Below, one piece after another: positions 1 to 64,000 of a DNA stretch of 64,000 nt; the stretch's first letter is position 1; the number at the start of each line of letters is the position of its first letter. The DNA is from Mesoflavibacter sp. GTDB lineage: Bacteria; Pseudomonadota; Alphaproteobacteria; UBA8366; Aestuariispiraceae. The notes under the pieces were generated by a model. The model had not been told where the DNA came from. It did no database searches and saw only the letters and a program-made list of their open reading frames with translations. The stretch covers positions 4,742,148-4,806,147 of the forward strand of contig CP051228.1 of assembly GCA_017792345.1 (NCBI GenBank), in the 5' to 3' direction. The position numbers and the translations under genes were made by a program.

Positions 1-252
1 GACCTGCATCACCGCATGCCGGTCATTGTCGATCCGCATCGTTTCGAAACTTGGCTGCATGCCGACGAGGACGAGGCCGCGCGGGTCATGCGCCCCTATG
101 TCGGCGCACGGAAACTCGTCTATCATCCGGTATCGCCGCGCCTGAACGATGTGCGCAACGACGATGAGGACTTGTCCCGGCCGATCGAGCTGGACCCTGA
201 ATTGCTGAAAGAACCAGCGAAGAAATCCGACGACCAGATGTCGCTGTTCTAG
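1..252 (+). CDS. SOS response-associated peptidase (SRAP/YedK-HMCES family), C-terminal part
   Basis: The reading frame is open from base 1, so the gene starts upstream and only the last 83 codons are here. The segment DLHHRMPVIVDPHRFETWL matches the conserved C-terminal stretch of SRAP proteins, in which a His-Arg-Met-Pro block precedes a loop ending in a Trp. Family members cover abasic sites in single-stranded DNA by forming a thiazolidine crosslink through Cys2; that residue lies outside the window. The tail is charged and ends in QMSLF, a possible beta-clamp-binding-like end (inference). The ATG at 16 is internal and is not taken as a start. The family call is fairly firm; the function is by homology only. 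Confidence 0.8.
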   Translation, partial: DLHHRMPVIVDPHRFETWLHADEDEAARVMRPYVGARKLVYHPVSPRLNDVRNDDEDLSRPIELDPELLKEPAKKSDDQMSLF

Positions 253-254
253 GA

Positions 255-1043
255 TTACCGCGACGGCGGCGCCATCCCGTCGAATTCGGATAGGAAGACG
301 GCGAAGTTCGACGCGGCACGGGCAACCAGGCGGCGCCCGGTCTCCGCATCTGCGGCCAAGGCGTCCCCCGCCGCGCCCTGCGGATTGAGATCCCGCATCA
401 GCCAGCCCAGTTTGACCGGCTTGCCGCCGACACCGACGAAACGGTTGCGCTTGGCCCATTCCTCCCCAGCGGACGGGAACCTCGCCAACTTGTCCTGTCG
501 AACGGCTGCGTCCCGGATCGCCAGCATGGCCGATGTCTCCAGCGCGCCGCCATGGATGCCGTGGGTCAACTCATCGGCGTCCAGTACGCCTTCCGCCTCC
601 GCCAGGGCATACCAGGATGTATGGGCGGTCAGCATGCCATGGGCCGCGCGCAGATCGCGGGCAACGATATCCATGGCGGATACGTTGCCGCCATGGCCGT
701 TGAAGATCACCAGCTTGCGGATGCCCGCCCGGGCCACGCCTTGCCCGATCTCGGTCCACAGCCGGATCAGCGTCTCCGCCGACAGGCTGAGCGTGCCTGG
801 AAAATCCTCATGCTCGATGCTGCGTCCGATGGGCTGCATCGGCAGAATCAAGACGTCCAGATCGGGGTCGATTCCCGGCATGGCCGCGTCCAGTACGGCA
901 GCGGCAAGATCGCTGTCGACCGATAGCGGCAGATGCGGCCCGTGTTGCTCCGTCGCGCCGACAGGCAGGACGGCAATCGCGCGGTCGCTGTCGACCGCGC
1001 GAAACTCTTCCACCGTCAGATCTGCCCAGTATCGTGCCGTCAT
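255..1043 (-). CDS. Creatininase family protein (creatinine amidohydrolase-like)
   Basis: 262 residues, the usual family length. Residues 25-40 contain the hallmark LPVGATEQHGPHLPL, with the Glu and His metal ligands; IFNGHGGN (about residue 113) and HGGALETSAM (about 164) supply the remaining ligands. These are binuclear metal amidohydrolases that open cyclic or linear amides; members include creatininase, MftE and FAPy deformylase, so the substrate is unknown. It lies 44 bp downstream of hppD on the same strand and may be cotranscribed with it, which would tie it loosely to aromatic amino-acid catabolism (inference). No strong Shine-Dalgarno is seen before the ATG. Confidence 0.88.
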   Translation of the reverse strand: MTARYWADLTVEEFRAVDSDRAIAVLPVGATEQHGPHLPLSVDSDLAAAVLDAAMPGIDPDLDVLILPMQPIGRSIEHEDFPGTLSLSAETLIRLWTEIGQGVARAGIRKLVIFNGHGGNVSAMDIVARDLRAAHGMLTAHTSWYALAEAEGVLDADELTHGIHGGALETSAMLAIRDAAVRQDKLARFPSAGEEWAKRNRFVGVGGKPVKLGWLMRDLNPQGAAGDALAADAETGRRLVARAASNFAVFLSEFDGMAPPSR

Positions 1044-1087
1044 GGCGCGAGAATGGCCGCAGATGCCGAGAACCGCAACCGCCGGGA

Positions 1088-2167
1088 TTACGCCTTGGCA
1101 GCGATCACCCCGCGCTGCACCTGATCGCGCTCGATGCTTTCGAACAGGGCTTTGAAATTACCCTCGCCGAAGCCTTCGTCGTGTTTGCGCTGAATGATCT
1201 CGAAGAAGGCCGGGCCCAGCAACGGCTTGGTAAAGATTTGCAGCAGGATGCGCGGATCGCCGTCTTCCGTCGATCCGTCGACCAACAGGCCGCGCGCCTT
1301 CATCTCGTCAACCGGTTCGCCATGACCGGGCAGGCGTTCTTCCAGCATGTCGTAATAGGTCGCCGGCGGCGGTTTCATGAAATCGATGCCCAGCGCCCGC
1401 AGACGGTCGACCGTGGCGTAGATGTCGTCGGTGGACAGGGCGATATGCTGAATGCCCTCGCCGTTGAAATCGTCCAGGAATTCCTGGATTTGGCCTTTGC
1501 CCTCGGTCGCTTCCTCATTCAGCGGGATTCGGATCAGCCCATCGGGCGCCGCCATGGCCTTGGAATGAAGCCCAGTATATTCGCCCTTGATGTCGAAATA
1601 CCGGATTTCCTTGAAGTTGAAGAAGCGTTCATAGAAGGACGCCCAATAACCCATCCGGCCCTTGTAGACATTGTGGGTCAGGTGATCGATCGTCTTCAGA
1701 CCGGCCCCGACGGGGTTGCGATCGACGCCGTCCAGATACTTGAAATCGATGTCATAGATCGTCGCCTGGTCGCCGAACCGGTCGATCAGGAAGATCGGCG
1801 CCCCGCCGATGCCCTTGATCGCGGGCAGGCGCAGTTCCATGGGGCCGGTCGGCAGTTCCATCGGTTCCGCCCCGCGCCGCAGCAATTCGTCATAGGCGTG
1901 ATGCGCGTCCTGCACCCGGAACGCCATGGCGCAGGCGGCGGGCCCGTGTTCCGCCGCGAAGAACTCCGCCTGGCTGCGGGGCTGTTCGTTCAGGATGAAA
2001 TTGATATCGCCCTGCCGGTAGAGCGCGGTCTTCTTGGATCGGTGCTGAGCGACCTTGGTGAATCCCAGCGCGGTCATGACCTGTTCGAGCAGTTTCGGAT
2101 CCGGTGCGGAAAACTCCACAAATTCAAAACCTTGAAGCCCGATCGGGTTTTGCGCTTCCTGGGTCAT
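1088..2167 (-). CDS. hppD: 4-hydroxyphenylpyruvate dioxygenase
   Basis: 359 residues, typical for bacterial HPPD. The enzyme is a non-heme Fe(II) dioxygenase that turns 4-hydroxyphenylpyruvate into homogentisate in tyrosine degradation. The two vicinal-oxygen-chelate halves are visible. Metal ligands are the His in TIDHLTHNV (C-terminal half), the His in [10 protein letters not shown] and the Glu in PAFFEIIQR near the end; the C-terminal helix RDQVQRG is also present. The start at 2167 is preceded by CCGGAGACAG. It diverges from an IclR-family gene with a palindromic operator between them, so control by that regulator is likely. The creatininase-like gene follows in the same direction. Confidence 0.96.
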
Positions 2168-2235
2168 CGACTGTCTCCGGCAAGATTGAGAATACGGCGC
2201 AGTCTAGTCCCTGTCGCTTCGGTGTGATAGAAAGC

Positions 2236-2254
2236 TGTTTCACACAGTGAAACA
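2236..2254. promoter_or_regulatory. 19-bp perfect palindrome, likely IclR operator
   Basis: The sequence TGTTTCAC-ACA-GTGAAACA has perfect 8-bp arms around a 3-bp centre. It lies in the 100-bp divergent region, 14 bp before the IclR-family ATG and 69 bp before hppD. IclR regulators bind short palindromes of this size in their own divergent promoters. Assignment to the neighbouring regulator is inference from position. Confidence 0.6.
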
Positions 2255-2267
2255 CAGATAATCGAAT

Positions 2268-3062
2268 ATGGCAGTCAAATCTATCGAAAGCCTGCGCCGC
2301 GGTCTGGCGGTCTATGACCTGCTTCATCGGCAGGGCGCCACCAGCCTGGCGACCCTCGCCCGTGAAACCGGGCTGCCGAAAGCGACCCTGCTGCGACTGC
2401 TGCGCACGCTTCAGGAATCGGGCTGGATTGCGCGACGGTTCAATGACGGCCGGTATCTGCCCGCCACGACCGCCCGCCCCAGTTTCGACATCCGTCATTC
2501 GCTGCTGCGGTCGGGAATGGCGGCGGTCCAATCCCTCAGCGATATGGCCGGCCTGCCGGCCGATCTGGTCGCGCTGACCGACACCCCGTCGCTTGAAGTC
2601 GTCGACAGCACGCGCCGCCGCATACCGGGGGGCGTCGACCCGCTGGTCGCCGGGTTCCGTCCCAGCTTCCTGTTTTCCTCCCCGGGCAGGGCCATCCTCG
2701 CCAATCTGCCCGACACGGAACGGGAGCGCGTTCTTACCTATGTGCAAGGGGCGGATTCACCCGCCATTCGGTTCGAATTGACCAGCGGACGCCTGGCGCA
2801 GGAATTGGACGCGACGCGGCGGCGCGGCTATGGCATCCGTGCGGCGGGCTATTGGCCGGACAGTTCGGATTATGGCGCGGAACCGATGGACATTTCGGTC
2901 CCGATCATCGCCGCCGCCCGCGTGCTCGGCGCGGTCAGCCTGGTCTGGCCGTCCCGGGAGGACACATCCGACAGGGTCGCCCGTGACCATCTGGACGCGA
3001 TGCGCGCCGCCGCCGATGAAATTTCCAGGGCGGCCCTTTCTTCTTCGGATCGGATGCGCTAG
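2268..3062 (+). CDS. IclR family transcriptional regulator
   Basis: 264 residues. The N-terminal winged helix (residues about 8-65) includes the recognition region TSLATLARETGLPKATLLRL; the C-terminal effector-binding domain (about 80-255) ends with the typical pattern MDISVPIIAAARVLGAVSL. IclR proteins sense small metabolites and usually control adjacent catabolic genes. Divergence from hppD makes hydroxyphenylpyruvate or homogentisate a plausible effector (inference). The 19-bp palindrome just before the ATG suggests autoregulation. The ATG at 2268 places the helix-turn-helix at the expected distance from the N terminus. Confidence 0.93.
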   Translation: MAVKSIESLRRGLAVYDLLHRQGATSLATLARETGLPKATLLRLLRTLQESGWIARRFNDGRYLPATTARPSFDIRHSLLRSGMAAVQSLSDMAGLPADLVALTDTPSLEVVDSTRRRIPGGVDPLVAGFRPSFLFSSPGRAILANLPDTERERVLTYVQGADSPAIRFELTSGRLAQELDATRRRGYGIRAAGYWPDSSDYGAEPMDISVPIIAAARVLGAVSLVWPSREDTSDRVARDHLDAMRAAADEISRAALSSSDRMR

Positions 3063-3124
3063 GCCTGGAACTTGTGGAGGGGCATTGCCATATCCGGCAT
3101 GGTTCGAACCCGATAGGTGATCTT

Positions 3125-3655
3125 ATGTCCCGCATTTGCGGTCCGATTGGATTGGTGACCGCCCTGTTCCTGTTCGCCGCGACCATTCCGTCGGCGACCG
3201 CGCAATCCACCGAGAAGATCCGTTGCGGCACGGCGGCCAGCCTCGCCTTCGTCCGCGACACGATCAAACCGAAGCGCCACTTGGCCGGGATGATCATGGG
3301 CGTGGCCCGACAGACAAACGCGTTCAACGCAACCCTGGCGGAAGCCCAATCGAGAGGCTTCGGTCAACAGATGGTCGGCTTCTATCAGAAGATGCTGGAT
3401 CAAACCCTGCTGATGCATACGCCGTCTTGGGAATGCAATCTCGCAGCCGCCTATGCCGCGCACCTGACGGACGACCAACTGACATCACTGACCGCCGAGC
3501 GTCAGATGTCGCCCGCTTTCGCCGACTTGCAAAACGTGAAGCCCCAGATCGATACGCAGATGCGCGCCAAGTCCGAGGGCATCCTGCAAAGCGCCGTTTC
3601 CGAATTTCTGTCCGGCGGGGTCCAGTTCCTGCAGGCCTACAAGCGAAAGAATTGA
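3125..3655 (+). CDS. Secreted protein of unknown function, DUF2059-like
   Basis: 176 residues from the ATG at 3125, which gives a clear signal peptide: a short Arg-containing head, a hydrophobic stretch (GLVTALFLFAATI) and an ATAQ cleavage site. An upstream in-frame ATG at 3074 would bury the signal and is rejected. The mature part is helical, with the segment LTDDQLTSLTAERQMSPAFADL resembling the end of DUF2059 domains, where an acidic LxxEEL stretch precedes a fishhook-like helix. Two Cys residues (in RCGTA and WECNL) may form a disulfide. It ends one base before the convergent PhnD-like gene. The DUF2059 match is tentative. Confidence 0.7.
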   Translation: MSRICGPIGLVTALFLFAATIPSATAQSTEKIRCGTAASLAFVRDTIKPKRHLAGMIMGVARQTNAFNATLAEAQSRGFGQQMVGFYQKMLDQTLLMHTPSWECNLAAAYAAHLTDDQLTSLTAERQMSPAFADLQNVKPQIDTQMRAKSEGILQSAVSEFLSGGVQFLQAYKRKN

Positions 3656-3656
3656 T

Positions 3657-4469
3657 CTAGGCGACCTGCGGGTAGCCCAACCGTTCGGCTTCTGCCTTCA
3701 TGGCAAGCATGGGCGCGTAGTCCTCCACCCCGGCGGGACGCATTGCCTTGATCAACAGATCCCCGCGGCACGCGGCCAGATCCGCGTCCTGCGCGGCGTC
3801 GAGCAAGGCATCCCGGATTCGCCGGACCAGATCCGCCTGCGCATCCACGCGCACGGCATAGGGTAAGGCCGGGGCCTGGCGCGTCCATTGCAGCACCCGA
3901 AGCTCCTCCACCGCCTGCGGCCGATGCCGCTGCAGCAATGCCCAGGTCACGCTGTCTATCGCGGCGACATCCGCCTCGCCACGCTGGACCGCCTCGGCGG
4001 ACAAGGCATGCCCGCCGCTCAGGATGACCGAACCGAAGAATGCCCCCGCCGACGCCAAGGGGGCCACTGTATGGCGCAGCGCGTTCATGCCGGAATGAGA
4101 ATTGGCATTGTTCACGGCCGCCCGGCGCCCCCGCAGATCGCTCAGCGACGTCACGGAATCGGCCCGGCGGACGATGATCGCGCTGGAATAGAGACCCGGC
4201 GCGCATCCTTCGCAGTCATAGTCGGGTGTTGCGACCGGCTGCAGAAAGTCCCGCAACTCTGTCATCAAAGGATAGCCGCAAGTCTGGGTCAGCAGCAGGG
4301 CCGGATCGCGCCACAGCGCTTCGCCATCCGCCGCCCGGGTCAGCGTATCAGGCACATCCGCCACGCCCTGCCGGCGCAGATGCCCGGCGATCCCGGCCCA
4401 CCAGGCATCTGTCGCGCCGGTCAGTTCCGGCAGGTCGTATTGCGGAAGGCTGGCGAAGGGCGAATTCAT
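3657..4469 (-). CDS. Phosphate/phosphonate-type substrate-binding protein without signal peptide (PhnD-like)
   Basis: 270 residues. The periplasmic-binding-protein fold of the PhnD/SsuA-like group is recognisable: YSSAIIVRRADSVTSLSDLRGRR (about residues 93-115), then NSHSGMNALRH, the conserved loop for oxyanion binding, then GEADVAAIDSVTW. No signal peptide or lipobox is visible, and no ABC permease or ATPase adjoins it, so it may not serve transport. The ATG overlaps the murA stop as TAATG, so it is translationally coupled to murA. The family is fairly clear; the ligand is unknown. Confidence 0.75.
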   Translation of the reverse strand: MNSPFASLPQYDLPELTGATDAWWAGIAGHLRRQGVADVPDTLTRAADGEALWRDPALLLTQTCGYPLMTELRDFLQPVATPDYDCEGCAPGLYSSAIIVRRADSVTSLSDLRGRRAAVNNANSHSGMNALRHTVAPLASAGAFFGSVILSGGHALSAEAVQRGEADVAAIDSVTWALLQRHRPQAVEELRVLQWTRQAPALPYAVRVDAQADLVRRIRDALLDAAQDADLAACRGDLLIKAMRPAGVEDYAPMLAMKAEAERLGYPQVA

Positions 4470-5830
4470 TACCCGGCGATACGTTCAATCTGCGCACCGC
4501 ACGCCGCAAGTTTGACGTCCAGGCGCTCATACCCCCGGTCCAGGTGATAAATCCGATTCACGATGGTTTCGCCCTGTGCCGCCAGACCGGCAATGACCAA
4601 CGCCACCGAGGCCCGCAGATCGGTCGCCATGACCTGCGCCCCGGTCAGCCGGTGCACGCCGCGCACCATGGCGGATCGGCCGTGCAGGTTGATGCTGGCC
4701 CCCATGCGGCTCAGTTCCGGCACATGCATGAAGCGGTTCTCAAAGATCGTCTCCGTCACCATGGACGCGCCCTGCGCCGTCGACAGCAGCGCCATCATCT
4801 GGGCCTGGAGGTCTGTCGGAAAACCGGGATAAGGCTCCGTCATCACATCGGTTCCGACCAGGGCGCCGCAGCGAATGCGCATGCCGTCCGGCACGCGGTC
4901 GACGGTAACGCCCGCAGCCTCCATCGACGCGATTGCGGCACCCAACGTATCGGGCCGCGCGCCGATCAGGGTCGCGTCGCCGCGCGTGGCGGCAACGGCC
5001 ATGGCATAGGTGCCGGTTTCGATCCTGTCCGGCATCACGGCATGTTCCGCGCCGTTCAGAGACTCGACACCCTGGATCTCGATCGTATCGCTGCCCGCGC
5101 CTTGAATGCGTGCGCCCATGGCCTTCAGGCATTCCGCCAGATCGACGATTTCCGGCTCACGCGCGGCGTTGATCAGGCGCGTCGTTCCCTTCGCCAGGGT
5201 CGCCGCCATCATCAGATTTTCCGTCGCGCCGACCGACACAAAGGGGAAGGTCACTTCCGCGCCGGTCAGACCGTTCGGCGCGACGGCGACGATGTAACCG
5301 CCGTCCAGTTCGATTTCTGCCCCAAGCAATTGGAGACCCTTCAGATGCAGGTCGACCGGCCGCGTACCGATGGCGCAGCCGCCGGGCAGCGAGACCCGCG
5401 CTTTCCCGTGCTTCGCCAGCAAGGGGCCCAGCACCAGGACACCCGCGCGCATCTTCCGGACAATATCGTATTCCGCGACCGTGTTGTTCAGGGTGCCGCC
5501 GTTCATTACCAGGCGCTGCGGTGCGCCGTCCCCATCGGGCGTTTCGAACGCGACTTCGATGCCCAGGCTTTCCAGCAACTGCGCCGTGGTCCGGATATCC
5601 GCCAGGCGCGGTACGTTGGTCAGGGTCAGGACCCCATCGGTCAGGATCGACGCGCACATAAGTTTCAATGCGGAATTCTTCGCGCCGCCGATGCGGATAT
5701 TCCCTTTCAAAGGGGTGCCGCCGATGATCCTGATCTTGTCCATGCCGCCCGTCTTTCCAGCCGTCGGCGCGTCCGAATTCGGGGCGGCGACATTATCCAG
5801 CAACGCATTATTCAGATCATGGGGCGACAT
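4469..5830 (-). CDS. murA: UDP-N-acetylglucosamine 1-carboxyvinyltransferase
   Basis: Catalyses the first committed step of peptidoglycan synthesis, transfer of enolpyruvate from PEP to UDP-GlcNAc, in the cytoplasm. The canonical N terminus MDKIRIIGG lies at residue 30 of the open frame; KNSALKL holds the catalytic Lys. The loop [19 protein letters not shown] carries the catalytic Cys (C152 here) that fosfomycin alkylates. The frame can start at 5830, preceded by a strong AGAGAGG, giving 453 residues with a 29-residue low-complexity leader, or at 5743 (424 residues), which matches family length. The longer start is listed because of its ribosome-binding site. The next gene overlaps by one base. 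Confidence 0.96.
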
Positions 5831-5947
5831 GGAAACCTCTCTGGAAAACCTGTTTTCGGGTGGGCCGGACTGATCGGGCCGGCCGGATCTGACTTACGCG
5901 TTCGCTCGGAATGATATGAAGGCCGAAACGGGGCGAAACCGGGGCGA

Positions 5948-6136
5948 TTAGCCGGACCGGTCCGAACCGCCGCCTTCCGGGGTTCCGTCGCCGGGAAGTG
6001 TAGACGATTCGGCCTCCGTCTCCTGCCGTCTGGCACGTTGCTGCGCCTTTCGGCGGGCAAGATTGGCGCGCAGTTTCTCGGCCTGCCGATCCAGGCGCGC
6101 CTGTTCGCTGTCGGAGAGTTTGCGACCGTTCGTCAT
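5948..6136 (-). CDS. Small basic conserved protein upstream of murA
   Basis: 62 residues from the ATG at 6136 (MTNGRKLSDSEQARLDRQ). The first 45 residues form a highly charged helix rich in Arg, Lys, Gln and Ala (KLRANLARRKAQQRARRQ); the tail is Gly/Ser/acidic. A longer frame to 6202 would overlap unrelated upstream sequence and is not used. Short LRxNLxRRKxQxR proteins of this type are commonly found next to murA in alphaproteobacteria, which supports its being real. Function is unknown; a nucleic-acid or ribosome contact would fit the charge (inference). It precedes murA by 117 bp on the same strand. Confidence 0.62.
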   Translation of the reverse strand: MTNGRKLSDSEQARLDRQAEKLRANLARRKAQQRARRQETEAESSTLPGDGTPEGGGSDRSG

Positions 6137-6274
6137 GCCCCGGAAATGCCGTCCCGCGCGGTTCGAGTCAAGTCGATCACCTTCGGCCTTGCACACCCCC
6201 AACCGCTATGGCATAAGCGCGCCCGCTTGGGCAGGGAATGTAGGATTCTCGACATTCCTTCCGCCGACGAGAAA

Positions 6275-6349
6275 GCTGCCGTAGCTCAGGGGTAGAGCAC
6301 TCCCTTGGTAAGGGAGAGGCCCGGGGTTCAATTCCCCGCGGCAGCACCA
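6275..6349 (+). tRNA. tRNA-Thr (anticodon GGU)
   Basis: A complete cloverleaf can be folded by hand. The acceptor arms GCTGCCG and CGGCAGC pair at all seven positions, followed by discriminator A and an encoded CCA. The D arm is GCTC-AGGGGTA-GAGC, the anticodon arm CTCCC-TTGGTAA-GGGAG and the T arm CGGGG-TTCAATT-CCCCG. The loop TTGGTAA reads anticodon GGT, which decodes ACC. Its strand is opposite to the small protein and murA. It is a single gene with no tRNA neighbours in the window and no attachment-site-like duplication nearby. Confidence 0.97.
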
Positions 6350-8848
<2,499 letters not shown>

Positions 8849-8857
8849 GTGTAAACG

Positions 8858-8887
8858 TGCCCGGGCGGAGAAAGCTCCGCCCGGGTA
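8858..8887 (+). terminator. Strong hairpin after katG
   Basis: CCCGGGCGGAG (8860-8870) pairs perfectly with CTCCGCCCGGG (8875-8885) around an AAAG tetraloop, with two further weak pairs at the base. It starts ten bases after the katG stop. There is no U-tract after the stem, so it may act as a factor-assisted terminator or as an mRNA 3' end stabiliser. Confidence 0.7.
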
Positions 8888-9077
8888 CTGTGCTCCGCAT
8901 CCCCTGTCTCTTGCAAAGCCAGCATGATCTCGGAACTTTCTGACCAGGCTCTACACGTGAACTGCGACGAACAATTGCACTCACTGCAAGATTAGACCGC
9001 CAAGCGAAGCGAACACCGGATGCGCCCCACCATTCAAGGGTATGCCCGTGAGTTCGAAACGCCGAAGCCCGCCCCCG

Positions 9078-10019
9078 TCAATCCGTGTTCCCGTCCGTCA
9101 GGATGTCCCAGCCGGAGACGCTGGTACGGCGGCGGCGCGGCAGGAGGGCGAGTGGGACGGTCGCCAGGAAATGCAGGTAGATGATCGCCGATAGGCCGGC
9201 CAAAACCGCTTTGGGATAGAATTCCCAGAAATTCTTGCGGAAGAAGCGGATCAAGGACCGGTGCTTGTGCCAGTTGACGAAGACCGGCCGGTGCTGGGAG
9301 CTGACCCCCTTATGGTGCAGGACCTCGACCGTCGGCAGGAAGAAGATGTCGCGCCCATCCTGGGTGAGGCGCAGGCACAGATCGATATCCTCGAAATGCA
9401 GGAAATAGCTTTCGTCGAACGCACCAAACTTCTTCAGATCGGCCGCCCGGACCATCATGCAAGCGCCGGAGACGGCCTGAACGATGGTCGCCCCTTTCGG
9501 CAGGGGACGCTGAGTGTGATTGAAATGCCGGAAGCGCGGGTGGTTCGGCAATAATTTGTGAATGCCCAACAGCACGCAGCCGACCTGGAACGGGGATGGG
9601 ATGTCCCGGCGGCACCCCGCCTGCTCGCGTCCGTCTGGACCGAGGATAAGCGGACCGACCATGCTGGCCTTGGCGTTCTTTTCCAGGAACCGGCTCAGGC
9701 GCGACACGCTGTTGGCCGACAGGACGCAATCCGGATTCAAGAACAGGATATGCCTGCCCGAAGCGGCCTTCAGCCCGGCATTGCAGCCATGGGCGAAGCC
9801 GGAATTATAGCCGACCTCGACAATTGTTATGGTGCGGCGATCGTTGGACAGTGTGCGGATGGCCGCCAGGCTGTCGTCCGTCGACGCGTTGTCGACGACA
9901 ATGACTTCCAGGTCGACGCGGGTCTGGGCCAGGACGCTCTGCACAGCGTCCAGCAGATAGTGGCCGGCATTGTAGTTCACGATAATGACGGAAACCGCCG
10001 TGTCCTTGCGGACGGCCAT
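9078..10019 (-). CDS. Glycosyltransferase family 2 (rhamnosyltransferase-like)
   Basis: 313 residues from the ATG at 10019, which follows AGGGGGG at good distance; a TTG at 10037 overlapping the upstream stop is the alternative. GT-A fold: SVIIVNYNAG at the N terminus, VVDNASTDDSL, then FLNPDCVL as the DxD-equivalent metal site, and FDESYFLHFEDIDLCLR, the ED acceptor-site motif of WbbL-type enzymes. The C terminus has a hydrophobic segment (about residues 277-300) that may bind the membrane. It would transfer a sugar from a nucleotide donor to a lipid-linked glycan. It is coupled to the O-antigen ligase-like gene upstream; the exact donor is unknown. Confidence 0.9.
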   Translation of the reverse strand: MAVRKDTAVSVIIVNYNAGHYLLDAVQSVLAQTRVDLEVIVVDNASTDDSLAAIRTLSNDRRTITIVEVGYNSGFAHGCNAGLKAASGRHILFLNPDCVLSANSVSRLSRFLEKNAKASMVGPLILGPDGREQAGCRRDIPSPFQVGCVLLGIHKLLPNHPRFRHFNHTQRPLPKGATIVQAVSGACMMVRAADLKKFGAFDESYFLHFEDIDLCLRLTQDGRDIFFLPTVEVLHHKGVSSQHRPVFVNWHKHRSLIRFFRKNFWEFYPKAVLAGLSAIIYLHFLATVPLALLPRRRRTSVSGWDILTDGNTD

Positions 10020-10033
10020 CCGATCTGCCCCCC

Positions 10034-12100
10034 TCAATCTTGCGGCGCCGGTGCCGCCGTGCCTCCCGCCGCCCCGTCCCCATAGTCGCGCCGCAAATCC
10101 GCTTCGAACTGCGGGTCGATGGGCAAGATCACATCCAGCCCCAGATCAATCGCGCGCAGAATCGAACGCATCGCGTCACGGTTCCGTTCTGCCGGAACTT
10201 TATGCAGGGATGCAAGTGCCGCGTAATAGATTGCAACCGGATCGTCCGGGTTCTGCTGCAGTCTACGCGTCGTTTCCGCCGCGAGCCGGTCGAACGCTCC
10301 AGCATGCTTCAAAAACTCGAAATAGCCGACCGATATATCGGATCGTTGCGGTTCCAGAACCCAATGTCTCTCAACGAGCGCATGCCACAAATTCACCTTT
10401 TCCACGGCGATCTGCTGCATTTCCGCGCCTTGAAAGAAGGCCAGGTCGTTTAGAACGGACAAGCCGACCAAGAGCATGGGGGCAGCATCAACCGACGGCA
10501 GCACCGATTCCATTCGGTTCAGCAGCGCCATGGCCAGCGGCGCATCGTCCGCCCAGCCCCGGCTTTCGCGCAACCTTTCCCTTTTCCGCCAAAACTCCCG
10601 CAGCAGAGTGGATTCTACGAAGCTCGTCCCGCGTGGATCGTGCGGAAACGTCTCGAACCGCAAGGGCTGATCCGGCGCCTCGACGGCCCGGTCGAACTTG
10701 TACGGAGCGACAGCGATATCGAACGCCGCCAATCGGGCAAACGTAACCGAAAAGAGGATACCCAACACCGCCATCGCTGTAGCGAAGCCCGCCTGTCGCC
10801 ATCTAGGGACGGCTTGCCCTGACCATTCAACCGCCTCCGAGTCCGGTTGATCCGCAAGGACGCACCGCGCCGCTGCCAGGGCGAGAAAGGGTAGAGCGAA
10901 GCTGAGTTCGAACCAGAGTCCCCCGAGTACGAGATAGAACAGCAACAGGAACCAAAGTGGTGCCCGCTGTGCCTGCGCGGCGTGACGGATCGCCATCGCG
11001 AATACGACAATATGTACGGCCAGCCCCAGTATTCCAGCCGACATCAGGGTTTCGAGCGCCGCATTATGGCTGTGGAAGATATCCCTCCAAATGAAGTCCC
11101 AATCCTGTCTGTAGATCGGAAACTCCGCCGCCAAAAAGTTGGAATAATAGGCCGCCTGCACATGGCCCCAACCGTGCCCGAGCACCAGTTCGACCAGGCT
11201 GGCCTGCTCAAGAACCGCCCAGGACAAATCGTGAATATGGACGCGGGATTGCAGGGATGCGGGAAGTTGATCGAGCGGCAGGACAAGCATCAGCGCGGGT
11301 GGGCCAAGAATTGTGATCGCGAGCAATCCGACGGCCGCAAACGGATGTCTGAAGAACCGCAGAATTGCTGCGGCGGAGGGCAAAAGCCGGCAACAGGCCA
11401 GCAGGATCGCCAGACCTGCCGAAAGGACGATGGCCGCCAGGTTGCCGCTCACCACCATCAGCACCACGGACACGCCAAGAATGGCCCGGTTCTTAGGGCT
11501 GGCTAGGCCGGCACCGGTTAGCGACACGGCAATGCCCGCCGCAGCCAAGTAGGCGTACGAATCTCCGCCGGGCAGGAACAGGACGGTCTCCGGCATCAGC
11601 ATATCGGCGATCCGCCCGGCCGCCATGCCGGTCAGCGCCGCAAGTAGAGTCCAGTCGAGACCGCGGCACCACGCATCGCTTCGTACTAAGATCGAAAAAA
11701 GCAGTGCGACTGTTGCGAAATGCGCGAACCAAACCACGCCAAGTCCGGACTGATAGGTGCCGGTAATAGCAAGGAGTGGAAATTCGGCAGCCACAACCCC
11801 TGGCAATCCGCCGGCGGCTAGGGCGAGGCCACCATAAAAGAGACCACGCCCCTGCCCTTGCAGCGATTGAAAGACCGGAATGTTACTGGATCGCAGCAGT
11901 GCCAAAACCAGGCAGCCGCACGCCAGTGCGCCCCCCAGATGCATCATCCAGATGGACACCGCGGTCAGCCGCCAAGCCCCCCATTCAAACGGCTGCAACG
12001 CCCCGAACGGCGACAGAAGCATCACCGCCACGGCGGCGCTGGCCAGGACTTGGAACGCCTGTCCGGTCCCGCTATCGGCGTCGCGCAGGGGCGATGTCAT
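10034..12100 (-). CDS. O-antigen ligase/polymerase-like multispanning membrane protein with C-terminal soluble domain
   Basis: 688 residues. Residues about 15-445 contain at least ten hydrophobic helices, interrupted by a large periplasmic loop with the Wzy_C/WaaL signature HSHNAALETLMSAGILGL, whose His-Asn lies just before a helix. Residues about 470-688 are soluble and helical (TPR-like stretch DDPVAIYYAALASLHK), an arrangement seen in Wzy_C-plus-TPR polymerases. The protein would ligate or polymerise undecaprenyl-linked glycans at the periplasmic face. The downstream glycosyltransferase start overlaps or abuts its stop. Ligase versus polymerase cannot be decided from sequence. Confidence 0.85.
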   Translation of the reverse strand: MTSPLRDADSGTGQAFQVLASAAVAVMLLSPFGALQPFEWGAWRLTAVSIWMMHLGGALACGCLVLALLRSSNIPVFQSLQGQGRGLFYGGLALAAGGLPGVVAAEFPLLAITGTYQSGLGVVWFAHFATVALLFSILVRSDAWCRGLDWTLLAALTGMAAGRIADMLMPETVLFLPGGDSYAYLAAAGIAVSLTGAGLASPKNRAILGVSVVLMVVSGNLAAIVLSAGLAILLACCRLLPSAAAILRFFRHPFAAVGLLAITILGPPALMLVLPLDQLPASLQSRVHIHDLSWAVLEQASLVELVLGHGWGHVQAAYYSNFLAAEFPIYRQDWDFIWRDIFHSHNAALETLMSAGILGLAVHIVVFAMAIRHAAQAQRAPLWFLLLFYLVLGGLWFELSFALPFLALAAARCVLADQPDSEAVEWSGQAVPRWRQAGFATAMAVLGILFSVTFARLAAFDIAVAPYKFDRAVEAPDQPLRFETFPHDPRGTSFVESTLLREFWRKRERLRESRGWADDAPLAMALLNRMESVLPSVDAAPMLLVGLSVLNDLAFFQGAEMQQIAVEKVNLWHALVERHWVLEPQRSDISVGYFEFLKHAGAFDRLAAETTRRLQQNPDDPVAIYYAALASLHKVPAERNRDAMRSILRAIDLGLDVILPIDPQFEADLRRDYGDGAAGGTAAPAPQD

Positions 12101-12177
12101 CTTCGGACTTTCCTACAGAATTTGGCCTGACATGGTGGCATCCGCCAACTGGCGGTTACAACCGGACAATGGTAAGA

Positions 12178-13050
12178 TTACTGCTTGGCGTAGCCGGATT
12201 CCCAGAATCTGTCCCAACAGCAATCGTGGTCGACATCCGGTGCATAGAACAACGAATTCTCCGCCTTTCCACCGATGCGCCTGACATAGCTTTGGGCGAT
12301 TTCCAAAGGCACCCGCTCGTCGTCCTGACCGATATAGTGGGTTTGCGGAATGTCGGCCAAACTTGGGGTTTCGGCGGGGTTCAAGCTGCCGGACAGTGGC
12401 GTCAAACGGCGAACCGAGACCCAGGTGTCGAGATCCAGGACGGCCGCGAAAGTCGTCAGGCGCACATCCCCTTCGGTCGCGCCGGCCAACAAAGCCGCGA
12501 CGGTTCCGCCGCCCGAATAGCCATAAAGATCGACCGAGCTTGCCCCAAACTGTCGCATCAAGGTCGACAGGGCCGTCTGATAGGCAGCCACGACGTCCGG
12601 CGCGAAACGGTGAAGGGTCCAATGGAGCACGTTACAGCGTTTCTGATCGCCGTCCCCGCGCAGATACTGACAGGGCCGGGCCAGATAGACGACTGCGACA
12701 TCCGGATGAGGATAACGCGCCGCAACGGCCGCAATCCGTAGACCGATCGGGTCTTTCGGCGTCGGGTCCGCCGAAGGCTGGGTGCGGCTGGCATAGGCGT
12801 AGCCGTCGCCTTCTATATAGAGTGCCAGCTTTCGGGCCGTTTGGTGATTCGACCGGAACCCGGTCAGTACGAAATCGCCGGTATCAATCCGGAACTCCGT
12901 CATGCCGGCGCGCGTTCCGACATCCCGCGCCAGATCCAGACCGTCGCCGAACAAGGGGCCGGCACAGCCTGCGATCAACAGCAGCGCCGCACATAGGATC
13001 GCCCGGCCGGCGGCGGGAAAGCTTTCACTCTTGAACCAAGTAACTTGCAT
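12178..13050 (-). CDS. Alpha/beta hydrolase lipoprotein
   Basis: 290 residues. The signal peptide ends in lipobox LIAGC with Cys29 as the lipidation site, so the enzyme is membrane-anchored. The hydrolase core shows LYIEGDGYAY (oxyanion-loop strand), the nucleophile elbow DLYGYSGGG (Ser near residue 169), and APDVDHDCCW near the end with the catalytic His. Extra Cys pairs (PCQYLRG, KRCNV, DCCW) suggest disulfides in the periplasm. It lies between the O-antigen ligase-like gene and the barrel gene on the same strand, consistent with envelope or glycan ester processing (inference). The substrate is unknown. Confidence 0.8.
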   Translation of the reverse strand: MQVTWFKSESFPAAGRAILCAALLLIAGCAGPLFGDGLDLARDVGTRAGMTEFRIDTGDFVLTGFRSNHQTARKLALYIEGDGYAYASRTQPSADPTPKDPIGLRIAAVAARYPHPDVAVVYLARPCQYLRGDGDQKRCNVLHWTLHRFAPDVVAAYQTALSTLMRQFGASSVDLYGYSGGGTVAALLAGATEGDVRLTTFAAVLDLDTWVSVRRLTPLSGSLNPAETPSLADIPQTHYIGQDDERVPLEIAQSYVRRIGGKAENSLFYAPDVDHDCCWDRFWESGYAKQ

Positions 13051-13098
13051 CGCCCCCAGGTCCCCCCATGGACCATTCCCAACACGAACTCTAAACGC

Positions 13099-13130
13099 AA
13101 AAAGGAGGGGGCGGAAACCACCCCCTCCTT
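13099..13130 (-). terminator. Rho-independent terminator of the outer-membrane barrel gene
   Basis: On the minus strand, AAGGAGGGGG and CCCCCTCCTT form a perfect 10-bp stem around TGGTTTCCG, followed directly by TTT and then GCG. It begins 23 bases after the barrel gene stop. The stem also sits just upstream of the hydrolase lipoprotein, so that gene probably has its own promoter or depends on read-through. Confidence 0.85.
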
Positions 13131-13152
13131 CTGACTTAGGGATTTACTCTGA

Positions 13153-14226
13153 TCAGAACTGGTAGCGCAGGCGACCGCTGATCGTGTAGACGTCCAGATT
13201 CTCGCGACCGATCGTGCTGGCATTGCCTTCGATGTTGCCCGACAGGTTGCTGCCGAGACCGAAATTGGCACCAAGCGAAGCGTTCACACCGAACTTGTCG
13301 TCGCTGGAGAACTGACCGCCACCCAGGTTGACCGGGTCTTCCTTGGAGAAGTCATATTCGAACATGGCGCGGACATAGGGCTCAACCGCATCGAACTGAT
13401 AACCGAGCGTCGCACCGGCGGCCGCACGACCCAGATCGATGGTCGACGAATTGACCGCGGTACCGGCGGAGTCCGTGTAGGCGTCCTGTTCTTCGGACAG
13501 ATACATCACCGAGACCTTCGGCGAGATGCGCAGGCGATCGCGGTAGATGTTGCCTTCCACGGCGGCCGACCCCATCAGACGCGTCGCGTCAAAGGACCCG
13601 GTGGTTCCGGCGGTCGTCGACGACGTATCGTATTCGATCGCGCCGTAGCTGACCAGCGCCGACAGCGACCAGGTCTTGTTCAGGTTCACACCGACATAGG
13701 GCGTCATGGTGATACCGTTGCCTTCGAAGGTGCCGTTGTTGAAGGTCGTATCGATATCGGTCAGCTCGTAACCGACCGCGACACCGACGACCGCGTTATC
13801 GGTGACCTTGTAGTCCACCCCGGCCGTGATGTTCTGGGCGTCGCCTTCGAACTCACCGCCCGGATCGCTGCCGTCGACCCAAGTATTGGCCATCTGAACC
13901 CAGACACCCATCTTCGGCGGCGCGTTACCGGCGGCTTCGCCTTCCCCGGCGAGAGCGCGCGTGTTGAACAACATGCGGCCTGCATCGCCTTGAATGATCG
14001 GACCGCCACCGCCACCGCCAAAGGACGGGCTTGGAAGCGAGATCGCGTTGCTGATCCCCGTGCTGATGATCGACACGGTCGTCGACGACACGGTCGGCGT
14101 CACCGAGGTGGTGACGAGGTTGTTCGCCTGGCCCTGATCGTCAGAGACCGAGCTTTGCGCCACCGCGTTCGACGCGGTCATTGCCATGACCGCGGCACCG
14201 ATGACGACTCCGAAAATTTTCTTCAT
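13153..14226 (-). CDS. Autotransporter-type outer-membrane beta-barrel protein with very short N-terminal region
   Basis: 357 residues from the ATG at 14226 (MKKIFGVVIGAAVMAM, preceded by GGGGAT). Signal peptide with an AVAQ cleavage site. Residues about 24-75 are Ser/Thr/Val-rich and end in a six-glycine run, then comes a conserved short helix (IQGDAGRMLFNTRAL) and a barrel of about 260 residues with alternating amphipathic strands, ending in GRLRYQF, a classic C-terminal Phe beta-signal. No passenger of useful size exists. The gene has its own terminator. It may act as a porin-like or adhesin-like barrel. Confidence 0.85.
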   Translation of the reverse strand: MKKIFGVVIGAAVMAMTASNAVAQSSVSDDQGQANNLVTTSVTPTVSSTTVSIISTGISNAISLPSPSFGGGGGGPIIQGDAGRMLFNTRALAGEGEAAGNAPPKMGVWVQMANTWVDGSDPGGEFEGDAQNITAGVDYKVTDNAVVGVAVGYELTDIDTTFNNGTFEGNGITMTPYVGVNLNKTWSLSALVSYGAIEYDTSSTTAGTTGSFDATRLMGSAAVEGNIYRDRLRISPKVSVMYLSEEQDAYTDSAGTAVNSSTIDLGRAAAGATLGYQFDAVEPYVRAMFEYDFSKEDPVNLGGGQFSSDDKFGVNASLGANFGLGSNLSGNIEGNASTIGRENLDVYTISGRLRYQF

Positions 14227-14752
14227 TGCTATCCCCAAGTCAGACTTTTGCGTTGAGCGACTTTCGACCCCTGCCGTTCTGGCAGTTATCGAAACAAACG
14301 CTTCTACAATTGAGGAGGTATCAAATCCCCGAATCCAATTCAACACAAAACGCCCCTTTTTCGGCACATTCTCATTCACGGAACCGGATGTTAATGCGGA
14401 TGTGTTGCCGATAGGTCACGCGCGCCCCGCGCGCACCTCGCACCAGGGTCGGGCGAGACATGTTTTTTTCTTTTAAATACAACATACTAGACGCATAAGC
14501 CAAATAATCCCCCGGAAGCGATGAAAGCTGTACGTCCGCACCGCGATCGGGTCCATCTGCCGGGGCGAATTCCGCTCCTTTTACGGGACACATCACGCAA
14601 AACACCTCTACAGGCGGTCCGATTTCGCATTCTGATTCGGAGTAAAGATTCAAGAAATGTCAGTAGATTTAGGTTGTGCTAGTAAATCTTCTAGAAATGT
14701 CGGTTCCGCTCGCGGATTCTGCTTAGGATAATTTGAGGTCGCCGATTTCTAT
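14227..14752. other. AT-rich intergenic region (526 bp) upstream of the barrel gene
   Basis: It separates two minus-strand genes and is clearly more AT-rich than its surroundings, especially 14455-14500 and 14640-14745. It presumably holds the barrel gene promoter, but no clear -35/-10 pair could be fixed. A 12-bp imperfect direct repeat, AGAAATGTCAGT (14653-14664) and AGAAATGTCGGT (14693-14704), lies 40 bp apart. A 93-codon frame here (14372-14653, minus) has no ribosome-binding site or family signature and was not accepted. Confidence 0.5.
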
Positions 14753-15112
14753 TCACTGGACGCTTTCCGCCGTCCTGCAGTCATCCTCTGTCATAGGCCA
14801 GATACGGCCTTCCCCCCGTCCATGACGGTCGAAATGCTCCCGCGCGCCCAATAGGTTCAAGGGGCCCTCGCGGCCGAAATACGCATCCTGTGCCACATCG
14901 GGATAACAGGACCAGTAAGCCAGCGCGGATTCCTCTCGCAACGACACGGTTTCCCCCGCCCCCGCGCTTTCCATCAGACGATTGGCGTATCGTGCTTCGG
15001 CATATCGGTCCGCGTCGAGGAACGGGCCGTTCCAAAGCGATACAATCGTCCCGCCCCACACCGCAAGTAGCGACAGAACAATCAGCCAGACGATGCGCGT
15101 TTTCTGGATCAC
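14753..15112 (-). CDS. Small membrane-anchored protein with a YPDVA...HG..EGR repeat
   Basis: 119 residues. One N-terminal membrane helix (IVWLIVLSLLAVWGGTIVSLW, residues about 7-27) followed by an exported domain. The segment YWSCYPDVAQDAY...AREHFDRHGRGEGR matches a short repeat known from glycosyltransferases and calcium-binding surface proteins, where (Y/N)PDVA is followed about 20 residues later by HYxxxGxxEGR. Here there is only one copy. It lies 10 bp downstream of the AlkP-superfamily gene and is the last gene of that operon. Function is unknown; a carbohydrate-binding or adaptor role is speculative. Confidence 0.72.
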   Translation of the reverse strand: MIQKTRIVWLIVLSLLAVWGGTIVSLWNGPFLDADRYAEARYANRLMESAGAGETVSLREESALAYWSCYPDVAQDAYFGREGPLNLLGAREHFDRHGRGEGRIWPMTEDDCRTAESVQ

Positions 15113-15122
15113 TACTTCAATC

Positions 15123-16772
15123 TCACCGTTTCAATCTCACCGTCAGCCATTCGCTCACAGTGCCGCTTGCCGGGTCCCGCACCCGAAAGCGGACCTGCCC
15201 ATAGGGGACGACAAAGGATCGCCAATAGTCTTCATCGACCTTTCCGAACGCGTAACCATTGCCTTGAACATCGATTTCGCCGGCCATCTGCAACGCCCCC
15301 GTTCCGGCGGCATATTCCAGAACGTAGCGCGTATCGGCCGGACCTGACCACTCGATCCGGCTGCGGTCGCGAATCTCGGGATATGTCACATCGCCCGACT
15401 GACGAGGCCAGATCCACCGGATGGTGCCATTTACCGCCGCAATCTCTTCGCCGCCTCCGGCTGCAGAAGGCAGGGCAAGTGTCGCCGCAACGGATTCGAA
15501 CCCGTCTTCCAGCGACACGTCACGGTCCGTGACCGCACGCCAGTCCAAGCGGACGATCCGGCGCCCCGCCGCATCCTCCCGCGACAGTAGCAGGTAGGCG
15601 GATCTTTCCGGATCCGGTTCGGCAAATCCCGCCGCCGAGGTGAATGCATAACGCGCCGCCGGGACAACGCTATCGGTCAGGTCCCTTGGTTGAAGGCCCG
15701 CCGGCACTTCCGGTGCTGCCCCAAAAGTCGTCATCTGCGCGCCCAGCAACGCCGCGAGGGATCCGCCCAGATCGACATGATCCGTCACCACCCCGCTCTC
15801 CGACCAGGCATGCAACGCAGCGCGATGACCGGTATCGGGCGTCCAGATCATCATCGGCACGTTCAGGACGGCATCGCTGAGGACGCCCTCGCGGGTTGTG
15901 GATGCATGGCCGACGCGGCCGACTTCCGCCAGTTCCTCACCGTGGTCCGCGGTCACCACCAGAACGGTGTTACGGGCCAGCCCGGTCCGCCGGAACATAT
16001 CGAAGAACCCCTCGAACCAGCGATCGAACGCCCTGATCTCCGATTGGTAGAAGGCCTGGACCCATTGCCGGTCCCCAGCCGGAAACCTAAATTGATCGAC
16101 CGGCACGACCGGTTGTGTCGCAACCGCAAGGCGCCGGGCGCGTTCCAGGTCGTCCCGGGGCGGCGGCAAGCCCAATGCCGTATCGAATCCAGGCGTATCC
16201 GGCTCCGGCTGCGTCCCATCCGGAAGGGTTGGACGATGCGGCAGGTGCGTATCCAGATAATGGTACCAAAGTCCCTGTGGTTTCGATGCCTGTGCCAAGG
16301 CCGCCAAGGCCAGGGGCATTTTCCCACCCGGTTCCCGCACGAGACCGAGCCCGCTATAGGAGTCGATCAATGCGAAGGGCTGGACGCTCGACATTGCCAG
16401 GTTGATGCCATCCCTACCCGTCAGCCCGTTCTCCGGCTGCACCGCCAAACCGTGCCCACGCGACAAGATGCCTTGGCGTATCGGATGCACGCCGCTCAAC
16501 AGGGCGACAACATTCGGGACGGTCCACGCCGACACGCTTCGATGGTTTCTGAAATAGACGCCATCGCTTTCGTCCAGGAGCGCAAGCAGTCGCGGTGTCA
16601 GATCAGGGGAAACCGCGTCGGCCCGAAAGCTTTCGACGGTCAGAAGAATAAGGTTGTAGCGCGGAATGCCGCCGGCTCGATCGCTGGACGTCGCCAATAG
16701 CGCCACGGCCGTCAGACCGGCAACGGCGGCCAGGCTAGCGGAAAGCCAGCGGAAGACTGTAGAGCGCGCCAT
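15123..16772 (-). CDS. AlkP-superfamily sulfatase/phosphotransferase-like membrane protein
   Basis: 549 residues from the ATG at 16772; the frame extends to 16868 but the added part is Arg/Gly-rich overlap sequence. N-terminal helix (LSASLAAVAGLTAVALLAT), then the catalytic domain: LLTVESFRAD as the first metal-site strand, SAWTVPNVVALLSGVHP with Thr as nucleophile (as in LTA-synthase and phosphoethanolamine-transferase-like enzymes, not the Cys/Ser CxPxR of true sulfatases), and VVTADHGEELAEVGRVGH with the remaining Asp/His ligands. A beta-rich C-terminal domain follows. Overlaps the VanZ gene by 38 bp. It would act on periplasmic phospho- or sulfo-esters of envelope glycans (inference). Confidence 0.82.
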   Translation of the reverse strand: MARSTVFRWLSASLAAVAGLTAVALLATSSDRAGGIPRYNLILLTVESFRADAVSPDLTPRLLALLDESDGVYFRNHRSVSAWTVPNVVALLSGVHPIRQGILSRGHGLAVQPENGLTGRDGINLAMSSVQPFALIDSYSGLGLVREPGGKMPLALAALAQASKPQGLWYHYLDTHLPHRPTLPDGTQPEPDTPGFDTALGLPPPRDDLERARRLAVATQPVVPVDQFRFPAGDRQWVQAFYQSEIRAFDRWFEGFFDMFRRTGLARNTVLVVTADHGEELAEVGRVGHASTTREGVLSDAVLNVPMMIWTPDTGHRAALHAWSESGVVTDHVDLGGSLAALLGAQMTTFGAAPEVPAGLQPRDLTDSVVPAARYAFTSAAGFAEPDPERSAYLLLSREDAAGRRIVRLDWRAVTDRDVSLEDGFESVAATLALPSAAGGGEEIAAVNGTIRWIWPRQSGDVTYPEIRDRSRIEWSGPADTRYVLEYAAGTGALQMAGEIDVQGNGYAFGKVDEDYWRSFVVPYGQVRFRVRDPASGTVSEWLTVRLKR

Positions 16773-17586
16773 GGATCGCCACCAATGCAAGAGCGGCCGT
16801 GCCAAGAAGAGCCGCCAATAATGTCGCACGATTATCTGCCCCGGTCCGCCCCCACCGGAAAGCCGCAAACAACAGGGCCGCCGCGGCGGCCGCCGCCAAA
16901 GGCGCGAAGGCCTGCGGCGGCGGCGGGACGTTCAAGGCCGATGCGCGCTGGGTCACGAAGGTGAGGAACCCAACAGCCACAAGTCCCGGCGCGATGCAGC
17001 AAACCAGGAAATCGCTGCAACGGGACAAGCCTGCTGCCCTCCCTTCCGGCGGGCCGGCCAATAGCAAGTATCCACCGCCCGCTGCCGCGATATCGACGAT
17101 CAGATCGTCCAGGCCGAAGGTTCTGGCGGACAGGTAACCCTGGATCAGCTCGTCCGAGAAGGAGGCGAGCCCGATTGCCAGCAAGGCCGACGCAGCGTCC
17201 GTCCATCGATCGCGGGACAGGCGCAATGTGATCGCCAGGATCATTCCGAGAACCGCATATTGCGGTACATGGACGAACTTCGCAGGAAAATCCCAATTCA
17301 CCGCGATGGCGGCGACCACCAACAGCCCCGCCCCAGCCGCATGTCGCCCCGAAAGATGCGTCCATCCCGCCCGGCGCAGCAGGAGAGCAAGCCCGGTGAG
17401 CGTGATACAAGCGAACAGAACCGCCTGCCAGATTGGTCCTAGCCCGACCGACCGCAGGGTATCGAACAGACCGAAGCCGGTGACCGCATAGACCGGCGGC
17501 AGCAACACAATCGCAGCCAGAGCCGCCGCGGCCCGAGGCCCATCAGCGCCGATCCGAAGCCGGCTAGCCGTATCGGTTTCAGTCAT
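16735..17586 (-). CDS. VanZ-family membrane protein
   Basis: 283 residues, about eight predicted membrane helices. The VanZ-like core lies in the middle: KFVHVPQYAVLG (His on a helix start), then FSDELIQGYLSARTFGLDD with the conserved acidic, Gln and Arg residues, and a following Gly-rich helix. VanZ proteins alter cell-wall or teichoplanin susceptibility by unknown means, and related domains occur in envelope operons of Gram-negatives. The start overlaps the end of the upstream lipoprotein gene by 8 bp and its own end overlaps the AlkP-family gene, so the three are cotranscribed. Confidence 0.8.
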   Translation of the reverse strand: MTETDTASRLRIGADGPRAAAALAAIVLLPPVYAVTGFGLFDTLRSVGLGPIWQAVLFACITLTGLALLLRRAGWTHLSGRHAAGAGLLVVAAIAVNWDFPAKFVHVPQYAVLGMILAITLRLSRDRWTDAASALLAIGLASFSDELIQGYLSARTFGLDDLIVDIAAAGGGYLLLAGPPEGRAAGLSRCSDFLVCCIAPGLVAVGFLTFVTQRASALNVPPPPQAFAPLAAAAAAALLFAAFRWGRTGADNRATLLAALLGTAALALVAIHGALYSLPLAFR

Positions 17587-18937
17587 CCGTCAACCTGTAG
17601 ACCCGAACGCCCGTTGATTCGATCGTGTCGCGCCAGGCGCCATCGCTCAACCTTTCGCGTCGATAAGGACCATAGGGCCAGTCCGACTCCAGTACCATCG
17701 GGACCGATGCAAGCGGACGGAAATCGACGTCCACGGCCTGATCCGACAAATTGACCGCCAGCACATGGATCACCCCGTCCCTCTGTTTGACGGCAACCCG
17801 AACCGGATGGTCGAGTCCCGACCCTGGCGGTGCGGAGGCGGCAATAAGATCGGTTCGGTTCGGCAGAAGCGGGATCGTATCCAGCCGTGTCAGGTAATGA
17901 TTGAAATCCGCAACGGCCTCCCACAGCGAGACCGCCCCGCGAAGGTCGTCTTCGGTGGCGATACGGTGCGCCTTCCCGTCGCCGTTATAATCCGGCAGAT
18001 CTTTTCCGTAATCGGCGATTGGCGATGGGGAAATGCCTAACACGCCGTCATCGCGGGTCACGAAACTGTCTTGCGCAAAGGTGACGATTCCCGACGCGCC
18101 GTGGATCAATGCCGCCATCGCCATGGCCCGGTATTCATGCGCCGACGGAAGGATCCAGCCGCGGTCCTCCGACGCGAATGCCTGGATGACAAACCAGACC
18201 GGGCGGTCTTCCGGAACCAGGTCCCTGGCGATTGAAACGGAACGCGCGACATGACGCGCCGGATTGGTCGATTGGGCCAGTTTCTCGTTTACGGCATAGT
18301 TATCGTGGGCGGTCAGATCGCCTTCCGCGGCCCAATGGTCCCATTGGGGCCGGACCCGGCTCAAGGGCGGTCCAAGCAGCGCAAATACCGGTCTTAAGGG
18401 ATCGAGCGCCTTAAGTTCCGCACGTCTTTCGCGGAATTCGCGACGCAATGCCGGTTGCGCGTCGCGGGCGAACCGAAGCGTCGGTTCTTCGTCCAGATAC
18501 CATGCGAGAACGCCGAATTCGTCCCCCCGCGCCGCAATGGCGTCCGACGGATAATGTGGAACTGTTGCCAATCCGGCCTCACGTGCCGCATTCAAAAACG
18601 CTTCCTGATCCTGTCCTTCCCAAGGATGGACGGCCGTGAACCCCGCATCGCGTGCCGATTCCAGTCCATACTCCCGGCCGTGAAAGGACCCGGCTAACGC
18701 ATGGTACAGGACGCGCTGAACGCGGCTGGTCCCCGGTATCGGGGATTGCACCACCTGCCCCGTATCGGCGACATGCGGGACACCTTGCGAATGATGCGTC
18801 TGGACCGCCGGCGCCCGATAGACCTCCCCGATGCCGGAGCAGCCGCCAAGCCATCCGATCGCCAATGCCAGGGCGCATTTCCGGAAGGGAAATCGGCGCA
18901 CGTTAAAGGCTGGCGGCGCATATCTTCGGAATGCCAT
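17579..18937 (-). CDS. Lipoprotein resembling TIM-barrel glycoside hydrolases
   Basis: 452 residues. The signal peptide carries lipobox LGGC (Cys33). The middle resembles a TIM-barrel hydrolase: GLESARDAGFTAVHPWEG (strand-helix), YPSDAIAARGDEFGVLAWYLDEEP, with paired Glu that could be catalytic, LKALDPLRPVFALLG, and ALIHGASGIVTFAQDS. The C-terminal 100 residues look like a beta-sandwich (VLAVNLSDQAVDVDFRPL), common after GH catalytic domains. First gene of a four-gene operon with VanZ, the AlkP-type protein and the small YPDVA protein. It likely acts on a surface glycan at the envelope; no GH family is assigned. Confidence 0.72.
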   Translation of the reverse strand: MAFRRYAPPAFNVRRFPFRKCALALAIGWLGGCSGIGEVYRAPAVQTHHSQGVPHVADTGQVVQSPIPGTSRVQRVLYHALAGSFHGREYGLESARDAGFTAVHPWEGQDQEAFLNAAREAGLATVPHYPSDAIAARGDEFGVLAWYLDEEPTLRFARDAQPALRREFRERRAELKALDPLRPVFALLGPPLSRVRPQWDHWAAEGDLTAHDNYAVNEKLAQSTNPARHVARSVSIARDLVPEDRPVWFVIQAFASEDRGWILPSAHEYRAMAMAALIHGASGIVTFAQDSFVTRDDGVLGISPSPIADYGKDLPDYNGDGKAHRIATEDDLRGAVSLWEAVADFNHYLTRLDTIPLLPNRTDLIAASAPPGSGLDHPVRVAVKQRDGVIHVLAVNLSDQAVDVDFRPLASVPMVLESDWPYGPYRRERLSDGAWRDTIESTGVRVYRLTDD

Positions 18938-19875
18938 ATTGGCCCGGGATTTCAGTGGAGAATGACGCGTTGAAGATAGTTGTCACCGCCGCGGTCAGTC
19001 AAATCGGCTATTGGGTTCTGCGGCGGGCCGAGGAAGCGGAGCATCAGGTCTTCGCAGGGTTCCATAGACGCAAGTTCGCGGCCCCGGTCGCCCAGGAAAC
19101 GTGGACCGGGATCGACCTGCAGCATCCTGCGCCCGGTTTGACGGAAGGGCCGATGGCCGGCGCGGATGTCCTGATCCATTGCGGCCCACCGCAATTCGCA
19201 CCGAACGCCGCACGTTTGGCTGCCGCGTTGAAATGCCGATCGGTAATTGCGTTCGGGTCGACATCGGCGGTCTACCACGACCTGCCGCGTCCTTTCGGCG
19301 ATCCGGTCAGGGCGGCCATGCTGCGCCGACTGGAGCAAGAGTTCTCGCAGGCCTGCGCCAACCATCGGATCGCCGGGACGCTTTTTCGACCGACCATGGT
19401 CTATGGGGCGGGCATGGACAAAAACGTGGCCCGTCTGGCCCGCATGATCGCCCGCAGCCCGCTGCTGCCGCTGCCCCGCCAGGCGGACGGGTTGCGCCAA
19501 CCGATTCACGCCGACGACATCGCCACCCTGGCACTGACAGCGGCGTCCGCCCCATCCTTTGGCGGGAACGGACAATGCCGGGCTTTCGACATTGCAGGCG
19601 GCGAACAACTGCCCTATCGCGCAATGGTCCGCCGCATAGGCGAGGCAATCGGCCGCCCGCCCCAGCTGGTCACGGTTCCGGGCTTCGAGCAGGTGATTCA
19701 CGCCGCATCGCTGATCCGGCCGTCGCTTTATCCCACTGTGAGCGCGCTCTACCGGATGCGCCTGGATCAGATCGCGGATAACGAACCGGCGGCCCGCGCT
19801 TTCGGGTTTTCGCCCCACGCCTTCACCCCGTCGGCGGACGCACTCTTGGCACCGATACACTTCTTGGCAAGTTAG
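18931..19875 (+). CDS. Degenerate extended SDR (NAD-dependent epimerase-like)
   Basis: 314 codons. The Rossmann start KIVVTAAVSQIGYWVLRRAEE has lost most of the GxxGxxG motif (AAVSQIG), and where YxxxK is expected, after FGSTSAVY, the sequence reads MLRRLEQEF. FRPTMVYGAGMDKNV and PIHADDIATLAL match the substrate-domain pattern of sugar epimerases. It may be a non-catalytic or divergent family member. The listed ATG lies inside the divergent lipoprotein gene; the TTG at 18970, directly before the first strand, is a reasonable alternative. Divergent starts overlap by 7 bp, so transcription must begin inside the neighbouring frames. Confidence 0.75.
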   Translation: MPYWPGISVENDALKIVVTAAVSQIGYWVLRRAEEAEHQVFAGFHRRKFAAPVAQETWTGIDLQHPAPGLTEGPMAGADVLIHCGPPQFAPNAARLAAALKCRSVIAFGSTSAVYHDLPRPFGDPVRAAMLRRLEQEFSQACANHRIAGTLFRPTMVYGAGMDKNVARLARMIARSPLLPLPRQADGLRQPIHADDIATLALTAASAPSFGGNGQCRAFDIAGGEQLPYRAMVRRIGEAIGRPPQLVTVPGFEQVIHAASLIRPSLYPTVSALYRMRLDQIADNEPAARAFGFSPHAFTPSADALLAPIHFLAS

Positions 19876-20006
19876 GGGCGTTCTACACCTGACGCGGCGG
19901 TAGAATGATTGGCGCGGAGGTGGGAGTCGGCCATACTTTCCGCCTTCACCGCGGTGGGGAATGCGGTGGCATACGGAATTGAACCATATGCTGGACAGGG
20001 GGAAGG

Positions 20007-20933
20007 GTGCGCAATTTTCCGTATTTTTTGATCGGCATGTTCGGGGCATCGCTTACCGGCATTCTGACCATTGTCGGCTTCATGTATTTCTTTAGCGACG
20101 CCCCGGAGGAAACCCCGGAGAAAGTCAGCACGAGCGTCCAGATCCCCAACACGTCCCAGAACGCTGCCCAACCGCAGCAGGCGGAAACCAGCGCGCCGGC
20201 GGTGGCGCAGCAGGCGTCGGCCCCCCCGCAGATCCGGCAGGTGGATTCCGTGCCCGCATCACTGCAGTACAAGATTTCGGAATGGAACGCCGTGTCCTTC
20301 TATTCCGGCTTCATCGATCGGATTGTCGTCGACGACGAGGACCGCACCGCCCAACAGGTCATCGATCTTCGTCGCGACAGTGTCATCACACTGACCGGGT
20401 GGGCCGGGCACTCCGAATTCGGTATGCGCACGCCGACCGTGCTGTTCAGCGTCTGTGACACGATTGTCGGTGTCACGACCGTTCAGGACCCCCGGCCCGA
20501 TGTGGCCGACAATGTCCATATGAACCTGACAACTGCCGGTTGGAAGGCGACTCTGGCGGCGGAGCACCTGCCGAAATGCGAGAATCCCGTGCTCGTCGCC
20601 TGGGCTCAGGCCCCGATCGGCTTCAATATCTTTCCGCTGCACGGGGGGCGCCTTTTAAACATGGTAGGCGGAGAGCCCCCTGCCTTCACCCTGACCAGCC
20701 GCTTCCGTCCGCCGCGCCATGACGAACGCAGTCAGCCGACGATGAAGACGATCGCGGTCAAAGCCAACGCGCTGCGGATTCGGCGCTGTCCGACCACGGA
20801 TTGCGCAGTGGTCGGACAGTTCAGCGCCGGCCAGTACAACGGCTTCGTCATCGAACGTGCGGGGGATTGGAGTCTCGTCCAAATCGACCAGCAGGTCGGT
20901 TGGGTCTCCGAAAACTACCTTTCGATCCAATAG
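20007..20933 (+). CDS. Membrane-anchored protein with C-terminal SH3b domain
   Basis: 308 residues from a GTG start preceded by GGACAGGGGGAAG. One N-terminal membrane helix (YFLIGMFGASLTGILTIVGF, about residues 6-27), then a Pro/Ala/Gln/Glu-rich linker to residue 85, a middle domain of about 130 residues with two Cys (VLFSVCDT and LPKCEN), and a bacterial SH3 (SH3b) domain from about residue 245 (IAVKANALRIRR to QVGWVSENYLSIQ). SH3b domains bind peptidoglycan or peptide ligands. A periplasmic wall-associated role is likely. The middle domain was not recognised. It stands alone, convergent with the transketolase gene. Confidence 0.8.
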   Translation: MRNFPYFLIGMFGASLTGILTIVGFMYFFSDAPEETPEKVSTSVQIPNTSQNAAQPQQAETSAPAVAQQASAPPQIRQVDSVPASLQYKISEWNAVSFYSGFIDRIVVDDEDRTAQQVIDLRRDSVITLTGWAGHSEFGMRTPTVLFSVCDTIVGVTTVQDPRPDVADNVHMNLTTAGWKATLAAEHLPKCENPVLVAWAQAPIGFNIFPLHGGRLLNMVGGEPPAFTLTSRFRPPRHDERSQPTMKTIAVKANALRIRRCPTTDCAVVGQFSAGQYNGFVIERAGDWSLVQIDQQVGWVSENYLSIQ

Positions 20934-20968
20934 CCCCGGACGGGGTCAGGCCCCTCGCCAGGAGCCGA

Positions 20969-21886
20969 TCAGGCGGCCGCCTGGGCGACGATCTTTTCCA
21001 CGCTGATCCCATGTTCCGCCAGGATATCGTCGTGGCTGCCATAGCAGTGCACGAACTCGTCCTTCAGCGTATGGGTGTCGATTCGCGCTGTCGCGCCGAT
21101 ATCCCAGGCCAATTGCTTGATCTCGGACGCCAGACCGCCGCGCGGCACCATCTCCTCGATGACGATGACATGCTTATGCGCCTTGATCAGGGCCGCGGCA
21201 CCTTCCTTGTCGAAGGGTTTCAGGGTGCTGGCGGCGACCAGGGAAACCGAACGGCCGGAATCGCGCAGTCGCTGGGCAACCTGGGACGCGTGGCGCATGG
21301 TGACGCCATAGGAAAGGATCAGCACATCGTCACCGGTCTGGATGCGGCGCAGCTTGCCGAAACGCCACGGATCGACCGCCCCTTCCGTCAGAACCGGCTC
21401 CCCGGCCTTGCCGAGACGCAGATAGACCGGCCCCTGGCTCTCCGCCGCGCAATATTCCGTGGCGGCCACGGTTTCCAGCGGATCGCTGGGCGCGATGACC
21501 GTCATATTGGGGATGGAGGCGGCGATGGCGACGTCTTCCTGGGCATAATGCGTGCCGCCCAGGGTCGAATAGATCACACCGCCGCCGATGCCGACCACCG
21601 TGACCGGCAGGTTCTGATAGCACAGGTCGTCGCGGACCATCTCAAACGGCCGGTACAGGCTGAAGGTCGCGATCGTATAGGCGAAGGGCCGCATGCCCTT
21701 CAGCGCCAGACCGGCACAGATACCGATCATGGCCTGTTCGGCGACACCGGTATTGATGAAGCGTTCGGGGAACTCTTCCCGGAACTTGCCCATGCTGCCC
21801 GCCGGTGAGATATCGGCGACGACGACATGGATGCGGGGGTCTTCGACGCCCTTGGCGTACAGCGTTTCCGCGAAATGATTGCGCAT
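20969..21886 (-). CDS. Transketolase, C-terminal (pyrimidine-binding plus C) subunit
   Basis: 305 residues, corresponding to the second half of transketolase. The Pyr domain includes FINTGVAEQAMIGICAGLAL, with the catalytic Glu (in VAEQ) that activates ThDP, and GGGVIYSTLGGTHYAQEDVA; the C-terminal domain has VSLVAASTLKPFD. GAGGAGC precedes the ATG. It pairs with the N-terminal subunit 28 bp upstream. Split transketolases occur both in archaea and in sugar-specialised clusters; here the context is nucleotide-sugar synthesis, not the pentose-phosphate pathway. Last gene of the nine-gene operon. The ketol donor and acceptor are unknown. Confidence 0.93.
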   Translation of the reverse strand: MRNHFAETLYAKGVEDPRIHVVVADISPAGSMGKFREEFPERFINTGVAEQAMIGICAGLALKGMRPFAYTIATFSLYRPFEMVRDDLCYQNLPVTVVGIGGGVIYSTLGGTHYAQEDVAIAASIPNMTVIAPSDPLETVAATEYCAAESQGPVYLRLGKAGEPVLTEGAVDPWRFGKLRRIQTGDDVLILSYGVTMRHASQVAQRLRDSGRSVSLVAASTLKPFDKEGAAALIKAHKHVIVIEEMVPRGGLASEIKQLAWDIGATARIDTHTLKDEFVHCYGSHDDILAEHGISVEKIVAQAAA

Positions 21887-21914
21887 CTTCGTAGCTCCTC
21901 GACGACCAGCCTGA

Positions 21915-22757
21915 TTAACCTGAAATTTCCGTCAGCTCGTCGAGCGCGGTCTTGTACTCTTCCGGATTGGGCGACCGGTAATGCCAGATCGGCACCCCTT
22001 CCATATAGGAAACGCCCTTGCCCTTGGTCGTCTTGCAGACAAGCGCGAAAGGTCCCTTCCCTTCGCGCGACGTGACCGCCTGGAACATCGCGGCGGCATC
22101 GTGACCGTTCACCGTCTCGCATTCCCATTGGAAGGCACGGAACTTGTCGTCCAGCGGATAGAAGCTGGGATGCGTCAGATGGGTCTGGCCGAGGCTCTGG
22201 AAGTTGTTGTTGTCGACCAGCATGACCAGATTGGTCAGCCCCAGGGACGACGCCATCATGATCGCCTCCCAAGTCGACCCTTCCTGGATCTCACCATCGG
22301 ACAGGATCGCATAGACGGTCGCGCCCGACTTCTTGTTGCGCTCCGCAATCGCCATGCCGACCGCCATGGCAAGACCGTGACCCAGGCTGCCGGTCGAGGC
22401 TTCGATGCCCGGTACGCCATAATCCGGATGCGCGCCCAATTCGCCATGGGCCGTGCAGTACCGGTCCAATTCGCCATTCGCCAGCACACCGAGATATTCC
22501 AGGATCGCGTATTGCGCCATGCAGCCATGGCCCTTGGACATCAGGAAGACGTCGTCGCTGGACCCGTCGTCCTTGCGCCGCATCAGGCCGTTATAGACGG
22601 TGTCCGCGATTTCCATGCACGAGAAGGCCGGCGCGATGTGCAGCGCCGTGACGGTCTGCGATACGTCCAGAATACGCCGGCGGAACCCCATGCAGCGCTT
22701 GCGGGACGCCGCGGCGTCGAAATCGTTGAGAAGCAGTGGTCGCGCGGTCGCGGTCAT
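21915..22757 (-). CDS. Transketolase, N-terminal (ThDP pyrophosphate-binding) subunit
   Basis: 280 residues from the ATG at 22757 after GGGGGACAT; a further in-frame ATG at 22841 would overlap the methyltransferase gene and is rejected. Residues show SKGHGCMAQYAILEYLG, STGSLGHGLAMAVGMA and the ThDP/Mg signature LSDGEIQEGSTWEA...LVDNNNFQS, the GDG-to-NN motif with Ser in place of the first Gly. It would form a heterotetramer with the C-terminal subunit. It lacks the C-terminal half and cannot act alone. Operon position directly behind the methyltransferase suggests the pair extends a sugar or sugar-phosphate intermediate (inference). Confidence 0.93.
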   Translation of the reverse strand: MTATARPLLLNDFDAAASRKRCMGFRRRILDVSQTVTALHIAPAFSCMEIADTVYNGLMRRKDDGSSDDVFLMSKGHGCMAQYAILEYLGVLANGELDRYCTAHGELGAHPDYGVPGIEASTGSLGHGLAMAVGMAIAERNKKSGATVYAILSDGEIQEGSTWEAIMMASSLGLTNLVMLVDNNNFQSLGQTHLTHPSFYPLDDKFRAFQWECETVNGHDAAAMFQAVTSREGKGPFALVCKTTKGKGVSYMEGVPIWHYRSPNPEEYKTALDELTEISG

Positions 22758-22791
22758 TGGGAATGTCCCCCGGATAGACGATGAAAAGCGA

Positions 22792-23460
22792 TTATTCGAA
22801 AACGATGAACCCGTAATCCCCGGTATATCCGTTGGTCTCATAAATCCAACGCCATTCCTCCGGTGAATAGAAGCTCTCGCAGGTCAGTTGCCAGTACAGC
22901 AGATTCACCTTCTCGCGTTCGCTGCGATAGGATTCCAGCATGATGTATTGCTTGTCGCCCTTGCCGACACGCGCAATCTCCTGAACCGATTTGAACAGGT
23001 CCATGATCTTCAGATTGTGCAGCGTCGTGAAGGAGATCACGAAGTCGAAGTGATCGTCCGGCCAGGGCAGTTCGCGGGCGTGCCCCTGAATCAGATTGTC
23101 ACGCACTTCTGGCTTCGCGTCGTCGATACCGTATTGCGAGATATCGATCCCATGCACTTCCACACCGGGGACGGCCTGGGTGAATTCATAGAGCAGATAG
23201 CCTTTGCCGCAGCCGACATCGAGAATGCGGTCGCCCGGCTTGATTCCGTAATGCTTCGCAATCTTCTCCGCGATCGGATACCAGCGCCCGTCATAGCGAT
23301 AGCCGCCATAACCGTATTGCCGTTCGCCGTCCCAGTAATCCCGGCCGAACTGCTTGGCCACCGTCGCACAGTCGGCCTTGTCGAACTCCACGACGCGCTG
23401 AACGTAATCACGCTTGGTGCTGTTATGCAGCGCGGAAACGAAATCGATTTCTTGAAGCAT
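22792..23460 (-). CDS. Class I SAM-dependent methyltransferase of the sugar operon
   Basis: 222 residues from the ATG at 23460, preceded by GAGGGGGA. SAM-binding motif I is ILDVGCGKGYLLYEF, followed by HGIDISQYGIDDA (acidic end of strand 2), GHARELPWPDDHFDFVIS (motifs II-III) and TLHNLKIMDL. The N-terminal part (YWDGERQYGYGGYRYDGRWYP) is Tyr/Gly-rich and typical of the methyltransferases found in such carbohydrate clusters. It could O- or C-methylate a nucleotide-linked sugar, but the substrate is unknown. Located between the LIC12192-type gene and the transketolase pair. Confidence 0.87.
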   Translation of the reverse strand: MLQEIDFVSALHNSTKRDYVQRVVEFDKADCATVAKQFGRDYWDGERQYGYGGYRYDGRWYPIAEKIAKHYGIKPGDRILDVGCGKGYLLYEFTQAVPGVEVHGIDISQYGIDDAKPEVRDNLIQGHARELPWPDDHFDFVISFTTLHNLKIMDLFKSVQEIARVGKGDKQYIMLESYRSEREKVNLLYWQLTCESFYSPEEWRWIYETNGYTGDYGFIVFE

Positions 23461-23485
23461 TCTTCCCCCTCGAACCGGCCTGAAA

Positions 23486-23947
23486 TCAGGCCGCGCGTAT
23501 GCCGGGCGCCAACCGTCCGACAATGTCGTCGGTATCGCGCTGCGCCAGTATCTGGCACAATTGCAGGACCCGTTCCACCCGGTCGACGTCGTCTGCCGTC
23601 CCGATCCGGTAATTCTCGACCGCCGCGAACAGGACGCTGCCGCGTTCCAGGACCCGGCGGTAGATGTCCCGGCGATGCTCTTCGGTGGGCGGCAGCATGA
23701 AAAGTGAATAAAGGATGACGCCCTGCCGTTCGGACATGGCGGATATCTCGGCATCCAGCATCAAATAGCAATTGTCGGACGCATATTCGGTCGTGCTGAG
23801 TTTGAACTGCAGTCCCTGACGCGATGCGAAATCTCGGTTCACCAGGTTCTGAATATGCTGCGGTATCCGGTCCCCGGCGATCGGGCGGCTGAAGATATAG
23901 CCGCGCGCCGCTTCCAGGGGATCGTTCTTCAGCGTGCCATCAGGCAT
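23486..23947 (-). CDS. Sporadic carbohydrate cluster protein, LIC12192 family
   Basis: 153 residues from the ATG at 23947, which overlaps the 2OG-oxygenase stop by 8 bp. The pattern GYIFSRPIAGDRIPQHIQNL, then TEYASDNCYLMLDAE, then GVILYSLFMLPPTEEHRR and a final helix with LFAAVENYRIG is the profile I recall for the LIC12192 family, a small protein seen only in carbohydrate clusters of scattered species. No catalytic motif is recognised. Tight coupling with the oxygenase and its constant company with transketolase, SIS and kinase genes imply a role in one sugar pathway. Family call from memory of the motif; function is unknown. Confidence 0.82.
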   Translation of the reverse strand: MPDGTLKNDPLEAARGYIFSRPIAGDRIPQHIQNLVNRDFASRQGLQFKLSTTEYASDNCYLMLDAEISAMSERQGVILYSLFMLPPTEEHRRDIYRRVLERGSVLFAAVENYRIGTADDVDRVERVLQLCQILAQRDTDDIVGRLAPGIRAA

Positions 23948-24752
23948 CACGGAAGCCTCCGGGAAGCTGATAGGCGATCCCGATCGCGCTGGCAGGCCGT
24001 AGGGTGATCGGTTCGAAAAACTCGCCCAGCCGCTTGTCGGCATAGGGCGTGAACACACCCTTGTAGCGGCAATTCATGCTCCACCGGGTCTCCGGCTCCG
24101 CATTCACCACATTGCCGTGCAGCAGGTTCTGATTGAAGACCATAACCTGCCCGTAAGCGATTTCGATCCAGACCAGATCGTCGCGGATATCCTCCATCAA
24201 GGCATCGGCATCGGGGTAGTTCTTCAGGGAATCCTGAACTTCCTGATTACGCTTCGGCGGCAGGATATACATCGCCTTGGTCCCATAGCAGTCGACCATG
24301 GGCGTCCATTGAACCACCTCGTAAGGCGAATCGCCGGACAGGACGTCGGCATGAACAGGCAGGATGGAGCTGTCGTCATCCGGCATCTGGATCGATAGGT
24401 TTACCCGGCGCTGCATCGCGATTTCATTGCCGACCAACATGCCCAGCACGGTGCGCGCCTGACTGAAATAGTCGCGGCGGAAGCCTTCCTGCTGGTTCAT
24501 CCGGTTGAACACGGTCAGGCGCAGGTCGTTCAATGTCTGGCCGGTAACGCGCGTATGGATTTCGTTCAGGAACACGCCGGGATCCGACGGCGCGTTCACC
24601 CCCAAATGATCGGCCGCGATCCCCGCAACCAGGGTTTGGATCCGATCCAGACCGGCGCGGTCTTCCGCGTCGCGGATGACATAGCCTTTGTCGAAAAATT
24701 CGGAAGTCAGCCGCCGCTCTTCGTCAGTCAGAAAATCGGTATTCAGTTCCAT
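23940..24752 (-). CDS. Sporadic carbohydrate cluster 2OG-Fe(II) oxygenase (PhyH-like)
   Basis: 270 residues. The iron site is visible: LPVHADVLSGDSPYEVV gives the HxD pair, and QNLLHGNVVNAEPETRWSMNC gives the distal His plus the Arg that would bind 2-oxoglutarate. PMVDCYGTKAMYILPP is characteristic of this cluster-specific branch. These enzymes are phytanoyl-CoA dioxygenase-like; here the expected substrate is a sugar or nucleotide sugar, hydroxylated or oxidised. It lies 18 bp after the SIS gene and overlaps the LIC12192-type gene. No member with known substrate is recalled, so the reaction is inferred from the fold only. Confidence 0.85.
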   Translation of the reverse strand: MELNTDFLTDEERRLTSEFFDKGYVIRDAEDRAGLDRIQTLVAGIAADHLGVNAPSDPGVFLNEIHTRVTGQTLNDLRLTVFNRMNQQEGFRRDYFSQARTVLGMLVGNEIAMQRRVNLSIQMPDDDSSILPVHADVLSGDSPYEVVQWTPMVDCYGTKAMYILPPKRNQEVQDSLKNYPDADALMEDIRDDLVWIEIAYGQVMVFNQNLLHGNVVNAEPETRWSMNCRYKGVFTPYADKRLGEFFEPITLRPASAIGIAYQLPGGFRDA

Positions 24753-24769
24753 CGGTCCGATACGCCTTT

Positions 24770-25378
24770 TCAGATGCCCTTCAAGGTGCCGGGCCCGTTC
24801 CAGCCCAGGAGCATATCTATGGCGGCCGAGAGCAGCATCATATGACTTAGCTCAACCGGACCGTATTCTTCGCTGGCGATATAGAAGTTCACGTCGCCCA
24901 GCTTGCGCAGCGGATTGTCGGGCTTGAAACCGCTCAAGGTGACGATCTTCATCCCCTTTTCCCGGGCGCTGTTACAGGCGTTCAGGATATTGGCTGAACG
25001 GCCGGAACTGGAGATCGCAATCAAAAGATCGCCCGCGCGGCCATGCAATCCGATCTGATGAGCATAGACCTGATCATAGCCCAGATCGTTGGACAGGCAG
25101 GTCAGCATGCCCGCATCGTTATGCGCGACGGCGGCAATCCCGCCGCGTTTGGAGAAATCGACCGACATATGGCTGGCGATGGCCGCGCTGCCACCATTCC
25201 CGACAATTCGCAACACCCCGCCGCCGGCCTTCAGTTCCGTCAGCAGGCGGCAGGCCGTCGCAAGCCCGTTATCAATCGATGCCGCCGTCCCGTCCCGATC
25301 GGTCGAAACCCCATCCCGCACCAAGGCAGACACTGTCTCGGCATAAGTCGCAATCGGGGTCAGGGCTGTCTCGGTCAC
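24770..25378 (-). CDS. SIS-domain phosphosugar isomerase (GmhA-like)
   Basis: 202 residues from a GTG start preceded by GGGAGAG. SIS fold: LRIVGNGGSAAIASHMSVDF binds the sugar phosphate, as GNGGSAADA does in GmhA; ISSSGRSANILNA is the second phosphate-binding loop; the C-terminal EYGPVELSHMMLLSAAID carries the Glu and His that match GmhA catalytic positions. GmhA converts sedoheptulose 7-phosphate into D-glycero-manno-heptose 7-phosphate. With a transketolase in the same operon, a heptulose or octulose phosphate substrate is plausible. No GmhB phosphatase was found in the window. Confidence 0.88.
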   Translation of the reverse strand: MTETALTPIATYAETVSALVRDGVSTDRDGTAASIDNGLATACRLLTELKAGGGVLRIVGNGGSAAIASHMSVDFSKRGGIAAVAHNDAGMLTCLSNDLGYDQVYAHQIGLHGRAGDLLIAISSSGRSANILNACNSAREKGMKIVTLSGFKPDNPLRKLGDVNFYIASEEYGPVELSHMMLLSAAIDMLLGWNGPGTLKGI

Positions 25379-25409
25379 TCTGTCTCTCCCATGCCGGAAC
25401 GGTTCGCCG

Positions 25410-26954
25410 CTATTTCAGAAGGCTGACAATCGATTTCAGCGTCGCCGTCTTCTCGACATTCTGGCGATGCCCGATATAGCTGGCCTTCAAGCCGCCGATA
25501 ATATTCCCGACGAAACCGACATCGCGCAATTGGCCGCCTGCGCGGGTCAATGCGGAGGCGACCACGAAGAAAGCATCGCCCGCCCCCATCGTATCGATCG
25601 CCGATGTATTGAAGGCCGGAACATGGACAATGCCGTTCTTGCGGCACCAGGCCATGCAGCCTTGCTTGCCCAGCGTGATGAAGATCTTCTCCGCATCGAT
25701 GCTGGCCGGAAGATCCTTGGTCAGAATGTCGTTCAGATCGCCATGCTTGCTGTGCACCGCCAGACGGCTTTCCGGCTCGTCGATACACACAAAATCGGCA
25801 CGGCGGTATTTGGTGACCGGATTGAAGCCTCGGTTGGCCGCGTTCGACTGGGTATTGATCGCCAGGAACTTGGCCTTCTCCTCCAAGAGTGAGATCAGCC
25901 CGTTGGTCAGCATGCCGTGTCCGAAATCACAGACGATGACCAAGTCATAATCGTCGATGCAATCGTTCAACTGCTTTTCGATGGCTGCCTGCCGTTGAGA
26001 ACTGATCGGGCGGTCATCCATGTAATAGATTTCGAACAGTTTCTGCATGCGGACCGGGTCGACATAGCGCCGCTTGCGGATCGTCGGCCGGCTGGAATGG
26101 GTATGCAGCAACAGATTCACATTGCCGCTGACATGCTTGCGTACGAAATCTTCGTAGCCGTCCTGACCGATACAGGTGATCACATCGACCTGTTCGCAGA
26201 AGCCGGCCAAATGGTTGGCCGCCGCCAGCACCCCGCCGGCGAACAGTTCTTTCGATTGATACAAAACGGCGAGGACGTTTTCCTTCGCCGATTTCTGCAT
26301 CGGATTGACGTATTGGTATTCGTCCAGAATGGTCTCGCCGATCAGCAGGACCTTATAGTCCTTCACCTTGTTGACCAGTGCGATCAGCTTCTCCGGAGAC
26401 ACTTCCTCCCGCATTTCCTCAAGGAAGGCCGTCACTTCGGAATCATGAGCCGAGAAGTGACGGTTGATCAGTTCCGACGAACTGAAGGTCAGTTCATCGG
26501 TAAAGACCAGGTTCCCGCCATGGCGTTCCACCATCTCGCGTTCGGCCTGGATCTTGCCGGTGATGTCGTCGTCGGCATTCGCGTAATCCGACCCTTTGAC
26601 GTAATAGGTCGGCTTGATCGCGTCCAACAGGGTCTCGGCGGAGGAATCGGGATTGATGCCCGACCAGTCGACGCAGGTCAGCGACGACAGCATCTCGGCG
26701 CGCAGGTCTTCGGGGAAAACCGGTCGGCCGGGGCCTTTGTTGACGAACTTGTCCGCGGTGACGGTACAGATCATCACATCGCCGAACTTCCGCGCCGCCT
26801 CCAGGTGGCGAACATGCCCCAGATGCAGAAGGTCGAAGACGCCATGCGCCAGAACGACCGACTGTCCTGCCTGCCGGGCCTTGGCGGAAATGGCACTCAA
26901 TTCATCGATGGTAAGGACGCGCGAACGCGCATAGGCGGACTTTGTCATAGTCAC
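25410..26954 (-). CDS. Nucleotidyltransferase-PfkB kinase fusion (HldE-like, reversed domain order)
   Basis: 514 residues from a GTG that overlaps the preceding stop (GTGA); an ATG at 26948 is the alternative. Residues about 30-165 are a cytidylyltransferase-like domain with LAHGVFDLLHLGHVRHL (the HxGH nucleotide-binding motif). Residues about 195-510 are a PfkB/ribokinase domain ending in AIDTMGAGDAFF, with the catalytic Asp. HldE, which phosphorylates heptose 7-phosphate and then adenylylates the 1-phosphate, has kinase first and transferase second; here the order is opposite. It would activate the operon's sugar as an NDP derivative. Nucleotide and sugar specificity are unknown. Confidence 0.88.
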   Translation of the reverse strand: MTMTKSAYARSRVLTIDELSAISAKARQAGQSVVLAHGVFDLLHLGHVRHLEAARKFGDVMICTVTADKFVNKGPGRPVFPEDLRAEMLSSLTCVDWSGINPDSSAETLLDAIKPTYYVKGSDYANADDDITGKIQAEREMVERHGGNLVFTDELTFSSSELINRHFSAHDSEVTAFLEEMREEVSPEKLIALVNKVKDYKVLLIGETILDEYQYVNPMQKSAKENVLAVLYQSKELFAGGVLAAANHLAGFCEQVDVITCIGQDGYEDFVRKHVSGNVNLLLHTHSSRPTIRKRRYVDPVRMQKLFEIYYMDDRPISSQRQAAIEKQLNDCIDDYDLVIVCDFGHGMLTNGLISLLEEKAKFLAINTQSNAANRGFNPVTKYRRADFVCIDEPESRLAVHSKHGDLNDILTKDLPASIDAEKIFITLGKQGCMAWCRKNGIVHVPAFNTSAIDTMGAGDAFFVVASALTRAGGQLRDVGFVGNIIGGLKASYIGHRQNVEKTATLKSIVSLLK

Positions 26955-27991
26955 TTCGATTCAGTCGTTGCTCGACCGACATTGTCGCTCGACTTATCCA
27001 AATGGGCGAACCAGCTCGCTGTCGCGCTGGCAATGCTGTCCGGGGTCCAGAGCGGCGCCTCGCGCCAATCCTCGATCCGTTCGACCACACGGCCGACACC
27101 TTCTTCGAAGGAGATCTTCGGCGACCAGCCCAATACGGCCTTCGCCTTGTCGATATCGGCCCAGGTGCAGTCCGGTTCACCGGGCCGCTTCGGCAGCGTC
27201 ACGCGCTCCCCGCCCAGCAATTCCACCAGCTTGTTGACCGTTTGCGGATTGCCGGCACCGATGTTGAAGACTTCACCCGAAACATCCGTCCGTGCGGCCG
27301 CATAGAACCCGGCGGCGACATCGGTGACATAGATGAAATCACGCGACTGCGTACCGTCACCAACGACCGTCAACGGCTTATCGGCCAGCTTCTGCTTCAA
27401 GAACACGCCAAATACGGCACCATAGGCGCCGGTCGTCCTGGACCGCGTGCCGTAGGCGTTAAAGATGCGCACCGAATTGACCGGCAGACCATAGACCTGA
27501 TGCCAGTGCAGGGCCGCCTGCTCCCCCAGATTTTTCGACAGCGCATAGGGATATTGCGGCGAAATCGGGTTGGTTTCCCGGGTCGGCGTATCGGCCAAGC
27601 CATAGCAGGAAGACGATGCCGCATAGACGAATTTCTTCGCCCCCGCGTGACGTGCGGCCTCCAGGATACGGACGGTTCCCTGAACGTTGACCCGCATGTA
27701 GTCGGTCGGCGCTTCGATCGAAGGGACGATGTCGCCGATGCCGGCAAAATGAAAGACATAGGTCGCGCCGTCGAATAGCGGGTCGTCCTTTTCGACATCG
27801 CAGATGTCGCGCCATTCGCAGACCAGACCGGGATCGTCCTTGCGGTGCGCCAGATTGCTTTCCCGACCGCCGGTCAGATTATCGATGACGCGGACCGTGA
27901 AGCCTTCATCCCGCAACAAGTCGACCATGTGACTGCCGATGAAACCGGCGCCCCCCGTCACTACCGCAATCTTGTCTGAAGCCGTCACCAC
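26951..27991 (-). CDS. NAD-dependent sugar epimerase/dehydratase (extended SDR) 1
   Basis: 346 residues from a GTG start after GGGGGAT. Intact Rossmann motif VVTGGAGFIGSHMVDLL; Ser in AASSSCYG and the catalytic pair in YPYALSKNLGEQ (YxxxK); RIFNAYGTRSRTTGAYGAVF and DGTQSRDFIYVTDVA shape the nucleotide-sugar site. Closest in pattern to UDP-glucose or UDP-glucuronate 4-epimerases and related dehydratases. It overlaps the kinase-transferase gene by 4 bp and lies 36 bp after the second SDR, so the two probably act in sequence on one nucleotide sugar. Confidence 0.92.
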   Translation of the reverse strand: MVTASDKIAVVTGGAGFIGSHMVDLLRDEGFTVRVIDNLTGGRESNLAHRKDDPGLVCEWRDICDVEKDDPLFDGATYVFHFAGIGDIVPSIEAPTDYMRVNVQGTVRILEAARHAGAKKFVYAASSSCYGLADTPTRETNPISPQYPYALSKNLGEQAALHWHQVYGLPVNSVRIFNAYGTRSRTTGAYGAVFGVFLKQKLADKPLTVVGDGTQSRDFIYVTDVAAGFYAAARTDVSGEVFNIGAGNPQTVNKLVELLGGERVTLPKRPGEPDCTWADIDKAKAVLGWSPKISFEEGVGRVVERIEDWREAPLWTPDSIASATASWFAHLDKSSDNVGRATTESK

Positions 27992-28027
27992 ATCCCCCTG
28001 TCTCGTCCGGCCAAACAGAAACCCGCC

Positions 28028-29047
28028 TTATGACGCCTTCTTCATCTTCATCGTCGTGACGTTCACATAGTTCGGATCGGTCAGGCTGTTCGGGATCTTT
28101 CCGGCCTTGAAGGCCTCGACCAGATCACGAACCGCATCCTCGACCGTGAAGATAGGCTCAAAACCGATCTTCTCCTTGATCCGGTCGGAATTCACCCGAT
28201 AGGACCGGGTGTCGTTACTGGGCGTGAAGTCGATCTCGATTCCGCCCAGTTCCGGCATTTCCTCTTCGACGACCTTCTTGACGATCTGGGCAATCTCTTT
28301 GACCTGCAGATTGCGGAACCCGACATTGAACGTCTCGCCCTGGATCTTGTCCGACGGCAGGGCCAGCAGCAGCTGATAGGCCCGGACCATGTCCTTGATA
28401 TGCAGGTTCGGGCGGTACTGTTCGCCGCCGAAGACGGTGATCTTGCCTTTGTTGACCGCGTGGTTGGTCAGGATATTCACCGTCAGGTCCAGGCGCAGCC
28501 GCGGGCCGTAGCCGCAGACCGTCGACGGCCGGATCGTGACGCAGGTGAAATCGTCGGACTGATGCTTGAACAGCAGCGGCTCGCACATGCCCTTGAACTT
28601 GTTGTAATCCGTCAGCGGTACCAGCGGGTGATCTTCACGCACATCCGGCGCTTCGGATACGCCGTAGACCGAACTGGTCGAGGCATAGATGAAACGCTTT
28701 ACCCCCGCCTGCTTCGCCGCGACGACCATCGGCTCGAAACAGTCGTAGTTGATCGATTTGGACAGGGCGCTGTCCAACTCGAAGCTGGGATCGTTGGAAA
28801 TACAGGCCAGGTGAATGACCGCGTCATGACCTTCGACTGCCGCCGCGAAGGTCGGCGTATCGCGCAAATCGCCTTCCACAAGGGTCAGGTTCGGATTGTC
28901 TTTCGGCAGGTGATCGGTGCCGAAATACATGATGTCGAACACCGTCACCTCATAGCCGTCGTCCAGCAAGGTCGGGATCAGTAGGCTGCCGACATAGCCG
29001 GCGCCACCTGTCACCAAAACATGCTTGAACTGATTGCTGCCAGCCAT
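28028..29047 (-). CDS. NAD-dependent sugar epimerase/dehydratase (extended SDR) 2
   Basis: 339 residues from the ATG at 29047, with GGAGG 11 bases upstream; a frame to 29194 exists but adds unrelated Arg-rich sequence. HVLVTGGAGYVGSLLIPTLL is the NAD motif; YASTSSVYG and TDYNKFKGMCEPL provide the Ser and YxxxK; TIRPSTVCGYGPRLRLD and EQYRPNLHIKDMVRA are typical of nucleotide-sugar SDRs. First gene of the nine-gene operon, with a promoter-like sequence about 180 bp upstream. Two different SDRs in one operon fit a 4,6-dehydration or epimerisation followed by reduction (inference). Confidence 0.91.
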   Translation of the reverse strand: MAGSNQFKHVLVTGGAGYVGSLLIPTLLDDGYEVTVFDIMYFGTDHLPKDNPNLTLVEGDLRDTPTFAAAVEGHDAVIHLACISNDPSFELDSALSKSINYDCFEPMVVAAKQAGVKRFIYASTSSVYGVSEAPDVREDHPLVPLTDYNKFKGMCEPLLFKHQSDDFTCVTIRPSTVCGYGPRLRLDLTVNILTNHAVNKGKITVFGGEQYRPNLHIKDMVRAYQLLLALPSDKIQGETFNVGFRNLQVKEIAQIVKKVVEEEMPELGGIEIDFTPSNDTRSYRVNSDRIKEKIGFEPIFTVEDAVRDLVEAFKAGKIPNSLTDPNYVNVTTMKMKKAS

Positions 29048-29478
29048 ATCCGATATCCTCCGCAAGGTGCGCCGATCCGCCGATGACGCCATAAGATCTC
29101 TTGGTACCAACCGACATTCGCCAAGACACAACCGCCGCCAGGCAGTCGACCCGCCCGGCATGTCCCGTAGGGACGCCGTCCGACGGATTCGCAATCCGGA
29201 ATATCGCCTTCCCCGCCCCCTTTAATACATACCGGACCGTGTGCAGCAAGGCGTAGTTCACATAAATTGCATCGGAACCGGACCTTGGGATGAGAATGCC
29301 GCATTTGTTGAAGTTTCGACGGGTTTTCGGCACCTGACGGATCGGATAAGACTGACAGGGAGGAACCGCTTTCACCGCCCGTTTCGCGCAGAGGACTCGA
29401 ATCTGTGATTTACGTAGCTACCGCCTCGCGCCCGATCGTCGCGACGTATCTCGCCTCGAAATTCGATGGACCGGTGCG
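29048..29478. other. Divergent intergenic region (431 bp) between the sugar operon and the lectin-tailed SGNH gene
   Basis: No convincing gene; frames here on the minus strand lack initiation signals and family patterns. The block 29220-29275 is AT-richer and contains the promoter-like pair listed separately. The rest is ordinary GC-rich sequence. Promoters for both the long leftward operon and the rightward SGNH gene must lie here. Confidence 0.5.
29222..29249 (-). promoter_or_regulatory. Possible promoter of the nine-gene sugar operon
   Basis: Read on the minus strand, TTGCTG (29249-29244) and TATTAA (29227-29222) are separated by 16 bp, close to a sigma70 promoter. It would give a leader of roughly 170 bases before the SDR start at 29047. 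Chosen only by consensus and by the local AT content; weak evidence. Confidence 0.28.
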
Positions 29479-30846
29479 ATGCGGCCGGCGCTGATCTCCG
29501 CGGCGCTGGTCGTCGTTTCGTTACTCGCGGGTTTGGCGGCGACCGAAGCCTATCTGCGCGCCACCGGCACCCGTCCGTTGGCCGAAATCTATCCGCAGGG
29601 GATTTGTCCGACCATTTGGTGCGGTGGCGGGTTTCGCGAATACGCCGAAGAAACCGGTTGGTACACCGCCGAAGGTGTATGGCCGAAAGAATCCGAACAG
29701 CGGCCGATGACCATTTTGTCCCAGGGTCGGCGTGCGATCGAAGGAAAGATCGGGCGGGCTGCCGGTGCGCCGGGAATCGTCATTCTCGGCGGGTCGATTT
29801 CGCAAGGCATCGGTGTTCGCGATTCCGAACACTATGGCGCCGTCCTGCAACAGGTCCTACCGAATGCGGATGTCACGGTCCTGGCGACCGAGGGTTACGG
29901 CACCAGTCAGGTGCTGGGTACCCTGGATCGGATGGCGCGCCTTAACCCGGCAGCACAAGAAAAAGTCGTGGTCTACGGCTTCATCGGCCACCACCTGGAA
30001 CGCAATGTCGGTACTTTTGGCTGGAACAAGCCGCTCTCGGATCTGCTCGGCATGATCGTCGATCTGCCGCATGCCGAATTGGACAATGGCAATCTGATCC
30101 AGGTCCCGCTCCGCACCAACGCCTTCTTCTCGACCGGCTTGATGGGGGAATTGGCGATTTCCGCAGTGCTAAAAGACTGGTGGATGCGCCGTACCATGAC
30201 GCCGCGCGCCGACGATTCCGAAGAAGTAACCCAGAGACTGCTTTTGCGCCTAGACGAAGCGGTGCGCCGGCGCGGATCGAAACTAGTCGTGGCCATGCTC
30301 GACGATTATCTGTTCGATCCGCAGCTTGGCATGGTCCGCACCCCGGCCTTGGCCGAGCGTATGATGGCCTATATGCGCGACAATGGGATTGATTTCGTCG
30401 ATATGCGCCTCGACTGGCGTCGCACCCAATTGGGACTGATCTTGCACAATGGCGGCCATCCCAACGAGAGAACCCATCTGATCTGGGGACATGAACTGGG
30501 CGGCGCCCTGGTCGAGCGTCATTTGGGGGGGCTTCCCGCTGCGGGGCTGACGGTACGGAACGCAAATTTTGGGGCGGCCTGCGCGGACTACACGCCGCCC
30601 AACGATTTACCGAACCTTTATCATTGGGGGAACGCGACCGGCTATGTCGCCCAGCAATGCGCCGGACGTGGCCGATGCGATCTATTCGTCGACGTCGGCC
30701 CCGGCGCTCTCTCGGACCCGGTCAACTCCTGCGCCAAGGATATTCAGGTCGAATATTTCTGCGGCCCGGTCGGAACCGCGCGACGACTGAAGTCCAACGG
30801 CGATTCCTTCCGGAAGACCTACGAATTGTCCTGCCCTCCCGGATAG
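29479..30846 (+). CDS. SGNH-hydrolase-like anchored protein with C-terminal SUEL-type lectin-like domain
   Basis: 455 residues. One N-terminal membrane helix (LISAALVVVSLLAGLAATEAYL). The SGNH part has GIVILGGSISQGIGV (block I, Ser replacing the usual GDS) and NGGHPNERTHLIWGHEL (the late His block). Residues about 360-452 form a Cys-rich module: LTVRNANFGAACADY, WGNATGYVAQQCAGRGRCDL, CAKDIQVEYFC. Its order of AxYG-like start, CxGxxxC and a final KxxxVxYxC is that of rhamnose/galactose-binding SUEL lectins. Convergent with a second SGNH gene. It likely edits or binds an exported glycan at the periplasmic face (inference). Confidence 0.78.
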   Translation: MRPALISAALVVVSLLAGLAATEAYLRATGTRPLAEIYPQGICPTIWCGGGFREYAEETGWYTAEGVWPKESEQRPMTILSQGRRAIEGKIGRAAGAPGIVILGGSISQGIGVRDSEHYGAVLQQVLPNADVTVLATEGYGTSQVLGTLDRMARLNPAAQEKVVVYGFIGHHLERNVGTFGWNKPLSDLLGMIVDLPHAELDNGNLIQVPLRTNAFFSTGLMGELAISAVLKDWWMRRTMTPRADDSEEVTQRLLLRLDEAVRRRGSKLVVAMLDDYLFDPQLGMVRTPALAERMMAYMRDNGIDFVDMRLDWRRTQLGLILHNGGHPNERTHLIWGHELGGALVERHLGGLPAAGLTVRNANFGAACADYTPPNDLPNLYHWGNATGYVAQQCAGRGRCDLFVDVGPGALSDPVNSCAKDIQVEYFCGPVGTARRLKSNGDSFRKTYELSCPPG

Positions 30847-30854
30847 CGGCCCGG

Positions 30855-32138
30855 TCAGAACCCGTCGGCCTGCAGCACCTGTTCGGCCAGCCCCCTGGCA
30901 ACGATGTCCATGCCGCTGTCCTTCAGATGCACCGCGTCGATGAAATGCGCCTTGCGGCCGTCCGCATCGGCCGGGAACCAGGGGCCGGTATTGACGTAAT
31001 AGGCGACCTTCCCTTCCGCCCGCAAATCCCGGACCAGATCCGCCAGCGAAGTGGCAAGGAGAACCTTCTGATAGTAAACGACGGGATGAGTCTGGAAGGC
31101 CTCCTGGCCGCAATGCAGTCCGTCCGGCAACGCCTTGATGCCGATATCGACTTGTTCCATGTGGTCGTGCTGGACGCGGGCCGGATTTTCGACCCCGGGC
31201 GCGGTCCACGGGAACTCCAGATCAGAGGGGTTGGGGAAAGGTTGAAAGGCGAACAGGGTCTTTGTGCCGTCGAAAAGATCGGCGACCGCCCGCTGGCTCT
31301 TGATGTAGAAAGCCGTATGCGAAAAGGACTCCCGCGCCGCCAGCGGTTCAATCGCGACCCGCTGTAGGAAGGCATCCGATTTCGCTTCGTCGATTTGCAG
31401 TGTGTTCGGGACGACCTTCTTGCCGGTGAGTTCCCGATAGGCCGCACTATGCCGGATCAACTCATTTTCGAACCAGCCGCGATAAAAGGGCGGCTGCAAC
31501 TGGGTTCCGAGATAGCCGTCCACATAGGCGCGCATCACGGCCGTATACATCGGATTCCCGACGCCCTGAGAGGACGCGCAGACCACGGTGGCGTCGTTGG
31601 CACCATCCAGAACGACCACCCAATCCGGATCGAACTGCCGGCCCCAGAGGTCCAGTCCGATGAACTGCTGATAGGCGATCCAGCTGCCCATGGCCATGTT
31701 GACGACGGTATAGGTAACCTCGTCCTGAGCCTCGTTCAGATAGGCCTCCAATCGTGACGCGACGGTCTTGTCGTCACCTGTCGCCCCTACCCCCCAGGCG
31801 GTGGAACCGCCTGTGAACAGCACGACGCGTTCGCCGGGCGACTTCTCATACGTTTCAGTCGTGGAAAACTCATGGCCATCCCGAAAGCCGAGCGCATTGG
31901 TCGTGACATTCGCGGCGATGTTCTCACCGGTATAGCGGTCGACCCAGCCGGTATAGACGGTCGGCAGCGAATGGAACATCACATAGGGGTGGAACCGCTG
32001 CCAGATCATGTTGCCGCCGGGATCCAAATTGGCCGGCGATGCAGTGGCTCGGAAATAGGCCTCGATCCCAGCAACCAAAGCGACAAGAACCACGACGTTG
32101 ATGGTCGCGACCCGCAACAAGAACCAAATCCGCTTCAT
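30855..32138 (-). CDS. SGNH/GDSL hydrolase-like anchored protein
   Basis: 427 residues from the ATG at 32138, preceded by GGGGGGAT; upstream codons come from a tandem repeat and are rejected. N-terminal membrane helix (VATINVVVLVALVAGIEAYF). Block I is VVLFTGGSTAWGVGA, block III VVVLDGANDATV (GxND), block V HFIDAVHLKDSGMD (DxxH), so the Ser-Asn-Asp-His set is complete. Such proteins add or remove acyl groups on surface glycans. It ends the ten-gene leftward operon and faces the lectin-tailed SGNH gene 8 bp away, both sharing a GlyGlySer type of block I and an FRATxS/LRATG-like sequence after the helix. Confidence 0.83.
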   Translation of the reverse strand: MKRIWFLLRVATINVVVLVALVAGIEAYFRATASPANLDPGGNMIWQRFHPYVMFHSLPTVYTGWVDRYTGENIAANVTTNALGFRDGHEFSTTETYEKSPGERVVLFTGGSTAWGVGATGDDKTVASRLEAYLNEAQDEVTYTVVNMAMGSWIAYQQFIGLDLWGRQFDPDWVVVLDGANDATVVCASSQGVGNPMYTAVMRAYVDGYLGTQLQPPFYRGWFENELIRHSAAYRELTGKKVVPNTLQIDEAKSDAFLQRVAIEPLAARESFSHTAFYIKSQRAVADLFDGTKTLFAFQPFPNPSDLEFPWTAPGVENPARVQHDHMEQVDIGIKALPDGLHCGQEAFQTHPVVYYQKVLLATSLADLVRDLRAEGKVAYYVNTGPWFPADADGRKAHFIDAVHLKDSGMDIVARGLAEQVLQADGF

Positions 32139-32149
32139 GCCATCCCCCC

Positions 32150-32183
32150 GGTCTTTCGACGCCCCCGGTCTTTCGACGCCCCC
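32150..32183. repeat. 17-bp perfect tandem duplication
   Basis: GGTCTTTCGACGCCCCC occurs twice head to tail at 32150-32166 and 32167-32183, in the 49-bp gap between the sulfotransferase-like gene stop and the SGNH start. It probably arose by recent slippage. It lies just upstream of the SGNH ribosome-binding site, whose G-run borders the repeat, so copy number could affect translation or the spacing between the genes. Confidence 0.9.
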
Positions 32184-32187
32184 GACG

Positions 32188-33135
32188 TCAGGCAAGGTCG
32201 TGAATGCGCGCCAGCTGGTCGTCGTTCAGAATCGAACGCCAGCTTTCCCGCTCGCCCTTTCGATAGTTTTTCTGCCCTTGGACCGGTTTCTGCTTCAGCA
32301 GCGAGAAATCGAACCGATCCGCCGGGATGTCGTAGAATTCCAGAAGCGTGTTCATGAATTCCCGCGGCGTGTCGGTCATATCTTCATAATGGGTGAACAG
32401 TATATCCAGATCCGAATGCCGCGCGGCAATGTCCTTCCAGCCGTTCACCCACTGGGCGCGCTGACCGACGACCCTTTCCAGGTTCTCATCCAGGAATGCC
32501 GCAAAGGTGTCGGTTTCGCGCATTTCCTCGACAGAGGCGAACCGACCCTGCGTCATCAAGACGTGACTGCACCAGGAGATATAGCTCTGACGCAGATCTC
32601 GGTCATGCACGACCATTCGCGTCACACCGGATCGTTTCAGGATTTCGACATTCTCTTCGGTCGGATTCGCATGTTCGTTGCAGACCGCCCCGCCCCCGGC
32701 GATGCGCTGCATCCAGGACGGCAGCAGATAACCATCGAGATATCCGGGTGCGCAGACATAGCACCAGGGCATGTCCAAGCCATCCTCGAACAATGAACGC
32801 AGGTAAAGACTGCCGCATTGCCCAAGGGTGATCAACAGAACGGTTGGAATGCCGCGGTCCTGGGCCAGGGACCGGCGCCGAAAGAAGTCCGGCGCCATAT
32901 AGATCGGCAGATCGGGCGTTTCAGCGACTGCGCGGTCGAAGATCTGCACCATCAACGCTTCGGCCCCCGTCGCCTGACAGGCACGGGCGAAGGGCATCAG
33001 CAGATCCACGTCCGACGGAGCGCGGGAGAGGGCGGCATAGAGCAGGTCCTGTGCGGCCTTGGGCTCGCCCATTTCAAGCAAACGCTCCGCGGTCTGTGCG
33101 GCGCGGGCTTCCAGTGTGATCGTTGCGTCAGCCAT
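32188..33135 (-). CDS. Sulfotransferase-like protein with N-terminal TPR-like helices (paralogue 1)
   Basis: 315 residues. Residues 5-80 are two or three TPR-like helical pairs (GEPKAAQDLLYAALSRAP). The rest follows a sulfotransferase plan: VLLITLGQCGSLYLRSLF sits at the 5'-phosphosulfate loop, though without the usual PKSGT; GGAVCNEHANPTEENVEIL, then TRMVVHDRDLRQSYISW (the 3'-phosphate site R-D-R-S), and GQKNYRKGERESWRSIL at the C-terminal PAPS-binding loop. Two paralogous domains follow upstream in the operon. It would transfer sulfate from PAPS to a glycan; loss of the canonical loop makes activity uncertain. Confidence 0.77.
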   Translation of the reverse strand: MADATITLEARAAQTAERLLEMGEPKAAQDLLYAALSRAPSDVDLLMPFARACQATGAEALMVQIFDRAVAETPDLPIYMAPDFFRRRSLAQDRGIPTVLLITLGQCGSLYLRSLFEDGLDMPWCYVCAPGYLDGYLLPSWMQRIAGGGAVCNEHANPTEENVEILKRSGVTRMVVHDRDLRQSYISWCSHVLMTQGRFASVEEMRETDTFAAFLDENLERVVGQRAQWVNGWKDIAARHSDLDILFTHYEDMTDTPREFMNTLLEFYDIPADRFDFSLLKQKPVQGQKNYRKGERESWRSILNDDQLARIHDLA

Positions 33136-33355
33136 GATGCGGTATCCAACAGCCTTAGAAACAGGTCAAGGCAACTTTTTGAGGTGGCGTGCCCACTTCC
33201 GGTGGCAGACTGATCTGACGGCGGTCGTCCCGGTCAAAGCAAATCTGTGCCAATTCGCGGTTACGGGTGTCAGGGTCGCGCTCGCTATTCGAACCTGTAT
33301 ACTGTTCTCTCAACCGGCGCCGCGGCCGGACGGATAGAGACTCCGGCCGGCCCAC

Positions 33356-34423
33356 TCACTTCGACATCGCCAGATAGGACCGGACGCGGCCGGGTGTATT
33401 GCGCCAGAACCACTCGATCAGGTCCGAATCCGCCATGCTGCGCCAGCCTTCGGGATCGCCCTGCCGGAAGTTATGCGGCGTCTCGCCCCGGGTCGCCCGG
33501 TCATTCAGATGGTCGGCGACCGCATCCCGACGGTCCAGTCCGGTAGCAAAATTGATTACACCGGCAATCGTGTCGGCCGCATCCGTCCGGATGGCGTCAT
33601 AGGTGACGATCCGAACATCGATCGGCTTCTCCGCCTGATCGGCATAGCACAGCCAGCCATCGACCCATCCGGCCAGATGACCATAGTATTCGGCCGCAAA
33701 CGCCTTGAAGGATCGCGCGTATGGCGCCTTTGGCTCCGTCCCGAAGAAATGGTGATAGAGCGACGCCGTACTGGCGCGCGGATCCCGGATCTGCACGATG
33801 ATTTTACGAATGCCGGCTTCCGCCAGACGCTCCGGATTGCCGTGGGACGCGCTGGTGTGTTCGTGGGTCACGCATCCGCCCTGAGCCACGCATTTGGCCC
33901 AGGCATCAACAACGAAGTAATCCAAAGTGGCGGGCCCCGGCCTGCAGACCATCGCGGTGCGCGCGATCGGCACACCTAGTATCGACGCAAGCGTATTGGA
34001 CAGAAAGCCGCTCGCCGATTTCGGCAAGGACGCCACGTAGATGCCGGGCTGCCCCTCGGAAATGCACTCCAACTGTCGTCTGCGCATCTCGTGTCCGTAA
34101 GCGACCGCTTCGGCATAGGGCAACAGGTCGAAATCTCCCGACAGCGGGATGTCGACGGCCGCCATGAAGTCTCTCGCCGCCGCAACGTCACCGTTCTGCG
34201 ACGCCGCGACGGCCGCGCAATACTTTGCGAATGCCGCGTAGTTCGCTTCAGGCAGAAGATCGAAGGGTCGGAAAGATACCGCGTCCTGGAACCGCGCGAC
34301 GGCGGCCCTGAACGCACCCGCTGCCACCAGGTCGCTCAAATCCTGCGCGTCGGTACGGGCAATGTCGTCCGGCGCATAGCGAAATCGATCCATGTCGATT
34401 TCCAGCAAGCTCGGCCAGCGCAT
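33356..34423 (-). CDS. Sulfotransferase family protein (paralogue 2)
   Basis: 355 residues from the ATG at 34423 after GGGGGGA. Helical N-terminal half (residues about 20-115) of TPR-like character. The catalytic part is the most canonical of the three paralogues: IYVASLPKSASGFLSNTL (5'-PSB loop with PKSxS), GGCVTHEHTSASHGNPERL, KIIVQIRDPRASTASLYHH (3'-PB with R and S), and HNFRQGDPEGWRSM as the C-terminal cofactor loop. Likely uses PAPS to sulfate a carbohydrate in the cytoplasm before export. The gap to the next gene downstream is 220 bp with nothing recognisable. Confidence 0.84.
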   Translation of the reverse strand: MRWPSLLEIDMDRFRYAPDDIARTDAQDLSDLVAAGAFRAAVARFQDAVSFRPFDLLPEANYAAFAKYCAAVAASQNGDVAAARDFMAAVDIPLSGDFDLLPYAEAVAYGHEMRRRQLECISEGQPGIYVASLPKSASGFLSNTLASILGVPIARTAMVCRPGPATLDYFVVDAWAKCVAQGGCVTHEHTSASHGNPERLAEAGIRKIIVQIRDPRASTASLYHHFFGTEPKAPYARSFKAFAAEYYGHLAGWVDGWLCYADQAEKPIDVRIVTYDAIRTDAADTIAGVINFATGLDRRDAVADHLNDRATRGETPHNFRQGDPEGWRSMADSDLIEWFWRNTPGRVRSYLAMSK

Positions 34424-34481
34424 CTTCCCCCCATACGACGTGCCGTTTCGGTGATCTGAACGGACCCGCCGCCGGTCGCGG

Positions 34482-35453
34482 TCAGACCGTCGGGTTCACC
34501 GCATGCAGAATACCGTCGTTGATGTTGAAATTGCCCCATTGGGTGAAGTGTTCGGTATTGGGCGGTACGTCGAAGACGATCTCCCATCCGTCGGCCTCGA
34601 AGAGGGCCAGCAGCTCCGCGTGAACGTCCTTGCCATGCGTGCCGATATGCACCCGACGCACCTTGCGCTTCAGGATATCCATGCAGGGCGGGAAAACGAT
34701 GATCTCGGATTGCTGAATATCGGATTCCAGATAATCGACCACATCGAACGGGCCCAGCACGTCGCCAAGGGTCACGGCGCTGACGAATTTGATCTCCGCC
34801 TTGAAGTCATAGCCGGGGACCAGATCCTTCTGCAGACCCGTGGAACCGGTCTGGATCAAGTTCCGCAGCGCGTCCTTGGTATTGCCGCCGGCGATGAGCT
34901 GTTTCGCATAGATGTCGCGCGACAGGGTCTCGTTCGTCGAAATGCAATTGCCCGCGCCCGAACCAGGCGCACCGATCGGGAACAGGATCGGTTCGTTATC
35001 GGCGCCGATCGCGGCCTTGATGATCCATTGATCCTTGGGATCGATACCATTGTCCTGAAAGTGCCGGACGACCCATTCGTAGTTGGTCGGCTCCGCTTCC
35101 ACCGCCACTAGCTTGGCCGGCATCGGGTTGATCGCCTGGAGCATTTTGTAGGCGCCCACCGCCTGCGCGCCATAGCACGCGCCCAGCGTCACCATGACAT
35201 AGCGGTCTTTCGCGGCCTTCGCGGCCTCCAACCAGCCGACAGCCTCGAACCAACCCTCGCCCCAGGTCATGTCGGGCAGCGCGGTCTGCATATGGCCGCC
35301 GCCGATCGTGGCCGGATCGATGCCCCACATGGTTCGGAACTCGCCATCGGTCAGCGCACCGACGAAATCAACAAGGAAGCCCCTCGGCACATCGCCGGAA
35401 AACGGTTCCATAATATCGAAAGCGTCCACGAAACGTGCGTAATCGTTTCTCAT
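34482..35453 (-). CDS. FkbM-like methyltransferase
   Basis: 323 residues. A Rossmann-type core is visible from about residue 85: YVMVTLGACYGAQAVGAYKML as motif I, KLVAVEAEPTNYEWVVRHFQDNG as motif II with its acidic ribose ligand, then WIIKAAIGADNEPILFPIG and later FDVVDYLESDIQQSEIIVFP, which matches the D-x-x-E-S/G-D-x-Q-x-x-E pattern of FkbM enzymes (WLKIDVEGxE). FkbM proteins O-methylate sugars and antibiotics. It lies between sulfotransferase paralogue 2 and the radical SAM gene. The glycan position it would methylate is unknown. Confidence 0.75.
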   Translation of the reverse strand: MRNDYARFVDAFDIMEPFSGDVPRGFLVDFVGALTDGEFRTMWGIDPATIGGGHMQTALPDMTWGEGWFEAVGWLEAAKAAKDRYVMVTLGACYGAQAVGAYKMLQAINPMPAKLVAVEAEPTNYEWVVRHFQDNGIDPKDQWIIKAAIGADNEPILFPIGAPGSGAGNCISTNETLSRDIYAKQLIAGGNTKDALRNLIQTGSTGLQKDLVPGYDFKAEIKFVSAVTLGDVLGPFDVVDYLESDIQQSEIIVFPPCMDILKRKVRRVHIGTHGKDVHAELLALFEADGWEIVFDVPPNTEHFTQWGNFNINDGILHAVNPTV

Positions 35454-35534
35454 ATCACTCCGCCATAGAATTTGGGCCCGCGAATACCGCAGCCTGTCTA
35501 GTTGGACCGTCTCGATTCGGCAAGAAGGCAGGGG

Positions 35535-38500
35535 TCACAAAGTGTAGAAATTCAGCAAATCCGCCGAAACGATCGCGTCAGCTTCAGCCTGCAACGATTC
35601 GGAGATCTCCTTGCGCCAATTGGTACCCCGCGCGCAAATTTCTGAGAAGGGATCGACATCGTCGTTCATGGCGATCTGAACGTAGTTTCGCAGCGCCTCG
35701 ACCCCCGGGTTCACGCCAAAGCGCAGAATTGTCTTCTCGATGGTACCGGTCGGATCGTCGGCCATGTCCCGGTACCGCACGATCGTGCAGTCCATGCCGG
35801 TTTCGATGGCGGCCTTCCAGCCTTCCAGCCATTTCAACGATTTCGGCATGGCATCCCGGAACAGCTCCTCCAGTTCCTCACCGCTGTCCTTGCGGTTCAG
35901 GATGATCGAATGGCGGAGGGCGGTTTCCATAGCCGCTTCTCTGGGGTCGCGGACGACCAGGAACATGTGGCCGGGCGGGAACCGTTTCAGATAGTCCAGG
36001 TTGTCCGGCGCCGCATCGAACCGGTCCGTCAGCACGCAGCCCCCAGCGGCTGCGTTCTCGATCCAATTCGGGACAATCTTGCCAATAAAAGGATCTTTCA
36101 TCATCGAGCAACGCAGGATCGGCAGTCCGACGATGTCAGCGATTGCATTGACCAGAAACTGGTTCGAACTACCAGCCAGGCCGACCACCAGGGTGCTCGG
36201 CATGCCGTCTTCGATACGGGCCGCCTGTCCTTCGGCACGGGATTGCGACATTCGCAGATGCGCGTAATAGGGCAGTCCGCCGTAATCCCCAGCAGATTTC
36301 AGGCCGGAACGCTGCATCAGGTCGATCGCGTCCTGCAGCCGTCCCAAATGGGCGAGGCCAATCGCGATACCATGCGCCAATCGGCTTTCGCGATCCGATT
36401 CCGCGTCCAGCACAGGATCGTAGTCGATGGCCGCGTTAAACAGCGCTTCCGCCGCATCCAGATCGCCGGCCTTCCATGCGTCGTACATCGCCACAATATC
36501 GGCTCGGATGTCCTGGGATTTGAACACGGCCATCGCCCCGGCGGGCATGTTGTACTTGTAATAGGCGCTGCGAATGCCGCACCGGGCGTCGCCCAGATGC
36601 ATCGCGCCCGTCGCTTCCAGGAACAGCGGCTCCAGATTCGTGAAATGAACCCGGTCCCAGCGCATAATCGGGGTCTGCAACACCCGGATCACGTTCTGAT
36701 GGCGCGGATGTTCCGGCTCGCAAATGGCGCGTCCGGCATACTCCGCCTGCTTGTAGGTTCCGACATTCGCCAGTTTCGTGAAGACGACGACGTCGACGTC
36801 CAATTCCTGACCCAGTGCCACGAAATCCGGCATCTCGCGGTAATTCTCTTCCTGAACGACGAAGCGGATTTCGAACTGGCTGATCTTCCCGCTCTTGCGC
36901 AGGCCGGCGATGAATTTCAGGTTCTCGCGCAACCGGACGAAATCGCCGCGCCGCCGGACGCTGGCATAGGTGTCCACCTGTGCGGCATCAATCGACACGG
37001 CGACCTTGATGTCCAAGTGATGGATATTCTCCATCTCATCCCATTCACGCTCGGTGAACAGCAGGCCGTTCGTAATCAGGATGATGCTTTCCAGATTGCT
37101 GTGCACATCCTTGTCGATCGCGCGCAGGATCTGGCGGTAGTGGCGGCTGGCGAAGGGATCGCCGCCATTGGTGATGATCACCTCCTCGACATTCTCCAGC
37201 AGTGGCAGAATGACGGTATCCTTGGCGACTTCCAGCCGCTGACGTTCCTTGCCCTTCGCCACCAGCAGATGAATGCGGCATTGCGGGCAGGACAGTTGGC
37301 AGGTCTCATCATGCCCCAGATCGACGCTGCGGACCGGCCCATCCAGGCGGATCGTCGCGTTATCGATGATCGACTTCAGCCAGGGATCCTGGATCGTCTG
37401 CCGCTTGGGCAGCGTTGCGCTGTTCATCAGATGGCAGTGGACGCGGCTGCAATACCGGAAACTGCCGTCATGGATGGACGCGCGAACTTCCTGCGCGGCG
37501 TCCGAATTCCAAATATCGTCCCAGCTTTCGTCCGAATAGATATTGCCCGACCGCACCGGCACCATCAGCGCGCAACATTGATGGACGTCGCCCCCCGGAT
37601 TGATCGCCGCCGTCGTGAAGGGGATGTGGCAGAACCGTTCCTTCAGATCGATCTTGAAGGACGGCGGAATACCTTTGATGTCCTTGGCATCGTCGCCCAA
37701 TTGCGCCAGCGCATAGGTGACGACGCTCTGGCTCAGCAAGCAGCGGGAATCGCTGTTCAACGCCTCCTGGGCGATTTTAATGGCACCGCGCCAGTTCTTG
37801 TCGGCCAGCCGCCTGCCCGCGAGATAGAGCAGCGGAACCCGGTCTCCGCCCTCAGTCCGGGTAAATTCCAGGAACGCGTCCAACAGGGCATCCCGCTTTT
37901 CCGTGTCGTCGCCATAGGCCAGGTGCAGCAGATGGGTGAAGGCTGCCAGATGCGTCGCCTGCTCGTTCGTACCCAGCACTTTCAGCTTGTCGAAGATCAG
38001 CGTATCGGGGCGGTAATGGCGGAACCATTTATGATAATGCATGCGCGCCCGGTGAATGATCCCGGCCGTATCTTCGCGCCAATTGCCGAGCGCCACGGCA
38101 TTGGCCAAAAGGTCGTGCACCAGATCAATCGGTGCTTCGTCGACACTCGCCGTCAGTCCGAACTGTTCGCGGTCCACCAGAAGGATCGCGCCAATCTGGC
38201 GCAGGGATGTCTCCGTCTCCCGGCACAGCGGATCCTGGCGATAAGCCCTGACCGCAAGTCTCGCGGCCACCCAGGGCGTCGATTGCAACGTCCGCGATGC
38301 CAGATTGAGGAACACCCGGTCGTCCGGCATCAGCTTCCCGATCGCACTGATCAGATGTGCGCGCTTTGACGGTTTAGCAGGCTCCGGTTCAGGTGCCACC
38401 GCCAGATCGATCAAAACCTCGCCGGCCCTGATATGCGGCCCGATATCGTTCGGCAGCCCCTCGCCATTCGCGAATAGGGAATAATGCTGATGCACGAAAT

Positions 38501-39017
38501 GCAGGGCCTGCATCAGGTTCTCTTCGTTGGGATCGCTGTAGACCCTGTGGGATACATCGATCAGGGTCCGGATCGCGATCTCCGCATCCGTCCCCAGACG
38601 CCTCTCCGGCACGGTCTTGCCCATGATGGACAAGACACCGACGACAAGTCGGGAGAGAGGCGAGGCGGTCGGTGAGAGTTTCTGGGACCGCGCGATCAGC
38701 GAGACCGCGCCCGCGATATCGCATTCGGCGAGACGAAGCTCGGCCTGGCGGATCGGAATCGCCGCATCTCCGGGCTGCGCTTCCGCCACTCTGTTCAGCA
38801 GTTCGAATTCGTCCTCAAGGCCCCCGAGCAGAAACCCTAGGGCCCCGACACGGCCGCTGATGCCGGTTTGGTCCTCGGCATCGAATTCCCGCCAGACGGT
38901 ATGAATGAAGTGAACGATCTCCGGCACCGGCGTGGCACCGCCGGCCAACGACTCGCGAATGGAGCGCGCGCGCTCCTTATCGAGATCGTCGGCGACGGGT
39001 TCAGCCAGTTGTGCCAT
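35535..39017 (-). CDS. Giant fusion: helical repeats, SPASM-like Cys cluster, radical SAM core, sulfotransferase-like domain
   Basis: 1160 residues. Residues 1-450 are helical, TPR-like. A SPASM-like segment follows: C463, C481, C482, C523 and C528, with the typical GDVHQCC and [15 protein letters not shown] patterns. Next comes the radical SAM core with C573-x3-C577-x2-C580 (TCQLSCPQC) and [16 protein letters not shown] as the GGEP-like SAM site. A TPR-like region (about 860-930) leads to a sulfotransferase-like domain (about 940-1160) with [19 protein letters not shown] and [15 protein letters not shown]. Placing the Cys cluster before the core is unusual. Overlaps the ABC ATPase gene by 17 bp. 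The substrate is unknown. Confidence 0.85.
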
Positions 39018-39759
39018 TGCTTACATGTCCTCTGTACTGCGCGGCGACTTCGTCGAAAGGACCGTACGCCATAAGCCGGCCATGGTCTATCCAAAGGCCC
39101 TTATTGCAGATTCGGCGCTGCGCCTCTTCCGAATGCAGGGCGATCATCAGACCGCGTGCGCTCGACGCCATTTCCGAAAGGCGCGCATTCGCCTTCTGGA
39201 AGAAGGACGTGTCCCCGACGCCGATGACCTCGTCCACCAGAAACACATCCGGTACCCGCGTCGTAGCGATCGCGAAGGCGAGACGCAAGCGCATGCCTGC
39301 GGAATAGGTCCGGATCGGCATGGCGAGGTAGTCGCCCAGTTCCGAGAAATCGGCGATGCTTTGCGCATGCTGATCGCATTCTTCGAGGCTGAGGCCCCAG
39401 AGCAATCCGCAGAGCTTGATATTCTCCCAGCCGGTCGCTTCGCTGTCCATCCCGAGGGATATATCGAACATCGTCGAAACCCGGCCCGCGACGGTAACCG
39501 TGCCCTCGGACGGCGGATAAACACCGGCCAGGACGCGCAGCAGCGTGCTCTTGCCCGCGCCGTTGGACCCCATCAATGCGACCCGGTCACCCTCTTGCAT
39601 CGTAAAGGACAGATCGCGCAAGGCATCGACCTTGACCCGGGACCCCTCGACATTCACCCGGCCGCCGGTGGCGTGCTTCACCAATCGGTGACGGAAGGAT
39701 TGCGCCGCCGCGTCATAGACCGGATAGCGCAAGGATACGTTATCAACGGATACCAACAT
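39001..39759 (-). CDS. Polysaccharide ABC exporter, ATP-binding protein (Wzt/KpsT type)
   Basis: 252 residues. Walker A is [20 protein letters not shown]; the Q-loop region is [14 protein letters not shown], characteristic of polysaccharide exporters (the Q is in the usual phase); the signature is [15 protein letters not shown]; Walker B is [13 protein letters not shown]; the switch His is in MIALHSEE. No C-terminal O-antigen-binding domain is present, unlike the longer Wzt proteins. With the permease directly upstream it would export a lipid-linked glycan across the inner membrane. It ends inside the start of the radical SAM gene, so the two are coupled. Confidence 0.95.
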
Positions 39760-39795
39760 CGGTCTCTCACCCCAACTTTACGGAAGGCTTCCGCG

Positions 39796-40578
39796 TCAGA
39801 TCCAAAAAACGAGCCGCCGGCGTGCGATCCGGTACAGGAACACGGTGAAAATCCAACCGATCACTGTCGTCGCAATGGCCACGTACCAGGACAGCATCCT
39901 CGGCTCCATGCCCAGCAACGGCGCGCGGACCAGTTCCATGAAATGGTAGAACAGGTTCAGCTGCAAAAAGAGCGGGATCTCGTTGCCGATTTCCTGTACG
40001 CCCCAGATTACCGGCGTCAGGAAGAAGGCCATCTGGACCAGGCTGAGGACCAGTTGCGGGATGTCGCGGTAACGGGCGCAGACGATACCGATGGAAATCA
40101 CGATCCAGATCCCATTGATCGTGATCAGGAACAGGCCGACCAGCGCCAAGGGCGTCACCCAGGTCGGCACGATCTTGTAGTAGAAGACGACCGGAACGAA
40201 GACGAGGAAGTTATGCGCCGTGAACAGAAGGTTGCGGCTGACGACCCGCATCGCGAAGACAATGACGGGTACCGGCCGCTGCTTGATGATCGCCGCGGCC
40301 TCCATGAAGGTGCGGCAGCCGTCCACGATCATCATCGACATCATGGTCCAGACGATGAAGCCGAGGCTGAGATGCGGAATGTAGGCCGTGTGCGGGGTTC
40401 CGAGGATGTAGCTGTAGACCGTTCCCAGCATCATGACCGTCAGGCCCATGCTCAAGGTCAGCCAGAACGGACCGATGACCGAGCGCCGGTAACGGCTTTT
40501 CAGGTCGAACCACGAAAGGGTCCACCACAAACGCCAGTTCATCAGACCGGCACCAATTTCCTGCAAGACGTCTTTCAC
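39796..40578 (-). CDS. Polysaccharide ABC exporter, permease (Wzm/KpsM type)
   Basis: 260 residues from a GTG at 40578 that overlaps the SDR stop as GTGA; a longer frame to 40818 overlaps the SDR and is rejected. Six membrane helices are visible, starting after WFDLKSRYRRSVIGPFWLTLSMG, the conserved ABC-2 N-terminal segment of O-antigen and capsule permeases. VCARYRDIPQLVLSLVQMAFFLTPVIW and the late FYHFMELVRAPLLG are also typical. It pairs with the ATPase 36 bp downstream. Presence of this pair means the island's main glycan is built in the cytoplasm and exported whole. Confidence 0.94.
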   Translation of the reverse strand: MKDVLQEIGAGLMNWRLWWTLSWFDLKSRYRRSVIGPFWLTLSMGLTVMMLGTVYSYILGTPHTAYIPHLSLGFIVWTMMSMMIVDGCRTFMEAAAIIKQRPVPVIVFAMRVVSRNLLFTAHNFLVFVPVVFYYKIVPTWVTPLALVGLFLITINGIWIVISIGIVCARYRDIPQLVLSLVQMAFFLTPVIWGVQEIGNEIPLFLQLNLFYHFMELVRAPLLGMEPRMLSWYVAIATTVIGWIFTVFLYRIARRRLVFWI

Positions 40579-41438
40579 TGTTCCGCGCCCAATGCTTCCT
40601 TTACGACCTGAACAGAGCGGGCGAAACGCCAACCCAACCGCGTTTCCGTCGCACCACAATCCAACCCCGCATGCCGCGGGGGCACGGTGCCGGCGGCATC
40701 GTCCGCCGACACAGACCGCACCAATTCCGGGTTCGCCCGCGCGATCCGCGCAACGGCCAACGCGGCGTCGAGATAGCTGATTTCGTCCGAAGCGGAAACC
40801 TGACTGACCCCAGACCAACGCCCGTACGCCACGGCCACCAGCGCGTCAACCGCTTGTCGCAAGCTTACCGGGGACATGGCACGGTCCCGAAAGGCGCTGA
40901 CCGCGCGGCCTTGCACAAGTTCATCGCGCCATTTGGCTAGAATGCCAGGGTCGTTCAGGGACAGGATTTTCGAGATTCGCACGATCGCGCCGGGCGTTTC
41001 GGGAAGGGCGCGCAGCCGGTCTTCGAGAGCTGATTTATGGCGACCGTATTCGCTGTAGGGACTGTGCTGTGTGCCAGGTGAGACCGCCGGCCTGTCACCG
41101 TCGAAAATCTGCGTGCTGGAAATGTTTACGACAAAGGCGCCCCGTGCCGCCAATCGCCGGGTCAGTTCGACCGGCGTGGTCACATTGACCCGGAACGCCT
41201 TTTCCGGTTCGGCCGCACAGGCATCCGCCCCCGGCATTGCGGCGCAGATATAGGCCCGCGCCACACCTTCCGGCAGAATGGCGTAATCCGGTTTGTCCAT
41301 GTCGAACGTCAAATCGGACGCGACCGATCCGGCTCGGCCGGTCGTCACGACCGTCGCCCCGTGCCGATGCAACGCGCCGACCAACGCGGCACCGACCTTA
41401 CCGCCGGCACCAACGACCAGATCTATTTCGCGGGTCAC
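40575..41438 (-). CDS. Short sugar-reductase-like SDR (RfbD-like)
   Basis: 287 residues from a GTG start after GGGACC. Rossmann motif LVVGAGGKVGAALVGALHRHG; VNISSTQIFDG and SEYGRHKSALEDRL (YxxxK) form the active site; overall plan follows dTDP-4-dehydrorhamnose reductase, with shorter substrate loops. It may reduce a 4-keto nucleotide sugar. It couples to the ABC permease by a 4-bp overlap and follows the 887-residue protein by 24 bp. The donor sugar is not known. Confidence 0.85.
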   Translation of the reverse strand: MTREIDLVVGAGGKVGAALVGALHRHGATVVTTGRAGSVASDLTFDMDKPDYAILPEGVARAYICAAMPGADACAAEPEKAFRVNVTTPVELTRRLAARGAFVVNISSTQIFDGDRPAVSPGTQHSPYSEYGRHKSALEDRLRALPETPGAIVRISKILSLNDPGILAKWRDELVQGRAVSAFRDRAMSPVSLRQAVDALVAVAYGRWSGVSQVSASDEISYLDAALAVARIARANPELVRSVSADDAAGTVPPRHAGLDCGATETRLGWRFARSVQVVKEALGAEQ

Positions 41439-41462
41439 GGCAGGTCCCAGCGGCGCGCGCGG

Positions 41463-44126
41463 TCAGCCGCCGGACTTCCGGTGGCAGCACAACGCAATAA
41501 TGTAATGCGCCATCGGATAGTAGCCCGTATGGACGACCTCATCATTCATCGAAAACACGAAGACGGTTTCGAAATACCGTTCGCACAGCTTCTTCAGATC
41601 CTTACCGGTCTTGCAATTGACATGGCCTTCCTTGCTGACCGGCGAGGCATGGACCTGGGATTCCAGCGACGGCATACCGATGATCGCAATCCCTTTGCCG
41701 TCCAGCGCCGCGCAGAGATTGTCCATGTAGACGTGCTCATTTTCCTGCGGGATATGTTCCAGGACATCCAGGCTGTAGATTCCATCGAAGGGTCCGGGCA
41801 GCGGTCCCTCCAGAATGTCGTGCACGGCAGACTTCAGCGGCCAGTGATCGGAATAGCGCTCGCGGACATCGTCGATAAACAGCGGGTCGAAATCGAAGAC
41901 CGACAGGTCGCCAACCTCCTGCAGCACGATCCGCGACCCGAATGCGTCGCCGCATCCCAGTTCCGCGACGCGCGCACGCCCCGACATCATCTTAGATACG
42001 AATTTGTAGCGGGCCAGCGAGAACACCAGCCTGCGCGGGTCGTCGTGCCAGACCTGATTGGTCATCAATCCCAGCCGGGTGAAACCGACCTCGTCTCGCA
42101 CATCCAGACAGTTGTTGTATTGCGTTTCCTTCGTGCCCTCGTCCAAGGCACGCTCTTTCTTCTCCGCATCCGTAACCGGTTCGGTCGTCCCCGCCCGCTT
42201 CGGACCCGGCTGCTGGCGCAACACCGATTCCTTCTGGGTCACCTTGAATTCCAACAGCCCGCTGATCGGCTTCCCTGTCAGAAGGTGACTGCCGCGCAGG
42301 GCCTTCCGGTTTTCCAGCGCACCGGAAACGACACCGGAAAGTGCGTTGGCAAAACCCCGGAACAACCGGCCGCCGCGCAGCATTTCCTGGGCGCGCAACA
42401 TCGCCTGGTAGGCGGCCCGGCGACGCTCCCCGCGTGCGGCCTTGTAGGATTGCAGCGTGACGAAGGACCGGAAGAAATGCGTCGAATGTGACGCAACGAA
42501 ATTGTCGATGTCGAAGTTCGAATCGCCCGCCGCCGAAATCCAAAGCAGGATCCGCGCCCCGGGTCGCACCAATTTCGGCAGATATCGGAACAGATTGTCG
42601 ACCAGATGGGCGTTGCTCGGCTCCAGCAGGATGATGACGCAATCGACCCGCTCGTTGCCGTAAACCCGCGTCTTGCCGCGTTCCGCGATGCCTGAGGCAC
42701 GCCATTGCGGGATTTCCCGGTCCTGCCGCCCCAGCCACAGCGTGACGGGATTGATGGCGTCGGTGATCAGGGCGACCTTCTTATCTTTATCGGCAAGTTC
42801 GGCTTCGATCGACGCGATCAGGTCCTTGTAGTCCAACCACGCATAGTGCCAGTGCGTCACATGCGGGGCGCGCCCGAAGATGTCCCAGTATTTGCGGCGC
42901 AGGTAAGACGGCTTACCTTGGTCGCGCCCGTCGCGGTTCATCACCGCCGGCATGCGGTTCTGGCGGATCAGTTCGAACACGAAGTCGTTGATCGCCGAAA
43001 TCCAGAATTTGTGCCCGCGGAACGGGTTCGCCGGCGGCATTTTCTTCACCAGCGCGTCGATATAGGCCTGCGATTCCCGCTCCACTTCGGCGGTACGTTC
43101 CGGAATGCCGTCGGCGTGGAACACGACCATCGTATTCGCATTCTTGCGGTGCGGCTCCGTCGACCAATCACCAAAGGCATGGGCCAGCACCTCGATACTG
43201 CCCGGCCCGCCCCGCAGATACCCCGTCTCATGCGCGAACATCTGATGTTCGACGACCAGATACTCGTCGGAATCCGTTATGTAGGCGACATTGCCGGACG
43301 GGCACAGTTCCGGAATGAACGAGAAATCGCAGGAAGACCCGATCTGGAAATCCGTCAATTCCGGCTTGATGCACAGCATATGCATCAGGAAAAACCGGCC
43401 TGCGACCGTGCTGTCGTCGATGCGCCAGAACAGGCGGTTGCCGTGCCGGTTATGGGACACCGGCTGATCGACGAAATTCGCGATCGTGACCGGATGCAGG
43501 TGGTTCAGGGCAAAGCGCATCAGATCGCGCGGCGGGATCGTTGCGACATGGGTCTTCGGATCGACCCATTCGCGCAGCGGCCGGTAGACCTCGTCATGGG
43601 CGATCTGGAAGTTGCCGGCATAGACCCCGCTGACACCCCGGCGCATGTAGGCGGCCAGATTCCGCAGCGACCCATCGGCCATGATGTAATCGGACACCAT
43701 GAAAACGAAATACGTGTCCAGCATCTTGTCGCCCTGCGACCGCATCGCGCGGGTATAGGCCAGGGTCACGGTGGTAGAATAGTTGGTGCCAATAATCAGG
43801 TCGTCGATTTCCAGGAAGGACACCGCGCAGACCGCCTTCAACTGGCGGAATTCCGGGTGCGCCTCGATCGCCTTGCGGTCCCGCGCGCCGGTCAGAAAGA
43901 CGAATTCCGTCGGAAATTCCTGTGCCAGCCCCGGCAGATTGCCCGGCGCCATCAGGGTCGGAAAGGACAGGGCGAAGAACTGTTCAATAAAATCCTGGCC
44001 CCACATGGCCAGCAGAACTTTCACCTGCGTGCCGTCGGCCGTGATCGCGGGCTTATAGTCGTCGGTCGGGCTTGAGAGCAGCTCGACATGGTCCAACCAG
44101 GTCGATGAAACGGAACGCGTGTCCAT
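41463..44126 (-). CDS. Large bifunctional protein: putative glycosyltransferase-like N-terminal region, SAM methyltransferase C terminus
   Basis: 887 residues. The N-terminal 330 residues resemble a GT-A-like scaffold: VLLAMWGQDFIEQFFALSFPTLM, then TYFVFMVSDYIMADGSLRNL, where a D-x-D-like site could sit, and a later SSCDFSFIPELCPSGN. The middle (about 400-620) is helical with WISAAGDSNFDIDNF. The last 220 residues are a clear class I methyltransferase: VAELGCGDAFGSRIVLQEVG (motif I), FDFDPLF, and GIYSLDVLEHIPQENEHVY (motif of methyltransf_11/23). Between GT2 and SDR genes in the export operon. The N-terminal assignment is tentative; the methyltransferase is firm. Confidence 0.8.
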   Translation of the reverse strand: MDTRSVSSTWLDHVELLSSPTDDYKPAITADGTQVKVLLAMWGQDFIEQFFALSFPTLMAPGNLPGLAQEFPTEFVFLTGARDRKAIEAHPEFRQLKAVCAVSFLEIDDLIIGTNYSTTVTLAYTRAMRSQGDKMLDTYFVFMVSDYIMADGSLRNLAAYMRRGVSGVYAGNFQIAHDEVYRPLREWVDPKTHVATIPPRDLMRFALNHLHPVTIANFVDQPVSHNRHGNRLFWRIDDSTVAGRFFLMHMLCIKPELTDFQIGSSCDFSFIPELCPSGNVAYITDSDEYLVVEHQMFAHETGYLRGGPGSIEVLAHAFGDWSTEPHRKNANTMVVFHADGIPERTAEVERESQAYIDALVKKMPPANPFRGHKFWISAINDFVFELIRQNRMPAVMNRDGRDQGKPSYLRRKYWDIFGRAPHVTHWHYAWLDYKDLIASIEAELADKDKKVALITDAINPVTLWLGRQDREIPQWRASGIAERGKTRVYGNERVDCVIILLEPSNAHLVDNLFRYLPKLVRPGARILLWISAAGDSNFDIDNFVASHSTHFFRSFVTLQSYKAARGERRRAAYQAMLRAQEMLRGGRLFRGFANALSGVVSGALENRKALRGSHLLTGKPISGLLEFKVTQKESVLRQQPGPKRAGTTEPVTDAEKKERALDEGTKETQYNNCLDVRDEVGFTRLGLMTNQVWHDDPRRLVFSLARYKFVSKMMSGRARVAELGCGDAFGSRIVLQEVGDLSVFDFDPLFIDDVRERYSDHWPLKSAVHDILEGPLPGPFDGIYSLDVLEHIPQENEHVYMDNLCAALDGKGIAIIGMPSLESQVHASPVSKEGHVNCKTGKDLKKLCERYFETVFVFSMNDEVVHTGYYPMAHYIIALCCHRKSGG

Positions 44127-44211
44127 AATGGACCCCCCTATTCGTCGCCGGCGGGCGAACGATCAATCTCTAAAATATCGACGAACCGACCGGAACATCG
44201 GCCCTGCAACC

Positions 44212-45231
44212 TTATTTTCCGCTGTCCGGTTCGTCACGCGGCAATGTGCCGGAAACCGGCCTTCCCCCACGACGCGATAGAATACTAAGTACATCGAAAG
44301 GTTTATACCGCACCGCAACAGCAAAACGAAAGACCGCGAAGGCCAACGAACCGGTATAGCCGCCCATTTTGTCGAAACGCGCGGCCAGGCGCGCCCGGGC
44401 GATATTGTACCGCCAGCGCCGCTCCATCCGGTCGATCAATGCCCTGGGATAGGCAGCGGCCGGATCGGCCTCCATGCGACGGCGGGCCGCGAGCCAAATG
44501 GTCTCGGCCCGCGCCGGGTCGCGAAACATGGCCACCCCGGCACCTCCGGCCAGATCGCGTTTCGTGGCAAGGGGCGCCGCGACGAAACAGGCGCCATGCC
44601 GCAAGGCGGCGGTCCAGGCGGCATAAGCATCGCAAAATGGGCCCAGATCGTCGTGAATGCCGATATCTTGCAGCACATCCGTTCGGTAGACACAGGTATT
44701 GCCCGCAAACCAGGAATCCATCCGGAACAGCGCGGCCCGGCAGCTCCGCGAGTCAAGATATGCGGCACTGTCGACCGGTCTCGGCAAGGCTGGAACCTCC
44801 TGTGGCCGCCCCGACCGATCGATTCCCCGGCTTTCGGCCGAAAAAACCCCCGCGCCGGGATGTTCGCCCAACCATTGCACGGCCGTGGGCAGCAAGTCCG
44901 GATCGATCGGATCGTCGCCCGCCCCCATGAAAACGAAGCGGCCCGACACGCGGGTCAGGCCTTCCCTCAGCGACGCGGCCGCACCGATTGCCGTTTCGTG
45001 CCGGATAAAGACCGCATTGCCGCTATCGGTCAAAAGGCGCTTGGCGATTTCCAGGCTACCGTCGCGGGAGCCGTCGTCGATGAAGATGATTTCGTGTATA
45101 GACTCCTGCGCCGCCAGAAACGACTGCAACGTTTCGGCCAGCACCGCCGCTTCGTCCCGGCAAGGCAGGATGACGGATACCAACCCCGTCCCGGCCCCGC
45201 CGGCCGCCGTTTCAGTTTGTTCGGAGTCCAT
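44212..45231 (-). CDS. Glycosyltransferase family 2
   Basis: 339 residues. GT-A fold: SVILPCRDEAAVLAETLQSFL, then IIFIDDGSRDGSLEIAKRL, then GRFVFMGAGDDPIDPDLLPTA with the Asp-Asp metal site, and an acceptor part FAGNTCVYRTDVLQDIG. The C-terminal 60 residues are basic and partly hydrophobic. It begins the leftward ten-gene operon and lies head to head with another GT2 gene, the two ATGs only 11 bp apart. Donor and acceptor are unknown; it presumably adds one residue of the exported glycan. Confidence 0.9.
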   Translation of the reverse strand: MDSEQTETAAGGAGTGLVSVILPCRDEAAVLAETLQSFLAAQESIHEIIFIDDGSRDGSLEIAKRLLTDSGNAVFIRHETAIGAAASLREGLTRVSGRFVFMGAGDDPIDPDLLPTAVQWLGEHPGAGVFSAESRGIDRSGRPQEVPALPRPVDSAAYLDSRSCRAALFRMDSWFAGNTCVYRTDVLQDIGIHDDLGPFCDAYAAWTAALRHGACFVAAPLATKRDLAGGAGVAMFRDPARAETIWLAARRRMEADPAAAYPRALIDRMERRWRYNIARARLAARFDKMGGYTGSLAFAVFRFAVAVRYKPFDVLSILSRRGGRPVSGTLPRDEPDSGK

Positions 45232-45242
45232 GATCCGGTCCC

Positions 45243-46238
45243 ATGCCCCGCGTCTCGATCCTCATAGTCACCTACAATAACGCATCACAGATTAAGCGTT
45301 GCCTGACCGCCGTCGCGACGCAGGATTTCAGCGATTTCGACGTCGTCATCATCGACAACGCGTCGACCGACGGTACGCCGGATCGGATCACCCTTCCCGA
45401 TTCGCGCTTCTCCCTGGTGCGAAACGCGGACAATACCGGATTTGCCGCGGCGAACAATCAAGCGGCGGCAGCGACCCACTCCGAATTCATCGCGACCCTG
45501 AACCCCGACGCCTACCCCGCCAGGGACTGGCTGCGGTGCTTGATCGATGCCGCCGACGCGCATCCCGCCGCCGCCTTCGGATCGACCCAGATTTCCGATG
45601 CCGATCCCGACCGATATGACGGGCTGGGCGATACGTTCTGGATCGGCGGTCTGTACTGGCGCGGCGGCTATGGGCAACGGGTCCAACCGGAATCGCCACC
45701 CGCCTTGGCCGAGGTTTTTGCCGCCTGCGCCGCGGCCGCGATGTACCGCCGCGCCGATTTCGAGGCACTGGGCGGTTTCGACGAAGGCTTCTTCTGCTAT
45801 GGCGAGGATGTCGACCTGTCCTTCCGGTTGCGAATGACGGGTCGGCCGATCATGCAAGTCGGCGCGGCACTTGTCCGGCACGAAGGATATGCGTCCTCCG
45901 CAAGACACAGCGATTTCGCGGCCTTTCATGGAAGCCGTAACCGCATCTGGGTTTGGCTGAAGAACATGCCCACCGTTTTGATGATCCCGCTGTTGCCGCT
46001 TTTCATCCTGACTCAAACCGCCATGGCGCTGCGCGACCTCGCGATGCTGCGACCGGCGGCTCTGCGCGGGCTCGTTGCGGCAATCGACGGGTTGGGGCCG
46101 GTCTGGCGGCAACGGCGTATCGTCCAAGAGCAACGGCGGGCGAGGATTGGAGACCTTCTGCGGGTCATGGCCGTTTCGCCGCACCGCCTGTTGACCCGGG
46201 ACGCCTTGACGCGTCCAGTCGATCAGAGGGACTCGTAA
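45243..46238 (+). CDS. Glycosyltransferase family 2 (WbbL-like)
   Basis: 331 residues. RVSILIVTYNNASQIKRCL, VVIIDNASTDGTPD, NADNTGFAAANNQAA and FIATLNPDAYPARDWL show the rhamnosyltransferase-like GT2 branch with NPD as metal motif; FDEGFFCYGEDVDLSFRL is the ED acceptor motif. A hydrophobic stretch near residues 245-265 (TVLMIPLLPLFILTQTAMAL) suggests membrane attachment. It is the only rightward gene of the export block. Its last 16 bases overlap the convergent ialB-like gene. Confidence 0.91.
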   Translation: MPRVSILIVTYNNASQIKRCLTAVATQDFSDFDVVIIDNASTDGTPDRITLPDSRFSLVRNADNTGFAAANNQAAAATHSEFIATLNPDAYPARDWLRCLIDAADAHPAAAFGSTQISDADPDRYDGLGDTFWIGGLYWRGGYGQRVQPESPPALAEVFAACAAAAMYRRADFEALGGFDEGFFCYGEDVDLSFRLRMTGRPIMQVGAALVRHEGYASSARHSDFAAFHGSRNRIWVWLKNMPTVLMIPLLPLFILTQTAMALRDLAMLRPAALRGLVAAIDGLGPVWRQRRIVQEQRRARIGDLLRVMAVSPHRLLTRDALTRPVDQRDS

Positions 46239-46741
46239 GCCGCCGTAAAGCCGCGCAGTGAGACGCGGACCGGTATGGGATTCTCAGGGCGGGATGCGGC
46301 CTTGATCGTGATCAGGGCCTGCGCGCCGCGCTTCATCGCGGCCACCTGCTCCGCCGTCAGCGCCAGATTGGCGATACATCCCGCAGGAGCGCAGAAATCA
46401 TAAGCGAAACGCAGCGGTTCCCCGCCGTCGACCTGGAACAGCAGCCCCTCCGGCAGGGCCGTGCCCAATGGCACGACCGCCGTGGCGCCGGCCGGTGCAG
46501 GTCCGCCCGGTGCAAGCCGGATCAGGCTGAACTCCACCATCGGTCGACCCTGGTCGTTCGACGCGGTTTGAACCATGTAGCATTCGTCCGGGCGGACCGC
46601 ATTGCAGCGTATGTCCCAATCGCCATGGGTTTCGCGCAAAACTTCGGTGGATTGGGCGGGTTGGCTCTGCGCCGTCGCGTTGCCGATGGGCAGCGAGGCC
46701 GCAATGGCCAGCGCCAGGGCGGCAATGGCTCGGATAAACAT
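46223..46741 (-). CDS. Invasion-associated locus B (IalB) family protein
   Basis: 172 residues with a signal peptide (AIAALALAIAASLPIGNATAQ). IalB pattern: HGDWDIRCN near the N terminus, DECYMVQTA, VVPLGTALPEGLLFQVDGGE, FAYDFCAPAGCIANLALTAE, MKRGAQALITI. Four Cys residues likely form two disulfides in the periplasm. IalB proteins are alphaproteobacterial envelope proteins; the founding member aids erythrocyte invasion in Bartonella, but most members are in free-living species and of unknown role. The ATG at 46741 gives a good signal sequence. Confidence 0.9.
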   Translation of the reverse strand: MFIRAIAALALAIAASLPIGNATAQSQPAQSTEVLRETHGDWDIRCNAVRPDECYMVQTASNDQGRPMVEFSLIRLAPGGPAPAGATAVVPLGTALPEGLLFQVDGGEPLRFAYDFCAPAGCIANLALTAEQVAAMKRGAQALITIKAASRPENPIPVRVSLRGFTAAYESL

Positions 46742-46829
46742 CGGATCACCCGGTTCGGTTCAGTCTGCCGCCAAGTCTAACGGCTGCCGACGGCCCGATA
46801 AACCCGTCTCACACGGCAAGAAGGATCAA

Positions 46830-47072
46830 TCAGCCGCGAGGCTGATAGTCTTTTGGCGCAAACCAGATCTTCTGTTCGTGAATCCGGCCCAGCAAACCGC
46901 GCAATTGCTGAATCTCGTTCTGCAATCCGGACAGATCCGGTTTGCCGTCCACGCCGTCACCGGTCGTGTTCAGAACCTTCCGTGACAGATCCCCCACGCG
47001 TTGCGTCAGCGACGCCTCAATCCGGTCGATATCCTGAATGTCCAACTCGAAATGGGTTCGATATTTCGGCAT
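46830..47072 (-). CDS. Small conserved-looking hypothetical protein
   Basis: 80 residues, MPKYRTHFELDIQDIDRIE at the start and a predicted helix-rich middle (DRIEASLTQRVGDLSRKVL and LSGLQNEIQQLRGLLGRIH) that could be a short coiled coil, then WFAPKDYQPRG. No signal peptide and no known motif. Codon use matches the neighbours and the two helices are regular, which supports its being a real gene. Nothing in the surroundings suggests a role. Confidence 0.6.
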   Translation of the reverse strand: MPKYRTHFELDIQDIDRIEASLTQRVGDLSRKVLNTTGDGVDGKPDLSGLQNEIQQLRGLLGRIHEQKIWFAPKDYQPRG

Positions 47073-47437
47073 GATGACGGTTCCGGTCTGGCGGTGAGTG
47101 CGGGAAAATCTTTCTCCGCATGTTGCAGTGCGAGATATACCGAGACTCGTCGAGGTTTCAATTTCTTTTTTCCAAAAGCGACCCTAATTGCCGCTCATGC
47201 GACCAAGTGGGACAATCGGATTGCGATTGAAGGCCCCGCCCCCGCGGGATAGGTCTTACGGACCTCGTTCGTTCAAATCTGTTGCCGGAACGGGAAACCA
47301 TGGCGCAACCGGCTGCGGTTTTGGGGCGAACAGGCCGACGGATGGCCGCGGGGGTTTCTATTTTGAGTAAAGAATGCGCTAAGCTGTCGCTGCGCCTGAC
47401 GGGCGACTGAAGAAACTGGATGGGGGGCGGGATCGCG
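47073..47437. other. Intergenic region (365 bp) upstream of the SLC13-type transporter
   Basis: No gene is supported. The first 100 bases are AT-richer (a run of T near 47165) and could hold the leftward promoter of the small protein; the last 60 bases precede the transporter start. No clear operator, riboswitch or promoter was found. Confidence 0.45.
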
Positions 47438-49294
47438 ATGGATTTGGCCGATGTGAAGACCCTGGAAATGATCCTGGTCTTCATTCTGATCGGCGGCGCG
47501 CTGTATCTCTATGCGACCGAGAAATTGGCGCTGGAGGTCACATCGCTGGCGGTGATCTGCGCATTGATGGTCGTCTTCCATCTGCTGCCGGTGCCCGGCC
47601 CGGACGGCGACAATCTGTTGGACGCCCACAAGCTGCTGACCGGATTCGCCAATCCGGCGATGATGACCGTGCTGGCCCTCCTGATCCTGGGCGAAGGCTT
47701 GAACCGGACCGGCGCATTGGACAGCGCCGCGACGATTGTCTATGCAGCGGCGAAGGGCCGGCCGACAGCGGCGATCGGGATGGCACTTTTGCTGGTCGGC
47801 GCTGTTTCGGCGGTGCTGAACAACATTCCCGTCGTTGTCCTGTTCATCCCCATCATGCAGGCCCTGGCCGTCCGGTCGAACCGCAGCGCGGGCCGCTATA
47901 TGATGCCGCTCAGCTTCGCGGCCATTCTGGGCGGGATGACGACGCTGATCGGGTCGTCAACCAACCTTCTGGTGTCCAGTGCGATGATCGAACTGGGCGA
48001 GGAAGGCTTCAGCTTTTTCAGTTTCACCATTCCGGGATTGGTCGTGGCCGGCGCCGGGATGGTCTATGTCATCCTGATCCTGCCGAAACTGTTGCCCGAC
48101 CGCGAAGGAGAGACCGGCGGCGCCCAGCGCGAGGCCAAACAGTTCAAGGCCCAGATCACCGTTCGGCGCGGCAGCGTGCTGGACGGGATGACGCCCTCCG
48201 CCGGTTTCTTCCCCGGCCTGCCCGGCATCACCGTCCTGTCGATCGAACGCGGCGAGGAGACCTTCACGCCGCCCTATGAGGAAATTCCCCTGCAACGGGA
48301 TGACATCCTGATCGTCGCGGCGACCCGCGAACGCCTGCTGCAGTTCCACAAGGACAACCCGAAATCCCTGACGCCGGAGATCATGTCCGGCAGCGGCATG
48401 GCGCGGATAATCGATGCCGATGCCCGGTGGCGTACCGGCGCGCAATCCGTCGCCGAGGTGATGGTGACACCCGGGTCACGCATGGTGGGCCGGACGCTGG
48501 ACACGATCGGCTTCCGCTATCGCCATGACTGCGTCGTCCTGGGCATCGAACGCCGCAGCCGGATGCCGCGCACCCGCCCGACCGAGATCCCGCTGGAATC
48601 GGGCGACATCCTGCTGATCCAGGGCCGCCGCGCCGATATCGAAGCCCTGCGCGGCAGCCAAGAGGTCGTGCTGCTGGAATGGTCGGCGGAAGATCTGCCG
48701 CAGCCGCATCATGCCAAACGAGCCGGGCTGATCTTCTTCGGGACCGTCGGCGCCGCTGCGACCGGGGTTCTGCCGACCGAGGTCGCGACCCTGACCGGCG
48801 CCGCGGCGATGGTGATATCCGGCGCCCTGAGCGCCGAAGAGGCGATCCGCGCCATCGACCACAAGATCATTCTGCTGATCGCCGCCGCCCTGGCCCTGGG
48901 CGCATCGATGCAGGCGACCGGTGGGGCCGCCTTCCTGGCCCATGGGTTGGTCGTATTGCTGGGCGAATCCAGTCCGGCCGTTGTGCTGTCCGGGTTCTTC
49001 CTTCTGACCGCCGTGCTGGCCAATGTCCTGTCTACAAAGGCGACAGCGGTCCTGTTCACCCCCATCGCGGTCGCCATCGCCCACGATATCGGCGTCCCGG
49101 CGGAGGCCTTCGCGGTCGCGGTCGTGTTTGCGGCCAACTGTTCCTTCGGCAGTCCTGTCGGATACCAGACCAACCTTCTGGTCATGGCGCCGGGCGGATA
49201 CAAGTTCAAAGACTTCATTCGGGCCGGCACGCCGCTGCTTCTGATCTGCTGGGCCGCATTCAGTCTGTTCGCGCCGTTTTGGTTCGACCTTTAA
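47438..49294 (+). CDS. SLC13/DASS-type permease with two TrkA-C (RCK_C) domains
   Basis: 618 residues from the ATG at 47438, preceded by GGGGGGCGGGA; an ATG at 47420 has no ribosome-binding site. Twelve or so helices in two halves. The hairpin motifs NNIPVVVLFIP and GSSTNLLVSSAM (first half) and the matching STKATAVLFTP and GSPVGYQTNLLVMAPG (second half) are the sodium/substrate sites of the family. Two cytoplasmic RCK_C domains lie between the halves (about residues 225-300 and 325-395), as in SAC1-like sulfate or anion transporters. The ion is unknown, but sulfate would suit the sulfotransferases nearby (inference). Confidence 0.9.
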   Translation: MDLADVKTLEMILVFILIGGALYLYATEKLALEVTSLAVICALMVVFHLLPVPGPDGDNLLDAHKLLTGFANPAMMTVLALLILGEGLNRTGALDSAATIVYAAAKGRPTAAIGMALLLVGAVSAVLNNIPVVVLFIPIMQALAVRSNRSAGRYMMPLSFAAILGGMTTLIGSSTNLLVSSAMIELGEEGFSFFSFTIPGLVVAGAGMVYVILILPKLLPDREGETGGAQREAKQFKAQITVRRGSVLDGMTPSAGFFPGLPGITVLSIERGEETFTPPYEEIPLQRDDILIVAATRERLLQFHKDNPKSLTPEIMSGSGMARIIDADARWRTGAQSVAEVMVTPGSRMVGRTLDTIGFRYRHDCVVLGIERRSRMPRTRPTEIPLESGDILLIQGRRADIEALRGSQEVVLLEWSAEDLPQPHHAKRAGLIFFGTVGAAATGVLPTEVATLTGAAAMVISGALSAEEAIRAIDHKIILLIAAALALGASMQATGGAAFLAHGLVVLLGESSPAVVLSGFFLLTAVLANVLSTKATAVLFTPIAVAIAHDIGVPAEAFAVAVVFAANCSFGSPVGYQTNLLVMAPGGYKFKDFIRAGTPLLLICWAAFSLFAPFWFDL

Positions 49295-49318
49295 ATCCGG
49301 CGGGAGCCCCCTACATCC

Positions 49319-50356
49319 TTGGATGTTGTGACGGGCATTCCGACCAAATCCGCAATTTATCCGCCCCCCGTGCCGGCCGGCCAGGATGGGTCGCACCGTC
49401 GAGTCGGCCTGGAGTTCGAGTTCGCCGCGCTGAGGCCGCGCGACGCCGCTGAACTTGTTCGAGACCGTTTCGGCGGCGAGATCCGACAGAACAATCCCCA
49501 CCGCTATACGATCGAACACGGCGACCCGTCCCCTTTCCGGGTCGAACTGGACGCCCAGTATGTGCATCCGAACGACCGGCTTCGGGAAATCGATGAAACC
49601 CGCCCCTGGCTGACCGACCTGGTCACTTGGATCAAGGAGTTGGATGCCGAGACCAGCCGCATTCTGGGCGATCTGGCGGGCGACCTGATCCCCTGCGAGA
49701 TCGTGGCCCCGCCGATCGAATGGCCCCGGCTGATGGAAATGGAGACACTCTATCGGGATCTGGGCCATGCTGGCGCGGCAGGCACCGATGAAGGACTGCT
49801 CTATGCCTTCGGCCTGCATCTCAACATCGAGGTGACCGGCGAGACGGTGGACGACATCCTGCCCACCCTTCAGGCCTATCTGCTTTTGAGCCCTTGGCTG
49901 CGCTCGGACATCCGCGTCGATGGCATGCGGCGGGCCTTTCCCTATATCGACCCATTCCCATCATCCTATCTGCGCCATATCTGCCGACCAGGTTATGCGC
50001 CGGATATCGACGGCATGATCGCCGACTATCTGTCCTTCAACGACACCCGGAACCGCGAGTTGGACATGCTGCCCCACTTCGCGCATTTGCGGGCGGACCT
50101 TGTGCGCGCCGCAGTCGACGACCCCAGGGTGAAGCCGCGCCCCGCCTATCATTGGCGGCTGCCCAATACCTTGTTTTCGGAACGGTATGCGGGACCGGCG
50201 GCGGAATGGCAGCGCTGGCTGGCGGTCGAGCGCCTGGCCCAGGATCGCAAAGCGCTGACGGAGGCCTGCTGCGAACTCCAAACCCTCTCCACCTTCCCCC
50301 TGTCCGGTGACCTGCAACGCCTGTCGGATCGGCTGGGGGCGGAGTACCGGCTATGA
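49319..50356 (+). CDS. Amidoligase family protein (ATP-dependent COOH-NH2 ligase)
   Basis: 345 residues from a TTG; a GTG at 49328 is the alternative. RRVGLEFEFAAL near residue 30 is the amidoligase signature of the glutamine-synthetase/GCS-like fold, whose Glu residues bind Mg-ATP; HRYTIEHGDPSPFRVELDAQYV and CEIVAPPIEW follow as in the family. LYAFGLHLNIEVTG gives another acidic ligand set. Such enzymes ligate amino acids or polyamines to carboxylates and are usually paired with amidotransferase-like partners, as here: the next gene overlaps by 4 bp. The product is unknown and the pathway undescribed in detail. Confidence 0.85.
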   Translation: MDVVTGIPTKSAIYPPPVPAGQDGSHRRVGLEFEFAALRPRDAAELVRDRFGGEIRQNNPHRYTIEHGDPSPFRVELDAQYVHPNDRLREIDETRPWLTDLVTWIKELDAETSRILGDLAGDLIPCEIVAPPIEWPRLMEMETLYRDLGHAGAAGTDEGLLYAFGLHLNIEVTGETVDDILPTLQAYLLLSPWLRSDIRVDGMRRAFPYIDPFPSSYLRHICRPGYAPDIDGMIADYLSFNDTRNRELDMLPHFAHLRADLVRAAVDDPRVKPRPAYHWRLPNTLFSERYAGPAAEWQRWLAVERLAQDRKALTEACCELQTLSTFPLSGDLQRLSDRLGAEYRL

Positions 50357-51027
50357 GCAGACCGTTGATCGGCGTGACGACCAGCCATCTGCGCGGCTGG
50401 CGGTCCTGGCAGTTTCAGCGTTTCGCGATCTGGCGCGCCGGCGGCAAGGCCCGGCGCCTGACCGCCCGGCGCGTCGACGATGTAACGAAGGCCGCATCGG
50501 CACTCGACGGTCTTGTCATCGGCGGGGGCGATGATATTTCGGCATCCTTGTACGGCGGCGCGGTGCAGCCCGCGATTCGCATCGACCCGGAGCGCGACCG
50601 TTTGGAATACTCGCTGCTGGACGCTCTGGCCGGCTGCCCTGTCCCCGTTCTGGGCGTTTGCCGTGGCGCGCAGATGCTGGCCCTGTGGCGCGGCGGGTCG
50701 CTGATCGAGGACATCTACACCACCTATCCGGACCTGCCGCGACTGCGAACGGTGCTGCCGCGCAAGCGTGTCGACGTGGAACCGGACACCCGGTTGGCCG
50801 CCATCCTGGGCCGCGACCAGGTCTGGGTGAATTCCCTGCATCATCAGGCCGTCGAACAACCGGGCGACGGGATGCGCCTGGCCGCGGCGGATCGGCGCGG
50901 CGTGACGCAAGCGATCGAGCATCTGGGCGACCGGTTTCTGCTGGGCGTCCAATGGCATCCGGAATACATGCCTCAGAAAGCGGCTCAGCAAAGGCTCTAC
51001 CGCGCCTTGGTGGCCGCCGCGCGGTGA
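50353..51027 (+). CDS. Class I glutamine amidotransferase-like / peptidase C26 hydrolase
   Basis: 224 residues; ATGA overlap with the amidoligase stop. Triad visible: nucleophile C103 in VLGVCRGAQML, H202 and E204 in VQWHPEYM. VIGGGDDISASLYGG matches gamma-glutamyl-GABA hydrolase-type proteins (PuuD family). It would either split gamma-glutamyl amides or supply or remove ammonia. Coupling to the amidoligase implies the two act on the same gamma-amide-linked product, one building and the other cutting or editing (inference). Not followed by further genes in the operon. Confidence 0.88.
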   Translation: MSRPLIGVTTSHLRGWRSWQFQRFAIWRAGGKARRLTARRVDDVTKAASALDGLVIGGGDDISASLYGGAVQPAIRIDPERDRLEYSLLDALAGCPVPVLGVCRGAQMLALWRGGSLIEDIYTTYPDLPRLRTVLPRKRVDVEPDTRLAAILGRDQVWVNSLHHQAVEQPGDGMRLAAADRRGVTQAIEHLGDRFLLGVQWHPEYMPQKAAQQRLYRALVAAAR

Positions 51028-51072
51028 ATCGGTGAATGCGACGCTTTTGCGCGTTTTAGCGACAGAAGGCCG

Positions 51073-51101
51073 TTGACGTACTGCGTGACCGACCCTAGCT
51101 T
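51073..51101 (+). promoter_or_regulatory. Promoter of serC-serA
   Basis: TTGACG (51073-51078) and TAGCTT (51096-51101) are separated by 17 bp, a good sigma70-type match, 33 bp before the TTG start codon of serC. No riboswitch-like fold is apparent in the short leader. It starts 46 bp after the amidotransferase-like gene. Confidence 0.55.
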
Positions 51102-51134
51102 CCGCACACTTCCTCATCCCATGGAGAGCCCGCC

Positions 51135-52292
51135 TTGACCGCCAACGTCCCTCGCCCGGATCAACGTCCGGCAAATCCGCTGTTCTCTTCCGGACCCTGC
51201 GCGAAGCGGCCGGGCTGGTCGCCCGCCGCGCTGGAAGACGCGCTGCTGGGCCGGTCGCACCGATCCGCGCCGGGCAAGGCGAAGCTGAAGGAAGTCATCG
51301 ACCGCAGCCGCGCAATCCTGGGCCTGCCCGATGATTACCGGCTGGCGATTGTGCCCGCGTCGGATACGGGCGCGGTGGAAATGGCGATGTGGTCCCTACT
51401 CGGCCCGCGCGGCGTCGACATGCTGGCCTGGGAAAGCTTCGGCAAAGGCTGGGTCACCGACGTCGCCAAGCAACTGAAGCTGGAGGATGTGCGGGTGATC
51501 GAGGCCGATTACGGCCTGCTGCCCAATCTCGACGCGGTCGATACCGACCGGGACGTGGTCTTCACCTGGAACGGCACGACCAGCGGGGTTCGGGTCCCCG
51601 ACGCGGACTGGATTGCCGATGATCGCGGGGGGCTGACCATCTGCGACGCGACCTCTGCCGCCTTCGCGATGGACCTGCCCTGGCCGAAGCTGGATGTGGT
51701 CACCTGGTCCTGGCAAAAGGTGCTGGGCGGTGAAGGCGCCCATGGCATGCTGGTCCTGTCGCCGCGCGCCGTCGAACGCCTGGAAAGCCACAGCCCCGCC
51801 TGGCCGATGCCGAAGATTTTCCGCCTGACCAAGGGCGGCAAGCTGATCGAAGGCGTCTTCAAGGGCGAGACGATCAATACCCCGTCCATGCTGTGCGTCG
51901 AGGACGCGATCGATTCCCTGAAATGGGCCGAGGATATCGGCGGCCTGCGCGCCCTGATCGACCGGTCGCAGCAGAATCTGGAAATCGTCGAGGACTGGGT
52001 CGCGCGCACCGATTGGATCGAATTCCTGCCGAACGACCCGGCCTCGCGCTCCAGCACCTCGATCTGCCTGATGCTGTCCGAACAATGCCCGCTGGAAGGC
52101 GACAAGCGGGAAACCGCGCCGAAACGCATGGCCGGACTGCTGGAGAAGGAAGGGATCGCCCTGGATATCAACGGTTATCGCGATGCCCCCCCGGGCCTGC
52201 GCATCTGGGGCGGGGCGACGGTGGAACCGTCGAATATGGCGGCGCTGATGCCGTGGCTCGACTGGGCCTATGCCCAAATCCTGGCGGAGTAA
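51135..52292 (+). CDS. serC: Phosphoserine aminotransferase
   Basis: 385 residues from a TTG with GGAGAG upstream. PLP enzyme converting 3-phosphohydroxypyruvate and glutamate to phosphoserine, second step of serine synthesis. The lysine that binds PLP is in [29 protein letters not shown] holds the pyridine-ring Asp; [12 protein letters not shown] and [15 protein letters not shown] at the N terminus are typical of the alphaproteobacterial SerC subgroup. Directly upstream of serA with 4 bases between stop and ATG, forming a biosynthetic operon with its own promoter. Confidence 0.96.
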
Positions 52293-52296
52293 GCTG

Positions 52297-53877
52297 ATGC
52301 CGAAAGTACTGATTTCCGACAAGCTGAGCGACCGCGCCGTCGCCGTGTTCCGGGACCGGGGAATCGACGTCGATTTCGAACCCGGCTTATCGGCGGAGGA
52401 TCTGCTGGCCCGCATCGCCGATTACGACGGTCTGGCCATCCGGTCCGCGACGAAGGTGACCGATGCGGTCCTGGCCGCCGGGAACGGGCGGCTGAAAGTC
52501 GTCGGTCGCGCCGGGATCGGCGTCGACAATGTCGATCTGGCCGCCGCGACCAAGAACGGCGTCGTCGTCATGAACACGCCCTTCGGCAATTCGATCACGA
52601 CCGCCGAACATGCCGTCGCGATGATGATGGCGCTGGCCCGCCAGATCCCCGCCGCCGATGCCTCTACCCGCGCTGGCAAGTGGGAAAAATCGAAGTTCAT
52701 GGGCGTCGAACTGTTCGGAAAGACACTGGGGCTGGTCGGGTCCGGCAATATCGGCAGCATCGTCGCCGACCGCGCCCAGGGCCTGAAGATGAAGGTCGTC
52801 GCCTACGATCCCTTCCTGTCGCCGGAACGCGCGCGGGAATTGGGGGTCGAGAAGGTCGGTATCGACGACCTGCTGACCCGCGCCGATTTCATCACCATTC
52901 ACACGCCGCTGACCGACAGCACCCGCAATCTGCTCGACGCGAAGGCGCTGGCGAAGTGCAAGCCGGGCGTCCGCATCGTGAACTGCGCCCGCGGCGGTAT
53001 CATCGACGAGGCGGCACTGAAGGACGCGCTTGAAAGCGGCCATGTTGCCGGCGCGGCGCTGGACGTCTTCGCGGAGGAGCCGGCGCGGGACAACCCGCTG
53101 TTCGGCATTCCCAATGTCGTCGCCACCCCGCATCTGGGCGCGGCAACCGAAGAGGCGCAGGAGAATGTCGCCCTGCAGGTCGCGGAGCAGATGTCGGATT
53201 ACCTGCTGACCGGTGCCGTAAGCAACGCGCTGAACATGCCGTCGATTTCAGCCGAGGACGCACCCCGGCTGCAGCCCTATATGGCGCTGGCGTGCCAGTT
53301 GGGGTCCTTCGCGGGTCAGGTAACAGAGACGGCCATCAAGGCGGTGACGCTGGAGTTCGAAGGGCATGTCGCGAAGCTGAACGTCAAGCCGCTGGTCCAG
53401 GCGGCCCTGGCCGAAGTCATGAAACCGTTCTCCGACGCCGTGAACATGGTCAACGCCCCCGTCTTCGCGCGCGAGCGCGGGGTCGATGTGTCGGAAGTGG
53501 TGCATGACCGACCCGGCGACTATCAGACCCTGATCAAGCTGACGGTGAAGACCGAGCGATTCGAGCGGTCCCTGTCCGGTACGCTGTTCGGCGGCGCCCT
53601 GCCCCGGATCGTCGACATCAAGGGCATCGCCATCGAAGCCGAACTGACGCCGCATATGCTCTACATCACCAACCACGACAAGCCGGGCCTGATCGGCGGT
53701 TTGGGGACCGTTCTGGGCAATGCGGGCGTCAATATCGCGACCTTCCATCTGGGCCGCGCCCAGGCCGGCGGCGACGCCATCGCCCTGATCTCCGTCGATG
53801 AGGAGATTTCGCCGGACCTGCTGGCGCAGATTCAGTCCCTGCCGCAGATCAAACAGGTCAAGACCCTTCGGTTCTGA
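52297..53877 (+). CDS. serA: D-3-phosphoglycerate dehydrogenase
   Basis: 526 residues from the ATG at 52297; an earlier ATG at 52270 is inside serC. First step of serine synthesis. NAD-binding GLVGSGNIGSIVADRA; catalytic set is the Arg in NCARGGIIDE, the Glu in VFAEEPARDN and the His in ATPHLGAATEEA. The long form: an intervening domain follows the catalytic part, then a C-terminal ACT domain (NHDKPGLIGGLGTVLGNAGV) for serine feedback. Length matches type I PGDH. A strong terminator hairpin follows the stop. Confidence 0.97.
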   Translation: MPKVLISDKLSDRAVAVFRDRGIDVDFEPGLSAEDLLARIADYDGLAIRSATKVTDAVLAAGNGRLKVVGRAGIGVDNVDLAAATKNGVVVMNTPFGNSITTAEHAVAMMMALARQIPAADASTRAGKWEKSKFMGVELFGKTLGLVGSGNIGSIVADRAQGLKMKVVAYDPFLSPERARELGVEKVGIDDLLTRADFITIHTPLTDSTRNLLDAKALAKCKPGVRIVNCARGGIIDEAALKDALESGHVAGAALDVFAEEPARDNPLFGIPNVVATPHLGAATEEAQENVALQVAEQMSDYLLTGAVSNALNMPSISAEDAPRLQPYMALACQLGSFAGQVTETAIKAVTLEFEGHVAKLNVKPLVQAALAEVMKPFSDAVNMVNAPVFARERGVDVSEVVHDRPGDYQTLIKLTVKTERFERSLSGTLFGGALPRIVDIKGIAIEAELTPHMLYITNHDKPGLIGGLGTVLGNAGVNIATFHLGRAQAGGDAIALISVDEEISPDLLAQIQSLPQIKQVKTLRF

Positions 53878-53928
53878 CCGATCTGCCGGTTGTCGCCCTA
53901 ACCGCATCACAGCGGCACCGAGAATTTC

Positions 53929-53956
53929 GCGGGTGCGGCAGCACGGCCGCACCCGC
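53929..53956 (+). terminator. Hairpin terminator of serC-serA
   Basis: GCGGGTGCGGC (53929-53939) pairs perfectly with GCCGCACCCGC (53946-53956) around AGCACG. ATTT and a later TGTTTTC follow the stem, a weak U-tract. It starts 52 bases after the serA stop. Confidence 0.75.
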
Positions 53957-53977
53957 ATTTCCGTCCTGTTTTCAGCT

Positions 53978-53997
53978 TGGTAAGACCAATTTTACCA
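53978..53997. promoter_or_regulatory. Inverted repeat TGGTAA-N8-TTACCA upstream of phaZ
   Basis: TGGTAA (53978-53983) and TTACCA (53992-53997) form a perfect 6-bp dyad in an AT-rich block between the serA terminator and phaZ. Such a 20-bp dyad is the size of an operator. The regulator is unknown. Confidence 0.4.
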
Positions 53998-54075
53998 TTT
54001 TGTCTTATTTTGGCTTTCGCACCTGCAACATAAGCCGGTAAGCTTGGCGAAACGCTGAAACTCCAAGGATGGTTG

Positions 54076-55335
54076 ATGCTCTATTCCATGTATGACGCGC
54101 GATCGCGCGCGCTGGCGCCGGTCCGCCTGATGGCGGAGGCGACGCGTCTGACCTTCGTGAACCCGTTCCATCCGTTGAGCTGGACTCCGCTGGGGCGGAT
54201 GATGGCCGCCGGTTCCGGCGTCATCGAGAGCCTGCTGGCGGAACGCGGGAAGCCGGAATGGGGAATCGACGAAGTATCGGTCGACGGCACGCCCTATCCG
54301 ATTGAGATCGAACCGGTCCTGTCGCAGCCCTTCGGCGATCTTGTCCGGTTCAAGAAGGCCGGATTCTCGCGCCCGCAGTCGCGCATCCTGCTGGTCGCGC
54401 CGATGTCCGGGCACTTCGCGACCCTGCTGCGCGACACGGTCCGTGCGCTGCTGATCGAAAACGAAGTGTGGATCACCGACTGGCGCGACGCCGCCCAGGT
54501 GCCGAAATCGGAAGGCCGTTTCGGGGTCGATGCATATATGCAGTATTTGATGGACTTCCTGGCCCATCTGCATGCCGAAGACCTGCGTCCGGTCCATATC
54601 ATGGCGGTTTGCCAACCGGCGCCCCTGGTGCTGGCGACAGTCGCCCTGCTGGCGGAGGAAAAGGCGCCGCATTGTCCGGCCAGCATGGTTCTGATGGGCG
54701 GGCCGGTCGATACCCGGGCCGCATCGACCGTCGTGACCCAGGTTGCCGAGAACCGCAGTATCCCCTGGTTCGAACGGCACGTCATTCATCGCGTCCCGGC
54801 GCGTTTCCCCGGCGCGAACCGCAAGGTCTATCCGGGGTTCCTGCAATTGCGGGCCTTCTGGTCGATGAACCCGGCGCGGCATGCCGGGGCCCATTGGTCG
54901 ATGTACAAGCATCTTGTCCGGGGCGATGGCGAATCCGCCGAACGCACCCAGACCTTCTATGACGAATACATGGCCGTCGCCGACGTCGCCGCCGATTTCT
55001 TCCTGGAAACGGTCGATCATGTCTTCCGCCGTCATTCCCTGCCCAAGGGCGAGATGATGTGGAAGGGCCGTTTGGTCCGGCCGGAGACCATCCGTGATGT
55101 CGGCCTGATGACGGTCGAGGGAGAATTGGACGATATCTCCGCCCCCGCCCAGACCGAGGCCGCGCACGATATCTGCCCGAACATTCCGGAAGCCCTGCGC
55201 GAGCACCTGCTGCAGGAAAATGTCGGCCATTACGGCATCTTCAACGGCCGCCGCTGGCGTGAGCAAATCTGTCCGCAGATCGGCGCCTTCGTCCGCCGCA
55301 TGGAAGCAGGTGACGTCAAACAAGACGCGGCATAG
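54076..55335 (+). CDS. phaZ: Intracellular polyhydroxyalkanoate depolymerase
   Basis: 419 residues from the ATG at 54076, preceded by AAGGATGG. Characteristic of PhaZ of the PHB-granule type: LLVAPMSGHFATLLRDTVRAL, NEVWITDWRDAAQVP, then HIMAVCQPAPLVLATVALL with Cys as the nucleophile (in place of Ser, as in this family), and a late GELDDISAPAQTEAAHDI with the Asp and VGHYGIFNGRRWRE with the His. It hydrolyses stored PHB to hydroxybutyrate in the cytoplasm. Monocistronic, or followed 10 bp later by the FG-GAP gene. Confidence 0.95.
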   Translation: MLYSMYDARSRALAPVRLMAEATRLTFVNPFHPLSWTPLGRMMAAGSGVIESLLAERGKPEWGIDEVSVDGTPYPIEIEPVLSQPFGDLVRFKKAGFSRPQSRILLVAPMSGHFATLLRDTVRALLIENEVWITDWRDAAQVPKSEGRFGVDAYMQYLMDFLAHLHAEDLRPVHIMAVCQPAPLVLATVALLAEEKAPHCPASMVLMGGPVDTRAASTVVTQVAENRSIPWFERHVIHRVPARFPGANRKVYPGFLQLRAFWSMNPARHAGAHWSMYKHLVRGDGESAERTQTFYDEYMAVADVAADFFLETVDHVFRRHSLPKGEMMWKGRLVRPETIRDVGLMTVEGELDDISAPAQTEAAHDICPNIPEALREHLLQENVGHYGIFNGRRWREQICPQIGAFVRRMEAGDVKQDAA

Positions 55336-55345
55336 AGTGGCGGGC

Positions 55346-56170
55346 ATGGCCCGTCCTCTTCCGATCTTCGCCCTGATCTTCCTTCTGTCCGGCACCGCCG
55401 CCGCGCAGGAGATGCTGCCCGATGGCGGCGTCGCCGAAGGCATGGGGCTGAAGGCCTGGTACACAGCCCCCACCGACCGGTATAGCCATGGCATTCTGGG
55501 CGACGCGATAGAGGCGGGTAGCCTGATCGTCGAACGCGACGGCGACACTCTGCGTTACGACCTGCCTGAAGACAGCGTCTTCGAGGACCTGACCCCACGA
55601 ATCGTCGATGCCGACGGCGATGGCGAACCGGAAATCCTGACAATACGGTCCTTTCTGGACCGTGGTGCGACGATCGCCCTGTTCGGCATTCGCGACGGGG
55701 CGGTCGCGCTGCTGGCGGAGGCCGCGCCGATAGGGACCGCCAATCGATGGCTCAACCCGGCCGGCGTGGCGGATTTCGACGGGGATGGCGACCCGGAAAT
55801 CGCGGTGATCCGAACGCCGCATATCGGCGGAATTCTGATCCTCTACACTTGGGACCGTTCGTCCGGGCGCCTGGTCGAGGAAAGCCGCAAGAATGGGTAC
55901 TCGACGCATGCCATCGGCTCACGGGCCCTGGGGCTGTCCCTGGTGATCGATTGGGACGGCGACGGCGTCACCGATCTGATGGTGCCGCGTCAGGACCGCA
56001 AGGAACTGGTGGCCCTATCCATGGCGGGCGGGCAGTTCCGGGAGATCGGCATATTCAAACTGCGGCGCGAGATCACCGGCGACCTGGAATTGCTTGGAAA
56101 CTTCGTGAAAATTCCACTGAAGGGCGGGCTTAATCGCACCCTCGCCCGCCCCTATCCAAAGAAGAAATGA
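55346..56170 (+). CDS. Secreted FG-GAP/VCBS-repeat protein
   Basis: 274 residues from the ATG at 55346. Signal peptide with an AAAQ cleavage site. Three Asp-rich calcium-loop-like repeats, IVDADGDGEPEILTI, VADFDGDGDPEIAVI and IDWDGDGVTDLMVP, each followed by beta-strands, fit a small beta-propeller of the FG-GAP type. Probably periplasmic or surface located. It begins 10 bp after phaZ, so it may be cotranscribed, but no functional link is apparent. Its stop directly abuts the convergent copA stop. Confidence 0.82.
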   Translation: MARPLPIFALIFLLSGTAAAQEMLPDGGVAEGMGLKAWYTAPTDRYSHGILGDAIEAGSLIVERDGDTLRYDLPEDSVFEDLTPRIVDADGDGEPEILTIRSFLDRGATIALFGIRDGAVALLAEAAPIGTANRWLNPAGVADFDGDGDPEIAVIRTPHIGGILILYTWDRSSGRLVEESRKNGYSTHAIGSRALGLSLVIDWDGDGVTDLMVPRQDRKELVALSMAGGQFREIGIFKLRREITGDLELLGNFVKIPLKGGLNRTLARPYPKKK

Positions 56171-58327
56171 TCAGGGCCGCCAGCGACGCAGGAGAAGCGA
56201 GCTGGTGACGACACTGACCGAACTCATCGCCATGGCCGCCCCGGCGATGGCGGGGCTGAGATATCCGAACGCAGCCAGCGGCAGGCCGATCACATTGTAG
56301 ATGAAGGCCCAGAACAGGTTCTGGCGGATCTTCCAGACCGTCCGGCGACAGATTTCGAGGGTGCCCGGAACAAGATCGAGATCGGGCCGCATCAGGGTTA
56401 CCGGGGCCGCATCCAGTGCGATTTCGGCACCGGTCCCCATCGCGATTCCCAGATCGGCCTGAACCAGGGCGGGGGCGTCGTTGATCCCGTCGCCGACCAT
56501 CGCAACGCGCCGACCGTCTTGTTGATAAGTCCGCACGGTCTTGGCCTTCCGGTCCGGTTTCACCTGTGCCGCGACATCGTCTATGCCGAGCAACCGGGCG
56601 ACATGGTTGGCCGCGGCGGCACTGTCACCGGAAATCATCCCGAGCCGAAGACCACGGTCCTTCAGGCGGGAGATCACCGTCTGAGCCCCGTCGCGCGGCG
56701 TATCGGACAGGCCGAACAGGGCGCGAAGTTTCCCGTCCTCCGCCAATAGAACCACCGTGCTGCCGCTTTCTTCCAATTCCTGGATGCGGCTTTCATCCGC
56801 CGCCGAAACGGTGACATTCAGCCGTTTCATCAAGGCCCGGTCGCCGAGGCCGAGGGAACGTCCGTCGACGGTTCCGGTAATGCCTTCACCGGAATGGTTC
56901 CGGAATGATTGCGGCGACGGCAAGGCATCCTGGTTGCCGGCAAAGGCCTTACGAAATGCGCTTGCCAGGGGATGGTCGCTGCCCCGCTGAAGGATTACGG
57001 CATGACGCAGCGCCTCTTCATCGTCCCCGCCGGACACCAGCTCCGGTTTCCCCCGGGTCAGCGTTCCGGTCTTGTCGAACAGGACGGTGTCGATGCCCAT
57101 CGCCCGTTCCATCGCATCGACGTCCTTGATCAGAATGCCGGCCCGTGCGGCGGCGCCCGTCCCGGCGACAATCGCCGTCGGCGATGCAAGGCCCAAGGCA
57201 CAGGGACAGGCAATGACCAGGACGGATACCGCCGCGATGATCGCCTGTTCCAGTTCCTGACCGGCAATCAGCCATCCCGCGAAGGTGACAACGGCGATGA
57301 CGAGAACGACGGGCACGAAGACCGCACTGACCCGGTCGACCAGTTTCTGAACCGGCGCCTTGCCGCTCTGTGCCCTTTCAACCAGCCGCGTGATCTTGGA
57401 CAGGGTCGTATCCTTGCCGACGGCAGTCGCTTCAATCCGCAAAAGCCCATCGCCGTTAACCGCCCCACCGATGACCGGATCGCCTTTGCCTTTGGGAACC
57501 GGAACGCTCTCGCCCGTCACCAGAGATTCATCGACATCGGAATCGCCGCCGACGACTCGCCCATCCACCGGAATGCGTTCGCCTGACTTCACGATCAGGA
57601 TATGTCCGACCGCCACGTCATCGATGGACACGGTTTCCTCACCGCCGGTTTCGGTTTCGCGCCGAACGGTATCGGGGCGCAGCGCCATCAGCCCGCGGAT
57701 CGCCTCACTGGCGCCCGCCTTGGCCCGCGCTTCCAGCTGCTTGCCGAACAGAACAAGCGTCACAATGACGACGGCCGCCTCGAAATAGAGATGCCCTTCG
57801 GCGTGACTGCCCTGATCCAGTACCATCCACAGCGAGTAGAGATAGGCCGTGCCTGTCCCAATGGAAACCAGCAGGTCCATGGTGCCGCTGCGCGACCGGA
57901 TCGCGTGAAGGGCGCCCTTATGGAATCGGAAGCCCGCGCCGAACACGACCGGCGCCGCCAAAAGCGGTTCCAGCCAATAGGGCATCATCCAATGGAGCCC
58001 CAGCACCATGAAGATCATCTGCAAAAGAAACGGTATCGACAGCACCGCCGACAGGACGAGCCACAGCCACGTCTTTCGGGTCTCCGCGCGCACGGCCGCC
58101 GCCCGTTCATCGGGGTCGATATCCTCCCGCCGCCATGCCGCATAACCCGCCCGGCCCACGGCCGCGATCAAATCGTCCTTGGACGCGTCGCCTTCCACAT
58201 GGGCCCGTTCCAACGCCAAATTTACCGTTGCCTGCTCAACGCCTCGCACGGAAGAAAGTGCCCTTTCGACCGTTTTTGCGCAGCCGGCGCAGGTCATGCC
58301 GTCGATGTCGAACTCTTGGATAACCAT
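56171..58327 (-). CDS. copA: Copper-translocating P-type ATPase (Cu+-exporting)
   Basis: 718 residues. One N-terminal heavy-metal-binding domain with GMTCAGCAKTVERAL (Cys13 and Cys16). Eight membrane helices; the transport-site motif VIACPCALGLASPTAI (CPC) in helix 6; phosphorylation site VLFDKTGTLTRG; later MVGDGINDAPAL; the HP motif of the P1B type is in QRGSDHPLASAF. It moves Cu(I) to the periplasm. The start is preceded by AAGGAAGGTGG. The divergent promoter carries a CueR-type box read in its direction, with a 19-bp -35/-10 spacing. Confidence 0.97.
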   Translation of the reverse strand: MVIQEFDIDGMTCAGCAKTVERALSSVRGVEQATVNLALERAHVEGDASKDDLIAAVGRAGYAAWRREDIDPDERAAAVRAETRKTWLWLVLSAVLSIPFLLQMIFMVLGLHWMMPYWLEPLLAAPVVFGAGFRFHKGALHAIRSRSGTMDLLVSIGTGTAYLYSLWMVLDQGSHAEGHLYFEAAVVIVTLVLFGKQLEARAKAGASEAIRGLMALRPDTVRRETETGGEETVSIDDVAVGHILIVKSGERIPVDGRVVGGDSDVDESLVTGESVPVPKGKGDPVIGGAVNGDGLLRIEATAVGKDTTLSKITRLVERAQSGKAPVQKLVDRVSAVFVPVVLVIAVVTFAGWLIAGQELEQAIIAAVSVLVIACPCALGLASPTAIVAGTGAAARAGILIKDVDAMERAMGIDTVLFDKTGTLTRGKPELVSGGDDEEALRHAVILQRGSDHPLASAFRKAFAGNQDALPSPQSFRNHSGEGITGTVDGRSLGLGDRALMKRLNVTVSAADESRIQELEESGSTVVLLAEDGKLRALFGLSDTPRDGAQTVISRLKDRGLRLGMISGDSAAAANHVARLLGIDDVAAQVKPDRKAKTVRTYQQDGRRVAMVGDGINDAPALVQADLGIAMGTGAEIALDAAPVTLMRPDLDLVPGTLEICRRTVWKIRQNLFWAFIYNVIGLPLAAFGYLSPAIAGAAMAMSSVSVVTSSLLLRRWRP

Positions 58328-58351
58328 CTTGCCACCTTCCTTTCGACCCCC

Positions 58352-58382
58352 AACATGGAGATTCCAGTCACTGGAAGGTCAA
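58352..58382 (-). promoter_or_regulatory. CueR-type promoter of copA
   Basis: Read on the minus strand: -35 TTGACC (58382-58377), a 19-bp spacer, and -10 CATGTT (58357-58352). The spacer holds the dyad CTTCCAGTGACTGGAA. The stretched spacing and the ACCTTCC-type dyad are the signature of MerR-family copper promoters, which the regulator distorts to activate. The transcript would start about 20 bases before the copA ATG. Confidence 0.8.
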
Positions 58383-58390
58383 GGGGTGTA

Positions 58391-58421
58391 TTGACCTTCC
58401 AGTAGATGGAAGGTGCAGAAA
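58391..58421 (+). promoter_or_regulatory. CueR-type promoter of cueR and cytochrome c
   Basis: On the plus strand: -35 TTGACC (58391-58396) merging into the perfect dyad ACCTTCCA-GTAGA-TGGAAGGT (58394-58414). A 19-bp spacer leads to CAGAAA, a poor -10 hexamer. The -35 hexamers of the two opposite promoters are only 8 bp apart, so a single regulator could occupy both boxes side by side. The position excludes an upstream start of cueR at 58406. Confidence 0.7.
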
Positions 58422-58450
58422 AAGTCATTGGGCCCATCGGAGTGCAGAAA

Positions 58451-58843
58451 ATGAACATATCGGACGCCGCAAAACGAACCGGGTTACCGGCGAAAACGAT
58501 CCGCTATTACGAGCAGATCGACCTCATTTCCCCAACCCGGGGAGAGAACGGATATCGCGATTTCAGCTTTGAGGACGTTCAACTTCTCCATTTCGTTCGA
58601 CGCGCCCGGGATCTGGGGTTTTCCGTCGAGGATTGCCGAACCTTGCTCGGTCTCTATACCGATGCGAACAGAGCCAGCGCCGAAGTGAAGTCAATCGCCC
58701 AGAATCATCTGTCCGAGATCGATGCGAAGATTGAGCAGTTGAATGCCATGCGCGAGACCCTGTCCCATCTGGTGCATTGCTGCGACGGGGATTCCCGCCC
58801 GACCTGCCCGATACTTCAAAATCTGGCCGGAGACAGCCGATGA
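58451..58843 (+). CDS. cueR: Cu(I)-responsive MerR-family regulator
   Basis: 130 residues from the ATG at 58451, which follows GGAG. Winged helix (MNISDAAKRTGLPAKTIRYY, then a wing with GENGYRDF), dimer helix around residues 75-108, and the metal loop HCCDGDSRPTCPIL with C111 and C119 as the Cu(I) ligands, as in CueR/HmrR. It activates copA and probably its own operon through the back-to-back boxes. The stop overlaps the cytochrome c start by 4 bp. Confidence 0.94.
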   Translation: MNISDAAKRTGLPAKTIRYYEQIDLISPTRGENGYRDFSFEDVQLLHFVRRARDLGFSVEDCRTLLGLYTDANRASAEVKSIAQNHLSEIDAKIEQLNAMRETLSHLVHCCDGDSRPTCPILQNLAGDSR

Positions 58844-59274
58844 CCCTTCGGACAATTGCCTATGCCGCCATTCTTTCCCTGTCGCCGCTGGCAACTGCAG
58901 CCGCCGAAACGCTCTTCATTCCGGACGACCCACAATTCACCGGCATCGGAAAGGTGATCTATCAGTCCCAATGCGCCGCCTGTCACGGGGTCGATCTGGA
59001 AGGCGAACCGGATTGGCGCCAGAGGAAATCCGACGGCAAGATGCCGGCCCCGCCACATGACGAAACCGGCCATACCTGGCACCACAGCGAACGGCAGCTT
59101 TTTGAGATCACGAAGTTCGGACTGCAAAAATTTGCCGGCCCGAACTACCGCACGGATATGCCCGCTTATGAATCGACACTGACGGATTCCGAGATCCTGG
59201 CTGTCCTGTCCTACATCAAGAGCACCTGGCCCGAAGACATCCGCACGCGCCACGACAGGATGAGCAGACAATAG
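58840..59274 (+). CDS. Small c-type cytochrome coupled to cueR
   Basis: 144 residues from the ATG at 58840 (ATGA overlap with cueR). Signal peptide with ATAAA processing region; heme site CAACHG (C45, C48, H49); likely axial Met in RTDMPAYES near the C terminus. Single-heme, cytochrome c class I-like (mono-heme type C555-like). Periplasmic electron carrier. Its coupling to a copper regulator suggests copper-responsive expression, perhaps to support a copper oxidase or Cu(I) oxidation (inference). Confidence 0.88.
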   Translation: MTLRTIAYAAILSLSPLATAAAETLFIPDDPQFTGIGKVIYQSQCAACHGVDLEGEPDWRQRKSDGKMPAPPHDETGHTWHHSERQLFEITKFGLQKFAGPNYRTDMPAYESTLTDSEILAVLSYIKSTWPEDIRTRHDRMSRQ

Positions 59275-59452
59275 ACCGGCCCCTTCTGTCATGGATAGTT
59301 TGCTTGCCAGGGCCGGGGGAAAAACCTGACACTGACGCCCCTCAAGCGCCGCCGGACAGGTTACCTTCGACGCAGATGAAATCCCGCATTTCGACCGGCA
59401 AAGCGGATCGGAATCTGAGCGCCGTTCCGGCCATTAAATTGGGAGAACACCG

Positions 59453-61117
59453 ATGAAAGCCTCCGACCTTTTTGTCCAATGTCTAGAAGCAGAAGGGGTC
59501 GAGCGCATTTTCGGCGTTCCCGGCGAAGAGAATGCCGATCTTATGATCTCTCTGATGAATTCCAGCATCGATTTCGTGCTGTGCCGCCACGAACAGGCTG
59601 CTGCCTTCGCCGCCGACGCCTATGGCCGGCTGACCGGTAAGGCGGGCGTCTGCCTGTCGACGCTGGGTCCGGGCGCGACCAATCTGGTCACGGGTCTGGC
59701 CGACGCCAACATGGATCGCGCGCCGGTCGTCGCCATCATTGGCCAGGGATCGATCAGCCGACTGCATAAGGAAAGCCACCAGAACATGGATTCGGTGGCG
59801 ATGATGCGACCGATCTCGAAATGGGCGCAATCCATCGTCTCGGCCAAGAACATCACCGAGGTCGTGCGAAAGGCGTTCAAGGTCGCCGAGCAGGAAAAGC
59901 CGGGCGTCACCGTCATCGAACTGCCCGAGGACATCGCCAAACAGGACATTGACGACAAGCCGATACGCATCAACAAGGTGCGCCGCCCGGCCGCGGACCA
60001 TAAGGCCATCGCCGAGGCCGCCCGCCTGATCGGTCAGGCGAAGAAGCCGATCATTCTGGCCGGCAACGGCGCGATCCGGAAACGCGCCGCGAAACAGCTC
60101 TACCGCCTGGCGACGAAAACCGGGATCGGCGTGGTGAACACTTTCATGGGCAAGGGCGCGGTCCCTATGGACGATCCGCATTGCCTGTTCACCATGGGCC
60201 TGGGATCCGGCGACTATAACAACCTGGCCTTCGACGACGCGGATCTGGTGATTTCCTGCGGCTATGACCTTGTCGAATACGGCCCGGCCGCCTGGAACCG
60301 CACGAACAAGGACGACAAGACGATCATCCATATCGACTTCTGGCCGGCGGAGGTCGACCGGGACTATCAGCCGACCGTCGAGATCGTTTCCGACCTGGCC
60401 GACGCGCTGTGGCAGCTGAACGAGGCGGTCAACGACATGTATGAGGACCGCCTGCCCCTGTTCGACATCCAGGATCGGGCGAAGCTGCGCGGCATCATGT
60501 CGGATGAGTTCTCGGCCGAAAAGGACGACACCGCCGTCCCGGTGAAGCCGCAGAAAATCCTGTGGGACGTGCGGCAGTTCATGGGACCGGAAGACATTCT
60601 GTTGTCCGATGTCGGGGCGCATAAGATGTGGATCGCCCGCCATTATCAGTGCCAGGAACCGAATACCTGCCTGATTTCCAACGGGTTCTGCACGATGGGC
60701 TTTGCCATGCCCGGGTCGATCGGCGCAAAGATGGCCTATCCGGACAAGAAGGTTCTGTCGATCTCCGGCGACGCCGGTTTCATGATGAATGTGCAGGAAC
60801 TGGAGACCGCCGTCCGGCGCAAGCTGAACATCGTCGCCATGGTCTGGTGCGACGGCGAATACGGCCTGATCAAATGGAAGCAGCAGAACGGCTTCCAGGG
60901 CCGGCATTCCGATTTGTCCTTCAACAATCCGGATTTCGTCCAACTGGCGAACAGCTTCGGGATGTGGGGGCGCGAGATCACGGCGACGGATCAGATCATT
61001 CCGACCCTGCAGGAAGCCTTCCAGCAGGACGGCCCAGCGCTGATCGCGGTGCCGGTCGACTATTCCGAAAACATGCGCCTGTCCGAACGGCTGGGGAATG
61101 TCAGCGTGGCCCTGTGA
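59453..61117 (+). CDS. ThDP-dependent enzyme of the acetolactate synthase family
   Basis: 554 residues from the ATG at 59453 with GGGAGAAC. Pyr domain with IFGVPGEENADLM, the activating Glu in CRHEQAAAFAADAYGRL, and STLGPGATNL; ThDP/Mg motif ISGDAGFMMNVQELETAVRR...MVWCDGEYGLIKWKQQ at the PP domain. Best matched by the catabolic acetolactate synthase (AlsS) branch; no small regulatory subunit gene follows. It could condense two pyruvates to acetolactate, but related sulfoacetaldehyde- and other-type enzymes are possible. Stand-alone gene. Confidence 0.88.
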   Translation: MKASDLFVQCLEAEGVERIFGVPGEENADLMISLMNSSIDFVLCRHEQAAAFAADAYGRLTGKAGVCLSTLGPGATNLVTGLADANMDRAPVVAIIGQGSISRLHKESHQNMDSVAMMRPISKWAQSIVSAKNITEVVRKAFKVAEQEKPGVTVIELPEDIAKQDIDDKPIRINKVRRPAADHKAIAEAARLIGQAKKPIILAGNGAIRKRAAKQLYRLATKTGIGVVNTFMGKGAVPMDDPHCLFTMGLGSGDYNNLAFDDADLVISCGYDLVEYGPAAWNRTNKDDKTIIHIDFWPAEVDRDYQPTVEIVSDLADALWQLNEAVNDMYEDRLPLFDIQDRAKLRGIMSDEFSAEKDDTAVPVKPQKILWDVRQFMGPEDILLSDVGAHKMWIARHYQCQEPNTCLISNGFCTMGFAMPGSIGAKMAYPDKKVLSISGDAGFMMNVQELETAVRRKLNIVAMVWCDGEYGLIKWKQQNGFQGRHSDLSFNNPDFVQLANSFGMWGREITATDQIIPTLQEAFQQDGPALIAVPVDYSENMRLSERLGNVSVAL

Positions 61118-61187
61118 TCGACGGGGCGTTGCCGGGACGGATAGCGGCGCATAAGGTCCGCCGCGATCTCACCCGATTGGAGGCGAC

Positions 61188-62090
61188 ATGCTGAAGACGA
61201 TGCGCATTGCTGCCATTATAGCGGCAATCGGACTGGCCGTGGTGGCGCCCTCGTTTGCCGAGGATTCCGCGGCCGGCGACACCGCGTTGATCGCGCAATG
61301 GCAATCGCTGACCCCCGGCGATCAGTCGACCCTGCCCCAGGCGCTGCGCGCGGGCGACGCGGTACTGATGACTGCCGAGGGATCGGCGAATGACGCATTC
61401 TGGACTGTGCTGACGGACCGTGGATGGATGCGACGCGTCGACCCACCGGAAGGATTGCCGTCGGAAACCAGGACATATGTCATCACCGAGGCCGGTCGCC
61501 GACCGCTGGCACGGTTTCTGGCCGCGAACCCCGCCGCCAGCACGTCACCGGAAACCGCATTCTACGAGGATCTCTGCGGGGCGATGTTCCAGCCCGGCGA
61601 TAAGGTCTATAGCCGGCCGGAGGAGGAAATGCCCTGGGTCGCGATGTTTGCCCTGGGCTATTACGCCGCCGCAACGCCGGATGGGTTGAGCGTCAACGAG
61701 ATCGCGACCCGCAAGGACGTTATCCCGGGCCTGCGTCAGCGCTGCCTGGATCGGCCGGACGAAACCTTCCTGACAGCGTTGTCGGAATCCATCCCGGCCC
61801 CCCTGGCCGACCAAACCCCGGCCGGAGAAACAGGTGTCCCCTTCGGCGGCGCCTGCGGGGAAGTGTTCGGCCCGCCCCCCGAATCGTTCAAGGGCAACCC
61901 GAACCAGTTCACCATGCTGGTCCATTTCGCGCTGGGCTATTACACCGCCAAAGGCCGTGCATGGGATCTCAGTCCGTCTGATCTGGACGACCGCAGAGAC
62001 CTGATGCCGATGATCTATGACAATTGCATGCGCGATCTGCAGAAATCGCTGACCGACGCCCTGGACGAAACGGTGCCGGGCGCGGGATAG
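61188..62090 (+). CDS. Secreted protein with tandem HdeA/Rap1a-like Cys domains
   Basis: 300 residues from the ATG at 61188, preceded by GGAGGCGAC. Signal peptide (IIAAIGLAVVAPSFAE). The region 30-120 is poorly conserved. Two related modules follow, each about 80 residues: LCGAMFQPGDKVYS...FALGYYAAATPDGL...RCLDRPDETFLTAL and ACGEVFGPPPESF...FALGYYTAKGRAWDL...NCMRDLQKSLTDAL. In each, an early Cys and a late Cys flank the FALGYY core, as in HdeA-type small acid-stress or Rap1a/Tai immunity folds. Periplasmic; function is unknown. The internal duplication is clear. Confidence 0.75.
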   Translation: MLKTMRIAAIIAAIGLAVVAPSFAEDSAAGDTALIAQWQSLTPGDQSTLPQALRAGDAVLMTAEGSANDAFWTVLTDRGWMRRVDPPEGLPSETRTYVITEAGRRPLARFLAANPAASTSPETAFYEDLCGAMFQPGDKVYSRPEEEMPWVAMFALGYYAAATPDGLSVNEIATRKDVIPGLRQRCLDRPDETFLTALSESIPAPLADQTPAGETGVPFGGACGEVFGPPPESFKGNPNQFTMLVHFALGYYTAKGRAWDLSPSDLDDRRDLMPMIYDNCMRDLQKSLTDALDETVPGAG

Positions 62091-62101
62091 GCCTGCCCTG
62101 T

Positions 62102-62626
62102 TCAGGACAGGCAGGTCGACGCCGAGATCACAGCGCGGCCGTCGGTCCCGAACCGGGCGACGGTCGGCGGCACATCGTCGCCCGCCAGATCGAACTTCAG
62201 CGCCGCCGTCGCCCCCAGAATCTCGCCGCCTTCGATGGTCGTGGGGCCGGACCGGCCGCTGTCGTCCAGATCAATGGTGAACCCGACCGACTCCGCCGGC
62301 CCGAGATGCGTCAGAGACAGGGTCACGATCGTCCCGCCATCCGACACATTGGTGACAGAACGGACCCGGTCGCCGCCGGTATAGATGCGAAATGGCTGGT
62401 ATTCGGACACACCCGCACCGCTGGCCGTCGTATCGAAATAGAGGCCGCCCGCCGAGGTCGAAAGATCGATTGTCACCGAAACCGGCCCCAACTCGCAGAG
62501 ATCCTTGTTCCGGATCGTCATGTAATCGTTAGGCGATCCTTCTTCGAACACAATCTCGACATCCGCATGAACCGATATCGGTACTGCGAACATCATCGCC
62601 GCCAAGGTCAGAAAAAATCCGCGCAT
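62102..62626 (-). CDS. Secreted beta-rich protein, aggregation-factor-core-like
   Basis: 174 residues with a signal peptide (MRGFFLTLAAMMFAVPISVHA). The mature part is all beta: VEIVFEEGSPNDYMTIRN, CELGPVSVTIDLSTSAGG, YFDTTASGAGVSEYQPF, VGFTIDLDDSGRSG and a final Cys (STCLS) that probably pairs with the first. This spacing resembles secreted proteins sometimes annotated as aggregation factor core. That label is from memory and tentative. Convergent with the tandem-domain gene 12 bp away. Confidence 0.65.
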   Translation of the reverse strand: MRGFFLTLAAMMFAVPISVHADVEIVFEEGSPNDYMTIRNKDLCELGPVSVTIDLSTSAGGLYFDTTASGAGVSEYQPFRIYTGGDRVRSVTNVSDGGTIVTLSLTHLGPAESVGFTIDLDDSGRSGPTTIEGGEILGATAALKFDLAGDDVPPTVARFGTDGRAVISASTCLS

Positions 62627-62913
62627 GTCACCCGCCGGCCCTGCCGATCACATTTTATTCAGCGTAGCGCATATTTACTCGAATTTAACCGGAATCGCCC
62701 CAATATATTTCTTATCAGTGGCGTCCCGGAATACGTATGGGATGCCCACAGGTGGTCTGGCCCCGCCTGCCCGTCAGTTATCGGGCGATAGACGGGACCC
62801 CAAAAGAGGAAGTGCATCAGCAGGGAGCGTAGGCGAAACAGCGCAGAATGCGCAGTGGCATTGGGTCGGCAGGCCCCGTTCGGAGCCAGTACCGGTCCGG
62901 AAAGGAGAACGCC
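62627..62913. other. Intergenic region (287 bp) before the small secreted protein
   Basis: No gene. The block 62640-62730 is AT-richer and may hold promoters in both directions. The end carries the ribosome-binding site AAGGAG. Nothing else recognised. Confidence 0.4.
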
Positions 62914-63333
62914 ATGAAACGCTCGCAAGCTAGGTCCACGGATCGCTATTTCTCTCAGGACATTTCTCGGCAAGGTGCCGCAGGGTTGGACGCCGGCCAC
63001 CGCACTGCAAGCCGCACTGTCGGTCTGCTAGCGGCAGCGACGGCGGCGATTGTCGCCCTGACCTGGCCCTTGGATAGCGCGAAAGCTCAATGGGCTGCGT
63101 GCGCCGAGCGCGCCGCCGTGGTGGAACGCCTTAAAGTCGGCTATCAGGAATCCGAAGCGGGCTACGGCGTGACCGGCAGCGGCCTGGTTGCCGAATTGTT
63201 CGTGTCGGAGACCGGCTCCTGGACAATCGTCATCACCCGTCCGGACGGGGTGAGTTGCCTCGTCGCCGCCGGCCAATCCTGGGAAACGCAGCCCGTGGCC
63301 CCGCGAACGGTGACAAAGGGGCCGGCTTCTTAA
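62914..63333 (+). CDS. Secreted alphaproteobacterial hypothetical protein
   Basis: 139 residues from the ATG at 62914, which follows GGAAAGGAG. A hydrophobic stretch (TVGLLAAATAAIVALTWPL, residues about 35-54) after a long polar head suggests a membrane anchor or non-standard signal peptide ending in AKAQ. The conserved core ERLKVGYQESEAGYGVTG, VAELFVSETGSWTIVITRP and VSCLVAAGQSWE is typical of short hypothetical proteins of alphaproteobacteria. One Cys pair is possible. Function is unknown. Confidence 0.72.
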   Translation: MKRSQARSTDRYFSQDISRQGAAGLDAGHRTASRTVGLLAAATAAIVALTWPLDSAKAQWAACAERAAVVERLKVGYQESEAGYGVTGSGLVAELFVSETGSWTIVITRPDGVSCLVAAGQSWETQPVAPRTVTKGPAS

Positions 63334-63353
63334 CGGTAACCGTCCGGCACACC

Positions 63354-63818
63354 CTATAACCGCCTGTCCATGAGGCTATAGGTTTCGCCGTCGTCGTAAT
63401 CGAAGGTCTCGACAGAGCGCCAGCCGCAACGCGCATAGAACGGCGCTTTGTCGATTGTATAAAGAGAGACCGTCGCGAATCCCCGATCCCGCGCGGCAGC
63501 TTCCACCGCCTGCACAAGAAGGCGGCCGATCCCCTGCCCGCGCGCCGCCTCGACGACATAGATCGCCGCCAGCCAGGGCGCGCGCTCGTAATCCCGCTCC
63601 ATCAACTCACGTGGCACCAGCATCGCCCCTCCGACCAGATCGCCCTCCCGCAGCGCCCCCAGCACCGCCCAGGGACCACGATCGGCACAATGATCGACGA
63701 CCTGCTGTTCCGATTCCGAATAATCGTCCTCCGCCGGATCGAAGAAGGCCTCATAACGCCACCGCGAATAGCGGTACATCCAATCCGTCCCGGACTCGAT
63801 TGATCGAATCTTCATCAT
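63354..63818 (-). CDS. GNAT family N-acetyltransferase
   Basis: 154 residues from the ATG at 63818, preceded by AAAGGGGGAGGG; the frame to 63839 adds a Gly-rich stretch. Acetyl-CoA-binding motif A is AAIYVVEAARGQGIGRLLVQ (R/Q-x-x-G-x-G/A), preceded by LVGGAMLVPRE; motif B is TIDKAPFYARCGWRSVE. The substrate is unknown. Convergent with the small secreted protein. Confidence 0.9.
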   Translation of the reverse strand: MMKIRSIESGTDWMYRYSRWRYEAFFDPAEDDYSESEQQVVDHCADRGPWAVLGALREGDLVGGAMLVPRELMERDYERAPWLAAIYVVEAARGQGIGRLLVQAVEAAARDRGFATVSLYTIDKAPFYARCGWRSVETFDYDDGETYSLMDRRL

Positions 63819-63872
63819 CCCTCCCCCTTTCCCGGCCAATCTCAGCGTTCGGGCGAAATCGTCATTTGCAAT

Positions 63873-63887
63873 TGCGACTGATTCGCA
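63873..63887. promoter_or_regulatory. Fur-box-like palindrome
   Basis: TGCGA-CTGAT-TCGCA is a perfect 5-5-5 dyad in an AT-rich stretch, resembling the core of Fur boxes of proteobacteria (TGCGAATGATTCGCA type). It lies 50 bp upstream of an unfinished rightward ORF and 55 bp upstream of the leftward acetyltransferase start. Regulator assignment is inference. Confidence 0.45.
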
Positions 63888-63922
63888 TTATCGAGGCGCG
63901 CCATTCACATCGGGACCCAGTC

Positions 63923-64000
63923 ATGCATGCCATTTTCGCCGTCATGTTGATCGTCGTTTGCAAACCGGATCTCCTTCATTGCGGGCCGGTCACCCATTGG
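63923..64000 (+). CDS. Partial ORF at the window end, start of an unidentified gene
   Basis: An ATG at 63923 opens a frame that runs without stop to the last base (26 codons). It begins MHAIFAVMLIVVCKP, a hydrophobic start that could be a signal sequence or membrane helix, then has two Cys. The Fur-box-like dyad lies just upstream, so the gene may be iron-regulated. Too short to recognise; it could also be chance. Confidence 0.35.
   Translation, partial: MHAIFAVMLIVVCKPDLLHCGPVTHW

Follow-up and report, generated by a model that had tools for sequence, protein, structure and literature searches.

A sporadic carbohydrate cluster with a split transketolase as a candidate pathway for an unusual long or branched surface sugar

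The window analysed here is a 64,000-nucleotide stretch of DNA, in which nine open reading frames lie on the minus strand between positions 20969 and 29047. In order along that strand, they encode an extended short-chain dehydrogenase/reductase (SDR) of the NAD-dependent epimerase/dehydratase type (SDR1, 28028–29047, PF01370 (Epimerase), E = 2.9e-37), a second extended, GalE/RmlB-like SDR (SDR2, 26951–27991, PF01370, 2.3e-57), an HldE-like fusion of a nucleotidyltransferase and a PfkB kinase (25410–26954, PF01467 (CTP_transf_like), 1.9e-14, and PF00294 (PfkB), 9.5e-16) and a GmhA-like SIS sugar-phosphate isomerase (24770–25378, SIS_2, 2e-16, and, below its cut-off, TIGR00441, 4e-28). These are followed by a 2OG-Fe(II) oxygenase (23940–24752, TIGR04324 (SpoChoClust_2), 9.2e-93, 310 bits against a cut-off of 150), an LIC12192-family protein (23486–23947, TIGR04323 (SpoChoClust_1), 4.9e-39, 133 bits against 55), a class I SAM methyltransferase (22792–23460, PF08241 (Methyltransf_11), 4.5e-17) and the two halves of a transketolase, namely the ThDP-binding N half (21915–22757, PF00456 (Transketolase_N), 3e-32) and the C half (20969–21886, PF02779 (Transket_pyr), 4.2e-30, and PF02780 (Transketolase_C), 1.4e-21). 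Six gaps measure 17–36 bases and the other two junctions are overlaps, of 4 and 8 bases, a spacing that suggests a single operon. The first-pass annotation, made from the sequence, had described nine same-strand genes with short gaps or overlaps and had assigned a family to each; the frames and coordinates bear out the former, and the Pfam and NCBIfam matches the latter.

The adjacent TIGR04323 and TIGR04324 proteins, both above the curated cut-offs, identify the block as a member of the NCBIfam sporadic carbohydrate cluster. Both had been called recognised families without an assigned reaction, which is correct, as their NCBIfam names give neither reaction nor product. Residues H134, D136, H212 and R223 of the oxygenase are conserved in all 38 copies compared, among which one contig counts twice; we take the first three to be the likely HxD...H iron triad and R223 to be the 2OG arginine. 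The predicted structure (mean pLDDT 75.7) matches a PhyH-type fold. The LIC12192 protein gave a weak predicted structure (mean pLDDT 64) with no Foldseek match at E 0.001; the best hit was a gamma-delta resolvase:Hin chimaera at E 0.01, and neither profile nor Pfam searches lent this credible support, which leaves a serine recombinase fold as a lead. In one sister cluster (L064), the LIC12192 protein and the methyltransferase are fused as a single protein.

An ABC exporter pair and an RmlD-like protein neighbour the block, placing polysaccharide-export genes nearby, with two glycosyltransferases at a distance of 11–15 kb and two sulfotransferase matches, one clear and the other weak, in the vicinity. 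The operon contains no phosphatase, no aminotransferase and no obvious 4,6-dehydratase; given the last, an SDR would have to supply the keto group. A search of the full window at E<=1e-5 found no transaldolase homologue. The reported absence of a GmhB phosphatase from the window extends to the whole genome (0 matches to TIGR00213 at E<=0.001), and the HAD protein seen in some sister clusters is likewise absent from this genome, so that no candidate is left for the phosphatase that a 1,n-bisphosphate would need.

The transketolase is a consistent companion of the oxygenase. In a class sample of 385 genomes, a related C half was present in 29 of 29 TIGR04324-positive genomes and in 65 of 356 negative ones (Fisher 4e-20), and the orthologous clusters lacking a transketolase that would have spoken against the first-pass annotation were thus not seen among the positives. 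Eight longer loci at first seemed to be without one (L066, L067, L071, L077, L079, L080, L081 and L084), but it was found for all of them, by wider flanks for five loci, on stretch L134 for L067, and by whole-genome search for G502 and G597 (L187). The remaining functions vary more. Among 34 other oxygenase-positive genomes outside Leptospira, which gave the LIC12192 family its name, the stretches read contain the LIC12192 protein in 32, the methyltransferase in 31, a nucleotidyltransferase-kinase relative in 26, and copies of SDR1 and SDR2 at >=45% identity in 24 and 14, respectively. Co-occurrence of the marker proteins with sugar genes therefore holds in most of the 34 genomes, but the nine genes are not a fixed unit, as all nine functions occur together in the stretches read of only 6 of 34, a count in which the transketolase N half is no separate item. 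The clusters are modular. Some sisters have gained a HAD protein and a kinase, others a transaldolase, an NDP-sugar dehydrogenase and a Gfo/Idh oxidoreductase; aminotransferases are also seen, and the window mixes both types. The transaldolase (L071, L112, L173, L177, L178, L181, L184 and L187) scores above the TIGR02134 cut-off and could make the ketose. A plasmid search with the oxygenase gave no match at E<=0.001, and the one locus on viral contigs (L125) reads as bacterial DNA of a Bradyrhizobium-type cluster. Five genomes of this type carry the cluster; we take them to be Bradyrhizobium from the 16S of one (G335), to which the nearest plasmid-borne 16S is that of Bosea, at 91.7%.

The solved proteins nearest to the two transketolase halves are themselves split transketolase chains (6yak for the N half, 6yaj for the C half). 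The C half retains the AEQ motif of the pyrimidine domain, with the cofactor-site glutamate, and the GTH motif with the substrate histidine. Two residues of the sugar-phosphate site, which presumably correspond to yeast H469 and R528, are changed from His to Gly and from Arg to Lys, and both originals are present in 6yaj and in the housekeeping transketolase of the same genome. The genome carries two other, full-length transketolases, which argues that the split pair is specialised. The Gly/Lys pair is found in 44 of 45 sister-cluster C halves, one being truncated and one contig entering the count twice, and in 10 of 50 other split-type copies. Genes for NDP-sugar dehydratases adjoin 6 of these 10, compared with 4 of the 40 remaining copies (Fisher 0.002); examples are rfbF, rfbG and rfbH in Methylovirgula, rfbF and rfbG in Paenibacillus, where an SDR is also fused to the N half, and pseB and pseC in Solidesulfovibrio. 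The neighbours of the Gly/Lys type include CDP-glucose or UDP-GlcNAc dehydratase genes. Beside four Gly/Lys copies (L191, L197, L207 and, on a contig of 3.7 kb, L208) no dehydratase gene was found at the threshold used. The four dehydratase-linked copies without the pair comprise L226, with rfbF/rfbG, which keeps the Arg, L201 and L218, with pseB/pseC, which keep both His and Arg, and L206, with rfbB, which has Gly and Ala. The His is also lost from a Listeria copy that lies in what appears to be a sugar-use operon, so His loss alone is not diagnostic. A single origin of the Gly/Lys transketolases was considered and rejected: in a quick FastTree tree the smallest clade with all 54 such tips holds 91 tips, at a support of 0.37. 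Support reaches 1.0 for the clade of the type II lineage, in which the window's own C half, not among the tips, was placed by identity.

Taken together, the nine genes most likely serve to assemble and activate a surface sugar of an unusual kind, long or branched. More specifically, we give roughly even odds (about 0.5) that the operon's product is a nucleotide-activated sugar of higher carbon number, probably C2-branched and methylated, that goes into a surface polysaccharide, with the split transketolase branching an NDP-keto sugar. What we observed directly is the content and layout of the genes, their co-occurrence and the changed active-site residues; from these we infer each reaction and the reaction order. 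The SIS protein would convert a ketose phosphate of the heptulose/octulose class to an aldose phosphate, the fused PfkB kinase and nucleotidyltransferase would phosphorylate C1 and then add the nucleotide, and SDR1/SDR2 would bring the NDP-sugar into a keto form by epimerisation or oxidation. The split transketolase would then move a two-carbon hydroxyacetyl unit onto the keto sugar, creating a tertiary-alcohol branch, and the oxygenase, LIC12192 protein and methyltransferase may act as a joint finishing module. Branching of a nucleotide-linked keto sugar is favoured over an early supply of ketose by the Gly/Lys change, the dehydratase neighbours and the SDR fusion. Against it stand the lack of an obvious 4,6-dehydratase and of a phosphatase, the dehydratase-linked copies without the Gly/Lys pair, the Gly/Lys copies with no dehydratase neighbour, the His loss in Listeria and the want of an exclusive Gly/Lys clade. 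The constant split transketolase and the additional HAD, transaldolase, aminotransferase and dehydrogenase genes of sister clusters support the earlier pathway proposal in that sugar building and activation go beyond ordinary hexoses, but its transketolase as ketose supplier is probably misplaced, given the replaced phosphate-site residues. A broader and more tentative proposal is that transketolases C-branch sugar nucleotides for the surface glycans of Gram-negative bacteria: a split enzyme with a remodelled site would act on a keto heptose or octose nucleotide to give a branched C9–C10 sugar, then hydroxylated and methylated, and the same enzyme type would pair, depending on the cluster, with octose modules of lincosamide-like type or with CDP-dideoxyhexose modules. 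We found no glycan structure for any cluster carrier.

The order first proposed places the split transketolase at the start: it would supply a special ketose phosphate, of heptulose or octulose type, for the SIS protein, kinase and nucleotidyltransferase to process to a linear higher-carbon sugar. Octulose 8-phosphate can be made by transketolases (PMC5854111) and is used by LmbN, the SIS isomerase of lincomycin synthesis (PMC4351081), and the SIS and transketolase genes share one block here. However, the phosphate-site His and Arg are replaced, CDP-hexose genes adjoin some Gly/Lys copies, and some sister clusters also have a transaldolase. We regard this order as possible but doubtful.

An ordinary heptose-type route, in which the SIS and kinase-nucleotidyltransferase proteins act on sedoheptulose 7-phosphate from central metabolism to give a modified NDP-heptose and the transketolase merely boosts precursor supply, is unlikely. 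It draws on the fact that GmhA and HldE are the best NCBIfam matches of the SIS protein and the fusion, and the GmhA-HldE-GmhB-HldD pathway likewise combines SIS, kinase/nucleotidyltransferase and SDR proteins. However, both matches fall far below the equivalog cut-offs (98 bits against 209 for GmhA), so that the SIS protein is GmhA-like, as annotated, but not closely so. In alignment to 2i22 and 5ltz, the GmhA Glu is Val in the window protein and the His is kept, both of which we take to be catalytic residues. In the fusion the nucleotidyltransferase forms the N-terminal part and the kinase the C-terminal one, whereas the HldE model has them the other way round. GmhB is without a match in the genome, which already has two full-length transketolases alongside the split pair.

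A sugar-breakdown operon is very improbable: other split transketolases do adjoin methylthioribose genes or sugar isomerase and kinase genes, but the 29 window proteins scanned include neither a solute-binding protein nor a set for sugar degradation, and the nucleotidyltransferase, SDRs, methyltransferase and neighbouring exporter indicate synthesis. Bradyrhizose, a bicyclic C10 sugar from the O-antigen of photosynthetic Bradyrhizobium strains (PMC9912281, PMC9042403), was considered because of the five Bradyrhizobium-type carriers and rejected as the product, for which, unless the genomes compared are not those of producers, we see next to no chance: its O-antigen needs a sugar-modification gene cluster (polar effects not excluded by the authors) reported as conserved in six photosynthetic strains (PMC4743980), whereas TIGR04324 occurs in the genus in just 4 of 21 PF00124-positive and 4 of 18 PF00124-negative genomes in a comparison covering 39 of 213.

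If the branching proposal is true, transketolase-type enzymes join YerE as makers of branched bacterial-surface sugars, two-part transketolases coupling to ketones become testable catalysts, the octose chemistry of lincosamide antibiotics appears in Gram-negative glycans, and TIGR04323 and TIGR04324 gain a testable role in finishing a branched sugar of higher carbon number. Our literature searches found nothing on the sporadic carbohydrate cluster, LIC12192, split transketolase, or apulose with transketolase, and nothing on point for the Leptospira O-antigen. Compared with the NCBIfam definitions, the window has both markers, and the partner genes and variants are described from the present survey. 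A recent review relates an earlier proposal that split-gene transketolases branch keto sugars in miharamycin and amipurimycin, with function pending (PMC12247030). The likeness, by description and not by sequence, is a two-gene transketolase within a sugar pathway with oxidoreductases; those are Streptomyces antibiotics in which branching is unproven in vitro, whereas the window has an alphaproteobacterial polysaccharide setting. The lincosamide octose set includes a transaldolase, SIS, kinase, nucleotidyltransferase, NDP-sugar dehydrogenase, Gfo/Idh and DegT-type protein (PMC12945683, PMC4351081), a combination paralleled in the sister clusters by a transaldolase, SIS, kinase-nucleotidyltransferase, NDP-sugar dehydrogenase, Gfo/Idh and DegT-type gene. 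By gene content, as opposed to Lmb sequences, the window shares the SIS, sugar kinase, nucleotidyltransferase and SDR logic of that pathway (LmbR, LmbN, LmbP, LmbK, LmbO, LmbM, LmbL, LmbZ and LmbS), but it lacks the transaldolase, its operon lacks phosphatase and aminotransferase, its kinase and nucleotidyltransferase are fused and HldE-like, and the split transketolase, oxygenase and methyltransferase are extra. YerE-type branching, as in yersiniose, erwiniose and caryophyllose, likewise joins a C–C bond to a keto sugar nucleotide with a ThDP-dependent enzyme and yields lipopolysaccharide sugars; YerE, however, belongs to the decarboxylase superfamily and uses 2-keto acids, whereas the window enzyme is of the transketolase family.

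The nine genes form one block on the minus strand, running from 29047 to 20969 with six gaps of 17–36 bases and two short overlaps. Family searches bear out the gene identities of the first-pass annotation: two SDRs, a nucleotidyltransferase-PfkB kinase fusion, a GmhA-like SIS protein, the TIGR04324 2OG-Fe(II) oxygenase, the LIC12192-family protein TIGR04323, a class I methyltransferase and both halves of a split transketolase. From the gene content, layout, distribution, co-occurrence and residue changes observed here we infer reactions, a reaction order and a product: the cluster as a whole would encode a pathway for a higher-carbon or branched sugar, to which we give a probability of roughly 0.75. 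The full order has about even odds; in it the SIS protein and then the kinase fusion would act first, the SDRs would make a keto NDP-sugar, the transketolase would add a two-carbon branch, and the oxygenase, LIC12192 protein and methyltransferase would finish the sugar.

We compared 34 other oxygenase-positive genomes (28 from the class sample, four Bradyrhizobium-type genomes from the phylum sample and two MAG contigs; a third, L024, duplicates L083 and was not counted). Within the stretches read, several of them on short contigs, the LIC12192 protein is present in 32, the methyltransferase in 31, the transketolase C half in 30, the nucleotidyltransferase-kinase in 26, relatives of SDR1 and SDR2 (≥45% identity) in 24 and 14, the HAD protein and APH-type kinase of sister clusters in 19 each, and the SIS protein in 18. 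Because the five Bradyrhizobium-type stretches open immediately ahead of SDR2, this count would miss any SIS gene lying upstream of that point. All four genomes without a transketolase in the stretch carry one elsewhere. In the class sample, a related C half was found at E ≤ 1e-60 in 29/29 oxygenase-positive versus 65/356 negative genomes, and at E ≤ 1e-100 in 26/29 versus 14/356, with a profile built from six cluster members and thus biased towards cluster copies, and with the two 385-genome samples behind the oxygenase and C-half searches assumed to be identical. The idea of a higher-carbon or branched sugar pathway with transketolase thereby withstood an attempt to refute it, the transketolase being kept throughout the oxygenase-positive genomes.

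The first-pass annotation also had the transketolase supply the starting ketose, a step that is probably misplaced; more probably it would branch an activated keto sugar, after oxidation of the sugar. Among solved proteins, the window's transketolase is closest to the split enzyme of Carboxydothermus. Its C half has Gly for the phosphate-site His and Lys for the Arg. So do 44 of the 45 sister C halves, the remaining one being truncated at that column; this set counts one contig twice (L024, L083) and takes 14 copies from genomes without TIGR04324. Gly/Lys occurs in 10 of 50 other transketolase copies, comprising 10 plasmid loci drawn from 40 of 396 matching records listed and 40 lower-scoring genome loci picked by hand, all with both halves together and possibly some in one gene. 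NDP-sugar dehydratase genes (RfbG, RfbB or PseB homologues at ≥40% identity, or annotated as such) adjoin 6 of these 10 versus 4 of the other 40 (Fisher 0.002, kinship ignored, with a panel derived from two of the tested loci). Against the rule, four loci are dehydratase-linked without Gly/Lys (L226, L201, L218, L206), and at four Gly/Lys loci no dehydratase reached that threshold (L191, L197, L207, L208). In Paenibacillus cellulosilyticus, rfbF, rfbG and a methyltransferase gene stand in one run with the transketolase C half and with a natural fusion of an SDR to the N half (L122:3097-5004), an arrangement that fits oxidation followed by branching. On a Methylovirgula plasmid (L115:3964-9939), rfbF, rfbG, an oxidoreductase gene and rfbH accompany a split transketolase in a place where one might expect a YerE-type enzyme, and the locus is a candidate pathway for a two-carbon-branched dideoxyhexose. 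Two further transketolases in the window's genome are full-length and keep the canonical motifs; these near-identical genes lie close to opposite ends of the contig (G000:C1:12156-13127, L133; G000:C1:4861054-4862025, L132), reflecting either duplication or assembly overlap.

Sister clusters follow two layouts. Type I usually reads (SDR2), nucleotidyltransferase-kinase, (SIS), SDR1, HAD protein, kinase, transketolase N and C halves, (two DegT), oxygenase, LIC12192 protein, methyltransferase. Type II reads (SIS), transaldolase, SDR1, SDR2, nucleotidyltransferase-kinase, Gfo/Idh, NDP-sugar dehydrogenase, SDR3, methyltransferase, transketolase N and C halves, sometimes followed by a DegT-type gene and with or without the oxygenase–LIC12192 pair. 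By sequence identity the window's cluster is a hybrid: its transketolase halves share 55–72% with type II copies (41–44% in L064) versus about 33–42% with type I, its nucleotidyltransferase-kinase 45–52% with type I versus 24–29% with type II, its methyltransferase 53–67% versus 39–48%, and its SIS protein 47% with the type I copy in L023. By eye, the type I HAD protein shows the motifs DxDNT, SHKT and FIDD; it matches nothing in Pfam at 0.001 or in NCBIfam at 1e-5. It is present in 2/2 type I genomes tested and absent at E ≤ 0.001 from 8/8 type II or unclassified genomes, the window's included; nor does GmhB match in the window's genome, extending the earlier observation that the window lacks it. 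The HAD protein and APH-type kinase accompany transketolase in type I clusters and in Solidesulfovibrio, outside Alphaproteobacteria. There (L123:5447-8939) they stand with a C half, with pseB/pseC upstream; no N half is annotated between the three, and no SIS or nucleotidyltransferase-kinase in the stretch read.

The window's SIS protein keeps the C-terminal His of GmhA and has Val for the Glu, residues that we take to be catalytic in GmhA-type proteins. Among 12 type-I-like SIS proteins only two (L023, L065) retain the Glu, while all 12 have Asp at the following position. The likely metal and 2OG residues of the oxygenase are kept in 38/38 copies, and its predicted model matches PhyH-type oxygenases, EvdO1 among them. 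The LIC12192 and oxygenase genes overlap, and in L064:3813-4892 the LIC12192 protein and methyltransferase make up a single 359-aa frame, an arrangement which suggests that the three work together. The L064 genome (1.2 Mb) has two oxygenase copies above the cut-off.

In the phylum sample 7 of 398 genomes have a TIGR04324 match above the cut-off, all of them from the window's class, and in the class sample 29 of 385 do (21 of 276 genera), with none among the four others of the window's family; this patchiness fits the name 'sporadic'. One IMG/VR contig (L125:1-5615) carries a C half, two DegT genes, oxygenase, LIC12192 protein and methyltransferase; the contig looks bacterial, and its viral label is probably mistaken. 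Near 16312 of L186, in a genome (G740) without a TIGR04324 match, a weak LIC12192-like match (26%) beside SIS and SDR1 matches is possibly a more distant form of the cluster. Scanning 20 further window proteins gave an ABC exporter pair (39001-40818), glycosyltransferases (9078-10037 and 44212-45231), an RmlD-like protein, two sulfotransferase matches (a clear one and a weak one) and two GDSL matches (one just above the cut-off, the other below it), a family content that suggests a surface-polysaccharide region. Next to the exporter genes, 35535-39017 encodes a protein of 1160 aa that matches SPASM and radical SAM families.

Eight sister loci (L173, L175, L177, L178, L179, L181, L184 and L187, of which only the L187 genome carries TIGR04324) hold a lincosamide-like octose set, though not all of it at every locus: transaldolase, SDRs, kinase-nucleotidyltransferase, split transketolase, NDP-sugar dehydrogenase and Gfo/Idh oxidoreductase. 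In type II, one transaldolase passes TIGR02134 and one dehydrogenase TIGR03026. LmbL is UGD-like and LmbZ Gfo/Idh-like. The set reported for lincomycin and celesticetin comprises a transaldolase, octulose 8-phosphate isomerase, kinase, nucleotidyltransferase, epimerase, dehydrogenase, NAD(P) oxidoreductase and aminotransferase (PMC12945683, PMC4351081). Compared by these reported functions, type II gene content is similar. The resemblance is incomplete: nothing corresponding to the phosphatase LmbK turned up in the tested type II genomes, a SIS protein stands beside some type II sets only (L071, L112, L176, L187), and the DegT-type gene is a weak match for the aminotransferase, that of L173 matching aminotransferase models below cut-offs. 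By analogy, the likeness supports higher-carbon chemistry in the sister clusters and, through the SDR1, SDR2 and transketolase common to type II and the window, would extend indirectly to the window's own cluster.
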